A stretch of DNA of 64,000 nt from Auricularia sp. M13 (lineage: Eukaryota; Basidiomycota; Agaricomycetes; Auriculariales; Auriculariaceae): contig CM073201.1 of assembly GCA_037042915.1 (NCBI GenBank), forward strand, positions 3,224,001 through 3,288,000, in the 5' to 3' direction. Under the pieces are notes generated by a model. That model was not told the DNA's origin. It saw nothing but the letters and a program-made list of their open reading frames with translations, and searched no databases. The translations under genes and the position numbers were made by a program. This document shows positions 1 to 64,000 of this stretch, piece after piece; within the stretch, counting starts at the first letter, position 1, and each line of letters opens with the position of its first letter.

Positions 1-177
1 CTTCTGCGCAGCGGCGTACTTTTCCCGTTCCCTTTCCAGATTGTCCCGTGCCAGCTGCTCTTCAACGTCTTCTTTTCTGCGTGTCAGCGCGACAGCTCGC
101 ATGACACGCACGCGCAAAATACCTCGCTCCTCAAGAGTTCTGTCCCGAATATTGCTGATCCGCCCGTGCGATGACAT
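1..177 (-). CDS. Coiled-coil protein, 5' part only (runs off the left edge)
   Basis: The minus strand is open from an ATG at 177 to the window edge, giving 59 residues that begin MSSHGRISNIRDRTLEERG. From about residue 37 the sequence is dense in Glu, Arg, Lys, Gln and Leu (for example DVEEQLARDNLEREREKYA), a typical start of a coiled coil. No domain is recognisable in so short a piece. The ATG is chosen because it is the first in the charged frame and has an acceptor-like CACAG about 10 nt upstream, so a 5' UTR intron may end there. The tandem exon-module array at 380-1640 lies upstream on the same strand and could supply leader exons. Coding status is inferred from composition only. Confidence 0.5.
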   Translation of the reverse strand, partial: MSSHGRISNIRDRTLEERGILRVRVMRAVALTRRKEDVEEQLARDNLEREREKYAAAQK

Positions 178-379
178 CGTGAGTTACTGTGTCCACGGGT
201 CCGAGTGCCATTCAGCTGCATTCAAAGCCGGGCCGTTACGGACTTACAGTGCGTATTCGGAGGGTGTGGTCGTTGTGCGCGACGTGATTTTTGTCCTTCC
301 CTTTTTGCTGGCTATCTATCTTATTGTGAGCAACCTCTACATCAATACGGGTATCACTGCTCTGTACTGGGCAATGGGA

Positions 380-1640
380 CGACAGCCGTTGGCGCGGTCA
401 TCAACTGTGTCAGAGGTACAAACCAGTACAAGTCCGACTACCATTGACGCCTGGCCAGCGGGCAGCACAAATCAGTGCGAGGCGGGCTGGCCTCAAGGAG
501 GCAGGAAGGGCGAGGATCAAGTAAAGCATGACACCACCGACAGTACTTACCCGTTGCAGAGGGATGCTCGACAATTGGATCTTCGCCTCTCGTGCGCGTT
601 TTGGTGTCTATGTATGATATGATGATTCAACGAAACATTCATGACAGGGCGACACAGGTGACGGACGAGACGATCATGAACGACGCCCGAAGGGCTCAAC
701 GACGTCAGAGGTACCAATCAGTACAAGTCGGACTACCGTTGAGCCCTGCCTCGGGTCAGCCTGCGGCACAGACCAGTGCGAGGCGGGCTGGCGCACGAGA
801 GCGCGGCCCCTCACCGCTGATGAAGTTGAAAGAAGCCAGGACCGTACTTACCGTCGCAGACGCGTGCTCGAGCCCTGGTTGTTCGCCTGTCGTCCGTCTG
901 ACGGTGTCTATGACCTCGTTGAGTAAAACAATTCATGAAGCCGAGCAACGTGAAGCACGACACGATGAGGAAGGACCCCGGAACGACTCAACGTCGTCAG
1001 AGGTACCAATCAGTACAAGTCTGACTACGGTTGAGCCCTGCCTCGGGCCAGCCGGCGGCACAAACCAGTGCGAGGCGCGCTGGCGCTCGAGAGCGCAGCC
1101 CTCAGATGAGGTTGCAGTGATGGGCGGGGTATAAGAGGGGACGAGCAGCACAAGTACGTACCGGCGCAGACAGTTGGCGTTGGCGTTGGGTGTTCGCCTG
1201 TGATGGGCGTTGGGGCTGTCTAGACTGTAGGAGACAATGAGTAAAGAGTTAATGAAAGGGAGGTGGGTGAAGGACGAGACAATGCGCATCGACGGTCGAG
1301 AGGTCAACGTCGTCAGAGGTACCAATCAGTACAAGTCTGACTAGCGTTGACGCCAGGCCAGCGGGCGGCACAAATCAGTGCGAGGCGCGCTGGCGCTCGA
1401 GACGCAGCCAAATGAGGGTGTAGTCATGGAAGCAAGCAGCCAGCGACAAGACTTACCTTCGCTCGACGCCCTCGACTGACTGATGCTTTGTTGCCAGTGT
1501 CCTCGAGGAAGAACTCCAACGATGCTAGAGGTACAACACAGTACACTAGCGTCGAGAAGCTCTCGTCAGCGTGCGGCACAACTCAGTGCGGGCGCGCTGG
1601 GTCTTGAGTGTTAGGCAAGATGCGGCGCTTCCCGCCGGCC
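380..1640 (-). repeat. Tandem exon-intron module array, copy 1
   Basis: Four or five diverged units of about 210-310 bp repeat here. Each carries a GAGGTACCAATCAGTACA-like core (near 409, 709, 1003, 1315, 1528) and a CGGCACAAATCAGTGCGAGG block. Read on the minus strand, the units hold short segments bounded by an acceptor and a good donor (GTAAGT or GTACGT): 1457-1524 (68 nt), 1162-1224 (63), 852-907 (56) and 551-607 (57). Several share GGCGAACA and CTCGAGCACGCGTCTG. The array ends toward gene 1-177 with a GTTGCTCACAATAA stretch that copy 3 also has. It may be a set of leader or coding exons, or a dispersed repeat that carries splice signals. Confidence 0.6.
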
Positions 1641-1917
1641 GCAGATTTACTCGCGGTCGGCGCCCGAAACCGCGCAATTGCGCCGAGTCAACGGATCCCG
1701 AGCGGCTAACACGACATTTTGACGACGAATGTTGTTTCCTCACACCCCAGACTTGTATTTTAACCGCAGAACAGAAATAATTAGCGAGAAACATATCTAT
1801 GAAATCCCTTTGCCTCTGGTGACGCGTGTTTTCCTTCGAATCTTCTCCGCGAACCTACCGTTACACAGCCCATTGATCCAACTGGCTTCTACCCGAAAAA
1901 GGCTATTCCCCACCTTC

Positions 1918-2549
1918 TGAAACGTCAGCGGCTTAACATTCGTCCAACACGCCACCGTTCAATACAGCGCTTCTCGGGTTTCTTGGCGAGGCCACTTTTT
2001 TTGATATACACGTCAGCCCCGCCAAGCAGAGGCCACTTTGCACCGGCAAGGCTCGCCCGAGCTCGCTAACGGCGTGATACAGCGTGCTTCTCCGTGTGAT
2101 CACGCCAAAAATAGTAGCATCTTCAGCTTGAGAGCTGAAGAGACGCGAGACTGTGTTGCATCCTGTCCAACGCATGCCTTATGAACTTTTGATGAAAAAC
2201 TGTATGTAGAATTCTGCCTTTTGGACGCGTATTCCCACCCATAAAAACATCTCTTACCGGACATGGGCAGCTCGTCAGTGACAGCCGCAACGTTCAGGAA
2301 ACTGTCAAACTTAGTTGTCTTAGTTGAAATACATGCTTTCCAGGCCCCTTGAGTCCTCTGGATATAGACGACGTGTAAAGGTGACCCGATTTGGGTGCGT
2401 TTCCGTGCATCGGGATGTGAGCCGGTGCAAAGTGGCCTCGGCTTGGCGGGGCCGACGTGTATCAACAAAAAGTGGGCCCCGCCAAGAAACCCGAGAAGCG
2501 CTGTATTGAACGGTGGCGTTTGGACGAATGTTAAGCCGCTGACGTTTCA
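1918..2549. repeat. Inverted-repeat element, about 130-bp arms
   Basis: The left arm starts TGAAACGTCAGCGGCTTAAC at 1918. Its reverse complement ends the right arm at 2549. The match continues for roughly 130 bp per arm with some differences, including CTTCTCGGGTTTCTTGGCG. The 360-bp centre has no recognisable coding sequence. The form fits a MITE or fold-back element, but I see no convincing target-site duplication. The right end is only 46 bp from the ATG of the next gene, so the element probably supplies part of that gene's promoter or leader. Confidence 0.6.
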
Positions 2550-2595
2550 CGACTCCCATCTTTTCTCTTTGCCCCTCGCCCCACTCCTTTCTCCC

Positions 2596-3354
2596 ATGGC
2601 TCGAGCTACAGCCATCGCCTCCCGCAACAAAGACAAGCCCGAGGCTGCTCCCACCACTGCTGCTCGTCCGCGCAAGGTCGTCGCCGACGCTGCCAGTCGC
2701 GCGAAGCCAAATCATCCTCCTGCGCCTTCGATTGCTCATGGACCCGCTGCTCGTCCGCGCAGAAGCGTGCGGCAGGATCCTGTCCCAGAAGTTATGCCTC
2801 GTATCACACGTGCTCGCAACCGCGACGGCAAGGAAGCGCCTGAATTGGACGCAACCGTGCGGTTTCTCGTTCGCTCCTACGTCTCTCACGACTCATCCAT
2901 TCCAACAGTCTGCCTCCAAGGCCTCCAAGCGCGGTGAAACGGCCGTTGAGACAGGCGGCAAACGCGTCGGCAAGACAGCCCCCGATGGGGAACCAAAGGT
3001 CCGTTTGCCTTCGTTCGTGGTTCTCTCACGCCTCATCTATTCGTTCCACACTCTGTATCTCAGGGCCGCAAGCGGGCTTCGACCGCCGCTGAGCCACGCG
3101 ACAAACGCAAGCGTGTGAAGACCTCTGAGGCGAACACGGCACCGGCCGCCCACAGCGCTGTTATCGCTGAACTGCGAGACGCAATCAAGGCTCTTCACGC
3201 AGAGCTCATCGCCGGCCTCAAACATGCACGCAGTGAAGGCCACAGGGAATATATCTACCTCCGTGAGGAGATCAAAGACCTCAGGGAATATCTCCCCACG
3301 CTCGACATGACCGACCTCCCTCCCGTTTCCCCCACATCTCCCGAGCTCCAATAG
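2596..3354 (+). CDS. Small basic protein with C-terminal coiled coil (3 exons)
   Basis: Exons 2596-2856, 2909-2998 and 3064-3354 join in frame to 213 aa. Introns are GTGCGG...CAACAG (52 nt) and GTCCGT...CTCAG (65 nt). Residues 1-125 are low-complexity and rich in Ala, Pro, Lys and Arg, with clusters such as PRDKRKRVK that could be nuclear localisation signals. Residues 135-195 (AVIAELRDAIKALHAELIAG, then YLREEIKDLREYL) form a helical heptad-like segment, followed by a Pro-rich tail. No enzyme motif is visible. A degenerate copy of its 3' end lies on the minus strand near 18.5 kb. A DNA- or chromatin-associated role is only a guess from charge. Confidence 0.65.
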
Positions 3355-4510
3355 TTTGTTCGCTCATATAGACACAACACTTCGAATCAATGCCATACAA
3401 TTTGTCTTGCTTCAATGTGTGATTTCGTGTTCCGTGTGAGTGTTTTGTGTCACTCAGTGCTGAAGATTCAAGAACAATACCACTCTCACCTCATACAAAA
3501 TAAACCAACCCAACACCCTTGCGATATTACACAGCGTCCGAGGAGGGCACAGCTACATAACCACCGACCGTATGAATTCTTTAGGACATATCGAAGCAAA
3601 ACCCGTGCAGTGCTTCGGGACCGAGCGAAAGGTTCCGTCGGGTATCTCCGCAAGTCAACCTCTTCCTTCCACCCCACGCCCTGCTCGCGTCAACCTCACT
3701 GACCCGCCGATTTTTTGTCCAACCCAGCCGCCATTCCCACCATCCCCTGGCTTACATGCCAATATGCGCGTTTCACGGCGGCGTCACTGCATACACGCCC
3801 GTCCCATGACATAGTCCTGGACCCGCTGTCTTTCCAGCTGTCTAATTCAACCCGCGCTCTCCTCTACATCGACCCGCGGATTATACTCTTGTCCTGCCGC
3901 AATCCACACCCCACCATCGTCTGGCTTACATGCCAATACGCCCGTCCGTTGACTACGGCGCCGCGCTGCTTGTACCTACCTTCCACCCGCGCATTTTGCT
4001 TGTGTCGATTGCAGGCTATATATATATATACACCATCGTCTGGCTTACATGCCAATACGCCCGTTGACCACGGCCGGCGCCTTGACTGCGCACGCAGCGT
4101 CCATCACACTACAGGGCCGTCTAGTGATACCTATTCTCGTTCGCCCGCCGTCTCTCTCTCACCGCTTTCGCATCTGAAATATAACCATTGCCCTTCATGA
4201 CTCACGACATGCAGAAACGTCTGCAATTTTTTTTTTTAGGAAACGCTTAGTTATTCGAGCATCCACTCGATACACGCATACTGGGGTTCACGGCAGCAGA
4301 TCACGATGCTCGCTATAGCTGCAACATTCTAGGCCCACGTGGCCTAGCTTCTCCTCCGGCTCGCACGTCTTGAAAAAACAAACCTCTGCCGGCGTGGTAA
4401 CCGCGGTGCGCGCCGCCCTGATCGCCCGCAGCAGATGATTACGGAGGTTCGGTGGCTCCGATGTCCTCGCTGCCAGGCCCTCAATACGATTCACTTGCTG
4501 CAAGTTTCCG
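3355..4510. other. Intergenic region with three copies of a 32-bp motif
   Basis: No gene is supported here. A motif close to CATCGTCTGGCTTACATGCC plus AATACGCCCGT occurs three times in the same orientation, at about 3739-3770, 3911-3944 and 4031-4063. The last two are nearly identical. A short (TA)n run at 4018-4030 precedes the third, and a poly-T tract lies near 4230. They could be remnants of a dispersed repeat or protein-binding sites. Confidence 0.55.
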
Positions 4511-6225
4511 CTAAGTAATCGCAGCGGTATGAAGCTCTGCATCACTTACAACTGCATTCCAGACCGCGTTATCTGCGCACCAGAGATTGCTCGGATATAT
4601 GCCGTGGTCGCGGATACGGTGGGAGCCACGATGCTGCTTCAGGCGCCAAGGGCTGGCAATGTAGCTCATCCCGACGTTGTCCATGCAGAAACTTTTCGTC
4701 CTCGCGTCGTCGATACCGCCGGCGCATGCGGCTTCGGCGTAACGCCAAGCCTCCAGCAGCTGTTTCTTCACGTGCTGGCACACGGCTGACTTCGCCGTCT
4801 GCGCTGCGTATGCGAGCGCTAGGCACGCTTCGTAATTGGTCCACCAGCGGGGAGCGTCGTCGTCGTTCGAGCACGGTTGAGGGTGAACCAAGGCCAGCAG
4901 GTATCTCGCGAACCGAGTCGAGAGCTCGCCGTCGGCGACTCCCCAGCGGGGCAAGATCAGGGGGGAGAGCATCGCTGCGCACGCGGCGCGACGCACCATC
5001 TGATGTCCCACACGATATTCGTGGCATGCGATGACATCTTCCGCGGGTAGGCAGTTGAAGACGGCCCTGACGAAGGGCACCAGTGTCTCCAGTTGCGCCT
5101 CGCAGAAAAGCAGAACGCGAAGCACCCCGAGCAGGTGTAGAGACAGGTATGGCACCGTACCGCGCTCCATTGGAATCATTGGCAAAACGTCCCCCAGCGC
5201 TACATTCTGAGCCGTGGTGTGCAATGCCTCCGTGATATACTAGGTGACCGTCAGCATCGCGAAAAACACAATGAGCGCTCCCCGATACGCACCGCGATAT
5301 GTCTATCGTCTGCGCGCAACAAATGTTCTGCGACGGCCTGCATCAACCAGCCGAAGCACGACCAGTGTACTAGACTGCCGCCGGCACACATCTCCAGGCC
5401 GCTCTTGAGCACCGAAAAATCCAGATGATCGGGCGACGGGTCGAGGTCAAAAGCCATTATCCAGGCGCGCGCAGCAGGACACGTCCCCCGAGGCCACCAT
5501 TTCATGACAGCCTTGAACGCCACGGCTTGGTTGTCTGCCGGTGTACGGTGGAGCATGCGTACTGCCTCCGCCAGCACATTGCACATCTCGCGGACGTCGC
5601 GGTCCCACCCTGTCGGAAGGTCGTGTATGGTTCGCACTGCGGTCGGCGGCGCGCCATATGACATTAGGTACGTTGTCACAGCCAGTCGTTTTGCACCGCA
5701 TTTACTCACCGAGGGCTCTGTCCACAACCCTGGCTACGTGAGCCGACTGCGCGACGGCGGAATATGGGATGTGAAAGAACGTCACGTCCGGCTGCCCTGC
5801 GGGACGAGCGCGTGGTCCCCATGCCAGCTCGTCCTCTATGAGACGCAGCAGACGGCCAGCGTTCAAGAGTAGTTGCACGTCCGCCTGGGCCGGGAGACAC
5901 GCGATGACATACGCACGCATCGTGTACGCGAGGGAGTCCGGGATGCGTCGAACGACGGGGTATTCAAAGCGCCGCACGATTTTCTAGAGTGGTGCGTATG
6001 TGCTCATAAGCCTCACGCTCTCGCGTCGGACCGGCAACTCACTTCGATGAGAGTCTGCACTGTAGCAATATTCCAGAAGCGTGGGACGCTGAAGATCTGG
6101 CACCGCAGATGCCGGTTGACGCAGACCAAGCGCCACGGCCGCAGGATGCCCATGGAGAGTCCAACCTCGAAAACGTGACGGACGACGTCGATGGGCACAT
6201 TTCGCGGTGGTGAGTTCGCGGTCAT
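4511..6225 (-). CDS. F-box domain protein (4 exons)
   Basis: Exons 5983..5710, 5636..5293 and 5239..4511 follow a first exon 6225..6043. All phases close, giving 509 aa. Introns start GTGAGT, GTGAGT and GTGCGT. The N-terminus (NVPIDVVRHVFEVGL, then PWRLVCVNRHLR and FSVPRFWNIATVQTL, residues about 7-58) has the LPxDVxxxIF...CxxxR...P.LW layout of basidiomycete F-box domains, which recruit substrates to SCF ubiquitin ligases through Skp1. The remaining 450 residues are helical and Cys/Trp-containing, without a recognisable substrate-binding repeat. The ATG at 6225 is the first in frame before the F-box. The F-box call is moderately sure. The rest is uncharacterised. Confidence 0.7.
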
Positions 6226-6742
6226 GACTATTGACGCGAAGTTTGCTCTGCGGTGAGCTTTATAGCGGGCAGATGATGTGGGCGGGCAGAAGGCAAGATG
6301 CCACGGTGGGGAGTTTACTTCTCCGCTGAAGAAATACCGCACGCCCGACCTCTCTCCCGCAGTTTGTCTGTCACTCCCGCTCTTTGTGACCGGCACTGGG
6401 CGTGTCGCATGGCTGTGTTGCAACACAGACAACAGAACACGATAGGGAACACGATAGGCATCTCTGATTCACCAAGCGGGCCATCTCTGGGTCCCGGATT
6501 GCCTGGCTCCTGTGCGGGTCCACGCGTGCGCTCATACGATCCCTCAACGCCGTATCATATGGTGAACGTGGCGACTGGTTGTTCCATCAACTCCCGCGCA
6601 GCAAAGAACACATCACGGGTTCGTGTAAATACATTGCAGGTGGGCTCTCCGAACTCGCGCGAAACACGTTGATCATTTCACGGGCTCGTGAGCATCTCGT
6701 GAACGGCGTCCAACGTCCACTAGTGAGGCCGGTCGCATTATA
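6226..6742. other. Intergenic, nothing recognised
   Basis: Between the F-box gene start and the exonuclease gene stop. It likely holds the F-box promoter and the 3' end of the next gene. I see no RNA gene or repeat here. Confidence 0.5.
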
Positions 6743-8149
6743 TCAGCACAAAGTGGCCCTATGAATCAACGACGCAATGCGGACCTTAGCGTCATTTCCC
6801 GCATTGTGCCAGTGTTCCATGTCTACGTCGAGATGCAGGATGGTCATCATGTCGATCATTGAAATGCGGTCGTTCACGGGCGAGCGCGTGCCCGTCTTGC
6901 CGGCGAACAGGACTTGAGTGTCGAAATAAGCAACGAATCCGCGCAGGAGAGGGAGATGTCCCTGGATCGCGTAATCCGAGTCAGCGGGAAGCACATGGTA
7001 TCGGGTGAGCAGGAATCTACACAGCCGTCAGTTATCACGCGGAAACCAATCGAACAAGATGCCACGGCGACTGGCCTGCGCTCCAAATTATGGTCGTGAC
7101 AGGAAATGTAGAGCGGGCCTCTCGCGCGCGCATTGTCGACCATGCCGCGGAGGCGGACGAAGGCCTCCGCGAGAGAGATCTCGACTGTGCCGCCAAATCG
7201 GAACTCCGGGAAGTTCCTCTTGCCAAAGGGTTTGTCGCGCCAGTGCCTGTTGTCGCCAATGAGGAAGTGGTGGTAGCTACAGCCGGCGTCATCGAGCGAG
7301 AAGACCGCAATACCGATCTCGGTGAGACGAGTTGGGTCCCTGATTGATACCTCGATGTCCAGTGCGATCCAGGTACCGGTCCCAGACATGTAACACGCAC
7401 GCGCGTTGGAGTACGTGATGCGTGCATCAGCGAGGCCCCGAAGCGCTGCCTCGTTGGATGGCGCGCGCGCTGTGCCTGCAACTACGGCCGCCGGGGTCAA
7501 GCCCGCGGGGACCGAGTTAGTAATGCCGACTCCCGTGCGGGTGCGGTTCAACTGCGACGACGAAAGGAAGGCGACATTGAGCGCGGTTCGAGAACGGCGA
7601 AATAGCATTCGCTGGGCTGCTGTTCACGTACCTGTTTCACCGAGGCAATCTCCAGCTGGGTACGGTATACTCGCACGATGGGAGGTGCATTGATCGATTG
7701 ATCTCCCCCAACGCCGACGCGGAACTCCCTCACTTGAGTAGAGAGCGTGAACGCTGGCACGGTGGGGTCATCGCGTGCGGTGAGCGTAGCTGCAGCGACG
7801 AGCACTCTGATCTGTTCGTCCTTGAAGAAGGTCCGTGTAAGCCCGTCGCTACGGACGCCTGAATGGCATGTCACTGAGTGCAAGAGGGCGAGATGGTAGT
7901 GCACGCGCCTTCGTATAGCACGATACCCATCTCCTGGCTGGACCACAGCGGGTGAGGGAAGAGGCTCTTGTCGCCCTGCGCGCGTACGGCGGCCTCCTTA
8001 TGATCAAGATGGCGAAGAAACCCGGTCAGCACGCCGCGAGCAGGGTGCCATGGCTCTACGGGAGTGAATCCATTGAAGACTACCTCGTTGAAGAGGTAAA
8101 ACACTGAGCCGAGGTCCGTGAAGGCCGCGTCCGTGTTGGTCTGCGTCAT
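6743..8149 (-). CDS. DEDDh 3'-5' exonuclease-like protein (Gfd2/YDR514C type)
   Basis: The C-terminal half carries the three DEDDh exonuclease motifs in order: Exo I TWIALDIE...LTEIGIAVF, Exo II PLYISCHDHNLE, and Exo III HWHNAGNDAKVR (HxAGxDA). The FDTQVLF segment before Exo III is typical of the fungal Gfd2/YDR514C-like family. Exons 8149..7927, 7873..7632 and 7551..about 7060 join in phase through GT-AG introns. The last exon, 7016..6743, needs a phase that no GT donor in 7022-7110 supplies, so there is a non-canonical intron or a 1-nt indel. The N-terminal about 190 residues are unrecognised. The substrate (RNA or DNA) is unknown. The start codon lies 121 bp from a divergent gene. Confidence 0.7.
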
Positions 8150-8270
8150 AAAAGCACTCGAGACGGACGTTCAGCCTGTGAGCAGTGAGAGGAAGCGGAG
8201 ATCAAATGCGTACCAGGGGAGATTGATATAAGAAGACCGCATGTAGGCCCCGCAGCATAATATCACCGCG
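8150..8270. promoter_or_regulatory. Probable bidirectional promoter
   Basis: Only 121 bp separate the ATGs of the divergent genes at 8149 (minus) and 8271 (plus), so both promoters must overlap here. AT-rich TATA-like stretches occur near 8226 (TTGATATAAG) and 8256 (CATAATATC). Inferred from gene layout alone. Confidence 0.4.
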
Positions 8271-9011
8271 ATGTCTGACAACGATCTCTCCTCGAGCTTC
8301 CTCAGACGCCTGCTCGCTTCAAGCGACGATGAGTCAATCTGGCTGGAGAACCCCGTGGTGCAAGTAATGTCCATTGCGAGGAAGACCTTTCGACACACCC
8401 TCGCCGATGAACTCAATGGGTCTTCGGAGCCCAACGCAGTCATCGGCTTCCGGGGCGTCATTTCAGACGGCACACTCTGCGTCCGCGTGTCATTCGGACC
8501 CCACGTATGGTCTCAGATCAGACGTGAAGTCGTGGTGCCTTTGGCAGTTGTGCGAGTCAGGCACATGAGACGCTGTGTCATGGCGTACATAGGCCCGCGG
8601 TGAGTACAACTTTGGCGCAGTCTCGTGTCCACACGGCTCACCAGCGAGAGCACATCCAGCATGGCGCAGGACACTATCGTCCTTCTCGATGTAGATGTGC
8701 TATGCGAGGTCGCTGTATCGCTCGGAGATCCCGTAGGGCCGGAGCGCCACAACGTCTTCATGTTCGGACAACACGCCGACGACGCGGCTTCGGCCACAGC
8801 GGCTACTGTGTTCCTCACGCGTTACGGCGTGCCGCGATGCGTAGCCGAATACTACGGACCCAGGTTGTGCACTTTGGAAACAGCCGAAGAGGTTTATGCT
8901 GAGCTGACAGTACTCAATATCTGCACCGTGAGGCGATCTCGACTGGGAGGCCTCAGTTTCATACGGGATGACAATGTGCTCGAGACCATGTTATTCAGGG
9001 ACGAACAATAG
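8271..9011 (+). CDS. Hypothetical protein, 226 aa (2 exons)
   Basis: Exon 8271-8599 joins exon 8660-9011 in frame across a GTGAGT...ATCCAG intron. The protein starts MSDNDLSSSFLRRLLAS and has no motif I recognise. The second exon opens MAQDTIVLLDVDVLCEV, which looks like a compact globular domain of alternating strands and helices. It lies head-to-head with the DEDDh exonuclease gene, and co-expression is possible. The alternative start at the second-exon ATG (8661) would give a 117-aa product. No signal peptide or membrane segment is seen. Confidence 0.5.
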
Positions 9012-9045
9012 ACAGGCTTTGCTTCCTTCACAGGACATAGATAGT

Positions 9046-11472
9046 CTAATTATTCATCCAGCTCGAGACTGTCTGCGCGAAGTCGCGCGAAGACCAGGTG
9101 CGGATGGCATGCTCGCCGGCGTAGTTCGCCGGATCGCGGCGAGGGTTGTGAACGTTGACGTCGACTCTGAAATAGGAAAGGTCGTGCTGAAGGGCGAGCA
9201 GGCGGCTATCAGAAGCGCGTCCAGGGGCGGACAGAGCGCGCTCAATTTTCTGGCCGACGGCGTCCACATCCCTGAACCGCGTCTTGAGGTTCTGCCAGGT
9301 GCCGAGAGGGACTCCGACCGCAGGGGCCACGAGGTTGGGGGTGACCTCGTAAATTACGCCATTGGCGAGGCGAACGTGAGATGGGCGAGTCGGGCGATAT
9401 ATGTCCAGGGAGAAGGTCTTGCAGATACGGAGGATGTGGGCCCATATGCGCCAGGACGCGTACGCTGTACCGTAGAGGAAGGGGGAACCGTCCGGCGCGC
9501 TGACAACGTCGCCGAGCAATGCGATACGCCTGTTGGGACGTGCGAGATCGATGCAGTATGCGATATCAGTGACAGCATCAGGGAACTGACGGCGGATGAG
9601 AGCGCTGACGGAGAGTGCTGCAGATGGTTCGAGTACAGGCATCCCATGCGGTAGATGATTCAGAGATTGGGGTGGAGTCGCACTCGGCGCGTCCGGCTCC
9701 ACGTCAACGAGCATGGGATTGTCGTGCGACGTTCCTTCATTCGCTTCGATGAGTGGAGGCACATCGACTGGTGCAGACGAAGGATGGGTAGGCGGCGCGA
9801 TGTTGGCATAGGCAAGACTCTGGGAGGATGTGTTCGGCGCTGAATTAATGGGGGTTGGAATGTGAATGAAAGGTTCCAGAGTGGTATCCCGCAACATGAA
9901 ATGAAGTATGAACAGATGAACGATAGGGACGTCGTCGGGGGAGTCAGGAGAGAGTCGTGAACGGTATACGTTGAGAGATTGAAGGGGGTGGAGACATAGC
10001 ATCGGAACTGACGGCGTGGGGCAGTTCATCTGAGACGAGAGGGTCCCATGCAAGATGGAGGTGCCCGGAGGCCTCAGGGACTCAGAGAAACCGACATCGT
10101 CCGCGCTGTGGAGAGTATCGCCGGAATACACATAGGCGCTCGGGCATGAGTCCAGGCATCGCCTCATAAGAGTGCGGGCGGCCGCCCATTCGTCGGGGAG
10201 AATATTGGCCAGCTTCAAAAGCCTACGAACGTTTGGCAGTGGCGAGTTTGCGGCATAAGTTGCAATGAAGAGTTCGGTGTGAACAAACGGCCGCGGGCCA
10301 GGCAGTTCACCACCGGCCGTAAGGAAGACAATGATACGTTTCTGGGTAACAGGGTGCGTGAGAGCTTGGTCGCAGACACAGGCAGCAGTGTAAACTTACC
10401 ATTGCAGGACGCCCGTCTGTATTGCGTTCAATGATTTGGACTGGAGCAGTCGCGGCAGGTGGGGACTGCACAGGGGATGAGATCAATGAGAATTGCGCGC
10501 ATGTATCAATAGGGGACTGACCGATTGCACATGGCTGACAGAAGAACCGGGCAGTTGAACAGTTAAGACGTCGTTCGTGAGCTCTCGCGGCGTAGACAAC
10601 GTCAATGCGGGTGAATCGAAAGGAATGTGAACGGCGGACGCGGGAACTGTTCCGTCTGTTGTAGCAGCGCGCCGACGGGCTTCGGCAGCGGCCACAGCGC
10701 GTGAAATGGCCTCAGCACGTGCTTGACCAGTGCGCTCTCGGGGACGGGGTATAACGACGAGAGATTGACCAGCGGGCGCAGGCGTGGGAGCAGGGGTAGC
10801 GTGGGCAGTTTGATCGTCTTGCGCGGGCGCGGGCGCGGCAGGAGGAGCGGGCGCGGCGTTGTCTGGATCGTCTTGCGCGGGCGCGGGAGCGGGCGCGGGC
10901 GTAGCGTGGCTGTCTGGATGGCCTTGCGCGGGCGCGGGCGCGGGAGCGGGCGCGGCGTGGGGGTCTGGATTGTCTTGCGCGAGAGTCGCGGACTCCTGAG
11001 CCTGCTCTTGGTTGGCGCACGGACAATGCGGGCACCGACAATGCCCGCACAGACAGGTGGGGGAGTAGTCGCAGCGCTCGCAGTCGCACGGTGAAGCGGC
11101 GCCTTGGGCGTGTCGAAGACGACGACGTTGCCGCCTTTCGGCTGCGGCCTCTTCTTCGCGCTGGCGGGCCTGGCGCACTCGCTCCTCGTCGGCTGCCGTG
11201 AAGTAATCCTGCCATGGCCGGGGCGGGCGGATAACGCGCCGTGGGCGGTTTTGAGCCACAGACGCCTGCGGCGCAGGAGTGCCGCCGCGAGTGGACGATG
11301 CGGCTGGCGCTCTGCCGTCAGAGTGTGAAGGGCCACGTGCGCGCCCTCGTGCTCGTCCGCGACCTCGGCCGCGAGTGCAGGGTGGCGGCTCTGAGGACGA
11401 GTGTTCGATGCCAGGATCTGGCGGCAGGTCTCGGGGCACCTCAAAGGCGTCGTTGGCGGGAGATTGAGCCAT
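9046..11472 (-). CDS. Large protein with Cys-rich cluster and Ala-Pro repeats (3 exons)
   Basis: Exons 11472..10522, 10465..10400 and 10341..9046 join in phase (introns GTCAGT...TGCAG and GTAAGT...CCCAG) to 770 aa. Residues about 30-130 are Arg/Gly- and Glu/Arg-rich. Residues about 129-152 form a dense Cys cluster (CDCERCDYSPTCLCGHCRCP) that could bind zinc. Residues about 160-235 repeat APAPAPAPAQDDPD-like units, encoded by GC-rich tandem DNA. Exon 3 begins KRIIVFLTAGGELPGPRPF and is the folded part, with a conserved-looking C-terminal domain around RVDVNVHNPRRDPANYAG. No catalytic motif is recognised. The ATG at 11472 was preferred over the upstream one at 11622 because the repeats and charge begin there. 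Confidence 0.6.
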
Positions 11473-12872
11473 GAACGAGGACGGGGTAAGTACCAGAGGG
11501 ATCTGGTGGGATAGGTAGGTATACGAGTGCGCGTGACAACACACGGGAGCTCCCGGCATATGGCGGTTACAGAATGGGGTTGCATCGGGATAAGTAGTTA
11601 TCGTGCGCGTCAGAAGATCCATGATGACAACATTTGATATTGTATATTCAGGGAGTCGGGCTCATACGAGATAGAGTGGTGTTGCAAGGGGCTGATACAT
11701 GGCGAGGCTTGCATCGCAGACAATCTGATGAGACACTGGTCCGTCGTGTCTGTGGGACGCACGAAGGAAGACTGAATGAGAACGCATTGACGGAGGGCAA
11801 AGGAGAAGGCACGCACATAGCAGAACCCGAGTAAAATCGACTTTAAACGAAAGGTCGTGCGGCAGCAGCAGTATGTTGGTGGGCGATCAGATCGCTCCAG
11901 AGGCGCTCAACTGCGACGTTGCGGATGCAAGGTTTGAAAGTCATCGTGGGCTGGAGGAGCGCTGTCGATGCGGCAGATTCGAGTACTTGGATGGAGGCGG
12001 GATGGTCGGTCTGCGCAGCATCCATGACAGCCAGGGCGAGCGAGCGAACAAGTAACAAAAGGATAGGATGAAACCTGGGGACGAGTGCGGTACGAGCAGA
12101 TGAAATGGGCCGCGAAGAGAGCAAAGGCACGTGCACGGCTACACAGCAAGGACGCGCGTTGCATTCAGGATTCGCAGGTAAGGACATGACTAAGTATTGG
12201 AACGTCAAACAGGAGCTGTGATAGCGGTCGCCAACGAAACTGACGGATGGAGCGATAGCGGCAGACGGAAGGAACAAACAGCACAGTCAGGTAGGTGCGA
12301 GCGCGGACGGAAAGCAGCTTAAAGTACAGGATGGCTAGCGCAGCAGAAGTGGAACAAGAGCATGCGCGTGCAGCAACTGAGGCTGACATAGACAGCAATG
12401 CTTGTGTTCATGGCGTGTAAGCCAGAGTACGCAGCAACGCAAGGTTGTGCTCCAAGAAGACTCAGAATGAGCCATGCGTGTAAATATAACGGTGGGGGGT
12501 GCCTGCGGACTGCGAACGTGAACCAGGTCCGGTCAGTTTCGGCTGCGCGCTGGTTTAACGGGCAGCGCACCTGCGCGGCCAGGAATATGGCAGAATGAAC
12601 CTGTCGGAAAGTCACGCAGGTAGACAAAGTCAAGAATCCGGGCAGGCGCAAGGATGGTTAAGCACTTACGAGCAAGTAAGTATACGAGGTAGTAAGAGGG
12701 TCATCAGGGCCGCAAGATGCCGACGGTTGCGCGCGCGGAATTTAAATCGAAAGCCGTGTCTCAAATGTGCACCGTTGAGTCTGGGATAATAGTTCGTTCG
12801 CGGGAAAGCAGTTGTGACATTGGTTGGAAAAGAGTTAAGGGCGAGGCAAAAATACATTCAGCAGAGTCGTGA
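11473..12872. other. Intergenic with one doubtful minus-strand ORF
   Basis: A minus-strand stretch ending at 11843 encodes a tail containing KPCIRNVAVERLWSDLIAH. The RNxxxERLW pattern resembles the end of integrase cores seen in basidiomycete transposons, but I cannot build a convincing upstream exon, so it is not called as a gene. The rest of the region, 12400-12870, shows nothing clear. Confidence 0.3.
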
Positions 12873-14482
12873 TCACGTGGCCTGATAGGCAAGCATATCC
12901 TTGTAAGTGAACAGCGCGAGCTTGGTGACACCAACCTCGGCGAGCACGTTCTTGTGCATGAAGTGCGCGATGGCAATGCGTTGGCCGCCTGAGAACCGAA
13001 CGGAGTGTTTGAGGATGCCACCTCTGATGAACGCGAGGCAGCCGGGGAGATAGTCGATCTCTGACCCAGCAATGCAGAGAGTGCCCTTTGTGTAATTTCC
13101 GAGGGTGAGAATAGGGGTCCAGGCGAGCTTCATGTCGCGACGGTCTGTGTGCTCGCCCGTCTCGCGATTGTAGATGACACTGCGGCCATGAATGAAGCTG
13201 GGATCGGCCACAGACAGTGCTTCATAGGAGGGATACTTCTCCTTGAGCTTGCGAGAGGCCTCATCGAAAAGCGCGAACTGCTCAGGATCAATCGCCTCGA
13301 ACATGTGCATGAGCCTCATCGTGACCAGTCGCAGCTGCCGCATGACTTCAAGCCCGGCGTTGAGGTTGTCAGTTTTCTTGAAAAAGTCGCGCGCCGGACC
13401 TGCAGGTCCGTTCTGCGCCTGCAGGTAGTGAGTACTAATTGATGAATGAATGAACACGAGATCTCACAGAGCGACCGAGAGCTCTCCAAATGGATACGAG
13501 TTGGAACACGCCGTGCAGTTCGTCTTCATGATCGAGACGAGGGTAGCATTCTGGTGCATCCCTGGTGTTCTGATCTGCACCTGCGCGAATAGTGATGCCG
13601 ACGGTGCGGCCGAATGCCATGAGATCGTTGAAGAGACGGTCCTGGGAACATTTTCAAGGTTGAGAGAGGTGATAGAAGAAAGTCGAATAAATATGCGCAC
13701 ATGAGATCGCTGGCCGAGCCATTGGGGGAAAACGATGGCGGCGGGTATGCCCTGATTGTCGACGATCATGTGCGGTTCGCTGCTGCGTCTGGTGTTGATC
13801 GAGTGGAAGATTGGATAGGGCTTTGAGTTTCTCTCTTGATTTTGGTCCACAAGCGATGCGAGGTTGAGCTCGGGCACGGTAACTGTCAGGGACAGTGTGA
13901 GAGGTGATTCATTCAGAGGCTGAATGAGGTGAGGTGATCCGATGACAGAAACATACCCATGTTATCAAACTTCAACGCATTCGCGAGCATGCGTGTATTG
14001 AGGCGAGCCCACCCTCTAAGCATCTTGGCCTCCCAGCGTTCACGGGTGAGATTGCCTGTTTTCCTGAGAGTGGTTATAAGCCGCATGGTCAGCTGAGACA
14101 TTATGCAAACAATGCTGCTGCTAACTTGTGCTTCCTGCCCCGAGCTCGCGGCGGCGGGTCTGAGGCAACGGCAGACTGAAGTGCGTCATCGCGCACTCGC
14201 TCTTGAGTGGGTAACTGTAGTTCGACGGGCACGGGATGTACGGAGGCCTGATCATCGTTGTCGCTTCCGGACAGTGGTTCGTCGGTACCGTCGGTCTGGA
14301 TGCCGAAAATGGCGCGGATGGTCTGACCGTTGCGGAGATTGGCCTTGCGGACAATGGCATCGAATAAGTCGGTCATGTCGAGTGCCGTAGATTCCGCCTC
14401 GTTATATGGTCCTGCGGCGAATTGTCGCACGGCAGCGGGAGGAGCCAGCAGCCAGCAGAGGCTCACCATCGGTATCTGGCAT
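12873..14482 (-). CDS. 2OG-Fe(II) dioxygenase, TET/JBP-like (6 exons)
   Basis: Exons 14482..14467, 14411..14126, 14063..13957, 13882..13701, 13641..13468 and 13418..12873 join in phase to 436 aa, with donors GTGAGC, GTTAGC, GTATGT, GTGCGC and GTGAGA. The C-terminal double-stranded beta-helix shows the iron ligands H345 and D347 (GEHTDRRD) and H393 (GGILKHSVRF), and R402 (GGQRIAIAHF) fits the 2-oxoglutarate contact. The spacing and the GGxLKHxV...RIAIAHF layout resemble the basidiomycete TET/JBP-like group that travels with DNA transposons in these fungi. The N-terminal 190 residues are acidic and Lys/Arg-rich. Whether it oxidises 5-methylcytosine is inference. A module array lies directly upstream. 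Confidence 0.6.
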
Positions 14483-14606
14483 GGCGAAAGAGGAACTGGC
14501 AAAAAAAGCGCCGTCTGTGGAGAGAGGAGGTGGGTGAGACGCGGGCCGCGAAGGAGACACAGGAGCCAAGAATATATGAACTGGACGGCAGGACACCATG
14601 CGCAAA

Positions 14607-15472
14607 GGGCGTGGCAAGCTCGTCGGACCGGCAGATCGGCAGATCGGCAAATGCGGGACAAAGCAGTGCGAGGCTGGCTGGCGCTCGAAAGCGCGCCCCT
14701 CAACGGGGATGAAGTTGGAGGAAGAACGGACCGTACTTACCGTCCCAGACGCGTGCTCGAGCCCTGGCTGTTCGCGGGTGGTGCGCATTTGTTAGATTAG
14801 GGAGTCTATGATATGGTTGAGTAAGAATTCTTGAAGGCGAGCAAGAGGCAGGACGAGACGATGCGCATCGACGGTCGAGAGGTCAACGTCGTCAGAGGTA
14901 CCAATCAGTACAAGTCTGACTAGCGTTGACGCCAGGCCAGCGGGCGGCACAAATCAGTGCGAGGCGCGCAGGGGCGCGAGAGCGCAGCCAAATGAGGGTG
15001 TAGTCATGGAAGCAAGCAGCCAGCGACAAGACTTACCTTCGCTCGACGCCCTCGACTGACTGATGCTGTGTTGCCCGTGTCCTCGAGGCAGAACTCCAAC
15101 GAGCTAGAGGTACAACACAGTACACTAGCGTCGAGAAGCGCTCGTCAGCGCGCGGCACAAGTCAGTGCGGGCGCGCTGGGAGGTGAGTGTGGGCAAGATG
15201 CGGACTTGGCCGTCGGGCGCAGATATGCCTGCGGTCGGCGCTCAAAATGGTACTATACAGCTGCTCGTTGTGGAAGGGTGGGCTCCGATGGACTGACTGG
15301 GGGGAGTATTAAAGGAAGGGGTACAACGGCAAATCCGGAGAGAAGGTGGGTTTTATTGGAGCGAGAACTAGGAGATACAGCGCCGAATGCGGACAGCGTT
15401 GATCGGAAAGAGCGTGGCAAGTTCGTCGGACCGGCGTCGCGTGTCCGGCAGATCGGCAGATTGGCAAATCAC
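14607..15472 (-). repeat. Tandem exon-intron module array, copy 2
   Basis: This copy matches copy 3 closely but lacks its 63-nt-exon unit. Minus-strand exon-like segments are 15103..15037 (67 nt) and 14805..14741 (65 nt), both followed by GTAAGT. Just downstream, acceptors CGTCCAG and CTCCACAG precede the dioxygenase ATG at 14482. The array is bracketed by direct repeats of about 50 bp: GCGTGGCAAGCTCGTCGGAC near 14610 and its near-identical copy near 15413, each continuing into CAGATCGGCAGATYGGCAAAT. Confidence 0.6.
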
Positions 15473-16040
15473 ATGATGGATGCCGAGCGGTTGATATAAA
15501 GCCGGCGGTCGCGGTGTTTGAAGGGCGTGTACATCTTCTCCTCCGGCAGCATACCCCAGAGCCGCGCCTTCGCCATTTGGGGCTTGAGGGAGCTCTGGGG
15601 TTGTAGCAGAAGCCAGTGACGCCGATGGGGCTTGTCAGGGCGGTAGCGAATGGCTGCAAGAGAAGAAGATGAACACCGCGGGCCGTGAGCGAGCATGAGC
15701 TTGGGCGCGCAAGGGTGCCGTGAACTTGTGGACGCGCACGGGTTGCATGTTTTTGGGGTCAGGCGGTAGTATAACACATAAGGCAATGGTGTAATACGGG
15801 TAGGTGGCGGTCAAACGTCCAAATCATCAAAGTTACGAGTTGAAGCGGAGATGACGTCACGCGGCTGCACGTGCGTGGCGGGCGGCACCAACACGCAGTT
15901 GCGCCTTCCTTCAGTGCGTGACCGGACGTATCAGAGAGGCGATACTTGGGAGAGAAAAATGCCGAGAAAGGGTTGTCAACAGCACTGCGCGCGTTGGGCG
16001 CAGTGTTGGACCTGGGAACTTGAGGCAAATATTCCCTCAA
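15469..16040 (-). other. Possible gene remnant ending KHRDRRLYINRSASIM
   Basis: The minus strand ends in a coding-like stretch (MAKARLWGMLPEEKMYTPF, then KHRDRRLYINRSASIM) with a stop at 15469. Upstream frames to 16040 are broken, and I could not place introns that connect them. It may be a decayed gene or the last exons of one whose 5' part I do not see. Confidence 0.25.
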
Positions 16041-16096
16041 GTCATAACGTTCGGTGATTGCACTAAAACGAGCTTTGTTTTTCTAAGATCTATCTA

Positions 16097-17751
16097 TTAC
16101 AGCTCGGGGGAGAGTTCCATGTGCTCCTGGGGGGCCAGTTCCTCGTCCTCATCGCCCGCTGTGGACTGGTTATCGAGCGAGGCCTTGAGATTGTGGAGTT
16201 CAGATCGTATCGCCGCGAGTTCAAGGTTTGTTTTCTTTTCGAAGCGTCGAATGTCGGCGCGAATGTCGGTGCGGAGGCTCTGGATCTCCTGGCGAAGAGC
16301 CAACAACTCGTTCAGCGAATCGGATTGAACGTGGGAACTGGCCGCGCGTTTACGACGCTTGGGCGTGTTGCCTGTGGCGGAAGACCGCGATCGCTTTTTT
16401 CCCTTGGTGGGAGAAGCTGAGGGCGTGGTCTTCACGACATACTGGAATAGGTCAGCGGGGGTTTCGGAGGTACACGAAAAATATACTTCGTCATCGCTGT
16501 CGTCAGCGAGCTCGTCCGTTTGAAAGTCGTTGAGGTTCTTCACCTCGTCCACGAGTTCAGCCACGTCGATGACGTAGTCCTCGGATGCATCGCTGGCCTC
16601 GCCGTCGTCGTCCGCGTCGCTCGAGCTGCCGTCGTCGTTGCGAGATGCCGGAACATAGTCGCTATCGTCATCGCCGTCGTTCGCGTTGTCCAAGGGCGCC
16701 TGAGACTGCTGGGCGTCGATGAGTTGCTGAATACTGACGAGATGGTCGTCGTTTGAGTCACAGGTCTCATCGTCGTGCACCGCGTTAGTCGAGCCGCCGT
16801 CGGCCTCGTTGAGGTTGTGGCAGAGCCCGAAGCACTTCGGTTTACGGTTCAGGTGCCAGCACCCGAGACAATGGCGCTGGTCAACCCAGGTAAGGCAGGG
16901 CCGCACTTTGCGGCGCTTGTTGCCGGGCTGGTACTCGCACGTTTCACACGAAGTGAGGGACGGGAGGGCATGCCGGAAGTTGTTGCTATAGTACGTGAGA
17001 GCCGTGGTGAGAACCTCCTCGGGGATTCGCTGGAAGGAAAGTGGAAGCTGCGAGATGTCTTGTTTGAATGCGCGAGTGAGAGCAGCTGCGAGTGCAAGAG
17101 AAAGATTCCAGAAGGGCGACGTCGTATCCAAGGGACGAGTAGTGAAGGACGGTGCGATCATGTGGCGAGTGCGCTCGGCCCAATGGGTGAGAGAGCCCTT
17201 GTTCACTTGGGGGGACTGCAAGGCAGCGACGACGAGAGTGTACGCCAGGAAAGCGCGCATCATGAGGTCGTACAACTTAGCGTCGTCCTCAGAAAGAGCT
17301 GCGGGCGGCTGGAACTGCCGCGGGAGAGGTGTATAGGCAGCCAGCGCGAAACAGCAAACATATCCTTCGGCATCCAGTTCCACGTCCGGCTAACAATAAC
17401 AATAATGGTCAGCACAGTAAAGACAGCGCAGGGCGTGCATCTTACATATAGATTTGGTGGAAAGCCATCAAGACGGCCCACGCCCGGTTTGCGAACGATG
17501 CAGGCGACGCAGTTGCGATTCGCCTCCAGATGTCGTTGGAGATTGGCAACGTCGCAGCATATGAAGTCGTTCGGTAACGTCTCGCTCAACTTATACACGA
17601 AGCTGGTGTCGTAGTGGTACAGCTCGACGCTCTCGGCCGCGGTCTTGGGGATTGGAATAGGCGGCCTGCCCTTAGCAGGCGAAGGAGATTTAGGAGAAGA
17701 GGGCGCCACAGGATGCGATTTGGGCTTGCGACTGCGCGTCTGGGGCGCCAT
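16097..17751 (-). CDS. Cys-rich coiled-coil protein; free-standing homologue of the Gypsy cargo gene
   Basis: Exon 17751..17446 joins exon 17389..16097 in phase (GTAAGA...TGTTAG, 56 nt) to give 532 aa. The N-terminus is basic (MAPQTRSRKPKSHP). FICCDVANLQRHLEANRN is followed by the intron, then GYVCCFALAAYTP. A Cys module, CETCEY...CLTWVDQRHCLGCWHLN...KCFGLC (residues about 230-275), looks metal-binding. Then comes a long acidic Asp/Ser tract, a KRSRS/PKRRKR basic patch and a C-terminal coiled coil (LLALRQEIQSLRTDIRADIR). Function is unknown. The motif order and intron position are shared with the antisense gene at 56.4-57.9 kb inside the Gypsy element. Acidic and basic tracts suggest a nuclear protein. 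Confidence 0.7.
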
Positions 17752-17921
17752 GAGAACGACGCGGTGTAGTGGAAAGAGGCGAGGGAAAGAGGTCTTTATA
17801 TAAGCCTCGGGCTGGCAATGGAGATCAGCGGCTGCATCGAACCGGGAATACGGCGCGGGGCTGGCCCAGGTGGATCTGCCTGCGGGCGCAAAACCACTTT
17901 GAATTGTTTCGTTGGTGGCGG

Positions 17922-18256
17922 TGTAGCACATGTAAGTTTATCTTGAAAGAACATTCTGCGTCGGCGGCATGTCAACATTTCACTTTGCAGTTGATGATGC
18001 ACAACAGTCATGTAGAGAAAGAGTCCAGGCTCGTTAACGAACCTTTTTGAGTGACTCGGCACAAAACTCACTGTAGAGAGGCATAGCACATGTAAGTTTA
18101 TGTTCAACAGAACGTTCTGCGTCGACGCGATGACAAAGAGGCATAGCACATGTAAGTTTATGTTCAACAGAACGTTCTGCGTCGACGCGATGACAAAGAG
18201 GCATAGCACATGTAAGTTTATGTTCAACAGAACGTTCTGCGTCGACGCGATGACAA
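17922..18256. repeat. 60-bp tandem repeat, three copies plus one diverged
   Basis: The unit GCATAGCACATGTAAGTTTA (first 20 of 60 bases) repeats exactly at 18081-18140, 18141-18200 and 18201-18256, the last lacking four bases. A diverged copy lies at about 17922-17980. Each unit contains CATGTAAGTTTATGTTCAAC followed by AG, so every copy has a donor-like and an acceptor-like site. The repeat lies 330 bp upstream of the Cys-rich gene's ATG, with the diverged copy nearest to it. Confidence 0.8.
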
Positions 18257-18427
18257 TATTTCACGTTCGAGTCGACCGGCAGACACAAAGGTCGACATGT
18301 CGTCTGTGCGACGGAAATACTCAGCCAGCTGCATGTCGTCGAAAGTATAGTTCCTCGGGGGGAAGGCGAATCGCCCGAGCAGTTCAAGTAGTCGCGCAAC
18401 TGCTCAGAGAAGCGTTTGCAGCAGCGT

Positions 18428-18566
18428 CACACGGAACACGAAATCACACAATGAAGAAAGACAAATTGTATGGCATTCATATGAAGTGTTGTGGCTATAT
18501 GCGCGATCAAACTATTAGGGGCAACGGGAGGGAGGTCGATCATGTCGAGTGTGGGAAGATGTTGCC
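18428..18566 (-). pseudogene. Fragment of the 2596-3354 gene's 3' end
   Basis: On the minus strand the sequence encodes LPTLDMIDLPPV, matching LPTLDMTDLPPVSP at the end of the small basic protein. The similarity continues through its 3' UTR (CATACAATTTGTCTT, GTGTGATTTCGTGTTCCGTG). Compared with the intact gene, about a dozen bases around the stop codon are missing, so this copy has lost its stop and reads on. The 5' exons of that gene are absent. Instead the module array (copy 3) abuts it through an acceptor-like AATAATCTAG. Confidence 0.6.
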
Positions 18567-18669
18567 TCCCTAAGATGATTAACGAGGTAGATGCTGCTCC
18601 GAGGGGGAGGCCGAGTTTAGGTGGGGAGAAAGGTTGGTCGCTTGCGAGTTTCTGGGAATCTAGATTATT

Positions 18670-19880
18670 GTGAGCAACCCATGCGAGTAAGATCGGTACT
18701 GGTGACTGGCGGAAGACGGGGGGACGGACAGCCGCTCGCGCGGTCAACGACAGTGTCAGAGGTACAAAGCAGTACAGGTCTAATTGTCGTTGAGCCCTCG
18801 GGCCAGCCGGCGGCACAAAGCAGTGCGAGGCTGGCTGGCGCTCGAAAGCGCGCCCCTCAACGGGGATGAAGTTGGAGGAAGAACGGACCGTACTTACCGT
18901 CCCAGACGCGTGCTCGAGCCCTGGCTGTTCGCGGGTGGTGCGCATTTGGTAGATTAGGGAGTCTATGATATGGTTGAGTAAGAATTGTTGAAGGCGAGGA
19001 AGGGGCAGGACGAGACGATGCACATCGACGGTCGAGAGGTCAACGTCGTCAGAGGTACCAATCAGTACAAGTCTGACTATGGTTGAGCCCTGCCTCGGGC
19101 CAGCGGGCGGCACAAATCAGTGCGAGGCGCGCTGGCGCTCGAGAGCGCAGCCCTCAGATGAGGTTGCAGTGATGGGCGGGGTATAAGAGGGGACGAGCAG
19201 CACAAGTACGTACCGGCGCAGACAGTTGGCGTTGGCGTTGGGTGTTCGCCTGTGATGGGCGTTGGGGCTGTCTAGACTGTAGGAGACAATGAGTAAAGAG
19301 TTAATGAAAGGGAGGTGGGTGAAGGACGAGACAATGCGCATCGACGGTCGAGAGGTCAACGTCGTCAGAGGTACCAATCAGTACAAGTCTGACTAGCGTT
19401 GACGCCAGGCCAGCGGGCGGCACAAATCAGTGCGAGGCGCGCTGGCGCTCGAGACGCAGCCAAATGAGGGTGTAGTCATGGAAGCAAGCAGCCAGCGACA
19501 AGACTTACCTTCGCTCGACGCCCTCGACTGACTGATGCTGCCTTGCCCGTGTCCTCGAGGCAGAACTCCAACGATGCTAGAGGTACAACACAGTACACTA
19601 GCGTCGAGAAGCGCTCGTCAGCGCGCGGCACAAGTCAGTGCGGGTGCGCTGGGAGGTGAGTGTGGGCAAGATGCGGACTTTGCCGTCGGGCGCAGATATG
19701 CCTGCGGTCGGCGCTCAAAATGGTACTATACAGCTGCTCGTTGTGGAAGGGTGGGCTCCCATGGACTGACTGGAGGGAGTATTAAAGGAAGGGGTACAAC
19801 AGCAAATCTGGAGAGAAGGTGGGTTTTATTGGAGCGAGAACTACTTAGGAGGTACAGCGCCGAATGCGGGCAGCGTTGAT
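18670..19880 (-). repeat. Tandem exon-intron module array, copy 3 (most complete)
   Basis: Minus-strand exon-like segments are 19576..19509 (68 nt), 19276..19214 (63 nt) and 18962..18898 (65 nt), each with an acceptor before and GTAAGT or GTACGT after. If spliced together and to the segment after AATAATCTAG (near 18660), one reading frame stays open through all of them into the gene fragment at 18.5 kb. Upstream, TTTAATACTCCC-like and TATAGTACC stretches could be promoter elements. Units are about 300 bp, and copies 1 and 3 are near-identical over 1000-1500 versus 19060-19560. Confidence 0.6.
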
Positions 19881-19975
19881 GGAAAGAAGGCACGGGGGTT
19901 GGGTGAAGATTGCGACGCGGAGTGCATACGATTTAGATGAACAGTGACATTAAAAGGTACCTAGGCAGATTTGAA

Positions 19976-21544
19976 TCAAGGAAAGGAGGGCACACTGTCA
20001 AACATGAGGGCAGCTTCATCGCAGGTGGGATTATCGCAGGGCTGGTTAGTGCGCATGATGTCCAGTCTGGACTGCAAGTGCAGACACTGCGGACTGCGTG
20101 AGCCAGGCGGCAAGGCGAGACACATAGCGCAGGTGGGCAAGTGTAGATAAAGGGCGGAGGGATCGTCCGTCATGGTGCCGACGTGCCAGAGCGCCAGAGA
20201 GGGGTGAACGTGTGGCGAGAGCTGGTCGAACAGTGTGAGATGAATAGACTGAGCCTTTTCAGGTGAGACTAGGGCATTGGGTGAGAGGCGCTCGAGCGAA
20301 AAATGAAGAACTTCGAGTCGGTCGAGGTGACTCAGGAGATATTTGAGCGGCTCGACGAGGAACCAGATCTCGTTGGAAGACAAAACGCGACCAGCGAAAG
20401 GGCCGACGCCGCTGAGAGCAACGCGCACTGGATGGTCCGCGACAAAGTGCAGATGGGCGGATATAAAATCGGGTTCGAGCGACGGTGTCCCAGCGTGCGG
20501 GATGTGTACTGACGCGGGGTGGAAGTCCAGGCGAGTGAGAGACAAGAGATCGGCGAGGGCGAGCAATGCACTGACGTTGACGTGGATGGAAAGCAGGCAG
20601 AGACTGGTTAGCGACGTCGACCAGTGACTGCGGGCTTTCCATAATGAGGACGAAAAGGTGTGATATCGCTGCGAATGTCCGGCGTCGCCGTTGAGTTGAG
20701 GCATTCGACGTTCATCCTCGATGTGGACAGTGGTGAGGGAAGTTAACGCCGGCCATATGATGGGGTCGATTGACGCGAGGACCTGAAGAGTAAGGTGCAA
20801 CGATTGCACTGCTGGCGGAAAAAGCAGGCGGCGGTTAGGGTCGGTCGTACACTGGAAGCCGCCACCGAAGCGGAGCGAGACGGTCTGGAGCTCCGTCATG
20901 GAGTGTAGGACGCAGAAAGGAGACAGGGACAGTGTACGGTCGCTGCGGTAGCCACCATAGACGAAGACGAAAACGGCAAAATGGCGCAGGTTTGGAATAG
21001 AGGATAGTTGATCGAGGTGGCGCCAAGAAGACTGAAAGGAGAGCCAGTAGAGCGCGGGTAAGTGTTCGACCAGGGGTCGAACGATTATGGTCAACGATGT
21101 GAGACGAGAGAAGGTAGCGGACACCATGGACATCATAGGTCGGATCTCAGAGTGGTCAGAGAGGACCCTCACGCGCGTGGTGTAATCGAATACGGTTTCG
21201 ATGTGGCGAGAGTGCAGATCAGCGACAAAATGTTGTAAGGTGTACATTGCCGGCCCGTGGAGGCGAACGCGGTCGAATGCGCTCGCAATTGCGAGGTGAC
21301 GGGCATGTCTGCAAACAGCGACAAAAGACTGAAGCAGACGCTGGCGTGCATAGCGAGTGGGTTCGACGGAGAGGACGTCGAGCCATAGTTCGGCCGGCTG
21401 GCGTGAATGTGAGCACGTTGGTGAATGGGAGCTGGTGTCGTGGATGGGATCAGAGATGAGGTAATTGAGACGTACCAAGCGAAGGATTGGGCAACGGGCA
21501 GCACGCAAAGAAGAGGTCGGGCAGTGCAGGTTCAAAGGCGCCAT
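19976..21544 (-). CDS. F-box/LRR-like protein, 522 aa (single exon)
   Basis: This is a single open frame. Residues about 48-100 (RQPAELWLDVLSVEPTRYAR, then FVAVCRHARHLAIASAFDRV) fit a divergent F-box followed by the usual helix. The rest is a series of short Leu-rich stretches (LTSLTIIVRPLVEHLPALY, TSLTTVHIEDER, LCLLSIHVNVSALLALADLL) as in basidiomycete F-box proteins with irregular LRRs. The C-terminus carries CAMC...CLHLQ...CDNPTCDEA, a possible metal site. It lies 264 bp downstream, on the same strand, of a second gene of similar design. Probably a substrate adaptor of an SCF ubiquitin ligase, with the target unknown. Confidence 0.6.
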   Translation of the reverse strand: MAPLNLHCPTSSLRAARCPILRLVRLNYLISDPIHDTSSHSPTCSHSRQPAELWLDVLSVEPTRYARQRLLQSFVAVCRHARHLAIASAFDRVRLHGPAMYTLQHFVADLHSRHIETVFDYTTRVRVLSDHSEIRPMMSMVSATFSRLTSLTIIVRPLVEHLPALYWLSFQSSWRHLDQLSSIPNLRHFAVFVFVYGGYRSDRTLSLSPFCVLHSMTELQTVSLRFGGGFQCTTDPNRRLLFPPAVQSLHLTLQVLASIDPIIWPALTSLTTVHIEDERRMPQLNGDAGHSQRYHTFSSSLWKARSHWSTSLTSLCLLSIHVNVSALLALADLLSLTRLDFHPASVHIPHAGTPSLEPDFISAHLHFVADHPVRVALSGVGPFAGRVLSSNEIWFLVEPLKYLLSHLDRLEVLHFSLERLSPNALVSPEKAQSIHLTLFDQLSPHVHPSLALWHVGTMTDDPSALYLHLPTCAMCLALPPGSRSPQCLHLQSRLDIMRTNQPCDNPTCDEAALMFDSVPSFP

Positions 21545-21808
21545 TGGATGTACGAGGGGGACAGCGTTGGTTGGGTTATCGGAGCGCGCGTTCGATGGGG
21601 CGATGGCTATAACGGACGTTCTGGGCAGGGAAAGAAAGGGCGAGCGGGCATTAAAATTCGCACATCGAGCTTTAAGACCGTATATTGGAAACGCCTAAGG
21701 GCAAAAGCAGTGCCAGGACGCACACATGACTGCGAGGGGGGTGGAGCAATCGAGGTCGGTCGTCATAATAAGGGTTCGTTGTGTTGAAGTGGTCGGCGGT
21801 ATAAGTCA

Positions 21809-23389
21809 TTACATGGGGAACATACAATGATCACAGTAACGAGGGATCTCGAGGTCACGCGAGAGAACGGGTTCGTCTGCGCTGGAAGACGCGGGAGGCG
21901 GTGCGATCTGAATATGAGGGCAGTGAGCAGTCCCATGTGGCGCGAGTTGAATCAGACGCAGCGAAGGACATATGACGGCGATGCGGTCAATGATCCCGCC
22001 CGGTGCTGTGAGGTCTGCGGCCCTGGCGTCAATAGACCAATGGGCGGCGCCAAGATGCATAATGCGGAGGTGTGTCAGGCTAGGGAGGCAGATTTCGAGG
22101 AGTCGCAGAAGACGTTCAGCGATTTGGGGTTGCATCGTGCGAATGCAATTTCCAGAGTATCCGTGGGCTGGCGCTGGCGCCAGGGTGATGGGTCGACGTG
22201 GCGAGACATTGTGAACATCATGCGGAAGGTAGTTGGAATAACGTTGCGTCGGACATTCCGAAAGGTCAAGGGCGTCTGGGTGCATGTCAAGGTGAAACAG
22301 AGACGACAGTTGATTTATGGCTTGGGCAGTCTGAAAGTCGAAACATATGCCGGACAGATGAAGAACCTGGAGCGTGAATCGCCAAACGGGAGCGGCGTCG
22401 GCGAGTGCACGCGAAAAATGGGCGTGCTGCAAGAGTGGGGAAGCAGGGCTCATGTAAGAGTCTATGCGCAGGCGCCGGAGAGTGTGATGATGTTGCCAGT
22501 TGCTGGGATCGGTGATTGCGAAGTCGGCCGCACCGATCCACAGTTCGGGAAGAGCGACATCTGGCGGGAGGAAAACGAGAGGGCGTAGGTTAAGTGCGGC
22601 GGAATAGTCGTTGACCTGGAAGTTGGGGTGGAAGTGTAGTGAATATTTGCCGCGCGAAAGAGCGAGCGGCGCCCAGGACTGCATTGAACGAAGCAGCCGC
22701 GGACCTGAGGTCATGGTACGCGGGGTAGGAGACGAAAAGGATATGCCAATCGTGCGAAGACGGATGCCAAAGGGAGTGGAGAGAAAACGGTTAAGATCGC
22801 CGAAGGTGCTGGAGTACTGGTCTGAAGGAGCCAGTTGGTTAATCTCTCGAAGAAGTACGCGAATGAAAAGGTGTAGAAGGGACGGCATGTTGACGGTTAC
22901 GAGCGCAAGATGCTCCGAGAAGAAAGATGCTGGTGCGATGGGAAGATGAAGGACGGAGGTAAAGGCGAAAGGAGTAGGTAGTGGCGAAGTGATGAGAAAG
23001 GAGTGAACGGTGAATATAGACTGAAATGGTTGTGCACTCAGATGAACTCGGGAATAGAGGCGGGGTAATACAAGTGTGCGAAGATGAGAGCAGGTAGAAG
23101 CAAGGGGGCGAAGGGCGTGATGGTCGCGTCGCGCCTGCGGCGCAGAGCATGGCTGTCCACAGAGTTGAGTTTCGGGCACTGGATCGGCGCAAAGCTCATC
23201 GAGAACTATTTTCCAGAGTCGGGGCGTCTGACGCGCGGGCAAGTCACATACGAGGCAAAGAGTAGAAGGCACAGACGATGAGTCGGAAGTCACAGAGCAA
23301 GCGAGGTCAGCTTCCAGGACACAGTGACGCGAACGTATGGAATGTAATCGTACCAATGCGAGCAACGATGATGTTTCGGGAAGGAGCAT
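21809..23389 (-). CDS. F-box/LRR-like protein, 526 aa (single exon)
   Basis: This is a single open frame from an ATG at 23389. TPRLWKIVLDELCADP (residues about 55-70) with RPLASTCSHLRTLVLPRLYS resembles an F-box and the following helix. Later Leu-rich segments (LRRLRIDSYMSPASPLLQ, LQVLHLSGICFDFQTAQAI, LTHLRIMHLG) look like irregular LRRs. It ends CDHCMFPM, a Cys pair like that of its neighbour at 19976-21544. The two share layout, strand and size and probably arose by old duplication, although I see little direct sequence identity. The F-box call is based on pattern, not on a search. Confidence 0.55.
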   Translation of the reverse strand: MLLPETSSLLALVRLHSIRSRHCVLEADLACSVTSDSSSVPSTLCLVCDLPARQTPRLWKIVLDELCADPVPETQLCGQPCSAPQARRDHHALRPLASTCSHLRTLVLPRLYSRVHLSAQPFQSIFTVHSFLITSPLPTPFAFTSVLHLPIAPASFFSEHLALVTVNMPSLLHLFIRVLLREINQLAPSDQYSSTFGDLNRFLSTPFGIRLRTIGISFSSPTPRTMTSGPRLLRSMQSWAPLALSRGKYSLHFHPNFQVNDYSAALNLRPLVFLPPDVALPELWIGAADFAITDPSNWQHHHTLRRLRIDSYMSPASPLLQHAHFSRALADAAPVWRFTLQVLHLSGICFDFQTAQAINQLSSLFHLDMHPDALDLSECPTQRYSNYLPHDVHNVSPRRPITLAPAPAHGYSGNCIRTMQPQIAERLLRLLEICLPSLTHLRIMHLGAAHWSIDARAADLTAPGGIIDRIAVICPSLRLIQLAPHGTAHCPHIQIAPPPASSSADEPVLSRDLEIPRYCDHCMFPM

Positions 23390-24503
23390 TGGTTATATCC
23401 ACGAAGGGGGTAGATGGAGGTAGGAGAAGAGTGCAAGGTCGGAGAGTGAAAAGAGGAAATCGGTTTTTTTTGTATATTAGCCTGAGATCGATTTAGCAAT
23501 GGGGTACATGGAAAACATAGGGGATAGGAAGACATTGAACCAGGTTAATCGGCGGATGTGCAACGTAGGGTGATGGGTGTACAGGTGTAGAGATCTTGAG
23601 GGCGACGGGGGTGAACTCGAATAAGCGCTCGGGGTCAACGTGGGCCAAACATTGTCTCTCTCTCTGTCGGACGCCTTCGTCGGAATCGACAGGTTCTACA
23701 GAGAGCGGGCCGCGCGGTTTGTTTTGCGTCCTGCGCAATCTAGACACAGACTCAGCGCGCGGGCCAGGAGGTATGAGGAGAGAAGACGGCGCTGAGTGTG
23801 ATACTGATATATAGGAGACAAGTTGGCAACACTGCAGCGACGGCAATATACGTCAAAGGGCGGAGAAGAAGACCAAGCTGGGCATGTCAGACGAGGGACG
23901 GCACTTAAGGGCGAGCGACTTTGGCGCGCAGTCGGAGGCGCAGGGCAGTATGAAGCGCAGTAGGACGGTGAGTTGAGCAGACTGGATGGTACAAATGAAA
24001 TGGAACGTTGCGTTGACCAGCGGGAAACTCAGGAAGGGGAGGAGGATATAGATATACGTGGAACGCGCAGCACGAGGAAGAAGGTCGAAAGCTCTGGAAA
24101 AGGATATCGAGGGCTAACGAGGGAAAGATGGGAGATGGACCGAAGGGTGAGTGACAGAGCACGTTTCAGTTTATAAGAATGGTATGATGACGTAGCAGCA
24201 GCAACGCGGGTTATTGAGGGATGATCAGCAGGTACGTCTGTCGATGGAGAGTTTGCTAAGAAGGCAGCAGAAAGGGGCTTAAAGAAGTCGCCAGGACGGC
24301 GGCAGCAGCAGCGCGCGGCGTTATTCGACAGCGCGGCGCGCAGAGGGGCGCGATACGAAGCGAGGACGGCGAAGCGACGAGTGGGACAATGGGCACGAGG
24401 TAGGCGGATGGGGACATGTATGATATTAGATATTTAGTTGCTGACATGCGGACAGACGCGCGAAGTGGACGGTGACGGTGCAACGAAGAAGACACTGACT
24501 GCG
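23390..24503. other. Intergenic, nothing recognised
   Basis: This region contains the upstream areas of the minus-strand F-box gene and the plus-strand gene at 24504. Several short open frames are seen, none with convincing composition. There is a (T)8 run near 23464. No repeat or RNA gene noted. Confidence 0.5.
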
Positions 24504-25949
24504 ATGAAGGTGGTGAAACAGCGAGGGAAGACGGAGTACTCCATGGGGGTCGCGGTGGGCGTCGCGCAGACGCAGGGTGCGGTCGAGAATGATGGTCAAG
24601 TAAGCAGGACGACTGTGGCAGACGTACCGTGACCTGACGAGCAAGGACAGGATGTGGAGAGCCTTGTTGAGAGTCGACACGCGAGCCTGAACGACCAGTG
24701 TGCATCATGGGAAGAGACTGCTTTGCAGTTGCATGGACGGGCCATACGGGGCGAAGTGGGGGTCATAGTACAATCACCCCGTATTGGGAATGTGATTGTG
24801 ACACGCGCGACGGCTGGAGAGGCGTACTTCGACCCAGAACGTGCGGCGTACGACCAGCTGCATTTTGTCGAACGGTCAATAGGAGAAGACGGCGCGCGGG
24901 CGAACGAGATCTGTGCGCCTAACTTGGAGCGACCGCCGCACTTTATATGGACCGTGGAGGAATACAACACGCCGATTGCGCTGGGTAGACATGGTCAACC
25001 GTTTCTGCAATACTCAGCGTGGGAGGACTTCAATCCGCTGCGGCTGTGGAGGGAAGTGGACGGCGGGAAGGTGAACGTGGGCGATGCGGACTGGGTGCGA
25101 TTGGCTCACGACGCCGTACGCCTGCCATTCGAATTCAGAAGCCATGCGCAGCGCATAGTGGTCAGCGAGGCTCATCGCGTGAAGGCGAGTGGCAGTCAGC
25201 ACACGGTGCTGCCGCTCGAAGGTGACGTGGGCGAGGTGGATGTGTGGGACCAATGCGTCAATAACGCATTATACATGCCGCTGGCCGTTCGACGGCAGTA
25301 TACTCTTGATGAAACGAGCGGCACCCTGTACCGCGAGTGGGACGCCGGGGACCTCGGCATCTACATTGTGATGCGAGCCTGTGGCCCAGACGGAGAAAGC
25401 AAAAAGGACCGGGAAAGGAGGAAGAGAGCGATGGCACGCGGCAAGAGCGTGAGCGCCAACTGGACCGATCTGTTCAGGAGAGCCGTAGAATGGGGCGCGA
25501 CGAGAGAGCTGCGCCTGGAGCACGACGAGGGATACTGTCGGCCGCGACGATACGAAGGAGCTGAAGACTTGGAGTGTATCTACCGGCACCTGCTCAGATG
25601 CGGCTTCGCTCGGGAGAGGATGCAGGAGGGCGGAGACGTACACGGGTACGTTTTGAGGGCGGCCAGACTGGACAGCATATTCCAGAGCATCAAAGCACGG
25701 CTGGAGAAGGAAGACGAGAGAGGACAGTTGGGATCGAAAGAGATCGTGGCTCGGGCAAAAGGGTTGATGGAATTGGACGATGAGCGTATCGGAGAGGGAC
25801 GACCAGTGGTACGATGCAAGGTGAAGGAACGCGACCCGCTGGGACGAGCATTGCGAAGAGAACTGAACAGGCGCATGCACGCTGCCAAGGGTCCGAGTGG
25901 AGCTTCAAGCGATAAAACAGGCGGACGATATGTTATTAGCACTCAATAA
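24504..25949 (+). CDS. Hypothetical protein, 464 aa (2 exons)
   Basis: Exon 24504-24599 joins exon 24651-25949 in frame across a 51-nt intron (GTAAGC...CTGAC...GACAG). This rescues the ATG MKVVKQRGKTEYSMGVAVGV, because the long exon alone has no in-frame ATG at its start. The protein is rich in charged residues (SKKDRERRKRAMARGKS at mid-length, RRELNRRMHAAKG near the end) and contains HFIWTVEEYNTPIALGRHG. I do not recognise a family. There is no signal peptide or membrane helix. It is convergent with the HECT-like gene, with the two stops 73 bp apart. Confidence 0.6.
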
Positions 25950-26022
25950 TGAGAGAGCGGGAGATTCACAGAGTGTTTCGATGAAATAATGGCGATGTGG
26001 AAGAATGGGGGAGGTGGAGTAA

Positions 26023-29000
26023 TTATGAAACAGTATAAAGAGATTCAGTAAGGGAAACGAGTTGGCCGTGTAGAAAACAATCAAACGGTGTATCAATGGC
26101 GAGGTCTTTGGCACTGGACGGAGACGGCTCCAAGAGGGCGAGGGACTCTGACACCATGGCTCGGAGGGCGTCATTGAAGGTGATGGTGAGGGAGCGAGTG
26201 CAAGTGGCGAACTTGAAATGGTTAACGTCGGAGGCGAGCGAGCGGTCAGTGGAAGAGGAGGCAGCGGGCGAGGTAGCAAACATTATCTGGTGCGGAACAC
26301 AAGAAGTCAGGCAGGGCGGAAAAAAGACGAATGGGGGACGAACCTCGATATGATAGTCATCTTCAGTGTCCGTGGCCGGTGCGAGGAAGGGGGCGCCACA
26401 GACGGCGGTGACAAAGAGTAAAGGGCGAAAGTTATGTTGTTGAGAGTGAGAGTCGGACTGTAGAGGGAGAATGGGCATGAGCGGAGAAGGATGGCCGCGA
26501 CCTCTCAGATAATGCTGAAGAAGTTTTATGACGTTGTCGGCGACAGGGCGGTTGCTGGGGCGCGCGGGATTGTGGATGCGTAGACGCGCAATGACGTCGT
26601 CCGCGGAGGGAGGAGCGCAGCATAAACCGATGACCAAGTGCTTGAGGGCGGTAACGGTGGCTGACTGGGTTGACGCGCCTTGGAAGTCGAAGATCATCTG
26701 CAAAGACGACAACAGCGCTGTGTGAGGGACAGCGAGGAAGGTCGACGACGAAGAAAGGAAGAAAATAACGTACACGGGACAGTTTGTTGTCGGGCGCAGA
26801 CGGGGGGCTGCTGAAGGAGAGGTCCAAGTCGAAGCCCTCGAAAAAGGCGTCCCATTCGTTGGGGTCGGTATGACGAGAAAGACTGACGCCGAAAAGTGTC
26901 TGGGAGAACAGAGCGCGACCGATAGCTTGGTGTTCCAAGGGTGCACGCCGAGCATTCTTCGAAATAGAGCGGGTGAGCTGCTGGCAGTAGGGAGAATGGA
27001 AGAACGAACCGGGTTGAAGCCGAGCTCTAGCAGGCGCTCGGTCAATATCGCGGCGGCGGGCGACGAGTCGGCAGACGGCAGGGGGTCGGAACTGTGTTCG
27101 GGCCAGAGCTTCAGGACAGGCGAGCAATCAGGCGCAGCGAGGGTGAGGAAGGGGATGTCGACGAGATGATCGAGAAGCTCGGGGTCGTTGACTCTGAGAT
27201 GGAGGAACCGCTGACTGAAGAGGAGGAAGAGGAAAACGGGATCTATGAAAGGTATGTTTCCTAGGCGAAGCAGAGACCACGCAGTGGCAAGACCACAGGC
27301 GCGGAGTGCCGATTTTTCGGTTTCTGTCGGTTCAATGGAAATGCTCTTTAAGGGCGTATAGTAGTTGCCGCGCTTGCGCCAAATGTGCTCGCGAGAGACA
27401 AAAAACTGAATGCATTGAGAGATGACGGTGCGCTCGGGGCCAGGTCCAATGCCGTTGCCACTGGGAAGACGATGAGCTGGAGCGGACGAGGGCGGGAAGC
27501 TATTGGGCACGCACATCCGGAAGGTATTGTACTTGTAGCCAACGAGGGCCTTGATGGTCATGTTGCGGCAGGATATGAGGGTGGAATCGAAGGCGGATTG
27601 TAGGCGATCGTTAAGATAACTGTCGGAGGCGCGCATGCCGGTCGACAGAAGCTGAATGATGCGCGCAATGGCGGCGCCAAGGCCGGGGTGTTCGCCCGCG
27701 ACGTTATACATGAAGTCGGCCTCGCGGTTTTGAGGCAGTCCGAGCCTGATGGCTTGCTTGGCGGTCTCGAGACGGTCAATGAGAGCAGCGTGGTAAACGG
27801 GCCAATCGACATATGACTGTGCTCGAGGTCGGCGCGGTGAGCTCGGGTCCGAGCTGGATGACGAGTCGTCAATGTCGCTATCGGAGCTGTGGACCGAAAT
27901 AACATCCTCGGCAGGGGCAGTTTGCGGGGGCGTCAGCACGTTCCGCGGGGGCGTGGGGGAGACATCGAGTTGAAGGTTAGGCGTTGGCGCAGCAACATGC
28001 TGGAAATAAAGGGATGAGTATTAACGGATTGAGGACATAGGGTCAACGTACATCAGTGTGGGCAGAAATCTGCTGTAGAAAGCGATCGCCAGGTAGCGAA
28101 GGGTGTGCATTGGCAGCGGGTGCGCGACGACGTGGAGTAGTGGGCGAACGCGCGGACTGTGCCGGGGCGGACGGCAGGACTTGGGCGCCGGGGGCAGGAT
28201 GCGTATGGCTGGCGGTCGGCAGGGAACGAGTGACATTAGAACCGGCAGCTTGACTGGGACCGGGCGGAAGGGGGTGGGCGGCGTGAGGAGGTACCGGGGA
28301 TGCGGACGACAAGCGGAGTTGGTAGTCATCGTCAAAGTCGGCCTGAGGGAAGCCAGGGTCGAAGTCGAGCTGCATGGGAGACTGGATTGTGCGGGAGGGC
28401 AATGTCGTAGAATGAATTAAAAAAGCAGCGGTGAGCGTGCGTTGGAAATTAAATATAGGACGGAGAGCGCGTACCGGTGGGTGTAAAGGAGAGGCGATGC
28501 GTGGTGAGGGTTCGAAAGCAGAACAGATGGTTTGGCAACGACCGTCGATAGGAGCCGGCAGCTGAGAAGCAGGATTGGCGTAGTAGTCGACCGCCCGTAC
28601 TGCGAAGCAGTAATGATCGAAGGTCGACAGAGGAACGACGACGTCAGATGGACTATGAAGAACTTCGCTTTGCACGGGGCCGCGGAGAAACCAGTCGGAT
28701 TGAGCAGGGCCTAATGAAGGACAGTTAATCAGTTACGAAGATAGGATGGAAAGGAGAAGGATGGAACGTACAAACGTAGATGTCGCCGCTTTGAGACACG
28801 CTGGCAGCCGGGCGTGACAGAGTGCTGCGGCCGAACGTATCGGGGGAGACGTCGTGGTGGACGAAGAAGACGGCGGGCTGTGGAGGCGGCGCAGCCTGGG
28901 ACTGCGCTGAGTGGGATCTAGGCTGCCTCGGAGTGAACTTTCGAGGAAGGAGAAAGCGATAGGAAGGAACATCGGAGTTTACGACATGGGATTGGGCCGG

Positions 29001-30204
29001 GTGAAGAGAAAAACCGCTGGCTTGGAGATGAGAGGAGACGACGGACATGATGGAGTGGAAGAGACGGGGAGGGGCTGTCTCGGGCTCGGATAGAGAGAGC
29101 GGAGCGACGAGACCGAGCTGTTTCATACGTAAAACGAAGGTGGGATAATGGTGAGGATCGAAGCGGAGAACATTGAAAGTGTTGCGAAGTTGCAATGCGG
29201 ATAGGGCGGGAAATGAAGGAGGTGGGTTAAACGGTAGAGATGGCTAAGTTGCATAAGCATGACGGTTGCAGATGTGCGGGAGAGAGCGGGATGAACTCAC
29301 ATCTAAGGGGAATATGATGATATTCGCGTTGAGATCTTTGGACTTCGTGGCGGGGCGACCGCGACGGCGCGGAGGGTTGATCTCGGGGTATGGAGCAGAA
29401 GGAGCTCGCGCGGACGATTGAGACGAAGAAGACGCGACCGGAGGTTGTGGGATAGGAACGGCGTGAATGGGCTGCGGGGGGGCAACGCGAGAGCCGACGC
29501 TGCCGAGGGCGATCACACCGGAAGTAGAGCGATGACGGGTTGCACTGAGGAGGCGTTGTTCGTTGACGAGACTGGTGCTGGGAAGAGACGACGAAAAGGG
29601 CTCGACGCGGGAGCGGGAGGAGGAAGAAGGCAGAGAAGGGAGTGGATCAGGAAGTGCGAAAGAGGATGTGGTGGACGTGACAGTAGACGAAAGGATAGGA
29701 CGAGGGTGAGGATGAGGAATGTTGGAGGGAGCGGGAGCGGTCGGGTGCGCGGCAGATGTTGCGGGCTGTGTAGAAGGTGGAAACCTTGAAAATTTGTGGA
29801 TGATGAGTTGGGGGTGGGGCAACGAGGTTGAGGAAGAACTCACTCTCGGTGAGAGGCAAATGGATGACCGCAGCGGCAGATGCAGCTGAACAAACGCCGG
29901 TCTCGAGACGCCTGAAACGATAGTTGTGAGTGCAGTGAATGCGAACGGCTGGAAATGACGCGGACCAGAATGAATATAGCACAGTCGCACTCGAGTTGAG
30001 CGCAGTGGTGCCTAGGCGGGATGGGCGCGTGCTCGATTTTGTAATGGTGACAGTGAAGACATGTAGACATGGGACCCGGTGGTGAAGCCGCCTAGGACAA
30101 TGATCAGACGAATTCCAGGCGGACGTGACGTGCGCAGCTACCTCGCGGGAGGATGGGTCTTCCCAGAACGTCTGGCAGGGGCAGAATCCGCAGGAGTCGG
30201 CCAT
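26023..30204 (-). CDS. HECT-like protein with N-terminal Cys clusters (10 exons)
   Basis: Exons 30204..30142, 30091..29991, 29948..29844, 29784..29301, 29243..28772, 28710..28475, 28381..28052, 27999..27010, 26977..26776 and 26717..26023 keep phase and give about 1225 aa. The N-terminus has zinc-knuckle-like groups (SCGFCPCQTFW, CLHCHHYKIEH, CICRCGHPFASHR), then Ser/Pro-rich linkers. From about residue 640 the layout is like a HECT ubiquitin ligase: GPGPERTVISQCIQFF, LRACGLATAWSLLRLG, QAIGRALFSQTLFGVSL, RPLLFVTAVCGAPFL and KFATCTRSLTITFN, where TC would be the catalytic Cys. The intron at 26978-27009 is only 32 nt, which is odd. It may be an indel instead. A catalytically active E3 is inference. 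Confidence 0.6.
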
Positions 30205-30479
30205 GGGATCGTTCGGGGCGGATGGGCGGTGGAAAGGTGAAGAAGGGAGGCTGATCAAGGTTGAGCACCCACCACCCAGACTTATGGGTGGTCTTGGATG
30301 GTGTGCGCACGCGCACACGAAGGGCATCAGGGAGACGAGAGGGCGTGAATCAAAGGACAAATCGAATGATGATGGATGCCGTAACTGCGCAGATGCCCGG
30401 GGCAATCCTTCAATGATGTATCAGAGGAAGTGCCGATGCGCGTGCAGATAAGGAGATGTCTGGTTTAAATGTAAATCGT

Positions 30480-30785
30480 GGCGGGAAGAGGTGCAGGAAT
30501 GTGATGCAGGAATGATTTAACATTTAGTCACGGTCGAGTGCGTTTATCTTTTGATGGACATTGACGAGCGGGAATGGGTGCGGGAATGGGTGCAGGAATA
30601 GACGCAGGAATTGTTGATGAACGTTCCTGCGACTTCCTTCGATGTCCATGTCGATTCCTGCGGGAACTCCTGCAGGAATGACTTTGTTGAACCTCCCCCG
30701 GAGGTTTTTGGCACGATTCCCGCGTATATTCCCGCGTTCCTGCAGGAATTACCGAAGGAACGACTGAAGGAATGGGGTGTTGGTT
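30480..30785. repeat. Dispersed GCAGGAATG motif cluster, both orientations
   Basis: Close variants of GCAGGAAT or GCGGGAAT (and their complement ATTCCTGC/ATTCCCGC) occur about fifteen times in 300 bp, for example near 30490, 30502, 30580, 30592, 30604, 30627, 30655, 30671, 30717, 30731 and 30742. The cluster sits about 280-580 bp upstream of the HECT-like gene's ATG. It may be a degenerate minisatellite or a homotypic cluster of binding sites. GGAAT/ATTCC is also the half-site core of TEA-type factors, but that link is speculative. Confidence 0.55.
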
Positions 30786-31269
30786 TAATGGAATCAACTT
30801 TTGTCCACATCCAACCGCCATACAAGCGAGTCAAAGTCTCTGCGGCGGCGCGGAACTGTCCACCAGTGGCACACCGGATGGCATCATGATGGAACATTTC
30901 GACCGTGCACATCCTCGGTCTGTAGAAATACATAAGCCGAATACGTGGTAAGGGGCTTGCAGAGACTAGAATGGAACTGATGAACTCATCATCCGCCTGG
31001 CGCGAATTCTCCAACTTGGGCGAGCACCAAGAACTTTGCAATCCCTAATGAGGGGTTTATAGATACCATGCGGCATCGCCTCGTGGTCGTCTACAAGTTC
31101 ACAAGACAACTGCGTCCATTCTGCTCGTGCTGGTTCAAACTGTACATACTTGAGAATTGAGATCCCTCGCGGGCCTGATAAGCTAAAGTAAGAGGTTTCA
31201 TATGAACATCACGTAACAGTTCCAATGGCCGACACGCTCTCGCGGGCCACGTTGTCTGCCCAGTCACTG

Positions 31270-31628
31270 CTAAATTCGGAATCGTCGGTCAAGGCAAGCG
31301 TCGAGAGTAAGTAAGGAAATCGGCCACGCACGCCGGCGGGACTTTGAGCACCTCGCGCTCGGGATCGCGCTCAGACACGTCGTAGTGATTCGCCAAGCGC
31401 TTCTTCGCAAACGCACGGCAAACGCACGCAACGGCGGGCTCGGTGCGTGGGCGTACGCAGCACGTCGTCCGCGGTGTCGATGATGACGAGCGCGCGCGCG
31501 GGGAGACTCCCGTGCGCGGGATGAAGAACGCGCCGATGTCCAGACACACGATTGCCGCGCTGTGGAAGACGACGGGCACGCGCGCCTCCGCTGCGGCAAC
31601 CAGCAGGTGATAAATTGCGAGTCGGCGG
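31270..31628 (-). pseudogene. Family Z copy 1, truncated (exon 2 onward)
   Basis: The minus strand begins at the exon-2 acceptor seen in the other Z genes (CGCAG then ACCGCCGACTCGC) and encodes HLLVAAAEARVPVVFHS, then VCLDIGAFFIP. Internal deletions then shift frame. A final part, YDVSERDPEREV, matches the other copies. Exon 1 is absent. It is therefore a decayed fragment of the family described at 33417-34302. Confidence 0.7.
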
Positions 31629-31743
31629 TCTGCGGGCGTTTACTGTTTGAATTGGGGACCGAGTGTGCTCCACGACCAAGAAGGACAGTCACAGTAGCCA
31701 GCGCCAACATTTGTTTTGTCATTTCGTGCCCGAGATAGACCTT

Positions 31744-32952
31744 GCATCGGGGAAAACAGGATTTTATTTCACTGACATTGCACGTGGCCGCAATGCATTA
31801 TAATGTCTTGCAATGAGCACAATGCATTACAATGACCCCACGGCCTTATAATGACATGGAGGTCATTCTGATTTCGGCGCAAGATTGCCCCATTATTGAG
31901 CCCAGATTGCAACGACATTCAAATGCCCTTACAGTGACGAGTGAACGATGTTGAATTGGCATTCTAACTACATGCAATCCAGAGCCGGCTACACCGCAGC
32001 CGCCAGCTGGTTCAATTACTGAATATTGGATAGGCCACTGCGCCACCGGCCACGCACAGCAACGCGTCAGCAGCAACAAATCCGTGCATCGGGCGAACGT
32101 CCGCAACAGCGGCCACCGCCAAACGACGACGGAACAAATACAAATGTGACGGCACTCACAACCGGGGGAAGGCGGGGAGGCGGCCGTGTTGCAATGTTGC
32201 TCGTCGTGCAGAGAAAAGGCTAGAACAGACGTAGTCAGCTTGTGCTCAGCGATGTCAGGGGGAAAAGCGTACCACGGCCCAGAAAGATCGTACGCGAGCT
32301 GCGTCCGCGGGACAGCTGGTTGGTGGTCGACGTGCACGTTGGTAGTCCAAGCTGGACGGCGACAACTCACAGAGACCGGGGGGCACGAGGGGGGAAAAGA
32401 GAGAGAACAAGGAGCATTCGGTTGATTCCGACCTCGCGTCGACTTTTTTGAACTGTGCGACGCGTCATGGCCACGGCTTCGGCCGCAGGCTCAGTCACGG
32501 TGGAGCAGCGGTGGAGCGTAGGATTTCAGCTCCAAGTCCGTTCGGTTTAGGTACCTGCTGGCTGCTCTGTGAAGCCCGCCTCCGCGAATACCAGTGAATC
32601 TGAGCAATAGACTCCCCATTCTCACACCAAAGGAGCAAGTCGGACTGGCAACGGCCGTCTTGTAGGTCAGGATTTGGCAACCTGTACACAACGCAGAGAA
32701 TGTTGTGCACCTACTATACTGAGGAGGAAACATTGAGGCTGCTTTGGAGGCGAGAACGAACATTCAGGTCCCATTGCGAAGAAGGCGCACTGCTGCGGGG
32801 AATTCTAATAGTACTGCAACGGCAGCAGAATATTGCGGGGTATCTGGATGGCACTGTAACGGCTGCAGAATGTTGCGAGGCATTATAATGTCCTAAATCC
32901 ATTTGAATCGCCGCAATGCATTGCAATGAAATCCGGTTTTCCCCGATGTGCG
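31744..32952. repeat. Inverted-repeat-bounded element with palindromic subterminal motifs
   Basis: The left end GCATCGGGGAAAACAGGATT at 31744 is mirrored by the right end TTTTCCCCGATG at 32941-32952. Inside both ends lie GCAATGCATT and the perfect palindrome CATTATAATG (for example 31799, 32880). Between them is a 1.1 kb low-coding stretch. No clear target duplication is visible. It lies between a truncated Z copy and a UGP1 fragment, so it may be a non-autonomous DNA transposon that inserted within a duplicated UGP1-Z block. Confidence 0.45.
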
Positions 32953-33271
32953 AGGGGGCAAGGACCCGTCCGGGCATGGAAGGAAGAACTCAAGGGTGGC
33001 AGAGGAAACGCGCCGGCGAGCGGAGGGGCGAAGCGGGGCCGACAGTGCAGAGTGCAGGGTGTCAGCGCGAACGGAGCAACACGCGAAGCTGGCGTTCCGC
33101 GCCAGAATGCACACTCGGCGCAGGTGCAGATACACACGATTCCGTCGCATCCCGCGCACGGCATTGGGAGAGACGACGGCGCAGCAGGCGGGTCGTACCG
33201 TAGCACAGATGGGAAAGGGCAGGTGAACGGGAAGTAAGGGGCCAGCGAATTGGCAAGCCAGACGGCCGAAA

Positions 33272-33370
33272 CGCAGAATGTATTTTGCGAATGGGACTTG
33301 AAGTCCTCGAGATATTCGTTGCGATGTCGAGCAGGTGAATCTGGTCGTCATAGTCGACGTGCATGCCGTC
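33272..33370 (-). pseudogene. UGP1 exon 5 fragment
   Basis: The minus strand encodes DYDDQIHLLDIA and ends with SPIRK before a donor. This aligns base by base with UGP1 exon 5 at 41357-41470 ([12 protein letters not shown]...SIRK). Shared DNA blocks include ACTTGAAGTCCTCGA and TTGCGAATGG. Similarity appears to extend weakly into the following intron (toward 32954). No other UGP1 exons are present. It is 47 bp upstream of family Z copy 2, in the opposite orientation. Confidence 0.7.
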
Positions 33371-33416
33371 CTAAAGCAAGCAAGAGGGGAAAGCGGAGAC
33401 CGGAGCGGCGGAGTTC

Positions 33417-34302
33417 ATGATCGTCATGTCCGAAGCGCACATCGCTCCAGAATATTTCTCGTATCTGAACAAGATCCACAACGCAAGCCTCGCCTCCGGA
33501 TGGCTTGCAGAGTTCTACGACAGCTACTGGGGCATTCAGAACGGCGTCCAAGTCGCGACCGCCGACGGCCGCCGCGCGGTCTGTATCCCCAACCGCTTCG
33601 GGCTGCCGCAGACGGGCCCGATAGTCGTGCGGGAGACCTACCTCGAACTCTGGAAGCACTTGTACAATGCCTATCTCAGGTACCCTCTGACAGAAGGTAT
33701 TTGGTCAGAGGCCACCATCCTTCGCGGACCCGGTTCGCCATAAAAATCCAAGCTGCAAATGAGTCAGTGCTCACTTCTTACGCAGACCGGCGACTCGCGA
33801 TCTACTTCCTCCTGGTCGCCGCGGCGGAGGCGCGGGTGCCCATGGTTTTCCACTGCACGCGCGATCGATGGGCCTGCGTGTGTGTCGACGTCGGCACGTT
33901 TTTCATCTCGCACGCGCGTGTCTCCACGCTCGCGTTCAAAACCCGCGCGCTCGTCATCATCGATGCTGCGGACGACGTTCCGCCCACCGGCGGCGTGTGG
34001 CGCGCCAACGCCCATGTCGTCATCGGCGCCCCTCATATGGCCGAGCCTGACGTTGCCTTGGCTTACCGCACATTTTCCAGGAAGCGGTGCGCGGATTACT
34101 ACACCGTGACCGAGCGCGACCCCGAGCGCGAGGTTCCCGACGTCCCGTGCGTGACCGGTTTTCCTCTCTCACTCTTGACCTCCGATTCTTACTTGTCTGC
34201 AGCGACTTGACAGACAACATGTCGCGCAAGACCGTGTCAGTCATTACAACAGACCATGCTGTGTCATGTTCATGCGCCATCTGTTCTGGCTTTCCTGACT
34301 AG
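33417..34302 (+). CDS. Family Z protein, copy 2 (3 exons, 258 aa)
   Basis: Exons 33417-33732, 33786-34146 and 34203-34302 join in phase. Exon 1 contains NASLASGWLAEFYDSYWG and ends ATILRGP. Exon 2 begins DRRLAIYFLLVAAAEARVP and carries ACVCVDVGTFFIS and ALVIIDAADD. Exon 3 ends KTVSVITTDHAVSCSC. The GxxG-xxxLLxxAAExxVP...LVIIDAxD order recalls the P-loop NTPase of fungal Crinkler/RHS-type proteins, where GQPGIGKS would precede the helix, but the GKS/T lysine is missing (RGP-DRRLAIYF). So ATP binding is doubtful and the family link is only a hint. Function unknown. The phases match those of copies 3 and 5. Confidence 0.55.
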
Positions 34303-35213
34303 CCTGTGATCTGAATATGTACTATATCTACCGGAATGAACGCACTGATCTTGTGAGGCTGTTGCGGGCCGGCCACCGAGGGAGGGTCAAGGATTGTTGA
34401 AAGCAAAAACGGCGACACCCTCACCGCGAAAATGAATCTTTTTGCTGAGCAGCCCGTAATAACCACTTACGACAGGGCTGGGCGCTGGGGCACTCGTGGT
34501 GTCTCCACAGGTCGTCGAGTGATGAAACCTCGCTTAGGAACTGGTCGTTTTCACCTTCTTACTGAAGCACCCAAAGCTCCGGGAGCTGCGTTTATTTCCA
34601 GCGCTGCAGTAGCTACCTGAGCCCAGTGGCAACTCGTAATGGTGGGGACAAAGCTAAGTACGCAGGTGCGCGGGAGAATGGTGAACATTGGTCTACTCGG
34701 ATACGGCTGCACGAGTCCACGCGAGAAGTTTAATGTTGGCAGGACATGACCGACGTCGTGCATGCGCAAGAGACGGCCCGGGCATGTCAACGTCCATGCA
34801 AATGCCCTGCCCCTTGAAGATCCACAGGGCCGATCAGTAGAGCTGGCTCAGGGTGTAACACGTTGGTCAAGCCAGTAGATTCGGTGATGCGCCAGGGTGC
34901 ACTGATAGTCAGAGCGCACATGGAAGTCAGATCCAGAGCAGTGCACGTTAGTCGAGAGCACGACGTCTCGAAAAGGCATGACACGAGTGGCGTCGTCGGA
35001 CCGGGATTCCGAAGGCAGCTGCGATTTCGTTTTCTTTTCCGCCTCCCGAAATCGTCTCAGCGAGAGCACGTGGGATCAATTCACTCGAGCGCACAAGGCC
35101 CGCGGCCTAGCAGAACGGCCGTTTCATGTGTAACGGACTCGGAGAAAGTGCGCTGGATAGAGACCGCGTATGGCGCTAAAACCGCGAACGAACGAATCCT
35201 GGGTAGTGCACAT
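34303..35213. repeat. Intergenic; contains one arm of a dispersed inverted duplication (34958-35180)
   Basis: No gene is supported. From about 34958 to 35180 the sequence (GCAGCTGCGATTTCGTTTTC, then TGGGATCAATTCACTCGAGC and CCGTTTCATGTGTAACGGAC) matches in reverse complement the stretch 43150-43345. In both places it lies on the 3' side of a family Z gene, so it belongs to the duplicated block. The rest, 34303-34957, shows nothing recognisable. Confidence 0.55.
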
Positions 35214-35794
35214 TCAGGCAAGGATGCGGTTCGAGAACCCTAGATTGGCCATCATCTCGTCCGTGTGATACCCAGTCTGCAGAACGACCGAATGAGATGG
35301 ATGTGGCGCCGGAAAGAGGGCTCGATCGACTCACAAAACGAACATCATAGACGTAGGCCGCCGCCACGGAGGGGTAGCAAGGCAAACGCGCCGTGGCATT
35401 TGCGTCGACGGGGACAGGAATGCGCGGGCCCGTGGCGGGGGGCTGGTACGAGTTGATCATGCAGTTCTCGTACGCGAGCTGGTACCTGTGGGTCACGGGG
35501 CTGCAGTCGTCCAGATTCTACAGCAGGGAGTTGAGACCAGAGCTCGAGCCGTCTGCTGGAGCGGCTCAAACGTACCACGAACGCAAATTCGTGCAGTGAG
35601 TCCTTGTCCAGTTCACACGAGTGTGCAAAGAGAATCTTGGTCGTGTTGAAGTCGAACGCGTTCGCGTCCGTGATGTCCATGATGTACTGCGAGCCGATGC
35701 CGGCGTTGAACACCTCGCGAACCGGGCGGTAGCCCGGGCAGGCAGCTAACGCAGAGGCGGCGAGTGCGAGAAGTGGTGCAGCAAGCACAAGCAT
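35214..35794 (-). CDS. Small secreted protein, 154 aa (3 exons)
   Basis: Exons 35794..35576, 35517..35335 and 35276..35214 join in phase (introns GTACGT...TGTAG and GTGAGT...TGCAG). The first 18 residues, MLVLAAPLLALAASALAA, are a clear signal peptide ending at an Ala-x-Ala site. The mature part contains six Cys (for example ACPGYRP, HSCELDKD, DDCSPV, YENCMIN, ARLPCYP) and one or two N-glycosylation sequons, so it is probably exported and disulfide-bonded. I do not recognise the family. It is the only secreted-type product in the Z/UGP1 cluster. The intergenic region on its 5' side is 35795-36287. Confidence 0.65.
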
Positions 35795-36287
35795 TTGAGT
35801 TCCCCGGAGTGAGCGGGGGAATCTGAGGACGGTGTGACTTTATATATTCGCGCATATGATTGACAAGCACGAGACAGATCAGGATGATGAAGAACCGTCC
35901 GCAGTGCGAGGTACTTTGCGTCATGTGCATATCGTTCAGGATCTAGATTTGCCGTATATGGGCATAATTTGCTTGATTGCAGGCTGGTTCTTCCTCGGGG
36001 AATTAGCTGCTGGCCGCGCATCCCGGAATCCCGAGTACATAAGCACAGTGTCGGCGCAGTGTCGGCCTGCTCGGCGGTGGACGATTGGATGTTGGCCATG
36101 ATCAACTCGGATGTAAATTTTGCGAACACGTTACATAGAGATCTCAGATTTTTTGTGACGAAAAGCTCCTTGCAGAGCGCGAGAGAGCACGTAGCATGGG
36201 CGGTCGAGAAAGGACACAGTTGGTGCGCGCACGGGTGGACGCCAGGGAAACAAGAGGAACACGGAGGGTAGCATACAAGCGAAAAGA

Positions 36288-36334
36288 GAACGCATGTTGC
36301 GAATGAAATGTAAGTTTTAGACGTGCTCGCTCTT
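36288..36334 (-). pseudogene. Second, shorter UGP1 exon 5 fragment
   Basis: The plus-strand sequence GAGAACGCATGTTGCGAATG, followed by ...GACGTGCTCGCTC, aligns with CAGAACGCACCTTGCGAATG...GACGTGCTCGCTC at the 3' part of UGP1 exon 5 and its donor (41349-41393). Only about 45 bp remain. As with copy 2, it sits just upstream of a family Z gene, on the opposite strand. Confidence 0.5.
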
Positions 36335-36379
36335 TCATGTTGTGAAATGTTGTGGTGACACTACATAAGTTGGCGGCGG

Positions 36380-37592
36380 AGTACGAAGCGGACTGTGAAG
36401 CGGTTGGAAGCTGATCGTCATGTCCGACTCCGCGCACGTCTCCCCAAGACATTTCGCGTATCTGAACCAGCTCCACAACGCAAGCCTCGCCTCCGGATGG
36501 CTTGCAGAGTTCTACAACAGCTACTGGGGCGTTCAGAATGGCGTCGAAGTCGAGACCACCGACGGCCGTCGCGCGGTGTGCATCCCGAACCGCTTTGGGC
36601 TGCCGCAGAAGGGCCCGATCGTCGTGCGCGAGACGTACCTCGAAATCTGGCATCACCTGCACAACGTCTATCTCAGGTACGCCATGAGCAGAGGCCGCCA
36701 AGCAGAGGCCACGATCCTTCGCGGACCCGGTGCGCAAAGTCCCGCATAATTCCACGCGGCAAACGGCTTAGAGCTGATTTCTTGCTTATGCAGACCGGCG
36801 ACGCGCGATATTCTTCCTTCTGGTTGCCGCGGCGGAGGCCCGCGTACCCTTGGTCTTCTACTGCACGCGCGATCGATGGGCCTGCGTGTGTGTGGACGCT
36901 GGCACCTTCTTCATCACTCAAGCGCGCGTCTCCACGCTCTCCTTCACCGCGCGCGCGCTCGTCATCATCGACGCTGCGGACGACCGCCCGCCCGCCAGCG
37001 GCGTGTGGCGCGCCAATGCCCATGTCGTCATCACCGCCCCCCCTGTGTCCGATCCCGACGTCGCACTGCCCTACCACGCGTTCGCCAAGCAAACGGGCGC
37101 GGATTACTTGACTGCGAACGAACCCGACCCCGCGCACGAGCTTCTCAATGTCCCGTGCGTGCCTGATTTTCCTCTCTCGCCCATGCCTTGTTTTTAACCT
37201 CCGATTCCTGCTTATCCGCAGTGACTTGGCAAACGACGTGCCGCGCAAGACCGTTTCAGTAGTTACAACTGATCACGCTGTGTTATGTCCATGTATAAAT
37301 TGTGTGGGCCGACGCATGTCTCGCGTCCAATCTCAGGTGTGCGACTCGCAGACAGCACCGCAGTGATGAGGGCGCCAGGGCGACGTTGGAGGTTGGTGCG
37401 ATGTGCATGCGGAGCCCTGAGGACGCAATCGTAACGTTCACCGGCGTTCAATCTCCTGCCTCGCAGTCGTTGTCACTCCGTATGCGCTTTGACTTGGCGC
37501 TGAATGGATGCCAGGGACCGACGCTAGTGTCCTGCTGAAAAGCGGACACCTGCTGACAGTTCAGCTTCAGCAGCCCACCAAATCAATTACAC
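36380..37592 (+). repeat. Inverted duplication, left arm (contains Z copy 3)
   Basis: This arm matches 43437-44664 in reverse complement, from GGCGGCGGAGTACGAAGCGG through the Z gene and its 3' flank to CAGCTTCAGCAGCCCACC near 37580. Conservation includes the introns and the untranslated 3' region (for example CGCTGAATGGATGCCAGGGA), so it is a DNA-level duplication rather than retroposition. Confidence 0.8.
36420..37366 (+). CDS. Family Z protein, copy 3 (3 exons, 271 aa)
   Basis: Exons 36420-36729, 36794-37154 and 37222-37366 join in phase. The start MSDSAHVSPRHFAYLNQLHN is shared with copy 5. Exon 2 has exactly the same length (361 nt) in copies 2, 3 and 5, and reads DRRRAIFFLLVAAAEARVP...VCVDAGTFFITQ...RALVIIDAADDRPP. 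Exon 3 is longer than in copy 2, ending VQSQVCDSQTAPQ with a LCPCINCVG Cys motif. Differences from copy 5 are mostly single bases, and all splice sites are kept, which argues for a functional gene. Function is unknown. See copy 2 for the tentative link to degenerate P-loop NTPases. Confidence 0.55.
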
Positions 37593-38728
37593 TGTAAATC
37601 GACATATTTTTTTGGCTTCATGTAGGGTCTATTATGAGCCGCCCCGCAAGTGCAGCATTCTCCCCTTGAGTTTTTAATTGCATAACAGGGTCGAGCTGAG
37701 GTCGGCGAGTCTTCGGGGCTGGATCACATCGAAAACCTGAATGGTTCACGTGCGCGGCGCAGGCGGCTTTTACAGCGCGCCCACCGTCACTGATCATGGC
37801 ATGATCAGTTACGCACGATATGGCCGGTAGGGTGCAAACGGGGCGGAGAAAGTGGCGGAGCGGAGGTGGGCACGCATGAAGAGGAGATGAAGGGTTGAAA
37901 GAGCGCAGAGAAGCTGGGCGGACCATGAACGGGGGAGAGCGCTGGGCGAGGAACAGGACGACGGCGCATTCTGCGGGGGAGAAGAGGGCGAGAACAAGAA
38001 TAACGCGCGGGGGGAATGGTAAAGTGGAAGTAGGCGGCAGCGTGCGTGCGGCTGAGTAGTGGATGACCCAGACTACGACGGGGAGGACAGACTGCGCGGG
38101 CATCTGAAGAACTGGCGGGTGATGCGGCAAGTCTGGCGACCTCGAGCACGCGGGTCCCTTTCACCGCGTGAGATGCAAGAGGCTCTCATCCTGGCGCCTC
38201 GTTGGGCGCAGCCGACCGGATTTGAAGACGTGAGCATGCACGACGGAGCACAACCGGTGCGACCGCGTTCAGAGTCCGTCAGGGCACACTGCCCCCACAA
38301 TGCATCTTTGCACCGCTCGGCACTGTTACAGTGTGTTGGTTGGGTTAGGAGGTCAGCGCACCTGACCAGCATCGGAGCTCCGAGGATGTGATCATGAACG
38401 TTCGCCGGCGTTCGGTACCAAGTTGTTGCTGGACGTTGGCAGTAACCTGATTCCATCCTTCATCGTTTATTCGTTGGCTCCGGTAGCGGATCGATGTACA
38501 TTAGTATACACGCACAATGGTGGCGGATCAGACAGCCGGCGTGGATTCCTCAGAGTCCCCCGCAGACGCAGAATCACCTTGCGTGTCCGAAACAGTGACG
38601 TTCCCGTCGTTGGACAGTGTCCCGGTTTCAACGAGACCGTCTTGCCCAGGACGACGTCTTGCAAATGACTGCAGACGAGGACTCAAGGTTACAATCCCAC
38701 CATCAAAGTAACGAGAGAGCGCCACTTA
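37593..38728. other. Intergenic, nothing recognised
   Basis: The GC-rich purine-biased stretch at 37810-38040 has long open frames on the minus strand with low-complexity Pro/Ser/Ala composition and no motif. They are not called. No RNA gene or structured repeat seen. Confidence 0.5.
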
Positions 38729-39456
38729 CTAGATAACATAGCCGAGCTCGCGCCCGGTATCGAGTGCCGCGAGGTCGTAGTACCTGGCCCTGCGGAACTT
38801 CTCGAGCATCTTGTAGCGCCCGAGGGTGCGGTCGCGGTACCGCGCGGCGACGACGACGTGCGCGCCGGCGACGCCCCACACGGTCGGCGACGTCACGCGG
38901 TTCGCCGCGTCGATGATGAGCAGCGCGTTCGGCGTGAACTCGAGCGCGCCGGCGTTGACGGCCGGGACGTAGAACACGCCGGCGTCGATGCACGCGTGCG
39001 CGTGCAGTGGAAGACGAACGGGATGCGCGCCTCGGCGGCCGCGGCCAGGACGTAGTGGATCGCGTGCCGCTTGTCTGTTGAATATTAATTTCGAGTACGA
39101 GTCACATGTACAGCTGAATCGCACGCAACGCACCGAATTCGTTGACGCTGTACACGATGGTAGCGCCGGACTCCCGCGGGCCGTCCGCGGGGTCCAGCCA
39201 TTCACGGCGCAGGTACGCCCACAGCTCGCGGTAGGTGTCCCGCACGACCATCGGATATCTATGCGGGAGGCCGAAGGGCGGGCGGATGCACACCGCGCGG
39301 TGGCCGCGGGTGGCGGCCGTCGGCCGTGGCGAACTCGGTCCCGATTTTCTCGCCCCAGCAGGCCTTGTAAAACTGTCCGAACCAGCCAACGGCGTATGTG
39401 TCGTCGTTCCATTCGGCCAGGCGCTTGAGATCGAAATCGTCGACGTGAGCGGACAT
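38729..39456 (-). pseudogene. Family Z copy 4, diverged and frameshifted
   Basis: The minus strand opens MSAHVDDFDLKRLAEWNDDT and has WFGQFYKACWGE and ATADGR as in the other copies. Then an approximately 13-bp insertion (a partial duplication of GGCCRCC/CCGCGG) shifts the frame before HRAVCIRPPFGLP. After an intron-like gap, HAIHYVLAAAAEARIPFVFH continues exon 2. A short deletion relative to CTRDRWACVCVD shifts frame again before ACIDAGVFYVP and ALLIIDAANR. It is much more diverged than copies 2, 3 and 5, so it is an older duplicate or a different subfamily. It is likely non-functional as read here. Confidence 0.6.
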
Positions 39457-39949
39457 GGCAGCGCGCGGAAGTCACTGGCAGAAACGGGCTTCGAAGTCCG
39501 TCGACGGCTCTCCGCGGATTCCCGCAGCGGCATGCCGATGTCCAAGTCGCAATGCACGAGCGAGACCTCCCATACTCCGCACCGAGTTCTGGTAATGCAA
39601 CCTGAACAGCACGCCCATCCAACTAACGTTAATGGTGGTATTACCGTGCCCAATCGAATCGAATCGGATTCGCCACCGTGGCAGTTCGACGCCCATAGAC
39701 CTAGCTCGCAGGGAGAGCATGCGCAGCGGGAAGCAGCTCTATTTCGCTGCCTCCCACAACATACTATATTCGTTCGTGCGATGATCGTATGTATTCGGGC
39801 GCGAGCGCGAGCGCGACACAAGAAAAGAAAAAGAGAGAAGGGAGGGAGGTGTGGTGCGGCGGGTATGACAAAGACAGTCGTGGGTCCATGGGCATGGGCA
39901 GTCCGATTCGAGACGAGGGGAGGGAACGACGCGCAGGCTGGCGGGTTTT

Positions 39950-42772
<2,823 letters not shown>

Positions 42773-43436
42773 CGTGGGTGCGGTTTTGCTAGGGGTAAGA
42801 GGGGAGTCTTGAGCAGATCGAGGAGCGAGGCCGGTTTTATGACGTGTGAGACGAGCGGAATCTTATTGCTTCCGGCTCCGGGTCTTCTTCCGCCTCCGCA
42901 CATGGCCTCGAACGTCGTCCAACACCGCCCATTGTATTATGCACGCATCACCGCAACTTCGCCTAGGACTGTCTGGAGCGCGCGAGCGCCGGTGCCCGAC
43001 TTTTCTTGCTTGCTTTTACGGTGGTTCTCAGATCAGCAGCATACGCACGTTCGTGCACTCAGTCTGTATGCGCTGGCGCGCTCTCCGACATCCCGCAATC
43101 CGCCAATGCCCGCCTTCCCCTCGCGCAAAGTCGGACATGGCTATCAGACTCATCATTCTTACCCTCATACGCGGTCTCTGGCCAGCGCACTTTCTCCGAG
43201 TCCGTTACACATGAAACGGCCGTTCTGCTAGGCCAGGACTGCCCGCGGGCCCTGTGCGCTCGAGTGAATTGATCCCACTCGTACTGTCACCCGACTCTCA
43301 GGCGAGGAATGGAAAAGAAAATCGCAGCTGCTTTCGGAATCCGGGTCCGGCGACGCCACTCAGTCTCCTGCCTCTTCTGGACGTTGTACCTACTTTGCTC
43401 GCTGCTCTGAATCACGGGCGGGCCACCTTGACCGTA
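42773..43436. repeat. UGP1 upstream region; second arm of the 34958-35180 duplication
   Basis: The first 100-200 bp upstream of the UGP1 ATG should hold its promoter. No obvious TATA box is visible. The part 43150-43345 (GTCCGTTACACATGAAACGG, then GAATTGATCCCACTCG) is the reverse complement of 35180-34958. No gene is supported. Confidence 0.5.
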
Positions 43437-44664
43437 GCGTAATTGATTAGGTGGGCTGCTGAAGCTGAACTGTCAGCGGGTGTCCGCTTTTCAGCAGGAC
43501 ACTGGCGTCGGTCCCTGGCATCCATTCAGCGCCAAGTCAAAGCACATACGGAGTGACAACGACTGCGAGGCAGGAGATTGAACGCCGGTGAACGTTACGA
43601 TTGCGTCCTCAGGGCTCCGCATGCACATCGCACCAACCTCCAACGTCGCCCTGGCGCCCTCATCACTGCGGTGCTGTCTGCGAGTCGCACACCTGAGATT
43701 GGACGCGAGACATGCGTTGGCCCACACAATTTATGCATGGACAAAGCACAGCATGGTCGGTTGCAAGGACCGACACGGTCCCGCGCGGTACGTCGTCTGC
43801 TGGCTCACTGCAGATAAGTCAGAACTGGTGGATAAAACAAGGCAGGGAGAGAGAGAGAGCAAAACCAGCCACGCACGGGACGTCGAGAACCTCGCGCTCG
43901 GGATCGGGTTCGGTCACGGTCAAGTAATCCGCGCCCGTCTGCTTGGAGAACGCGTGGTAGGGCAGCGCGACGTCGGGATCGGACACAGGGGGGGCGGCGA
44001 TGACAACGTGGGCTTTGGCGCGCCACACGCCGCCAGTAGGCGGGCGGTCGTCCGCAGCGTCGATGATGACGAGCGCGCGCGCGGTGAAGGAGAGCGTGGA
44101 GACGCGCGCGTGAGTGATGAAGAAGGTGCCGACGTCCACACACACGCAAGCATATTGGTCACGCGTGCAGTAGAAGACCAAGGGCACTCGTGCTTCTGCC
44201 GCGGCGACCAGGAGGAAGTATATCGCTCTTCGTCGGTCTGAGTATGCCAGAAATCAACACTGAGCCGTTTACAGCTTGGATTTAGGTGGGGATTTGCGCA
44301 CCGGGTCCGCGAAGGATGGTGGCCTCTGCTTGGTGGCCTCTGCTCATTGCGTACCTGAGATAGACGTCGTGCAGGTGATGCCAGATTTCGAGGTAGGTCT
44401 CCCGCACGACGATCGGGCCCTTCTGCGGGAGCCCGAAGTGGTTGGGAATGCAGATCGCGCGACGGCCGCCGTCGTCGGTCGCGAGTTCGACGCCGTTCTG
44501 AACGCCCCAGTAGCTGTTGTAGAACTCTGCAAGCCATCCGGAGGCGAGGCTTGCGTTGTGGAGCTGGTTCAGATACGCGAAATGTCTTGGGGAGACGTGC
44601 GCGGAGTCGGACATGACGATCGCGGTTCAACCGTGTCAGAGTCCGCTTCGTACTCCGCCGCCGA
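43437..44664 (-). repeat. Inverted duplication, right arm (contains Z copy 5)
   Basis: Reverse-complement partner of 36380-37592, including gene, introns and 3' flank up to the block GGTGGGCTGCTGAAGCTGAA at about 43451. Together the arms bracket a 5.8 kb centre that contains Z copy 4 and UGP1. Confidence 0.8.
43663..44614 (-). CDS. Family Z protein, copy 5 (3 exons, 272 aa)
   Basis: Exons 44614..44302, 44237..43877 and 43807..43663 join in phase, with the same intron positions as copies 2 and 3. It reads MSDSAHVSPRHFAYLNQLHN, GLPQKGPIVVRETYLEIWHH and ATILRGP, then after the intron DRRRAIYFLLVAAAEARVP and ALVIIDAADDRPP, and ends VQSQVCDSQTAPQ. Compared with copy 3 it has one extra codon in exon 1 and scattered, often third-position, changes. 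That suggests selection on the protein after duplication, though I have not counted substitutions. The walker-A-like site again lacks a lysine. Function unknown. Confidence 0.55.
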
Positions 44665-45080
44665 CAAGGGGTACACGGCCGCAGACTGATGCGAGGCTGA
44701 ACTTGGTCGGATGATTTTTCGCACAGCATGCAAGGCCATCTTAAGTTGAACCGAAGCTGAGCTCACGCTCCGCTTGAGTGCATCAAATCCGGCCCGGCTG
44801 CGGCGAGAACCTAGGCTCCGCCTGAGTCGCCACCGACGCGCAACTTGCGTTCATCCCGCCGAAGCAGCGCGCAGGCTCCGTCGTCCAGCCCGCATTACAG
44901 CTGTCCCCAACAATGTCAAGTCCAGTTCGCAGCCGCGTGCGAGTTGATTTGGCCGTGTTTGCGCCCTGGCCCACTCTTTTTCCCCAAGTCCTCGCGCTCG
45001 TGTCGCCGCCGTCGCCGTTGCAAATTGCGACCTCTGGCTGCCGCTGCTGCCGCCGCCGCCGCCCGCCAACACGCCGAGCT
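44665..45080. other. Intergenic with coding-like GC-rich stretch cut by the LTR element
   Basis: A (CCG)n/(GCC)n-rich stretch at 45003-45070 (poly-Ala or poly-Pro depending on frame) ends at the insertion point of the miniature LTR element. Its other side continues at 46581. A palindrome-like TGAGCT/AGCTCA group near 44758 has relatives near 61012. No full gene can be drawn. Confidence 0.35.
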
Positions 45081-45288
45081 TGTTAGCATTACGGATCCCG
45101 GAGGCTGATTTATGTTTCCGCGCCGCGTACGTGTTCAGCATTGGTTCGTTTGTACGTGTTTTCCCTATCTTGTTGTCCGCTCTCGTCCTGTGGTTTCTAC
45201 CTCGTGTACCTACGACATACGGACACCAAGACACTCTTTTTGGTCGCTGCTCGTGCTCTCATCGGCCCGGCTCGGGGTTACGCTAACA
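45081..45288 (+). repeat. 5' LTR of miniature element
   Basis: 208 bp, nearly identical to 46368-46575. It contains CTTTTTGGTCGCTGCTCGTG, where the 3' copy has CATG. Confidence 0.9.
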
Positions 45289-46367
45289 CAACAAGATCAC
45301 GGGTGGTCCCCGTTCACCAAAACCGCACGTAGCAGCGTGTCATCTTGCTAGGTCGGGACCCCGGGTTACAGCGGTAGCTCGGACCAGTCTACGGCCGTGT
45401 GGTCGCTTGGTCGGTGTACCTTGCCCCACATGCGACTTGGCGCTGGTCAGCGGATCCGCCTGTCGCGCACGCTTAGTCCCTGGTCAGAGGATCGGACGGC
45501 GCGCACTCAGAGGTTGCGTGCGGATAAGGACCCACCGGCCTCCACCCCCGGTCAGAGGATCGGGCGATTTGGGTCAGGAGTTTGCGGGATAAGGACCCAA
45601 CGACTCCAGGAGCCCGTGGGATAAGGACCCGCCGCCTCCACTTCGTTTTTCACACATTGGACAACACCGTTCGGCGTTCCCGAGTCTCGACACCGTTCGG
45701 CGCTCGTTATGGATGACCTGCACTGATTGGTGCCTGCAGTCCGCCCCTGGGCATCATATGCCGGCCTCTGCCCGCAATCCAGGCGACTTCTTGTTCTACA
45801 GGACCGCTTCATTCTTTGTGCTCGATCCTGCTGCTGCAATGCCCGACCGCGTCACTACCTCTCGCTCGTTGCCCATGATGCGTGCCAGTACTCCCTATCG
45901 ACATCCTCGCTTGCTTACCCTATGCCGATGCCGATCCACCAATTCGACAATCGTTGTTCAGCATTACATCGTGTCTCGTCCGGCTTCGCCTGACAATGTT
46001 GTCTTCTCGCCTCGTCGCTGGTGGTCCCTGCTGTGGGGCCTGTTCACTTCCAGAACATCTGGATTTTGGAGCACACTCGGGTGTATACCGGGTCTCTTCG
46101 CGATCGCTGGAGTTGACTGTGGTGCTTCATCAGCGCCAGTTCCCCTCCCTCATCAGGATGTGTGTGGACGCACCTGGGAGTATACCAGGTGGCAATCGCT
46201 CTACCGCTGACGGTACAACACCGTTCTGGAGGATGAGGATCACGCTTTGGAGGACGATGCCGGATCATAACTTTGGACCGCTGTTCGTGTTCGCTCACCT
46301 GAGCTGGCTTGGTCTGTGGGTTTCTGGGGGAGCGTCTGACCGCGTACGCTCTGCGAAACAGGGGGAG

Positions 46368-46575
46368 TGTTAGCATTACGGATCCCGGAGGCTGATTTAT
46401 GTTTCCGCGCCGCGTACGTGTTCAGCATTGGTTCGTTTGTACGTGTTTTCCCTATCTTGTTGTCCGCTCTCGTCCTGTGGTTTCTACCTCGTGTACCTAC
46501 GACATACGGACACCAAGACACTCTTTTTGGTCGCTGCTCATGCTCTCATCGGCCCGGCTCGGGGTTACGCTAACA
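46368..46575 (+). repeat. 3' LTR of miniature element
   Basis: 208 bp, preceded by the GGGGGAG purine tract and followed by the GAGCT duplication. Confidence 0.9.
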
Positions 46576-46580
46576 GAGCT

Positions 46581-46864
46581 ACCACCAACGCCGCCTCCGC
46601 TTTTACTGCTACCGCCTCGTGCCTGCGCAGCCGCCAATCGCTGCAACAGGGCACTTCTGTCTTGGCTGCGGTTGTCATGGCACATCCCACGACACGGTGT
46701 GCTCTTTTCCCCGCCTGACCGACCACCATGCCCAGCTTCTGAACAAAACCTTTGCAGCTCACGGACCCGACCTTATGGACCTGCAGGTGATGGGCTGGTC
46801 GGCCTCGCACTGGGTCGTCAACGCCATGCTCGGTGCGTCGTTTATCAGAGCCGGACTCTCCTGA
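46581..46864 (+). other. ORF remnant downstream of the miniature element
   Basis: One frame reads GHFCLGCGCHGTSHDTVCSF, then LLNKTFAAHGPDLMDLQVMG and ends VVNAMLGASFIRAGLS. It has a coding look and a Cys/His group, but no recognised family. Its upstream part is separated by the LTR element, so a gene may have been interrupted here. Confidence 0.3.
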
Positions 46865-46941
46865 ATTTCGGTTTACTTGCTAAAAATACTTACCTGCTCA
46901 CAATAACTTCCAACCATAGCTTTCACTGGGATTCTTGGACT

Positions 46942-46967
46942 TGAGTCTGGCTCTGGTACTTGCACTG

Positions 46968-46998
<31 letters not shown>

Positions 46999-47046
46999 TG
47001 TGGTCTCTGGTCTCTGGTCTCTGGTCTCTGGTCTCTGGTCTCAGGC
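46942..47046 (+). repeat. Microsatellite (CTGGCT)n then (CTCTGGT)n
   Basis: Runs of TCTGGC and then GTCTCTG units in direct succession, between the ORF remnant and the Gypsy 5' LTR. The interval 47047-47225 is AT-rich with nothing recognised. Confidence 0.85.
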
Positions 47047-47225
47047 CTCTGTGGGGAGCATTTGGCAAGTACCCCTTTCATTTCCTGATATTATATAGAT
47101 ACTTTTTTGTAACCTTGAAATATATTTTATTTTACCTTATTCACATTCTGTGTCCACTTCTGTGCAAGGAAAACAGGAGATTCAAAGAGCATCAACAAGG
47201 AGATCCCGGCTGATGCGCTGCGCGG

Positions 47226-48792
47226 TGATCGGGCAGAAATTGACACGCCGGAAAAATCGCGTCCCTTTCAAGATAAAGGCGACATAGCAAGACACAATAC
47301 AAACTCGAATACAGTACTACCACACATCCCGACAACAACGAAGACCGCAAATCAACAAGAACAGCATCCCGAAATGGAACACGCGACGCACACCGGCAAG
47401 ACCCGACATCTCTCCAGCATGGACAACTTGGCGACAACGGCTCGGCAACCACAATCCCTTCTATTGGACCTCAAGCACGACTCCCGGATTTGCCTTTCGA
47501 GACTCCCAGAGTATGCGCGAAGGACGAACGATCCGTCTCCAAGAGCAGGCGAGCATGTTCCGTGTTCGCCTCCCGAAAGTGTCCCAGCACACGACCGCGT
47601 GCTACTCCGGCAAAGACACCACGACCACGAAGGTGCGCAGTCGCCCTGGCTGCGAAGGAATATTCTCGACGCCGCTGTCTCCGGTTCCAAGGGATCACCA
47701 GCAACCGAGAACGATCCTGACTCATTCACCCAAAATCGTTATCGGCACCTGCGCATTCGCGAACACGTCACCCGCTGCGACCTCGGACCATATCCAGACC
47801 AGGGTCTAGGGCATCCTTCCTCTCTACTGTCCCTGAGCATGTGCACCCTGAGAAACCGGGGAAATGCGGAACACGAAACCCATACTAGGGGAATCCCGTC
47901 ATCGTGATCGCAGCGCACTTTCCCACGGTCTATGGCGTCATCCAAACGGCAGGGCAGGCCGCAGCACACTTGTGGACGATCGGTAGTCTTTCCTCGGAGC
48001 AAATTCTGAATCACACGCTCACGGGATTGGCCTCTCATTAGCTCCCGAGAACGGATTGCGCAACCCGCAGGCGCGCGCAGTCCGCATGTGACAATCGGGA
48101 ACTCTTCCTATCGCATGGGCATTATCGGTACAGCTCGGGACATGGTTTTGATTGGCTTGGCATTCTCCTGTATAAACGCGATAGGTAGTTAGGTAGTTTT
48201 CCCTTAGCACAGCGGCTCACGAGCATCCGGCTCACCAGTAGTTCAGTATCGCGCACTCCGGCGCCCAGTTCTCGTACTCGCACCCGTCCTCCGTTCTAGT
48301 CCGTACGCAATCGAAGTCCCAGTCACCTTCTGCCATCTCCGTTGGCCCCAAGTCCCGTTTTCCCCCTTCCCTCGGTGCGTAGTCGCGACTTCCGTGATTG
48401 CACACCATCTTCCCTCCTCTCCTACTACGACTTCTCCATCCGAACCGTGCTACTTCTGTTCGTCGCGTTCGCACGCAGTCATAGACTTCGCCAGTGCAGC
48501 GACGAAGAAAAGACGCACTCCGTCTCACAATCCTCCTCTCCCGTGCACCCTCTTCTCGTAGACGACTCCACACGAGTAGTCTCGAGCTCTCCGGATACGA
48601 ATTCGGGTTCCCCCTCGTCTTCGTGATCCTCACTCGGGTTTTGATCATACACACTCGAGACCATATCCCCGTTTCACCCCTACCTCTATATCTATTCTCT
48701 CGTGTGTTGGGTATACTCCACCCACCCACCCTTTTGATCTGCGGCTCCTCCCTACTCCTGGATTCATTGTCTTAGTCTTCCCTGGCTGTTCA
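47226..48792 (+). repeat. Gypsy 5' LTR
   Basis: Starts TGATCGGGCAGAAATTGACA and ends CCCTGGCTGTTCA. Compared with the 3' LTR it has ACCGGGGAAATG (extra G), CATTAGCTCC (A for G), TATAAACGCG (one A fewer) and CACTCCGTC (one C fewer). Confidence 0.9.
48171..48177 (+). promoter_or_regulatory. LTR TATA box candidate
   Basis: TATAAAC follows CATTCTCCTG in the 5' LTR. Its 3' LTR counterpart is TATAAAAC near 60354. The position, about 1 kb into the LTR, would place the U3/R boundary shortly after it. Confidence 0.5.
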
Positions 48793-48795
48793 AAG

Positions 48796-48812
48796 TGGTG
48801 ACCACCGCAGGG
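48796..48812 (+). other. Candidate primer-binding site
   Basis: TGGTGACCACCGCAGGG begins three bases after the LTR end and starts with TGG, complementary to the CCA end of a tRNA. The matching tRNA was not identified. Confidence 0.4.
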
Positions 48813-49225
48813 AGTCTTTGAACTAGTCTTACAAACGGTTCAGGCTCCCTGTTTATCCCTTTCACACACCCCCACCACTTACTTGCGTCGAGATTGCGAC
48901 GGCTTCACCTGGTCCTGCCGCACGAACTCGTTCTCGTGTTCGCCAAGCAACCATTCCTGTTGCCTCAACATCATCACTCACGCAAGCGAACCCCCATACA
49001 TCTACATCGGTTTCCTTACCATTTTCCCCCCCTTCTTCCCTCTCTTCTCTCACCCTCTCGGAACGAGACCCTGAGTCGGAACCCGAGTTTCATTCTTCAC
49101 GTTCGCGAGAAGATTCAGATCAAGACGTCGCACCCCGTCGTTCTCGATTTGCTTCACTTGCACCACGCACTCCATCACCTGTCAATCGCATACCTCTCGC
49201 AGAAGAACATCCGTACTTCCAAGAG

Positions 49226-50831
49226 ATGGACGATGACGGAAACCCCCCCAACCCGCCAGGCAATCCAGAAATGGAAGCGGCCTTCGGCAACCTACTGTTC
49301 ACGTTCATGCAGCGTGCAGTACAGAACCTTCCCGCTGTGCCCCCAGGCCAGCAACCTCCAGCCGCTCAACAAGCACGCGTTCCCCTCCCGTACCCAGACG
49401 AAGGGCGCGCGCGCCGATTTGACGGTGACCCATACAAAATCGGGACCTTCCTTGAGACGTTCGAAAATCGGGCGCGACTAGCCACGATTGGAGCCGACCG
49501 ATGGAAGAAGGTTGTGGTTGATTATGTCAACCGTGACACGCGCAATCAGTGGATGCAACTCGAAGAGTTCGGTGATAACTCTACCTGGGAAGAGTTTAAG
49601 GCTCAAGTGTTGCGCGCGTATCCCGAGAACGGTACCATCAAGGAGTATACGTTCGAGGAGCTGAAGGAGAAGATAGATACCTGGAAGGGACGCTGCGCTC
49701 CCCGAGGATGTCAATCGGTATACCCGAGAGTTCAACGCTTGTCAAAAGTCGTTGCAGCGTCAGGGCATCGTGCACCAAAAGCAAGAGCTCTACCTGTCGG
49801 CCTTTACAGCAGAAGAACGCGGGCGTATCGAGAGACGCCTTGAGTGGAAGTTTCCCGACCAGCACTATCACGAACTCGAGATTGATGACATCGCGGACGC
49901 GGTTCGCTTCCTGGCAAAAAACTCGATCGCTGAGATGCCGGGCGCGATTAAACTCGCGTACTCGCCGATTGCAATTAATTCGCGCGAGGTCTCAGTGTCG
50001 GTGCAGCCCCCGGCAGCCGTCAAACGCGAAGGTCCTGATGATCGCCTGATCGCGAGTGTCGCACAGCTCATCGAGGAAAAGTTGCAAGCGCGACTTGGCC
50101 CGGCTCGACCAGTGCATAATCACACGCACGCAACAGGCCCTAGCGGGTATACCGCGGGAAGATTTGGTCCTCCCCGAACGGGTGATACCACCTCCCGGAT
50201 TGGACAGGACCGTTGCCTATTCTGTGACGAATCGGGACACATGATGCGTCAATGCCCCATGCGTCAGGAATACCTGAATGCGGGAAAGATAACGGAAGAT
50301 CCATTGGGAAGGATGGTATTCCCAGGCGGACTGATGATTCCGGGTCCTCGCGAGAAGCCCATTCGCAAGCGTATTGACGAGTACTGGGAGGCTCAGGCAC
50401 GGTCGCACTACTACGATTCCGTGATGCTGTTGGACGGCGACGTTGACCCAGTCGATTACGAAGACGACCAGTTGCTCCCCGAGGAACGCGAGTACCAAGC
50501 GTTTCTTATGATGCGCGAACAAGTGCACAACTACGAGACCACTGGGCGCTTTCGACCGAGCAATAAGAAGTTCGATGGTGTAGAACTTCCGGCGCGACGC
50601 TGGGGGCCAGCCTCGCAGCAGAAGAACACGGAACGGTACCCGGAATCCTCCCGTCCCGGCAGCTGCTCGCGCCAGCACTCCCGTCAGTCAACAAGCTCCA
50701 CCTCAACGCGCACCAGAGAGGCCGGCCAATCTGCAGGTCCCAATTCCACTCGACGAGGTAGCTCGCAAACACGCCGACCTGACCAAGAAAGCCGCAGACA
50801 AGATGGAAGAAGCCGGCATGACATTTCGTAA
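49226..50831 (+). pseudogene. gag: Gypsy gag, frameshifted
   Basis: The first frame opens MDDDGNPPNPPGNPEMEAAF and carries the capsid core (RRFDGDPYKIGTFLETFENR, WKKVVVDYV, WEEFKAQVLRAYP). Near 49695 the frame shifts by one. The next frame continues DVNRYTREFNACQKSLQ and ends in the nucleocapsid zinc knuckle CLFCDESGHMMRQC (CX2CX4HX4C, at 50217-50258). After about 50620 the frame shifts again, and its residual tail is Ser/Arg-rich nonsense ending at 50831, while a second frame continues toward protease. Gag packages the element RNA. This copy could not make an uninterrupted product. Confidence 0.85.
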
Positions 50832-51542
50832 CAAGGCTCCCGCAACCGACGATTCGATGGCCGAACAACTGTTCATGCGCGTACTCGAGCTTCCAATCAC
50901 GGCAACGATTCGGGAACTGCTCGCGACTTCAGGAGACATCCGCCGCTTGGCACAGAAGTACACTACGACGAGGCGAACTCCTGTGAGCGAAGTACATATC
51001 ATCGACCAGGACGACGGCGACGACGGCGACGTCAATGACGTGTTTCAAGTTGTCGCGTGGGAGCAATCGCTGCAGTGGACGCCTTCGGGAGACTTCGCGG
51101 CGCACGAGTCACTACCGTTGATGGTCATCACCGCCGACATCGAAGGAGTCCCCATCGAGACAATCATCGACACAGGGTCGACTATCTGCTGCATGAGTGA
51201 TCGCGTATGGAGGAAGATTGGCTCACCCGTGTACTCGGAAAAGTCAACCAACATGCGCGACGCGAATGGCAACGTAGCCGGCACCTTGGGCGCGATTGTC
51301 GACCAAGAAGTCATCATCGGAGGACTCAAGTTCTTCATCACCATACACGTCGTCCCGAACGCGCCATTCAGTCTCATTCTCGGAACACCCTTCTGCGCAA
51401 TCGCCTCGATCGAAATCTCGTGCCGCCCTTCGTCGAAATGGTGCTCAAGATCACCGACCCGAATACGGACAAGACCGTGCTTATTCCCGGATCCGCCAAA
51501 CCGCCGCGCTGTCGCGTTCGCGCGCACTGTAGACTCGCCTAA
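50632..51542 (+). pseudogene. Gypsy protease region, frameshifted
   Basis: The frame carries EVARKHADLTKKAADKMEEA, then the retropepsin active site ETIIDTGSTICCMSDRVW and the flap/late strand FSLILGTPFCAIASIEI. The DTG triad and ILGxPF match Gypsy aspartic proteases. Around 51415 the frame shifts; a second frame then continues FVEMVLKITDPNTDKTVLIP to a stop at 51542. The catalytic site is intact but separated from gag and from reverse transcriptase by shifts. Confidence 0.8.
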
Positions 51543-51548
51543 GGATTT

Positions 51549-52725
51549 TTGATGCGGAGAGAACGCGCCTCTCCGTTCCGCAATATACAACCCCTGTTCT
51601 TCTATGATCGTCTTGTGGGCGTTTCGCAAGATGTTCGCGAAAGGTTCAAGGACCCTGTCATCCTTGCGATGTTTGGGTTCATGCTGCTAATGTCACTTCC
51701 CAAAGAGTTAGTTCCCGCTTGGGTTCGCGCTCTTGTTCTCGGGATTGCGGCAGGACACGCGGGTACCTTGGTTCTTCAGCAGCCGGAGACAGCTGCGAGG
51801 ATAGAAGAAGTTGTGGAGGACAAAAACCCTCGGCGACGTCGACGGTCGCGCAGAGGTCGCAAGAGAGGTAAAGCAAGTGTACTAACCACCCCGACCAATG
51901 ATGACCCCTCTGAGGGAGGGGATGGTGTACAAGAAGCTTATCCCGACGAGCGACTTCTCGAGAACCGACTCCGGTATCTCTACGGCTTTGGATTCACGGA
52001 ACAAAACGGCAATGGAAACGGGACGGCCCAAACAATGCTCATAGAGGATCTGCCTAACCCGGAAACGGAAGGCAAATCGGACGATCAGCCTCAAGATCAG
52101 CAACACGCAATTACGATGACATCCACGACCATTCCGATTGAGGTCTACACGCTCGATTCGGACAATCGGTTTGCGCAGCCGAGACCATACATCTTTCTCC
52201 TCAATGAAGATGGCACCCGAGTCGTCCCGCAAACGGAAGAAGACACGTGGGAACGCGACGAAGACTTCGCTATGACGGTAACACTGACGATCGGCGACGA
52301 CGCGCACTTCGCAATGCCTCCACGACCAGTCAAAACGGTACCGCCGCTACAATTGTCACGTGACGCGCGCAACTTTCGGCACCCGCAAGCTATTCCCATG
52401 GGCGTCAGCGAACTCGAGTTTCCGTCACGCAAACCGGCTGGCATTGACACTGGCATCTTCGCGACTGTCTTTAACGTGATGGAACGGAGACAGCCGAAGG
52501 GCGAAGACAAACAGCGACCCGGGAACGCGGCAGGACTCGGACGGAGGCCCTACAAGTCCGCGTTACTCAAGGTACACCCGCAGAACGCTCCGATGCCAGA
52601 GGAATACCGGATAGTACGACGACGACCGTCTGATCCGCTGATGACCTTGCCAGTAATCGGCGCCAAACCCGCGGATTTCGTGCCCACGGCATATGTGACG
52701 ACGGAACGAATGGCCGGCATCAAGA
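51549..52725 (+). pseudogene. Pol linker with hydrophobic segments and Arg-rich patch
   Basis: Start of a 582-codon open frame (to 53297) that becomes reverse transcriptase. Before the RT part, about residues 36-80 contain two hydrophobic stretches (VILAMFGFMLLMSLPKELV and WVRALVLGIAAGHAGTLVL), followed by a basic patch (RRRRRSRRGRKRGK) and an acidic, low-complexity region. Such membrane-like segments are unusual between Gypsy protease and RT. They may be a family-specific domain. No known domain recognised. Confidence 0.5.
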
Positions 52726-54215
52726 TTGAGGACTCTGCGCATTTGTGGGACGAGGAAAAGAAGCTGTTCAAAGCTATCGTCGCTGCCAATGAAACCGCGT
52801 TTGCATGGACAGAGGCGGAACGAGGTCGCTTTCGATCAGACTACTTCCCGCCTGTCAAACTCGCCGTGCTTCCGCATGTGCCATGGACCAAACGTCATGT
52901 GCCGATACCACCCTCTATTCGCGACAGTCTCATCGAGCTGTTAAAGGAGAAGATCAAAGCCGGCGTATATGAAGAGTGCAACTCCTCGTATCGCAACAGT
53001 TGGTTCTGCGTCGTGAAGAAAGATGGCAAGAGTCTTCGCATAGTGCATGATTTGCAGCCGCTTAACGAGCATACCATTCGGGATGCGGGTCTCATTCCCC
53101 AGCCTGATGAGTTCTCGGAAGAGTGCGCGGGATTCACGCTATTGTCGGTACTCGACCTATTCTCATCTTACGACCAGCAACTGATTGATGAGGCTTACCG
53201 TGACCTGACGGCGTTTCAAACACCTGTCGGGTACTACGGAATGTTGGATTGCCAATGGGGTACACGAACTCAGTTCCCATTCAGCAAGCAAACGTAACCT
53301 TCATCCTGCTCGACGAGATTCCGCGATTCGCGAACTGCTTTATCGACGCGTTGTCGGGAAAGGCTCGCGGTCGTACTACAAAAACGACAGACGGACGTAC
53401 CAGACGCATCCGGACAACCCGGGAATACGGCATTACGTATGGGAACACGCGATGACGCTAAACCGGATCCTTCATCGTTTGAAGAAGGCGGGTGCTTCCG
53501 TTTCGGGAAAGAAGGCAATCATTGCACAGCCTGAGGCAGTCATTGTGGGGTATCGTTGCAACTTCGAAGGGAGACATCCTGAGAAGGGAAACGTCAAGAA
53601 GATACTCGACTGGCCGACGCCGCAGAATGTGACACATGTGCGCGCTTTTCTTGGGACGTGTGGCGTATCGAAACTCTGGATCAAAGACTTCGCGCGTGAG
53701 GCTCGGCCGCTGTACCAGCTCACAAAGAAGGACGCAGAGTTCGAGTGGACTCCCGAGTGCGATGCAGCGATGCAGCGGCACAAGAAGTTGGTCACGGAAG
53801 CCCCAGGACTCAAGCCGATTGACTACGCGTCATACAACGATGTCATACTCGCAGTCGACTCGTCCGTCATTGGTGTTGGCTACATTCTGCTACAACTAGG
53901 CGACGACAAGAAGCGGTACCCATCGCGGTATGGATCCATCACGTGGAACGATCGCGAAAGTCGATATTCGCAGGCGAAACTCGAACTACATGGGCTGTTT
54001 CGATCATTAAGGGCTGTGCGCGCATACATTTATGGCGTACACTCCTTGGTGGTAGAAGTCGACGCGAAGTACATCAAGGGAATGCTCAACAACCCGGACA
54101 TGCAGCCCAACGCGACTATCAACCGTTGGATTGCGGGCGTTTTGTTGTTCAACCCGAGAATAGTGCATGTCCCTGCGACGAAACACACGGGAGCGGACGG
54201 ACTTTCACGAAGACC
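52726..54215 (+). pseudogene. pol: Gypsy reverse transcriptase and RNase H, frameshifted
   Basis: RT motifs in order are FPPVKLAVLPHVPWTKRHVP, CNSSYRNSWFCVVKKDGKSL, RIVHDLQPLNEHTIRDAGLI, LDLFSSYDQQLIDEAYRDLT and (after a shift near 53250) MGYTNSVPIQQANVTFILLD. The catalytic FxDD motif is altered: the frame reads CFIDALSG, so the second Asp is missing, and another shift follows near 53365. After 53452 the frame is open again with ILHRLKKAGASVSGKK, FLGTCGVSKLWIKDFAR and the RNase H core VILAVDSSVIGVGYILL, SRYSQAKLELHGLF and VEVDAKYIKGMLNNPDMQ, KHTGADGLSRR. Identity as Gypsy RT-RNase H is clear. It cannot be active as read. Confidence 0.85.
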
Positions 54216-56114
54216 GGCAGCACCTGAAGACGAGGACGAGCCCGACGATGCAGACGAGTGGTTGGACAAGGCTTTGGGATTTGCGATAGAACTCGAAAAC
54301 GCGCGAAGACCCGTCTTCGATCACATGTTTGAGAGCACTCCGCGACTCGCAAAGGCGTTGGGAATTCAGCTCAACGTGCCCCAGCGGCCACGTCATCAAC
54401 AGGAAGTCTTCATTTTCGACGTATACGCGACGCTGCGTAGTGGTGCGAGGACGCAACCATCCAAAGTACCCCGCGGAGAGGAGTCAGACTCCGACAAAAA
54501 CGCGCGCGAAAACGACGAAAATGAAGATTCTGGTGACGAATCCGTCTCAGGCGAGGAGGACGAACAAGAGCAGCAAGAAGGACGTCCCGCAAGTCCCGAA
54601 CGCGAAAAGGAGCAATCGCAAGAGCCAATGCAAGAGGCGAACGCGGAAACTCGAATTTGGGAAATAGCAACAGAACCCGAAGGAGAAGTCAAGATTCCTA
54701 GAGGCGCAAAAGGACGACGACGCGACAAAGAGCTACCGACCATCTTCAAGTTCCTACAGTCGGGCGACCGCGACCCGAATATGCCGCGCGACAAGTTTCA
54801 CGCGTTGGTACGCAAGGCATCTCATTATTTCGTACTTGGCGACGTACTCTACCGGCGAAGCGAAGACGGAAGGCACAAGGCAGTGGTATTCGACAACGAC
54901 AAGCGACTAGAGAAGATGAAGCTCGCGCACGACGAACTTGGGCACAAAGGATACTTTCCGGTTCGCGCACACGTGCGAACGGTATTTCTGGCACGATATG
55001 GACACGGACATTCGCTGGTATCTACGCACTTGTCATCAGTGCCAGATTCGCCAATTGGGGCACCAGCGGATTCCGCAAAGCGGTGCCATTCGCATACCCG
55101 CCTATTCTTCAAGTGTCACATTGACGTGATGCTCATGTCGGTAATGTCCGAAGGCAAGAAGGCGTTGGTGCAGGGCAGATGCGCGACAGCCAGCTTCCCG
55201 GAATGGAGAGCTCTCGCGAAAGTGACTGGCGTCACTCTCGGGCGATTCATTTTCGAAGAGATACTTTGCCGCTGGGGAGTTCGCAGAAATCGCTACCGAT
55301 AACGGCGCGGACGTCGTAAAGGCAGTCGATTATCTCAGTGAGAAACACGGGATCCGTCATATTCGCATATCGGCGTACAATTCGCGAGCAAATGGCATAG
55401 TCGAGCGCAAGCACTTTGATGTGCGCGAATCACTCATGAAGGCGTGTGGTACCGAACCACAGAAGTGGGCCTCTAAGGCACACTCAGTCTTCTGGGCGGA
55501 ACGCGTGACGGTAAAGAAGCACCTCGGAATGTCACCGTATCGAATGGTACATGGATGCGAGCCCGTGCTCCCTCTCGATTTCGAACAGGCGACCTGGCTT
55601 GTCCCGCCAATGCAACCCCCGATGACAACGGAGGAGCTTATTGCAACACGGGCGCGTCAGCTGGAGAAACGAGACGAGGACATTGCTGCGATGAGGGAAC
55701 GAGTGCGGCAGTTCCGCGCAAAAGCGGCTGAGCGTATGCTCAAGAGCTATCACGGACTCAAAGCACCGGACAACATTGCGCCAGGCACGCTCGTACTGGT
55801 CAAGAACTCGAGAATCGAACTAGAGCACAATCGGAAACCAACACCGAGATGGCTAGGGCCGTTTATTGTGCTCAGGAGACATTCGGGAGGATCATACATT
55901 TGTGCGGAACTCGACTCTGCAGTAATTGTGGATCGAATTGCGGCAGCACGTGTACGCCTCTATCACGCTCGTGCAAATGTGCGTTACAACGTCAAGCAAA
56001 TCGTGGAGAATACGCCGCAATACGTTTGGGAGCGGGCTTAACGCGCCGCAACCAGTCGACGACGAAGAAGATGAAACCGAGCTCGACGCCGACCACGGGA
56101 CCAACGACAATTAA
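54216..56114 (+). pseudogene. pol: Gypsy integrase, frameshifted, with C-terminal domain
   Basis: An acidic Glu/Asp/Gln linker precedes the integrase. The HHCC zinc domain spans two frames: HDELGHKGYFPVRAH in one, then CERYFWHDMDTD and LRTCHQCQIRQLGHQ in another (shift near 54965). The catalytic D,D(35)E triad is visible as HIDVMLM, ATDNGAD and NGIVERKH, again with shifts near 55080 and 55280. The last open frame (55421-56041) holds the C-terminal domain, with LVKNSRIELEHNRKPTPRWLGPFIVL, the G/D-x-W-LGP pattern of Gypsy integrases. A short acidic tail to 56114 lies in a neighbouring frame. I see no chromodomain. Confidence 0.8.
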
Positions 56115-56383
56115 CGAAGTTCATTCATGCCAACACTCTCGGCTCGGCAAAAATATTTATTTTCGACTTTTGTTACACTCAGTAAGTAGTTCCGGAGCCT
56201 TTTTGCACTCATTTTTGCGTTTCAGACTTCAAGTTCACTCTGTACAACAAAGACGAGACAAGTTCGATGTGATTGCGGGCGACTTTGGTCGCAAACGAGT
56301 ACAAAAGGGGCGCGGAGGCCAATTCGGCGAAAACGACATACGGGACGCCGCATGCGAAACGCGAGAAGCTACCTGCGGGACAC

Positions 56384-57944
56384 TCAAGAAGCCTTGCTCA
56401 TCGGACGCGAGGGCACCTTCGGGGTCGCCAAGGGGGCGAGCTCGTCGACGAGCTCTCCTTCGGCATCAGCCTCAGTGCCGGCGGCGATGGCGCTCCCCGC
56501 GCGAGCCGCGTGGATTTCCTTCATTTCCTGCGCGAACCCGGGCAGGGTGGCACGGATCTCCGACAAGTCGAGTTTGAGGGCCTTGAGGCGCGTCGAGTGT
56601 TCCGTGAGGAACGCGAAGGGCATCATGAGAGCGTTGACGAGCTCCTCGTCGCGCTTGAAGAAGTGCTTGAGCAGCAACTCGAAGTCGAGGTAGCCTGTGT
56701 TGCGCGCGATGTTCTCCTGAGACGAGGGCGACACCCTGTACGGCACGAACTTCTCGTCGCGCAGGAATGGCGGCGCGAGGATGTCGGGCTTGAAGTCCGA
56801 GTCCGTCTTCGTGCGCTTGCGGGGAGAGAGCGTGGACGAACCCGCGATCGGCGACGAGTCGCGCTTTCGCTTCTGCAACACGTGATCAGTGGGATATCGA
56901 GGCGCGGGAAAGTCGAGGACGAACCGAGGCGCTCTCGACGTACTCGTCACCGTCCTCGGGCTCCGGCGTGGGCGTGTGCTCGGCCTCCTCGTCGCAGAGC
57001 GTGAAGCAGACGCGCTTCGAACCGTGGCTGCGCCAGCAGGCGTAGCAGGCCTTCGTGTCCGCCCACTGGAGGCAGTTGCGCCACTGGAAGTTGGGCGCGA
57101 CTTGAGAGCGACTCTCCCCTAAGCCGCGGCACCACTCGCAGAGGAAGGCGGACATGATGGTCGTCGACGTGTGCGGGTAGAACGAGAGCATGAGGAGCTT
57201 CTTCTCCTCGGGGAACTGGCGCAGCGGGGAAGGCATCTCGTCGAGCTCGACGCCGAGGCTACCGTACAGCGAGCGGATCGTAAGCAGCGCGTTGCGGTGC
57301 GCAGAGCCGAAATCGAAAGTGTACGCCCCGAGATCGAGGAGACGAGTCGCTTGCCGCTTCCAGTGATTGTAGGCGCGAGCGGGACGAGGGCCCTGGTCGT
57401 TGTGGCAAGCGCCGGCCGCGAACTTGTATGCCAGAAAGAGGCGCGCAAGGAAGATAAAGGCGGGCGGTGCTCCTCGTCGAGCTCCTCGTAGCACTCGGAG
57501 GGGATGACGCAGTACGCGGCCAACATGAAGCAACACACGGGTTCCGAGTCGTCGTCGTAGCCAGCGATCTGCGAGACCGTCAGCATAAACGCGCGCTTCC
57601 AATATCGTACCACGTACCGGGAAGTGGGAGAGAATCTCATGCTCGTTCTTGCCGGTGCGAATGGCCGTGAGGAATAGCACGAACTTGTTGGCGTCAAGGA
57701 GAGCGTCGCGGCGCGGCTGGTCGCCGTGGCAGCAGACGAAGGACGAAGGAAGCGAAGAGTCCAACACGGGCGGGTCGTCAGGAGCGTTCCAGTATTCAGC
57801 AAGGGCCGCGAGATCCACGGGCACGGGCTCCTCCACGGGCGGAGGCGGTGGCTCCACAGCAGCGCGCGACGACCACCAGCCTTGGCCTTGGCCTTGCCCT
57901 TGCTGTTCTTCGGGGTCCGTCTTACGAGAGCGGCGGCTGGACAT
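56384..57944 (-). pseudogene. Antisense cargo gene B: Cys-rich coiled-coil protein, one frameshift
   Basis: Minus-strand coding between pol and the 3' LTR. Exon 1 starts MSSRRSRKTDPEEQQGQGQG and has SFVCCHGDQPRRDALLDANK. A 49-nt intron (GTACGT...CGCAG) follows HFP, then GYDDDSEPVCCFMLAAYCVI. A one-base loss near 57465 shifts the frame before LARLFLAYKFAAGACH. Next comes the Cys module CEWCRG...CLQWADTKACYACWRS...RVCFTLC, a second intron (GTTCGT...TTGCAG) and KRKRDSSPIAG with a helical C-terminus (FKRDEELVNALMMPFAFL). Motif order and first-intron position match the gene at 16097-17751. Without the single frameshift it would be about 500 aa. Function unknown. Confidence 0.65.
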
Positions 57945-58315
57945 GAGGGAAAACGCAATGAGAGCAATGCGGGACAGGAACCAACTTATATCCTCAGACA
58001 GGGGGTATTCAGTTCTAGCCCTTCACAAACGACTTGGACGAATTCGGGGACGGTCAGTACGGTTTGCCGTGCAACGGCAGCCTCAGAACAAGCAGCCTGC
58101 GGTCCCGAATGTTCCACGCAACGAGTACCATTCACCCGAGTCAACTTCAGCAAACTCAACTCGCGACAAACACGTGGCGGTGCAAGAAATCAATGCTATT
58201 CCGCGGGAACACTTCCAAGAACATGTCAACTGTCAAACAACTCGACCCTGAGGCGCCGGCGCCGCGTTACTCCGGACGGCCGAACATCGGGACACTGGAC
58301 CGCCACGCACTCGGA

Positions 58316-59283
58316 TCAGCAATCAAGTCGCGAATACGAAGACGGAACGCACTCAAAAGTCAAGGCCTCGAAAGCGTCAGCGTGTTCACCAGTGGCGTAC
58401 AGGCCGCCGTTAATGTTCTGACGCGAAAGAACGTCGTGGACGATCTCGGCACGGATGTCTTCAGGGATGAAGCCGTCAGTACGGGAGAAGGTCGCGAAGC
58501 GGAACGGGTTCCGTTCATCAAGCGCCCCATATTCCCAAAGGCTAGCGGTAGCTGTCGGGATTTCGGTGGTGAACGGCTTGATAACGTTGAACATGGCCAT
58601 GAGACCCGCATACGAGGAAGGACGAACGGAGCGGAAGTCGCGGCGACGTTCGCGTGGATGCGCTCGAGTACCTGATACTGCGTTCCAACGAACTTGGCGT
58701 ATTCGCGATAGATGCGCGAGTCCGGCGTAATGGGCAAGAATCAGAAGCGTGTTCTGCGCGGGCGTTCAGCCTCTTCAAACACTATTCCGAATGCGGCGAC
58801 TCACGGAGATTGCGGGCCAGTGCGAGATGAAGAACCCGACTTCATCGGCGTGCGCTTGGTCGGGAGCGCTCACAAGGCGCCCGAGCTGCGTACCGATATC
58901 CTGAGCAACGGTGGCATAGAAGTCAAACGCAAGGACAGTAAACTGTCCCGGGTAGACCTTTGCGGGTTCCGGCATCTCGGGAGTCGGGGCGTTTGGATCG
59001 AAGTACGTCGAGAGACCAGCCAAGGCAGGGTTCCATCCAAGGGCCATTGAGTCTTGAGATGCGAGCGTCTGGATAACTTTGGCGGCCGTCTTGGTGATGC
59101 TATCGAGGGCGCGATAATTCTCGGACACCGCGCGCGAGATGGCCGCGAGCTGAGCATGTTGCGTGGCGATAGCCGTCGATTTCGCGATGACGCTCAACAG
59201 CGCGACGGGCGAGCGTGGGCAAGCGACAGGAACGTCGGGAAGACGTAGACCTGAGAGAGGGAGGTATTGACGAAAGACTGCAT
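58316..59283 (-). CDS. Antisense cargo gene Y: uncharacterised protein with introns
   Basis: A minus-strand gene whose 5' end lies about 125 bp from the 3' LTR. A candidate start is ATG at 59283 (MQSFVNTSLSQ), but its link to the main frame is unresolved. The main frame reads VALLSVIAKSTAIATQHAQL, YFDPNAPTPEMPEPAKVYPG and FFISHWPAIS, then a clear donor GTGAGT and acceptor CGCGCAG near 58770-58822. Later coding (ITPDSRIYREYAKFVGTQYQ, then FNVIKPFTTEIPTATASLWE and GFIPEDIRAEIVHDVLS) spans two frames, so one more intron or a frameshift is present. I recognise no family. Opposite orientation to gag-pol would keep its introns from being spliced out of the element RNA. Confidence 0.4.
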
Positions 59284-59409
59284 GATGAATGCGGGTTGGA
59301 GGACACGACTTAGCATTCCGAGGACCTTTTATGGCGACGCGATTTTGCGGGTCCCTGATGCTTCGCAATTTGATGCACAGGGACGTGCACATTCAAAGTA
59401 CCCCGCGGA

Positions 59410-60977
59410 TGATCGGGCAGAAATTGACACGCCGGAAAAATCGCGTCCCTTTCAAGATAAAGGCGACATAGCAAGACACAATACAAACTCGAATACAGTA
59501 CTACCACACATCCCGACAACAACGAAGACCGCAAATCAACAAGAACAGCATCCCGAAATGGAACACGCGACGCACACCGGCAAGACCCGACATCTCTCCA
59601 GCATGGACAACTTGGCGACAACGGCTCGGCAACCACAATCCCTTCTATTGGACCTCAAGCACGACTCCCGGATTTGCCTTTCGAGACTCCCAGAGTATGC
59701 GCGAAGGACGAACGATCCGTCTCCAAGAGCAGGCGAGCATGTTCCGTGTTCGCCTCCCGAAAGTGTCCCAGCACACGACCGCGTGCTACTCCGGCAAAGA
59801 CACCACGACCACGAAGGTGCGCAGTCGCCCTGGCTGCGAAGGAATATTCTCGACGCCGCTGTCTCCGGTTCCAAGGGATCACCAGCAACCGAGAACGATC
59901 CTGACTCATTCACCCAAAATCGTTATCGGCACCTGCGCATTCGCGAACACGTCACCCGCTGCGACCTCGGACCATATCCAGACCAGGGTCTAGGGCATCC
60001 TTCCTCTCTACTGTCCCTGAGCATGTGCACCCTGAGAAACCGGGAAATGCGGAACACGAAACCCATACTAGGGGAATCCCGTCATCGTGATCGCAGCGCA
60101 CTTTCCCACGGTCTATGGCGTCATCCAAACGGCAGGGCAGGCCGCAGCACACTTGTGGACGATCGGTAGTCTTTCCTCGGAGCAAATTCTGAATCACACG
60201 CTCACGGGATTGGCCTCTCATTGGCTCCCGAGAACGGATTGCGCAACCCGCAGGCGCGCGCAGTCCGCATGTGACAATCGGGAACTCTTCCTATCGCATG
60301 GGCATTATCGGTACAGCTCGGGACATGGTTTTGATTGGCTTGGCATTCTCCTGTATAAAACGCGATAGGTAGTTAGGTAGTTTTCCCTTAGCACAGCGGC
60401 TCACGAGCATCCGGCTCACCAGTAGTTCAGTATCGCGCACTCCGGCGCCCAGTTCTCGTACTCGCACCCGTCCTCCGTTCTAGTCCGTACGCAATCGAAG
60501 TCCCAGTCACCTTCTGCCATCTCCGTTGGCCCCAAGTCCCGTTTTCCCCCTTCCCTCGGTGCGTAGTCGCGACTTCCGTGATTGCACACCATCTTCCCTC
60601 CTCTCCTACTACGACTTCTCCATCCGAACCGTGCTACTTCTGTTCGTCGCGTTCGCACGCAGTCATAGACTTCGCCAGTGCAGCGACGAAGAAAAGACGC
60701 ACTCCCGTCTCACAATCCTCCTCTCCCGTGCACCCTCTTCTCGTAGACGACTCCACACGAGTAGTCTCGAGCTCTCCGGATACGAATTCGGGTTCCCCCT
60801 CGTCTTCGTGATCCTCACTCGGGTTTTGATCATACACACTCGAGACCATATCCCCGTTTCACCCCTACCTCTATATCTATTCTCTCGTGTGTTGGGTATA
60901 CTCCACCCACCCACCCTTTTGATCTGCGGCTCCTCCCTACTCCTGGATTCATTGTCTTAGTCTTCCCTGGCTGTTCA
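59410..60977 (+). repeat. Gypsy 3' LTR
   Basis: 1568 bp and more than 99.5% like the 5' LTR by eye. The bases before it (CAAAGTACCCCGCGGA) are a poor polypurine tract. Confidence 0.9.
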
Positions 60978-61380
60978 GCGGTCCGGCCGGCGGTGGCGGT
61001 GCACGCTCAAGCTGAGCTTGAGCTGGCGCTGAAGCCAGGTTGGAAACCGGCCAAGTCGGTTCCGCTGCCGCAGCACATAAATCACTCACGCTTGAGCGCA
61101 AACCTAGGCTCCGCACAGAATCCCCGCATCCGGCAATCTGGCATCATTTCTCAAGCTGAGCTTGTGCTCGGTCCGCGGCGGTGTATGCAAAAACAAAAGT
61201 CTCATACCGACTCCCAGGATTCCATTTCAGACATTTTGCCCCCCTCCCCCTCTCCCCTTCTAGAAAAGGAAAAACCGGCTTATGTAACACCGGCGTATTG
61301 CCATCCGCTGGACCCCGGTTGGAAGTGTAGAAAGGCCCCCGGCTTATGCCATCTGAGCCTTCATCCAGGAAGCTGCCCAT
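60978..61380. other. Intergenic, nothing recognised
   Basis: Contains CTCAAGCTGAGCTTGAG, a short palindrome at about 61008-61024, and a pyrimidine-rich tract near 61240. No gene. Confidence 0.4.
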
Positions 61381-61760
61381 GTGTGGAGTACCAAAATCGC
61401 CAATCTCGGCGCTAGATGTGGAGTTTTGGATGAAACATCGGGTCTTTCCGGATGTTGCCGATAAGTCCGAAGGCTCTCAGACTGCTAGCAATGACTTCCC
61501 TGATAGTTTAAGCTGCATGAATGAGCATTGGAAATTGTAAACTTAAAGCATATATAGATGCTGAGCCCATTATTTCTCAAAAGTTTACTCTCCATGATGT
61601 TTTGCTTGTCGTGATAGCATACTCGTTGCCCAAATTGGGTCGATGGTGTGGAGTTTTGGATGAGACATTACACCCAATTGGGTCCACATGTGTGGACTTT
61701 TGGATGGGACGTTGAGCCTCAAAAGTGCCCTCATGTGTGGAGCTTTGGATGAATGCTCTA
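61381..61760 (+). repeat. Scattered GTGTGGAGTTTTGGATGA motif
   Basis: Variants occur near 61381 (GTGTGGAGTACCAAAA), 61419, 61650, 61690 (GTGTGGACTTTTGGATGG) and 61736 (GTGTGGAGCTTTGGATGA). Spacing is irregular, so this is a dispersed motif or old tandem remnant rather than a clean array. Confidence 0.5.
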
Positions 61761-61917
61761 TAGGAATAAGCCGGGGGCCTGTGTAGAAACGCGGGGGAAA
61801 GGCGTGCGGTGCTCTACGTTATGGCTCGCGAGCAACGCTGAGAGCGACGAGCGTGCTCTACGCGAGGAACAACACGCTCACGGTTCAACCAAATTTCGGT
61901 TCAACCAAATTTAAAGC

Positions 61918-63713
61918 GTCGTGAGCTCCGCCGCTCCGGTTCTTGACCATCGCGACGAGCTTGGGAGCAAGATCCAGCTCACACTTGAGGACTGGGACAC
62001 CTTACGCGAGATCGAAGATCTCCTCGGAGTGCGTGCTAGCAATAACCGGTTGCATCACTAAATTCCTCTAGATCTTTCCGGATGTGACTGTACATGTCAC
62101 AGTCTGAGCAGCCCACGCTGCCATGGGTGCTCCCCATGTACAGTGGGGAAACTTGAGAATGCCGGTCGATAAAATCGCATATACCACGGAATCTACTGAA
62201 TAGAGGACTATGGTGTATATATGAGACTTGTAGCTCTCGAGGAGCTCTATCAGGTGGTATATGATTACTGGCCAAAGGGTGCAATCCGGGGGTGAGAGAG
62301 AGGATCCGATGAAGAGGTCGAAAATCACATCGCCAGAAACGCGTCCTCCAGATCATTTGAGGTTGGCCTCTTATTCTATACGTAATTCTGAGGTGGGTTT
62401 ACCATTTGAGTCAAAGTGGTTGGATATCCAATTCTGGAGCTAGTGCACCTGCAATTTCTGCTTGCTCAACCTCTCAAACAGCCAATGGCCTACCTAACTG
62501 CATTTCCCTGAACCAAGACATGCTCTAGAGTACATTATATGTAGTTTTAGGCTGTGAGAAGGAGTTTTTGACCCTTGGTTGGCCATCAAGGTCATTCAAT
62601 TCCCGGATATAGAAATCATGGAATCCAGGTTAATTGAGGAATTGCTCCAGAATGGGATATCCAACCACCTTGACTCAAATAATAAACCCACCTCAGAATT
62701 ACGTATAGAATAAGAGGCCAACCTCAAATGATCTGGAGGACGCGTTTCTGGCGATGTGATTTTCGACCTCTTCATCGGATCCTCTCTCTCACCCCCGGAT
62801 TGCACCCTTTGGCCAGTAATCATATACCACCTGATAGAGCTCCTCGAGAGCTACAAGTCTCATATATACACCATAGTCCTCTATTCAGTAGATTCCGTGG
62901 TATATGCGATTTTATCGACCGGCATTCTCAAGTTTCCCCACTGTATACGTTGATGAAGGAGGAGCTGGAGAAGCGCATTTTGAATGCAGAGCTTTCCGAC
63001 AAGCTTCGAATGGCTGCGCGCGCAGGTCTTGTGAAGCTGACGCATTACTTTGAGCTTGCAAAGCGGTGCCAGTACAACTGGCTTGCTACGAGTGAGCTTC
63101 ATTCCTATGATCTCAATCTCGATCACTAACAATTGAGGACGGTAGTGCTCCACCCGGCGCTTCGGAACTGGTGCGAGCTGCATGGGATGGGCAACAAAGG
63201 GCGTGAGACACTATTCCACGTGTTTCAGACGTATCGCGAGCAGTACGCGGCTGAGCCCGCGGCGTCTACCGCAGTTATTGTCGCTACACCAAAACACAGT
63301 CTTCTTGGACGTGTCATGGGCAGTGCGACGACCGTCCCAGCCGTTGCAGCTCAGCCTGCAGTCAGTGAGACAGTCCGCTACTTGCAGGGCTTCGACGCGG
63401 GCTTCGCTCTCGGCGACAACGCACACACATGGTGGAAGGTATGCAGCTGTGTCGTGTATCGTAATCTACTTCTAATATCGATATTCAGAAGAACCAGCGA
63501 GACCTTCCGGTGATGGCACGCATGGCACGCGATTTCCTCGCCATTACGGCCTCTAGCGTGTCTGTGGAAAGATTATTCTCTGACTCGGGCGATCTCTCAA
63601 CAAAAAAAACGCGCATCTCTCGCAGCGGACACCATCCGCGAGCACATGTGCACGAAGCATTGGATCCGCGATGGTCTGATGAAGCGCTTGTCGTAGACTT
63701 ATTACAGGCGTGA
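61918..63713 (+). pseudogene. hAT-family transposase, 3' half, interrupted by a MITE
   Basis: Coding pieces in order are LDHRDELGSKIQLTLEDWDT, then SEQPTLPWVLPMY (a frameshift lies between, near 62099); the MITE; TLMKEELEKRILNAELSDKL and LVKLTHYFELAKRCQYNWLA; intron 1 (GTGAGC...CTAAC...TTGAG, about 63091-63136); HPALRNWCELHGMGNKGRET; WWK, then intron 2 (GTATGC...ATTCAG, 63439-63488) and the dimerisation domain NQRDLPVMARMARDFLAI, SSVSVERLFSDSGDLS. These are hallmarks of hAT transposases of fungi. Just after, an A8 run at 63601-63608 has one A too many: skipping it restores an ending MCTKHWIRDGL with a stop at 63696. The 5' half of the gene was not found upstream. Confidence 0.85.
62141..62943. 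mobile_element. Tc1/mariner-type MITE, 803 bp, arms of about 300 bp, TA target
   Basis: The element begins CAGTGGGGAAACTTGAGAAT at 62141 and ends with its inverse complement, CAAGTTTCCCCACTG, at 62943. It is flanked by TA on both sides (62139-62140, 62944-62945). The CAGTGGG tips and TA duplication fit the IS630/Tc1/mariner class. The arms (62141-62440 and 62645-62943) are inverted copies of about 300 bp with roughly 95% identity, and the 200-bp centre has no transposase. Removing it and one TA joins CCCATG to TATACG and restores the hAT reading PMYTLMKEEL, proving insertion into the hAT gene. A transcript across it would fold into a long hairpin. Confidence 0.9.
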
Positions 63714-64000
63714 TATAACTAATTATAACTAGTTAAAACCAATTACATTACTAGTTCCAATTACATTACGCTTCAGCATAAAGGTAATGTAATGGGTTGG
63801 AGCCTTCAAGGGGGCACCGGAAGCAAAATGACGGAACCGGGTCGGTTTACGCTGGGAAGCTGGCGAGGCCGACCTACCTACCTACCGTGGGAAGATATCC
63901 CCATTTTGGGAAGGCCTTCCGCGGAGCTGGAAGCAAAATAGTTCCGACTTCAGTAAAGAAACTCCTTGTGATCAATGTAAGATAGGTTGAAAAGCTTAAA
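63714..64000. other. Right flank, nothing recognised
   Basis: AT-rich sequence with repeated AATTACATTA and TAATGTAATG, possibly the subterminal region of the hAT element. A clear terminal inverted repeat cannot be assigned without the 5' end. Confidence 0.3.

Follow-up and report, generated by a model that had tools for sequence, protein, structure and literature searches.

Retroviruses and LTR elements can transduce genomic genes in the sense orientation, and capture in that orientation loses introns. Genes in the opposite orientation have been described in several plant Gypsy lineages, in which Grande (gene23), RIRE2 and Retand (with TRP28) carry antisense open reading frames between pol and the 3' LTR (PMC7264820, PMC11963269), as the original prediction for the present locus had noted for some plant lineages. 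The main texts of these two papers place such frames in most copies of a family, give their function as unknown and assign Grande gene23 a promoter of its own (PMC7264820, PMC11963269); the second reports a nuclear location for the Grande product (PMC11963269), and the word intron is absent from both main texts. For the retrovirus HTLV-1, the account in PMC1459196 has the antisense HBZ transcripts begin in the 3' LTR and undergo splicing.

The family described here resembles the plant elements in that its extra genes are antisense, lie between pol and the 3' LTR and occur in most family copies. It differs from them in its probably fungal host and in carrying two genes (A and B) with three introns, one gene and one intron of which are homologous to genomic genes; a Pfam search found the TRP28 domain of the Retand lineage in neither A nor B. 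The likeness to HBZ lies in antisense orientation and, for A and B, in predicted splicing, and no sequence kinship is claimed. As in sense transduction, a genomic gene resides on an LTR element, but here the introns are kept. Searches of the open-licence literature listed no Gypsy element from a fungus whose antisense genes contain introns, which does not prove absence from print; as far as that literature shows, the gene pair, its three retained introns, the intron in common with genomic relatives and the setting are new. We consider it very probable that this is a Ty3/Gypsy family in which two antisense, intron-bearing accessory genes form a fixed part of the body, their introns passing intact through RNA.

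The window is a stretch of 64,000 nucleotides (G000:C9:3224001-3288000), and the genome searched comprises 52.1 Mb in 14 contigs. Intron size and gene style suggest that the host is a fungus, probably a basidiomycete. Within the window lies a 13.8-kb Ty3/Gypsy element whose two LTRs (47226-48792 and 59410-60977) are 99.7% identical, begin with TG and finish with CA, with the target duplication GCGG on either flank:

47222..47225, no strand: left target-site duplication GCGG, from flank comparison
47226..48792, plus strand: 5' LTR, TG..CA, from LTR pair alignment
49226..50831, plus strand: gag-like region, not confined to a single frame in the window copy; zf-CCHC match below threshold (E 0.017) near 50214-50258
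50803..51552, plus strand: aspartyl protease portion of pol (PF13975, E 1.2e-10)
51549..56041, plus strand: remainder of pol (reverse transcriptase, RNase H, presumed integrase), split over several frames in the window copy
59410..60977, plus strand: 3' LTR, from LTR pair alignment
60978..60981, no strand: right target-site duplication GCGG, from flank comparison

The paired TG..CA LTRs and the short target duplication mark this as a Ty3/Gypsy LTR retrotransposon, and its pol follows the order protease, reverse transcriptase, RNase H, with the reverse transcriptase recognised between the other two by a weak match in a broken frame (E 0.081). RNase H matches PF17919 above the cut-off (E 5.9e-18; 53746-54042, sense strand). 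Among the roughly 150 best matches listed from a genome-wide integrase search, none falls in the window; a sister element has an integrase match at C12:200623, a place flanked on either side by pol sequence that aligns with the window. In a scan for the primer tRNA, the acceptor predicted by the sequence that follows the 5' LTR gave two pattern matches, versus four for the control, and no tRNA was called at either of the two places. By eye, no purine run precedes the 3' LTR at 59380-59409. With a clear primer site absent from 48793-48830 and a polypurine tract from 59380-59409, priming of this element may be unusual.

Between pol and the 3' LTR, two minus-strand genes occupy 56384-59283, exactly where such a pair had been proposed to lie inside an element with GCGG-flanked LTRs:

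56384..57944, minus strand: gene A in three exons, which in open copies would splice to 487-488 aa, with a cysteine-rich region; window copy frameshifted
57569..57617, minus strand: intron A1, 49 nt in the window, GTACGT..CTGAC..CAG; matches the genomic homologues read in place and phase
56873..56924, minus strand: intron A2, 52 nt in the window, GTTCGT..CTGAT..CAG
58316..59283, minus strand: gene B in two exons, which in open copies would splice to 302-306 aa; window copy frameshifted
58754..58804, minus strand: intron B, 51 nt in the window, GTGAGT..CAG, with a branch-like CTGAAC
57985..57990, minus strand: TATAAG box 5' of gene A, at -46 in the window copy; candidate promoter element
59325..59332, minus strand: ATAAAAGG box 5' of gene B, at -49 in the window copy; candidate promoter element

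Eleven of the 14 loci that hold these genes were aligned, the alignment omitting C7a (insertion), C11 (internal deletion) and an old fragment on C7 (truncation). That antisense genes on this element keep GT-AG introns, as had been predicted, holds throughout: A1 (47 or 49 nt), A2 (52 or 53 nt) and B (50 or 51 nt) are found in all 11 copies. With the introns removed and nothing else altered, gene A is open in 5/11 copies, gene B in 6/11 and both together in 2/11. Since the introns are present in every aligned copy, since exons join in frame in these open copies, and since the place and phase of A1 are common to three genomic homologues, the sequences indicate that the three introns are more than chance. 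Both candidate promoter boxes stand no more than 60 bases ahead of the gene start in all 11 copies. Neither gene has a Pfam domain match, and searches of PHROGs and of PDB sequences gave nothing convincing for either; a PHROGs match for A (E 0.62) and PDB matches for B (E 0.34 and above) were dropped as weak. No homologue of gene A was found in the viral contigs scanned. A scan for promoters of sigma-70 type and for terminators, a type of scan unsuited to this genome, gave nothing above shuffled sequence. Indels of 1-2 nt are frequent among the 11 copies, which are otherwise 98-99% identical, and perhaps reflect sequencing error.

The original prediction held that the element moves the two genes as cargo, and set against this a DNA insertion that had landed in a single integrated element. 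A search with region 58000-59300 gave 14 matches in the genome, 13 of them 98-100% identical across 1299 or more of the 1301 bases and the fourteenth a 92% fragment from an old partial copy; together the loci are spread over nine contigs. Those with a pol match of at least 94% are the very 14 that hold the cargo, at the same internal position, and the other 16 pol matches listed are relatives at 64-84%; the pol and cargo counts are lower bounds drawn from the best-scoring candidates, and additional LTR matches, solo or fragmentary, exist. No locus with family-level pol and without cargo occurs among the at least 14 found.

Target duplications were counted in nine of the 13 near-complete copies, leaving out C7a (interrupted), the tandem pair C6a/C6b and C10a. 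All nine, which are simply structured, have a matching 4-bp duplication of their own, with differing flanks (GCGG twice, GCGC five times, CCGC and CCGT). Because the LTR pairs of the 11 elements compared differ by just 0-3 mismatches and 0-6 gap columns per ~1567, their near-identity indicates recent insertions; the cargo of the copies diverges from that of the window by 1-2%. Both genes belong to the element, since 14 of 14 pol loci hold the cargo in the same place and nine of nine simple copies carry their own duplications, the very check that had been set beforehand. A later insertion of DNA into one integrated element, with genes that the element does not carry, is thus excluded for practical purposes: nothing favours it beyond the caution voiced earlier, it needs cargo-free family copies, of which there are none among the at least 14 pol loci, and both the cargo and its internal position are common to 13 near-complete copies and one old partial copy, which are spread over nine contigs, with separate target duplications.

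Some details of these copies stand on their own. The duplications of the nine counted copies fit (G or C)CG(N), a strong site preference. At G000:C6:2438766-2467651 (L016, L017, L024, L025), two element copies lie in tandem with one LTR in common. At G000:C10:828116-844116 (L008, L009), a full LTR is followed by an apparent right flank and then by an element whose 5' LTR end is reduced to its last 42 matched bases; the left side of this copy, C10a, is rearranged, and its outer flanks read GCGA on both sides.

Outside the family, the sister element at C12:199720 shows 70% amino-acid identity to the window element over 253 pol residues and 51% over a later 249, and the similarity stops where pol stops. 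Right after its pol comes a sense ORF of ~250 aa (L039:2573-3325, plus strand), 3' of which we saw by eye a nested non-LTR reverse-transcriptase frame. The antisense pair is absent directly after pol in this one sister element, of which 7.5 kb were read, a stretch in which no 3' LTR was found.

Conceivably the antisense region serves as an antisense RNA or a spacer and its reading frames are incidental. Frames are indeed broken in many copies, and the text of PMC7264820 discusses antisense RNA roles for other retroelements. We nevertheless regard such an explanation as quite improbable, since exons join in frame, A is homologous to genomic proteins and replacement changes are avoided in the gene frames. 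Across the 11 copies, gene A has 33 synonymous and 28 replacement variants (pN/pS 0.37, binomial p 1.3e-4) and gene B 15 of each (pN/pS 0.46, p 0.047); these tests take variants as independent, and common ancestry makes their p values generous. The open pol frame has 92 synonymous and 105 replacement or stop variants (5 stops; pN/pS 0.49). Four of the five other frames of gene A give 1.27-2.41, and the opposite-strand frame with common third positions gives 0.44 with 9 stops; for gene B, the other frames give 0.96-2.46 and the corresponding opposite-strand frame 0.59 with 14 stops.

The older copy at C7:2324605, with an LTR 92% identical and gene A 10% diverged, tells the same for A. Over 314 codons, counted in the collinear part of the alignment away from the deletion junction, there are 41 synonymous and 44 replacement differences (pN/pS 0.43, p 1.5e-4); the other frames give 1.16-2.61, and the opposite-strand frame with common third positions 0.46 with 7 stops. 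Its gene A has no exon indels and a single indel in intron A2, which keeps the donor GTATGT, a branch-like CTAAT and the acceptor CAG. These counts indicate that changes in gene A avoid amino-acid replacement, and the signal of constraint on gene B is marginal. Variable sites number 61/1467 in A exons, 29/908 in B exons, 11/153 in introns and 24/382 in the intergenic stretch between A and B. Among the 11 young copies, gap columns amount to 18/1467 in A exons, 10/908 in B exons and 4/153 in introns; small indels are thus not clearly rarer in exons than elsewhere, by decay or sequencing error.

A homologous gene outside the element, as capture of a host gene calls for, is present for A at 17 loci, with 23-32% identity and E values from 3e-14 to 6e-4. 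Gene B has none in this genome, its best outside match having an E value of 0.37. One stand-alone homologue of A lies in the window itself:

16097..17751, minus strand: gene-A homologue outside the element, 532 aa when spliced; canonical intron 17445-17390 at the homologous site, and TATATAAAG upstream

A phase-0 intron lies 10 codons ahead of a conserved [VI]CCF in gene A and in the three of the 17 homologues that were read (window, L037, L038). The window and L037 homologues are 94% identical across 2.1 kb and so count as one lineage, with L038 as the second. Residues conserved in the family include CC, CCF.LAAY and a CxxC..CL..D..C..C..CF..C set, and this conserved cysteine set looks like a metal-binding region. 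Element gene A and the genomic family are alike in the cysteine-rich region and in the place and phase of the intron, and the window and L037 genes also have a TATA-like box, as element gene A does. The genomic genes differ in lacking a recognised arrangement of pol followed by an antisense gene, in an overall identity to element A of 24% and, for the window and L037 genes, in that intron A2 was not seen.

The intron common in place and phase to all three homologues read makes an intron-bearing gene of the genome the most likely source of A, the transfer probably having run from gene to element. The reverse history, in which A and B are long-standing accessory genes like the plant frames and the genomic homologues are element remnants or domesticated descendants, with no host capture, strikes us as unlikely, if less so than the spacer explanation. 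Near-duplicates on different contigs, as is usual for mobile sequences, occur among the 17 homologues (the window homologue has DNA matches at C6:684380, 94%, and C2:4265094, 78%), several score nearly equally, and gene B has no outside relative, all of which would suit such remnants. Set against this are identities to A of just 23-32%, the same intron in the three homologues read and, among the roughly 150 matches listed in each case, no RNase H within 10 kb of any of the 17 and an integrase match within 10 kb on the same strand at only one.

The simplest explanation is that A was taken in antisense orientation from a genomic gene with introns and then spread with the element. On the full-length sense RNA, the introns are present as reverse complements that are not spliceable as such; this antisense placement accounts for their survival through reverse transcription, every new insertion regaining a spliceable minus-strand gene. 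A may have been acquired when transcription read through an oppositely oriented gene and the template was then switched in the interval from pol to the 3' LTR, or a DNA insertion may have brought it in and afterwards become fixed. Expression could start from the TATA-like candidate promoters of the genes or from the 3' LTR.

The products may act in the nucleus in favour of the element, for example in regulation or in escape from silencing. The gene A product combines its cysteine-rich region with a basic KRKR stretch, and from this stretch, together with the report in PMC11963269 that the product of the plant element Grande is nuclear, our tentative best guess is that it helps to regulate or protect the element within the nucleus. 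We lean, by a modest degree, towards the broader reading that this fungal Gypsy family is a carrier of self-contained, intron-bearing host genes, in which antisense orientation would shield introns and promoters and selection would have preserved the function of one or more captured genes through many transposition cycles. The family offers a natural, multi-copy case of a retrotransposon that passes intron-containing genes via RNA with introns kept, and relatives of gene A in the genome still show the ancestral intron. It becomes possible to test whether retroelements can, by capturing genes in antisense, move them in a regulated and spliceable state, and which role such genes play for the element.

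Elsewhere in the window, a neighbouring frame matches UTP-glucose-1-phosphate uridylyltransferases, and an inverted repeat at 62139-62945 has 302 nt that are 99% complementary, with arms 203 nt apart. Repeated stretches with 80-90% identity on both strands lie at 33418-37593 and 43166-44665, and related repeats at 376-1669, 14653-15411 and 18733-19887 have further matches clustered on C6, C3, C1, C10 and C12.
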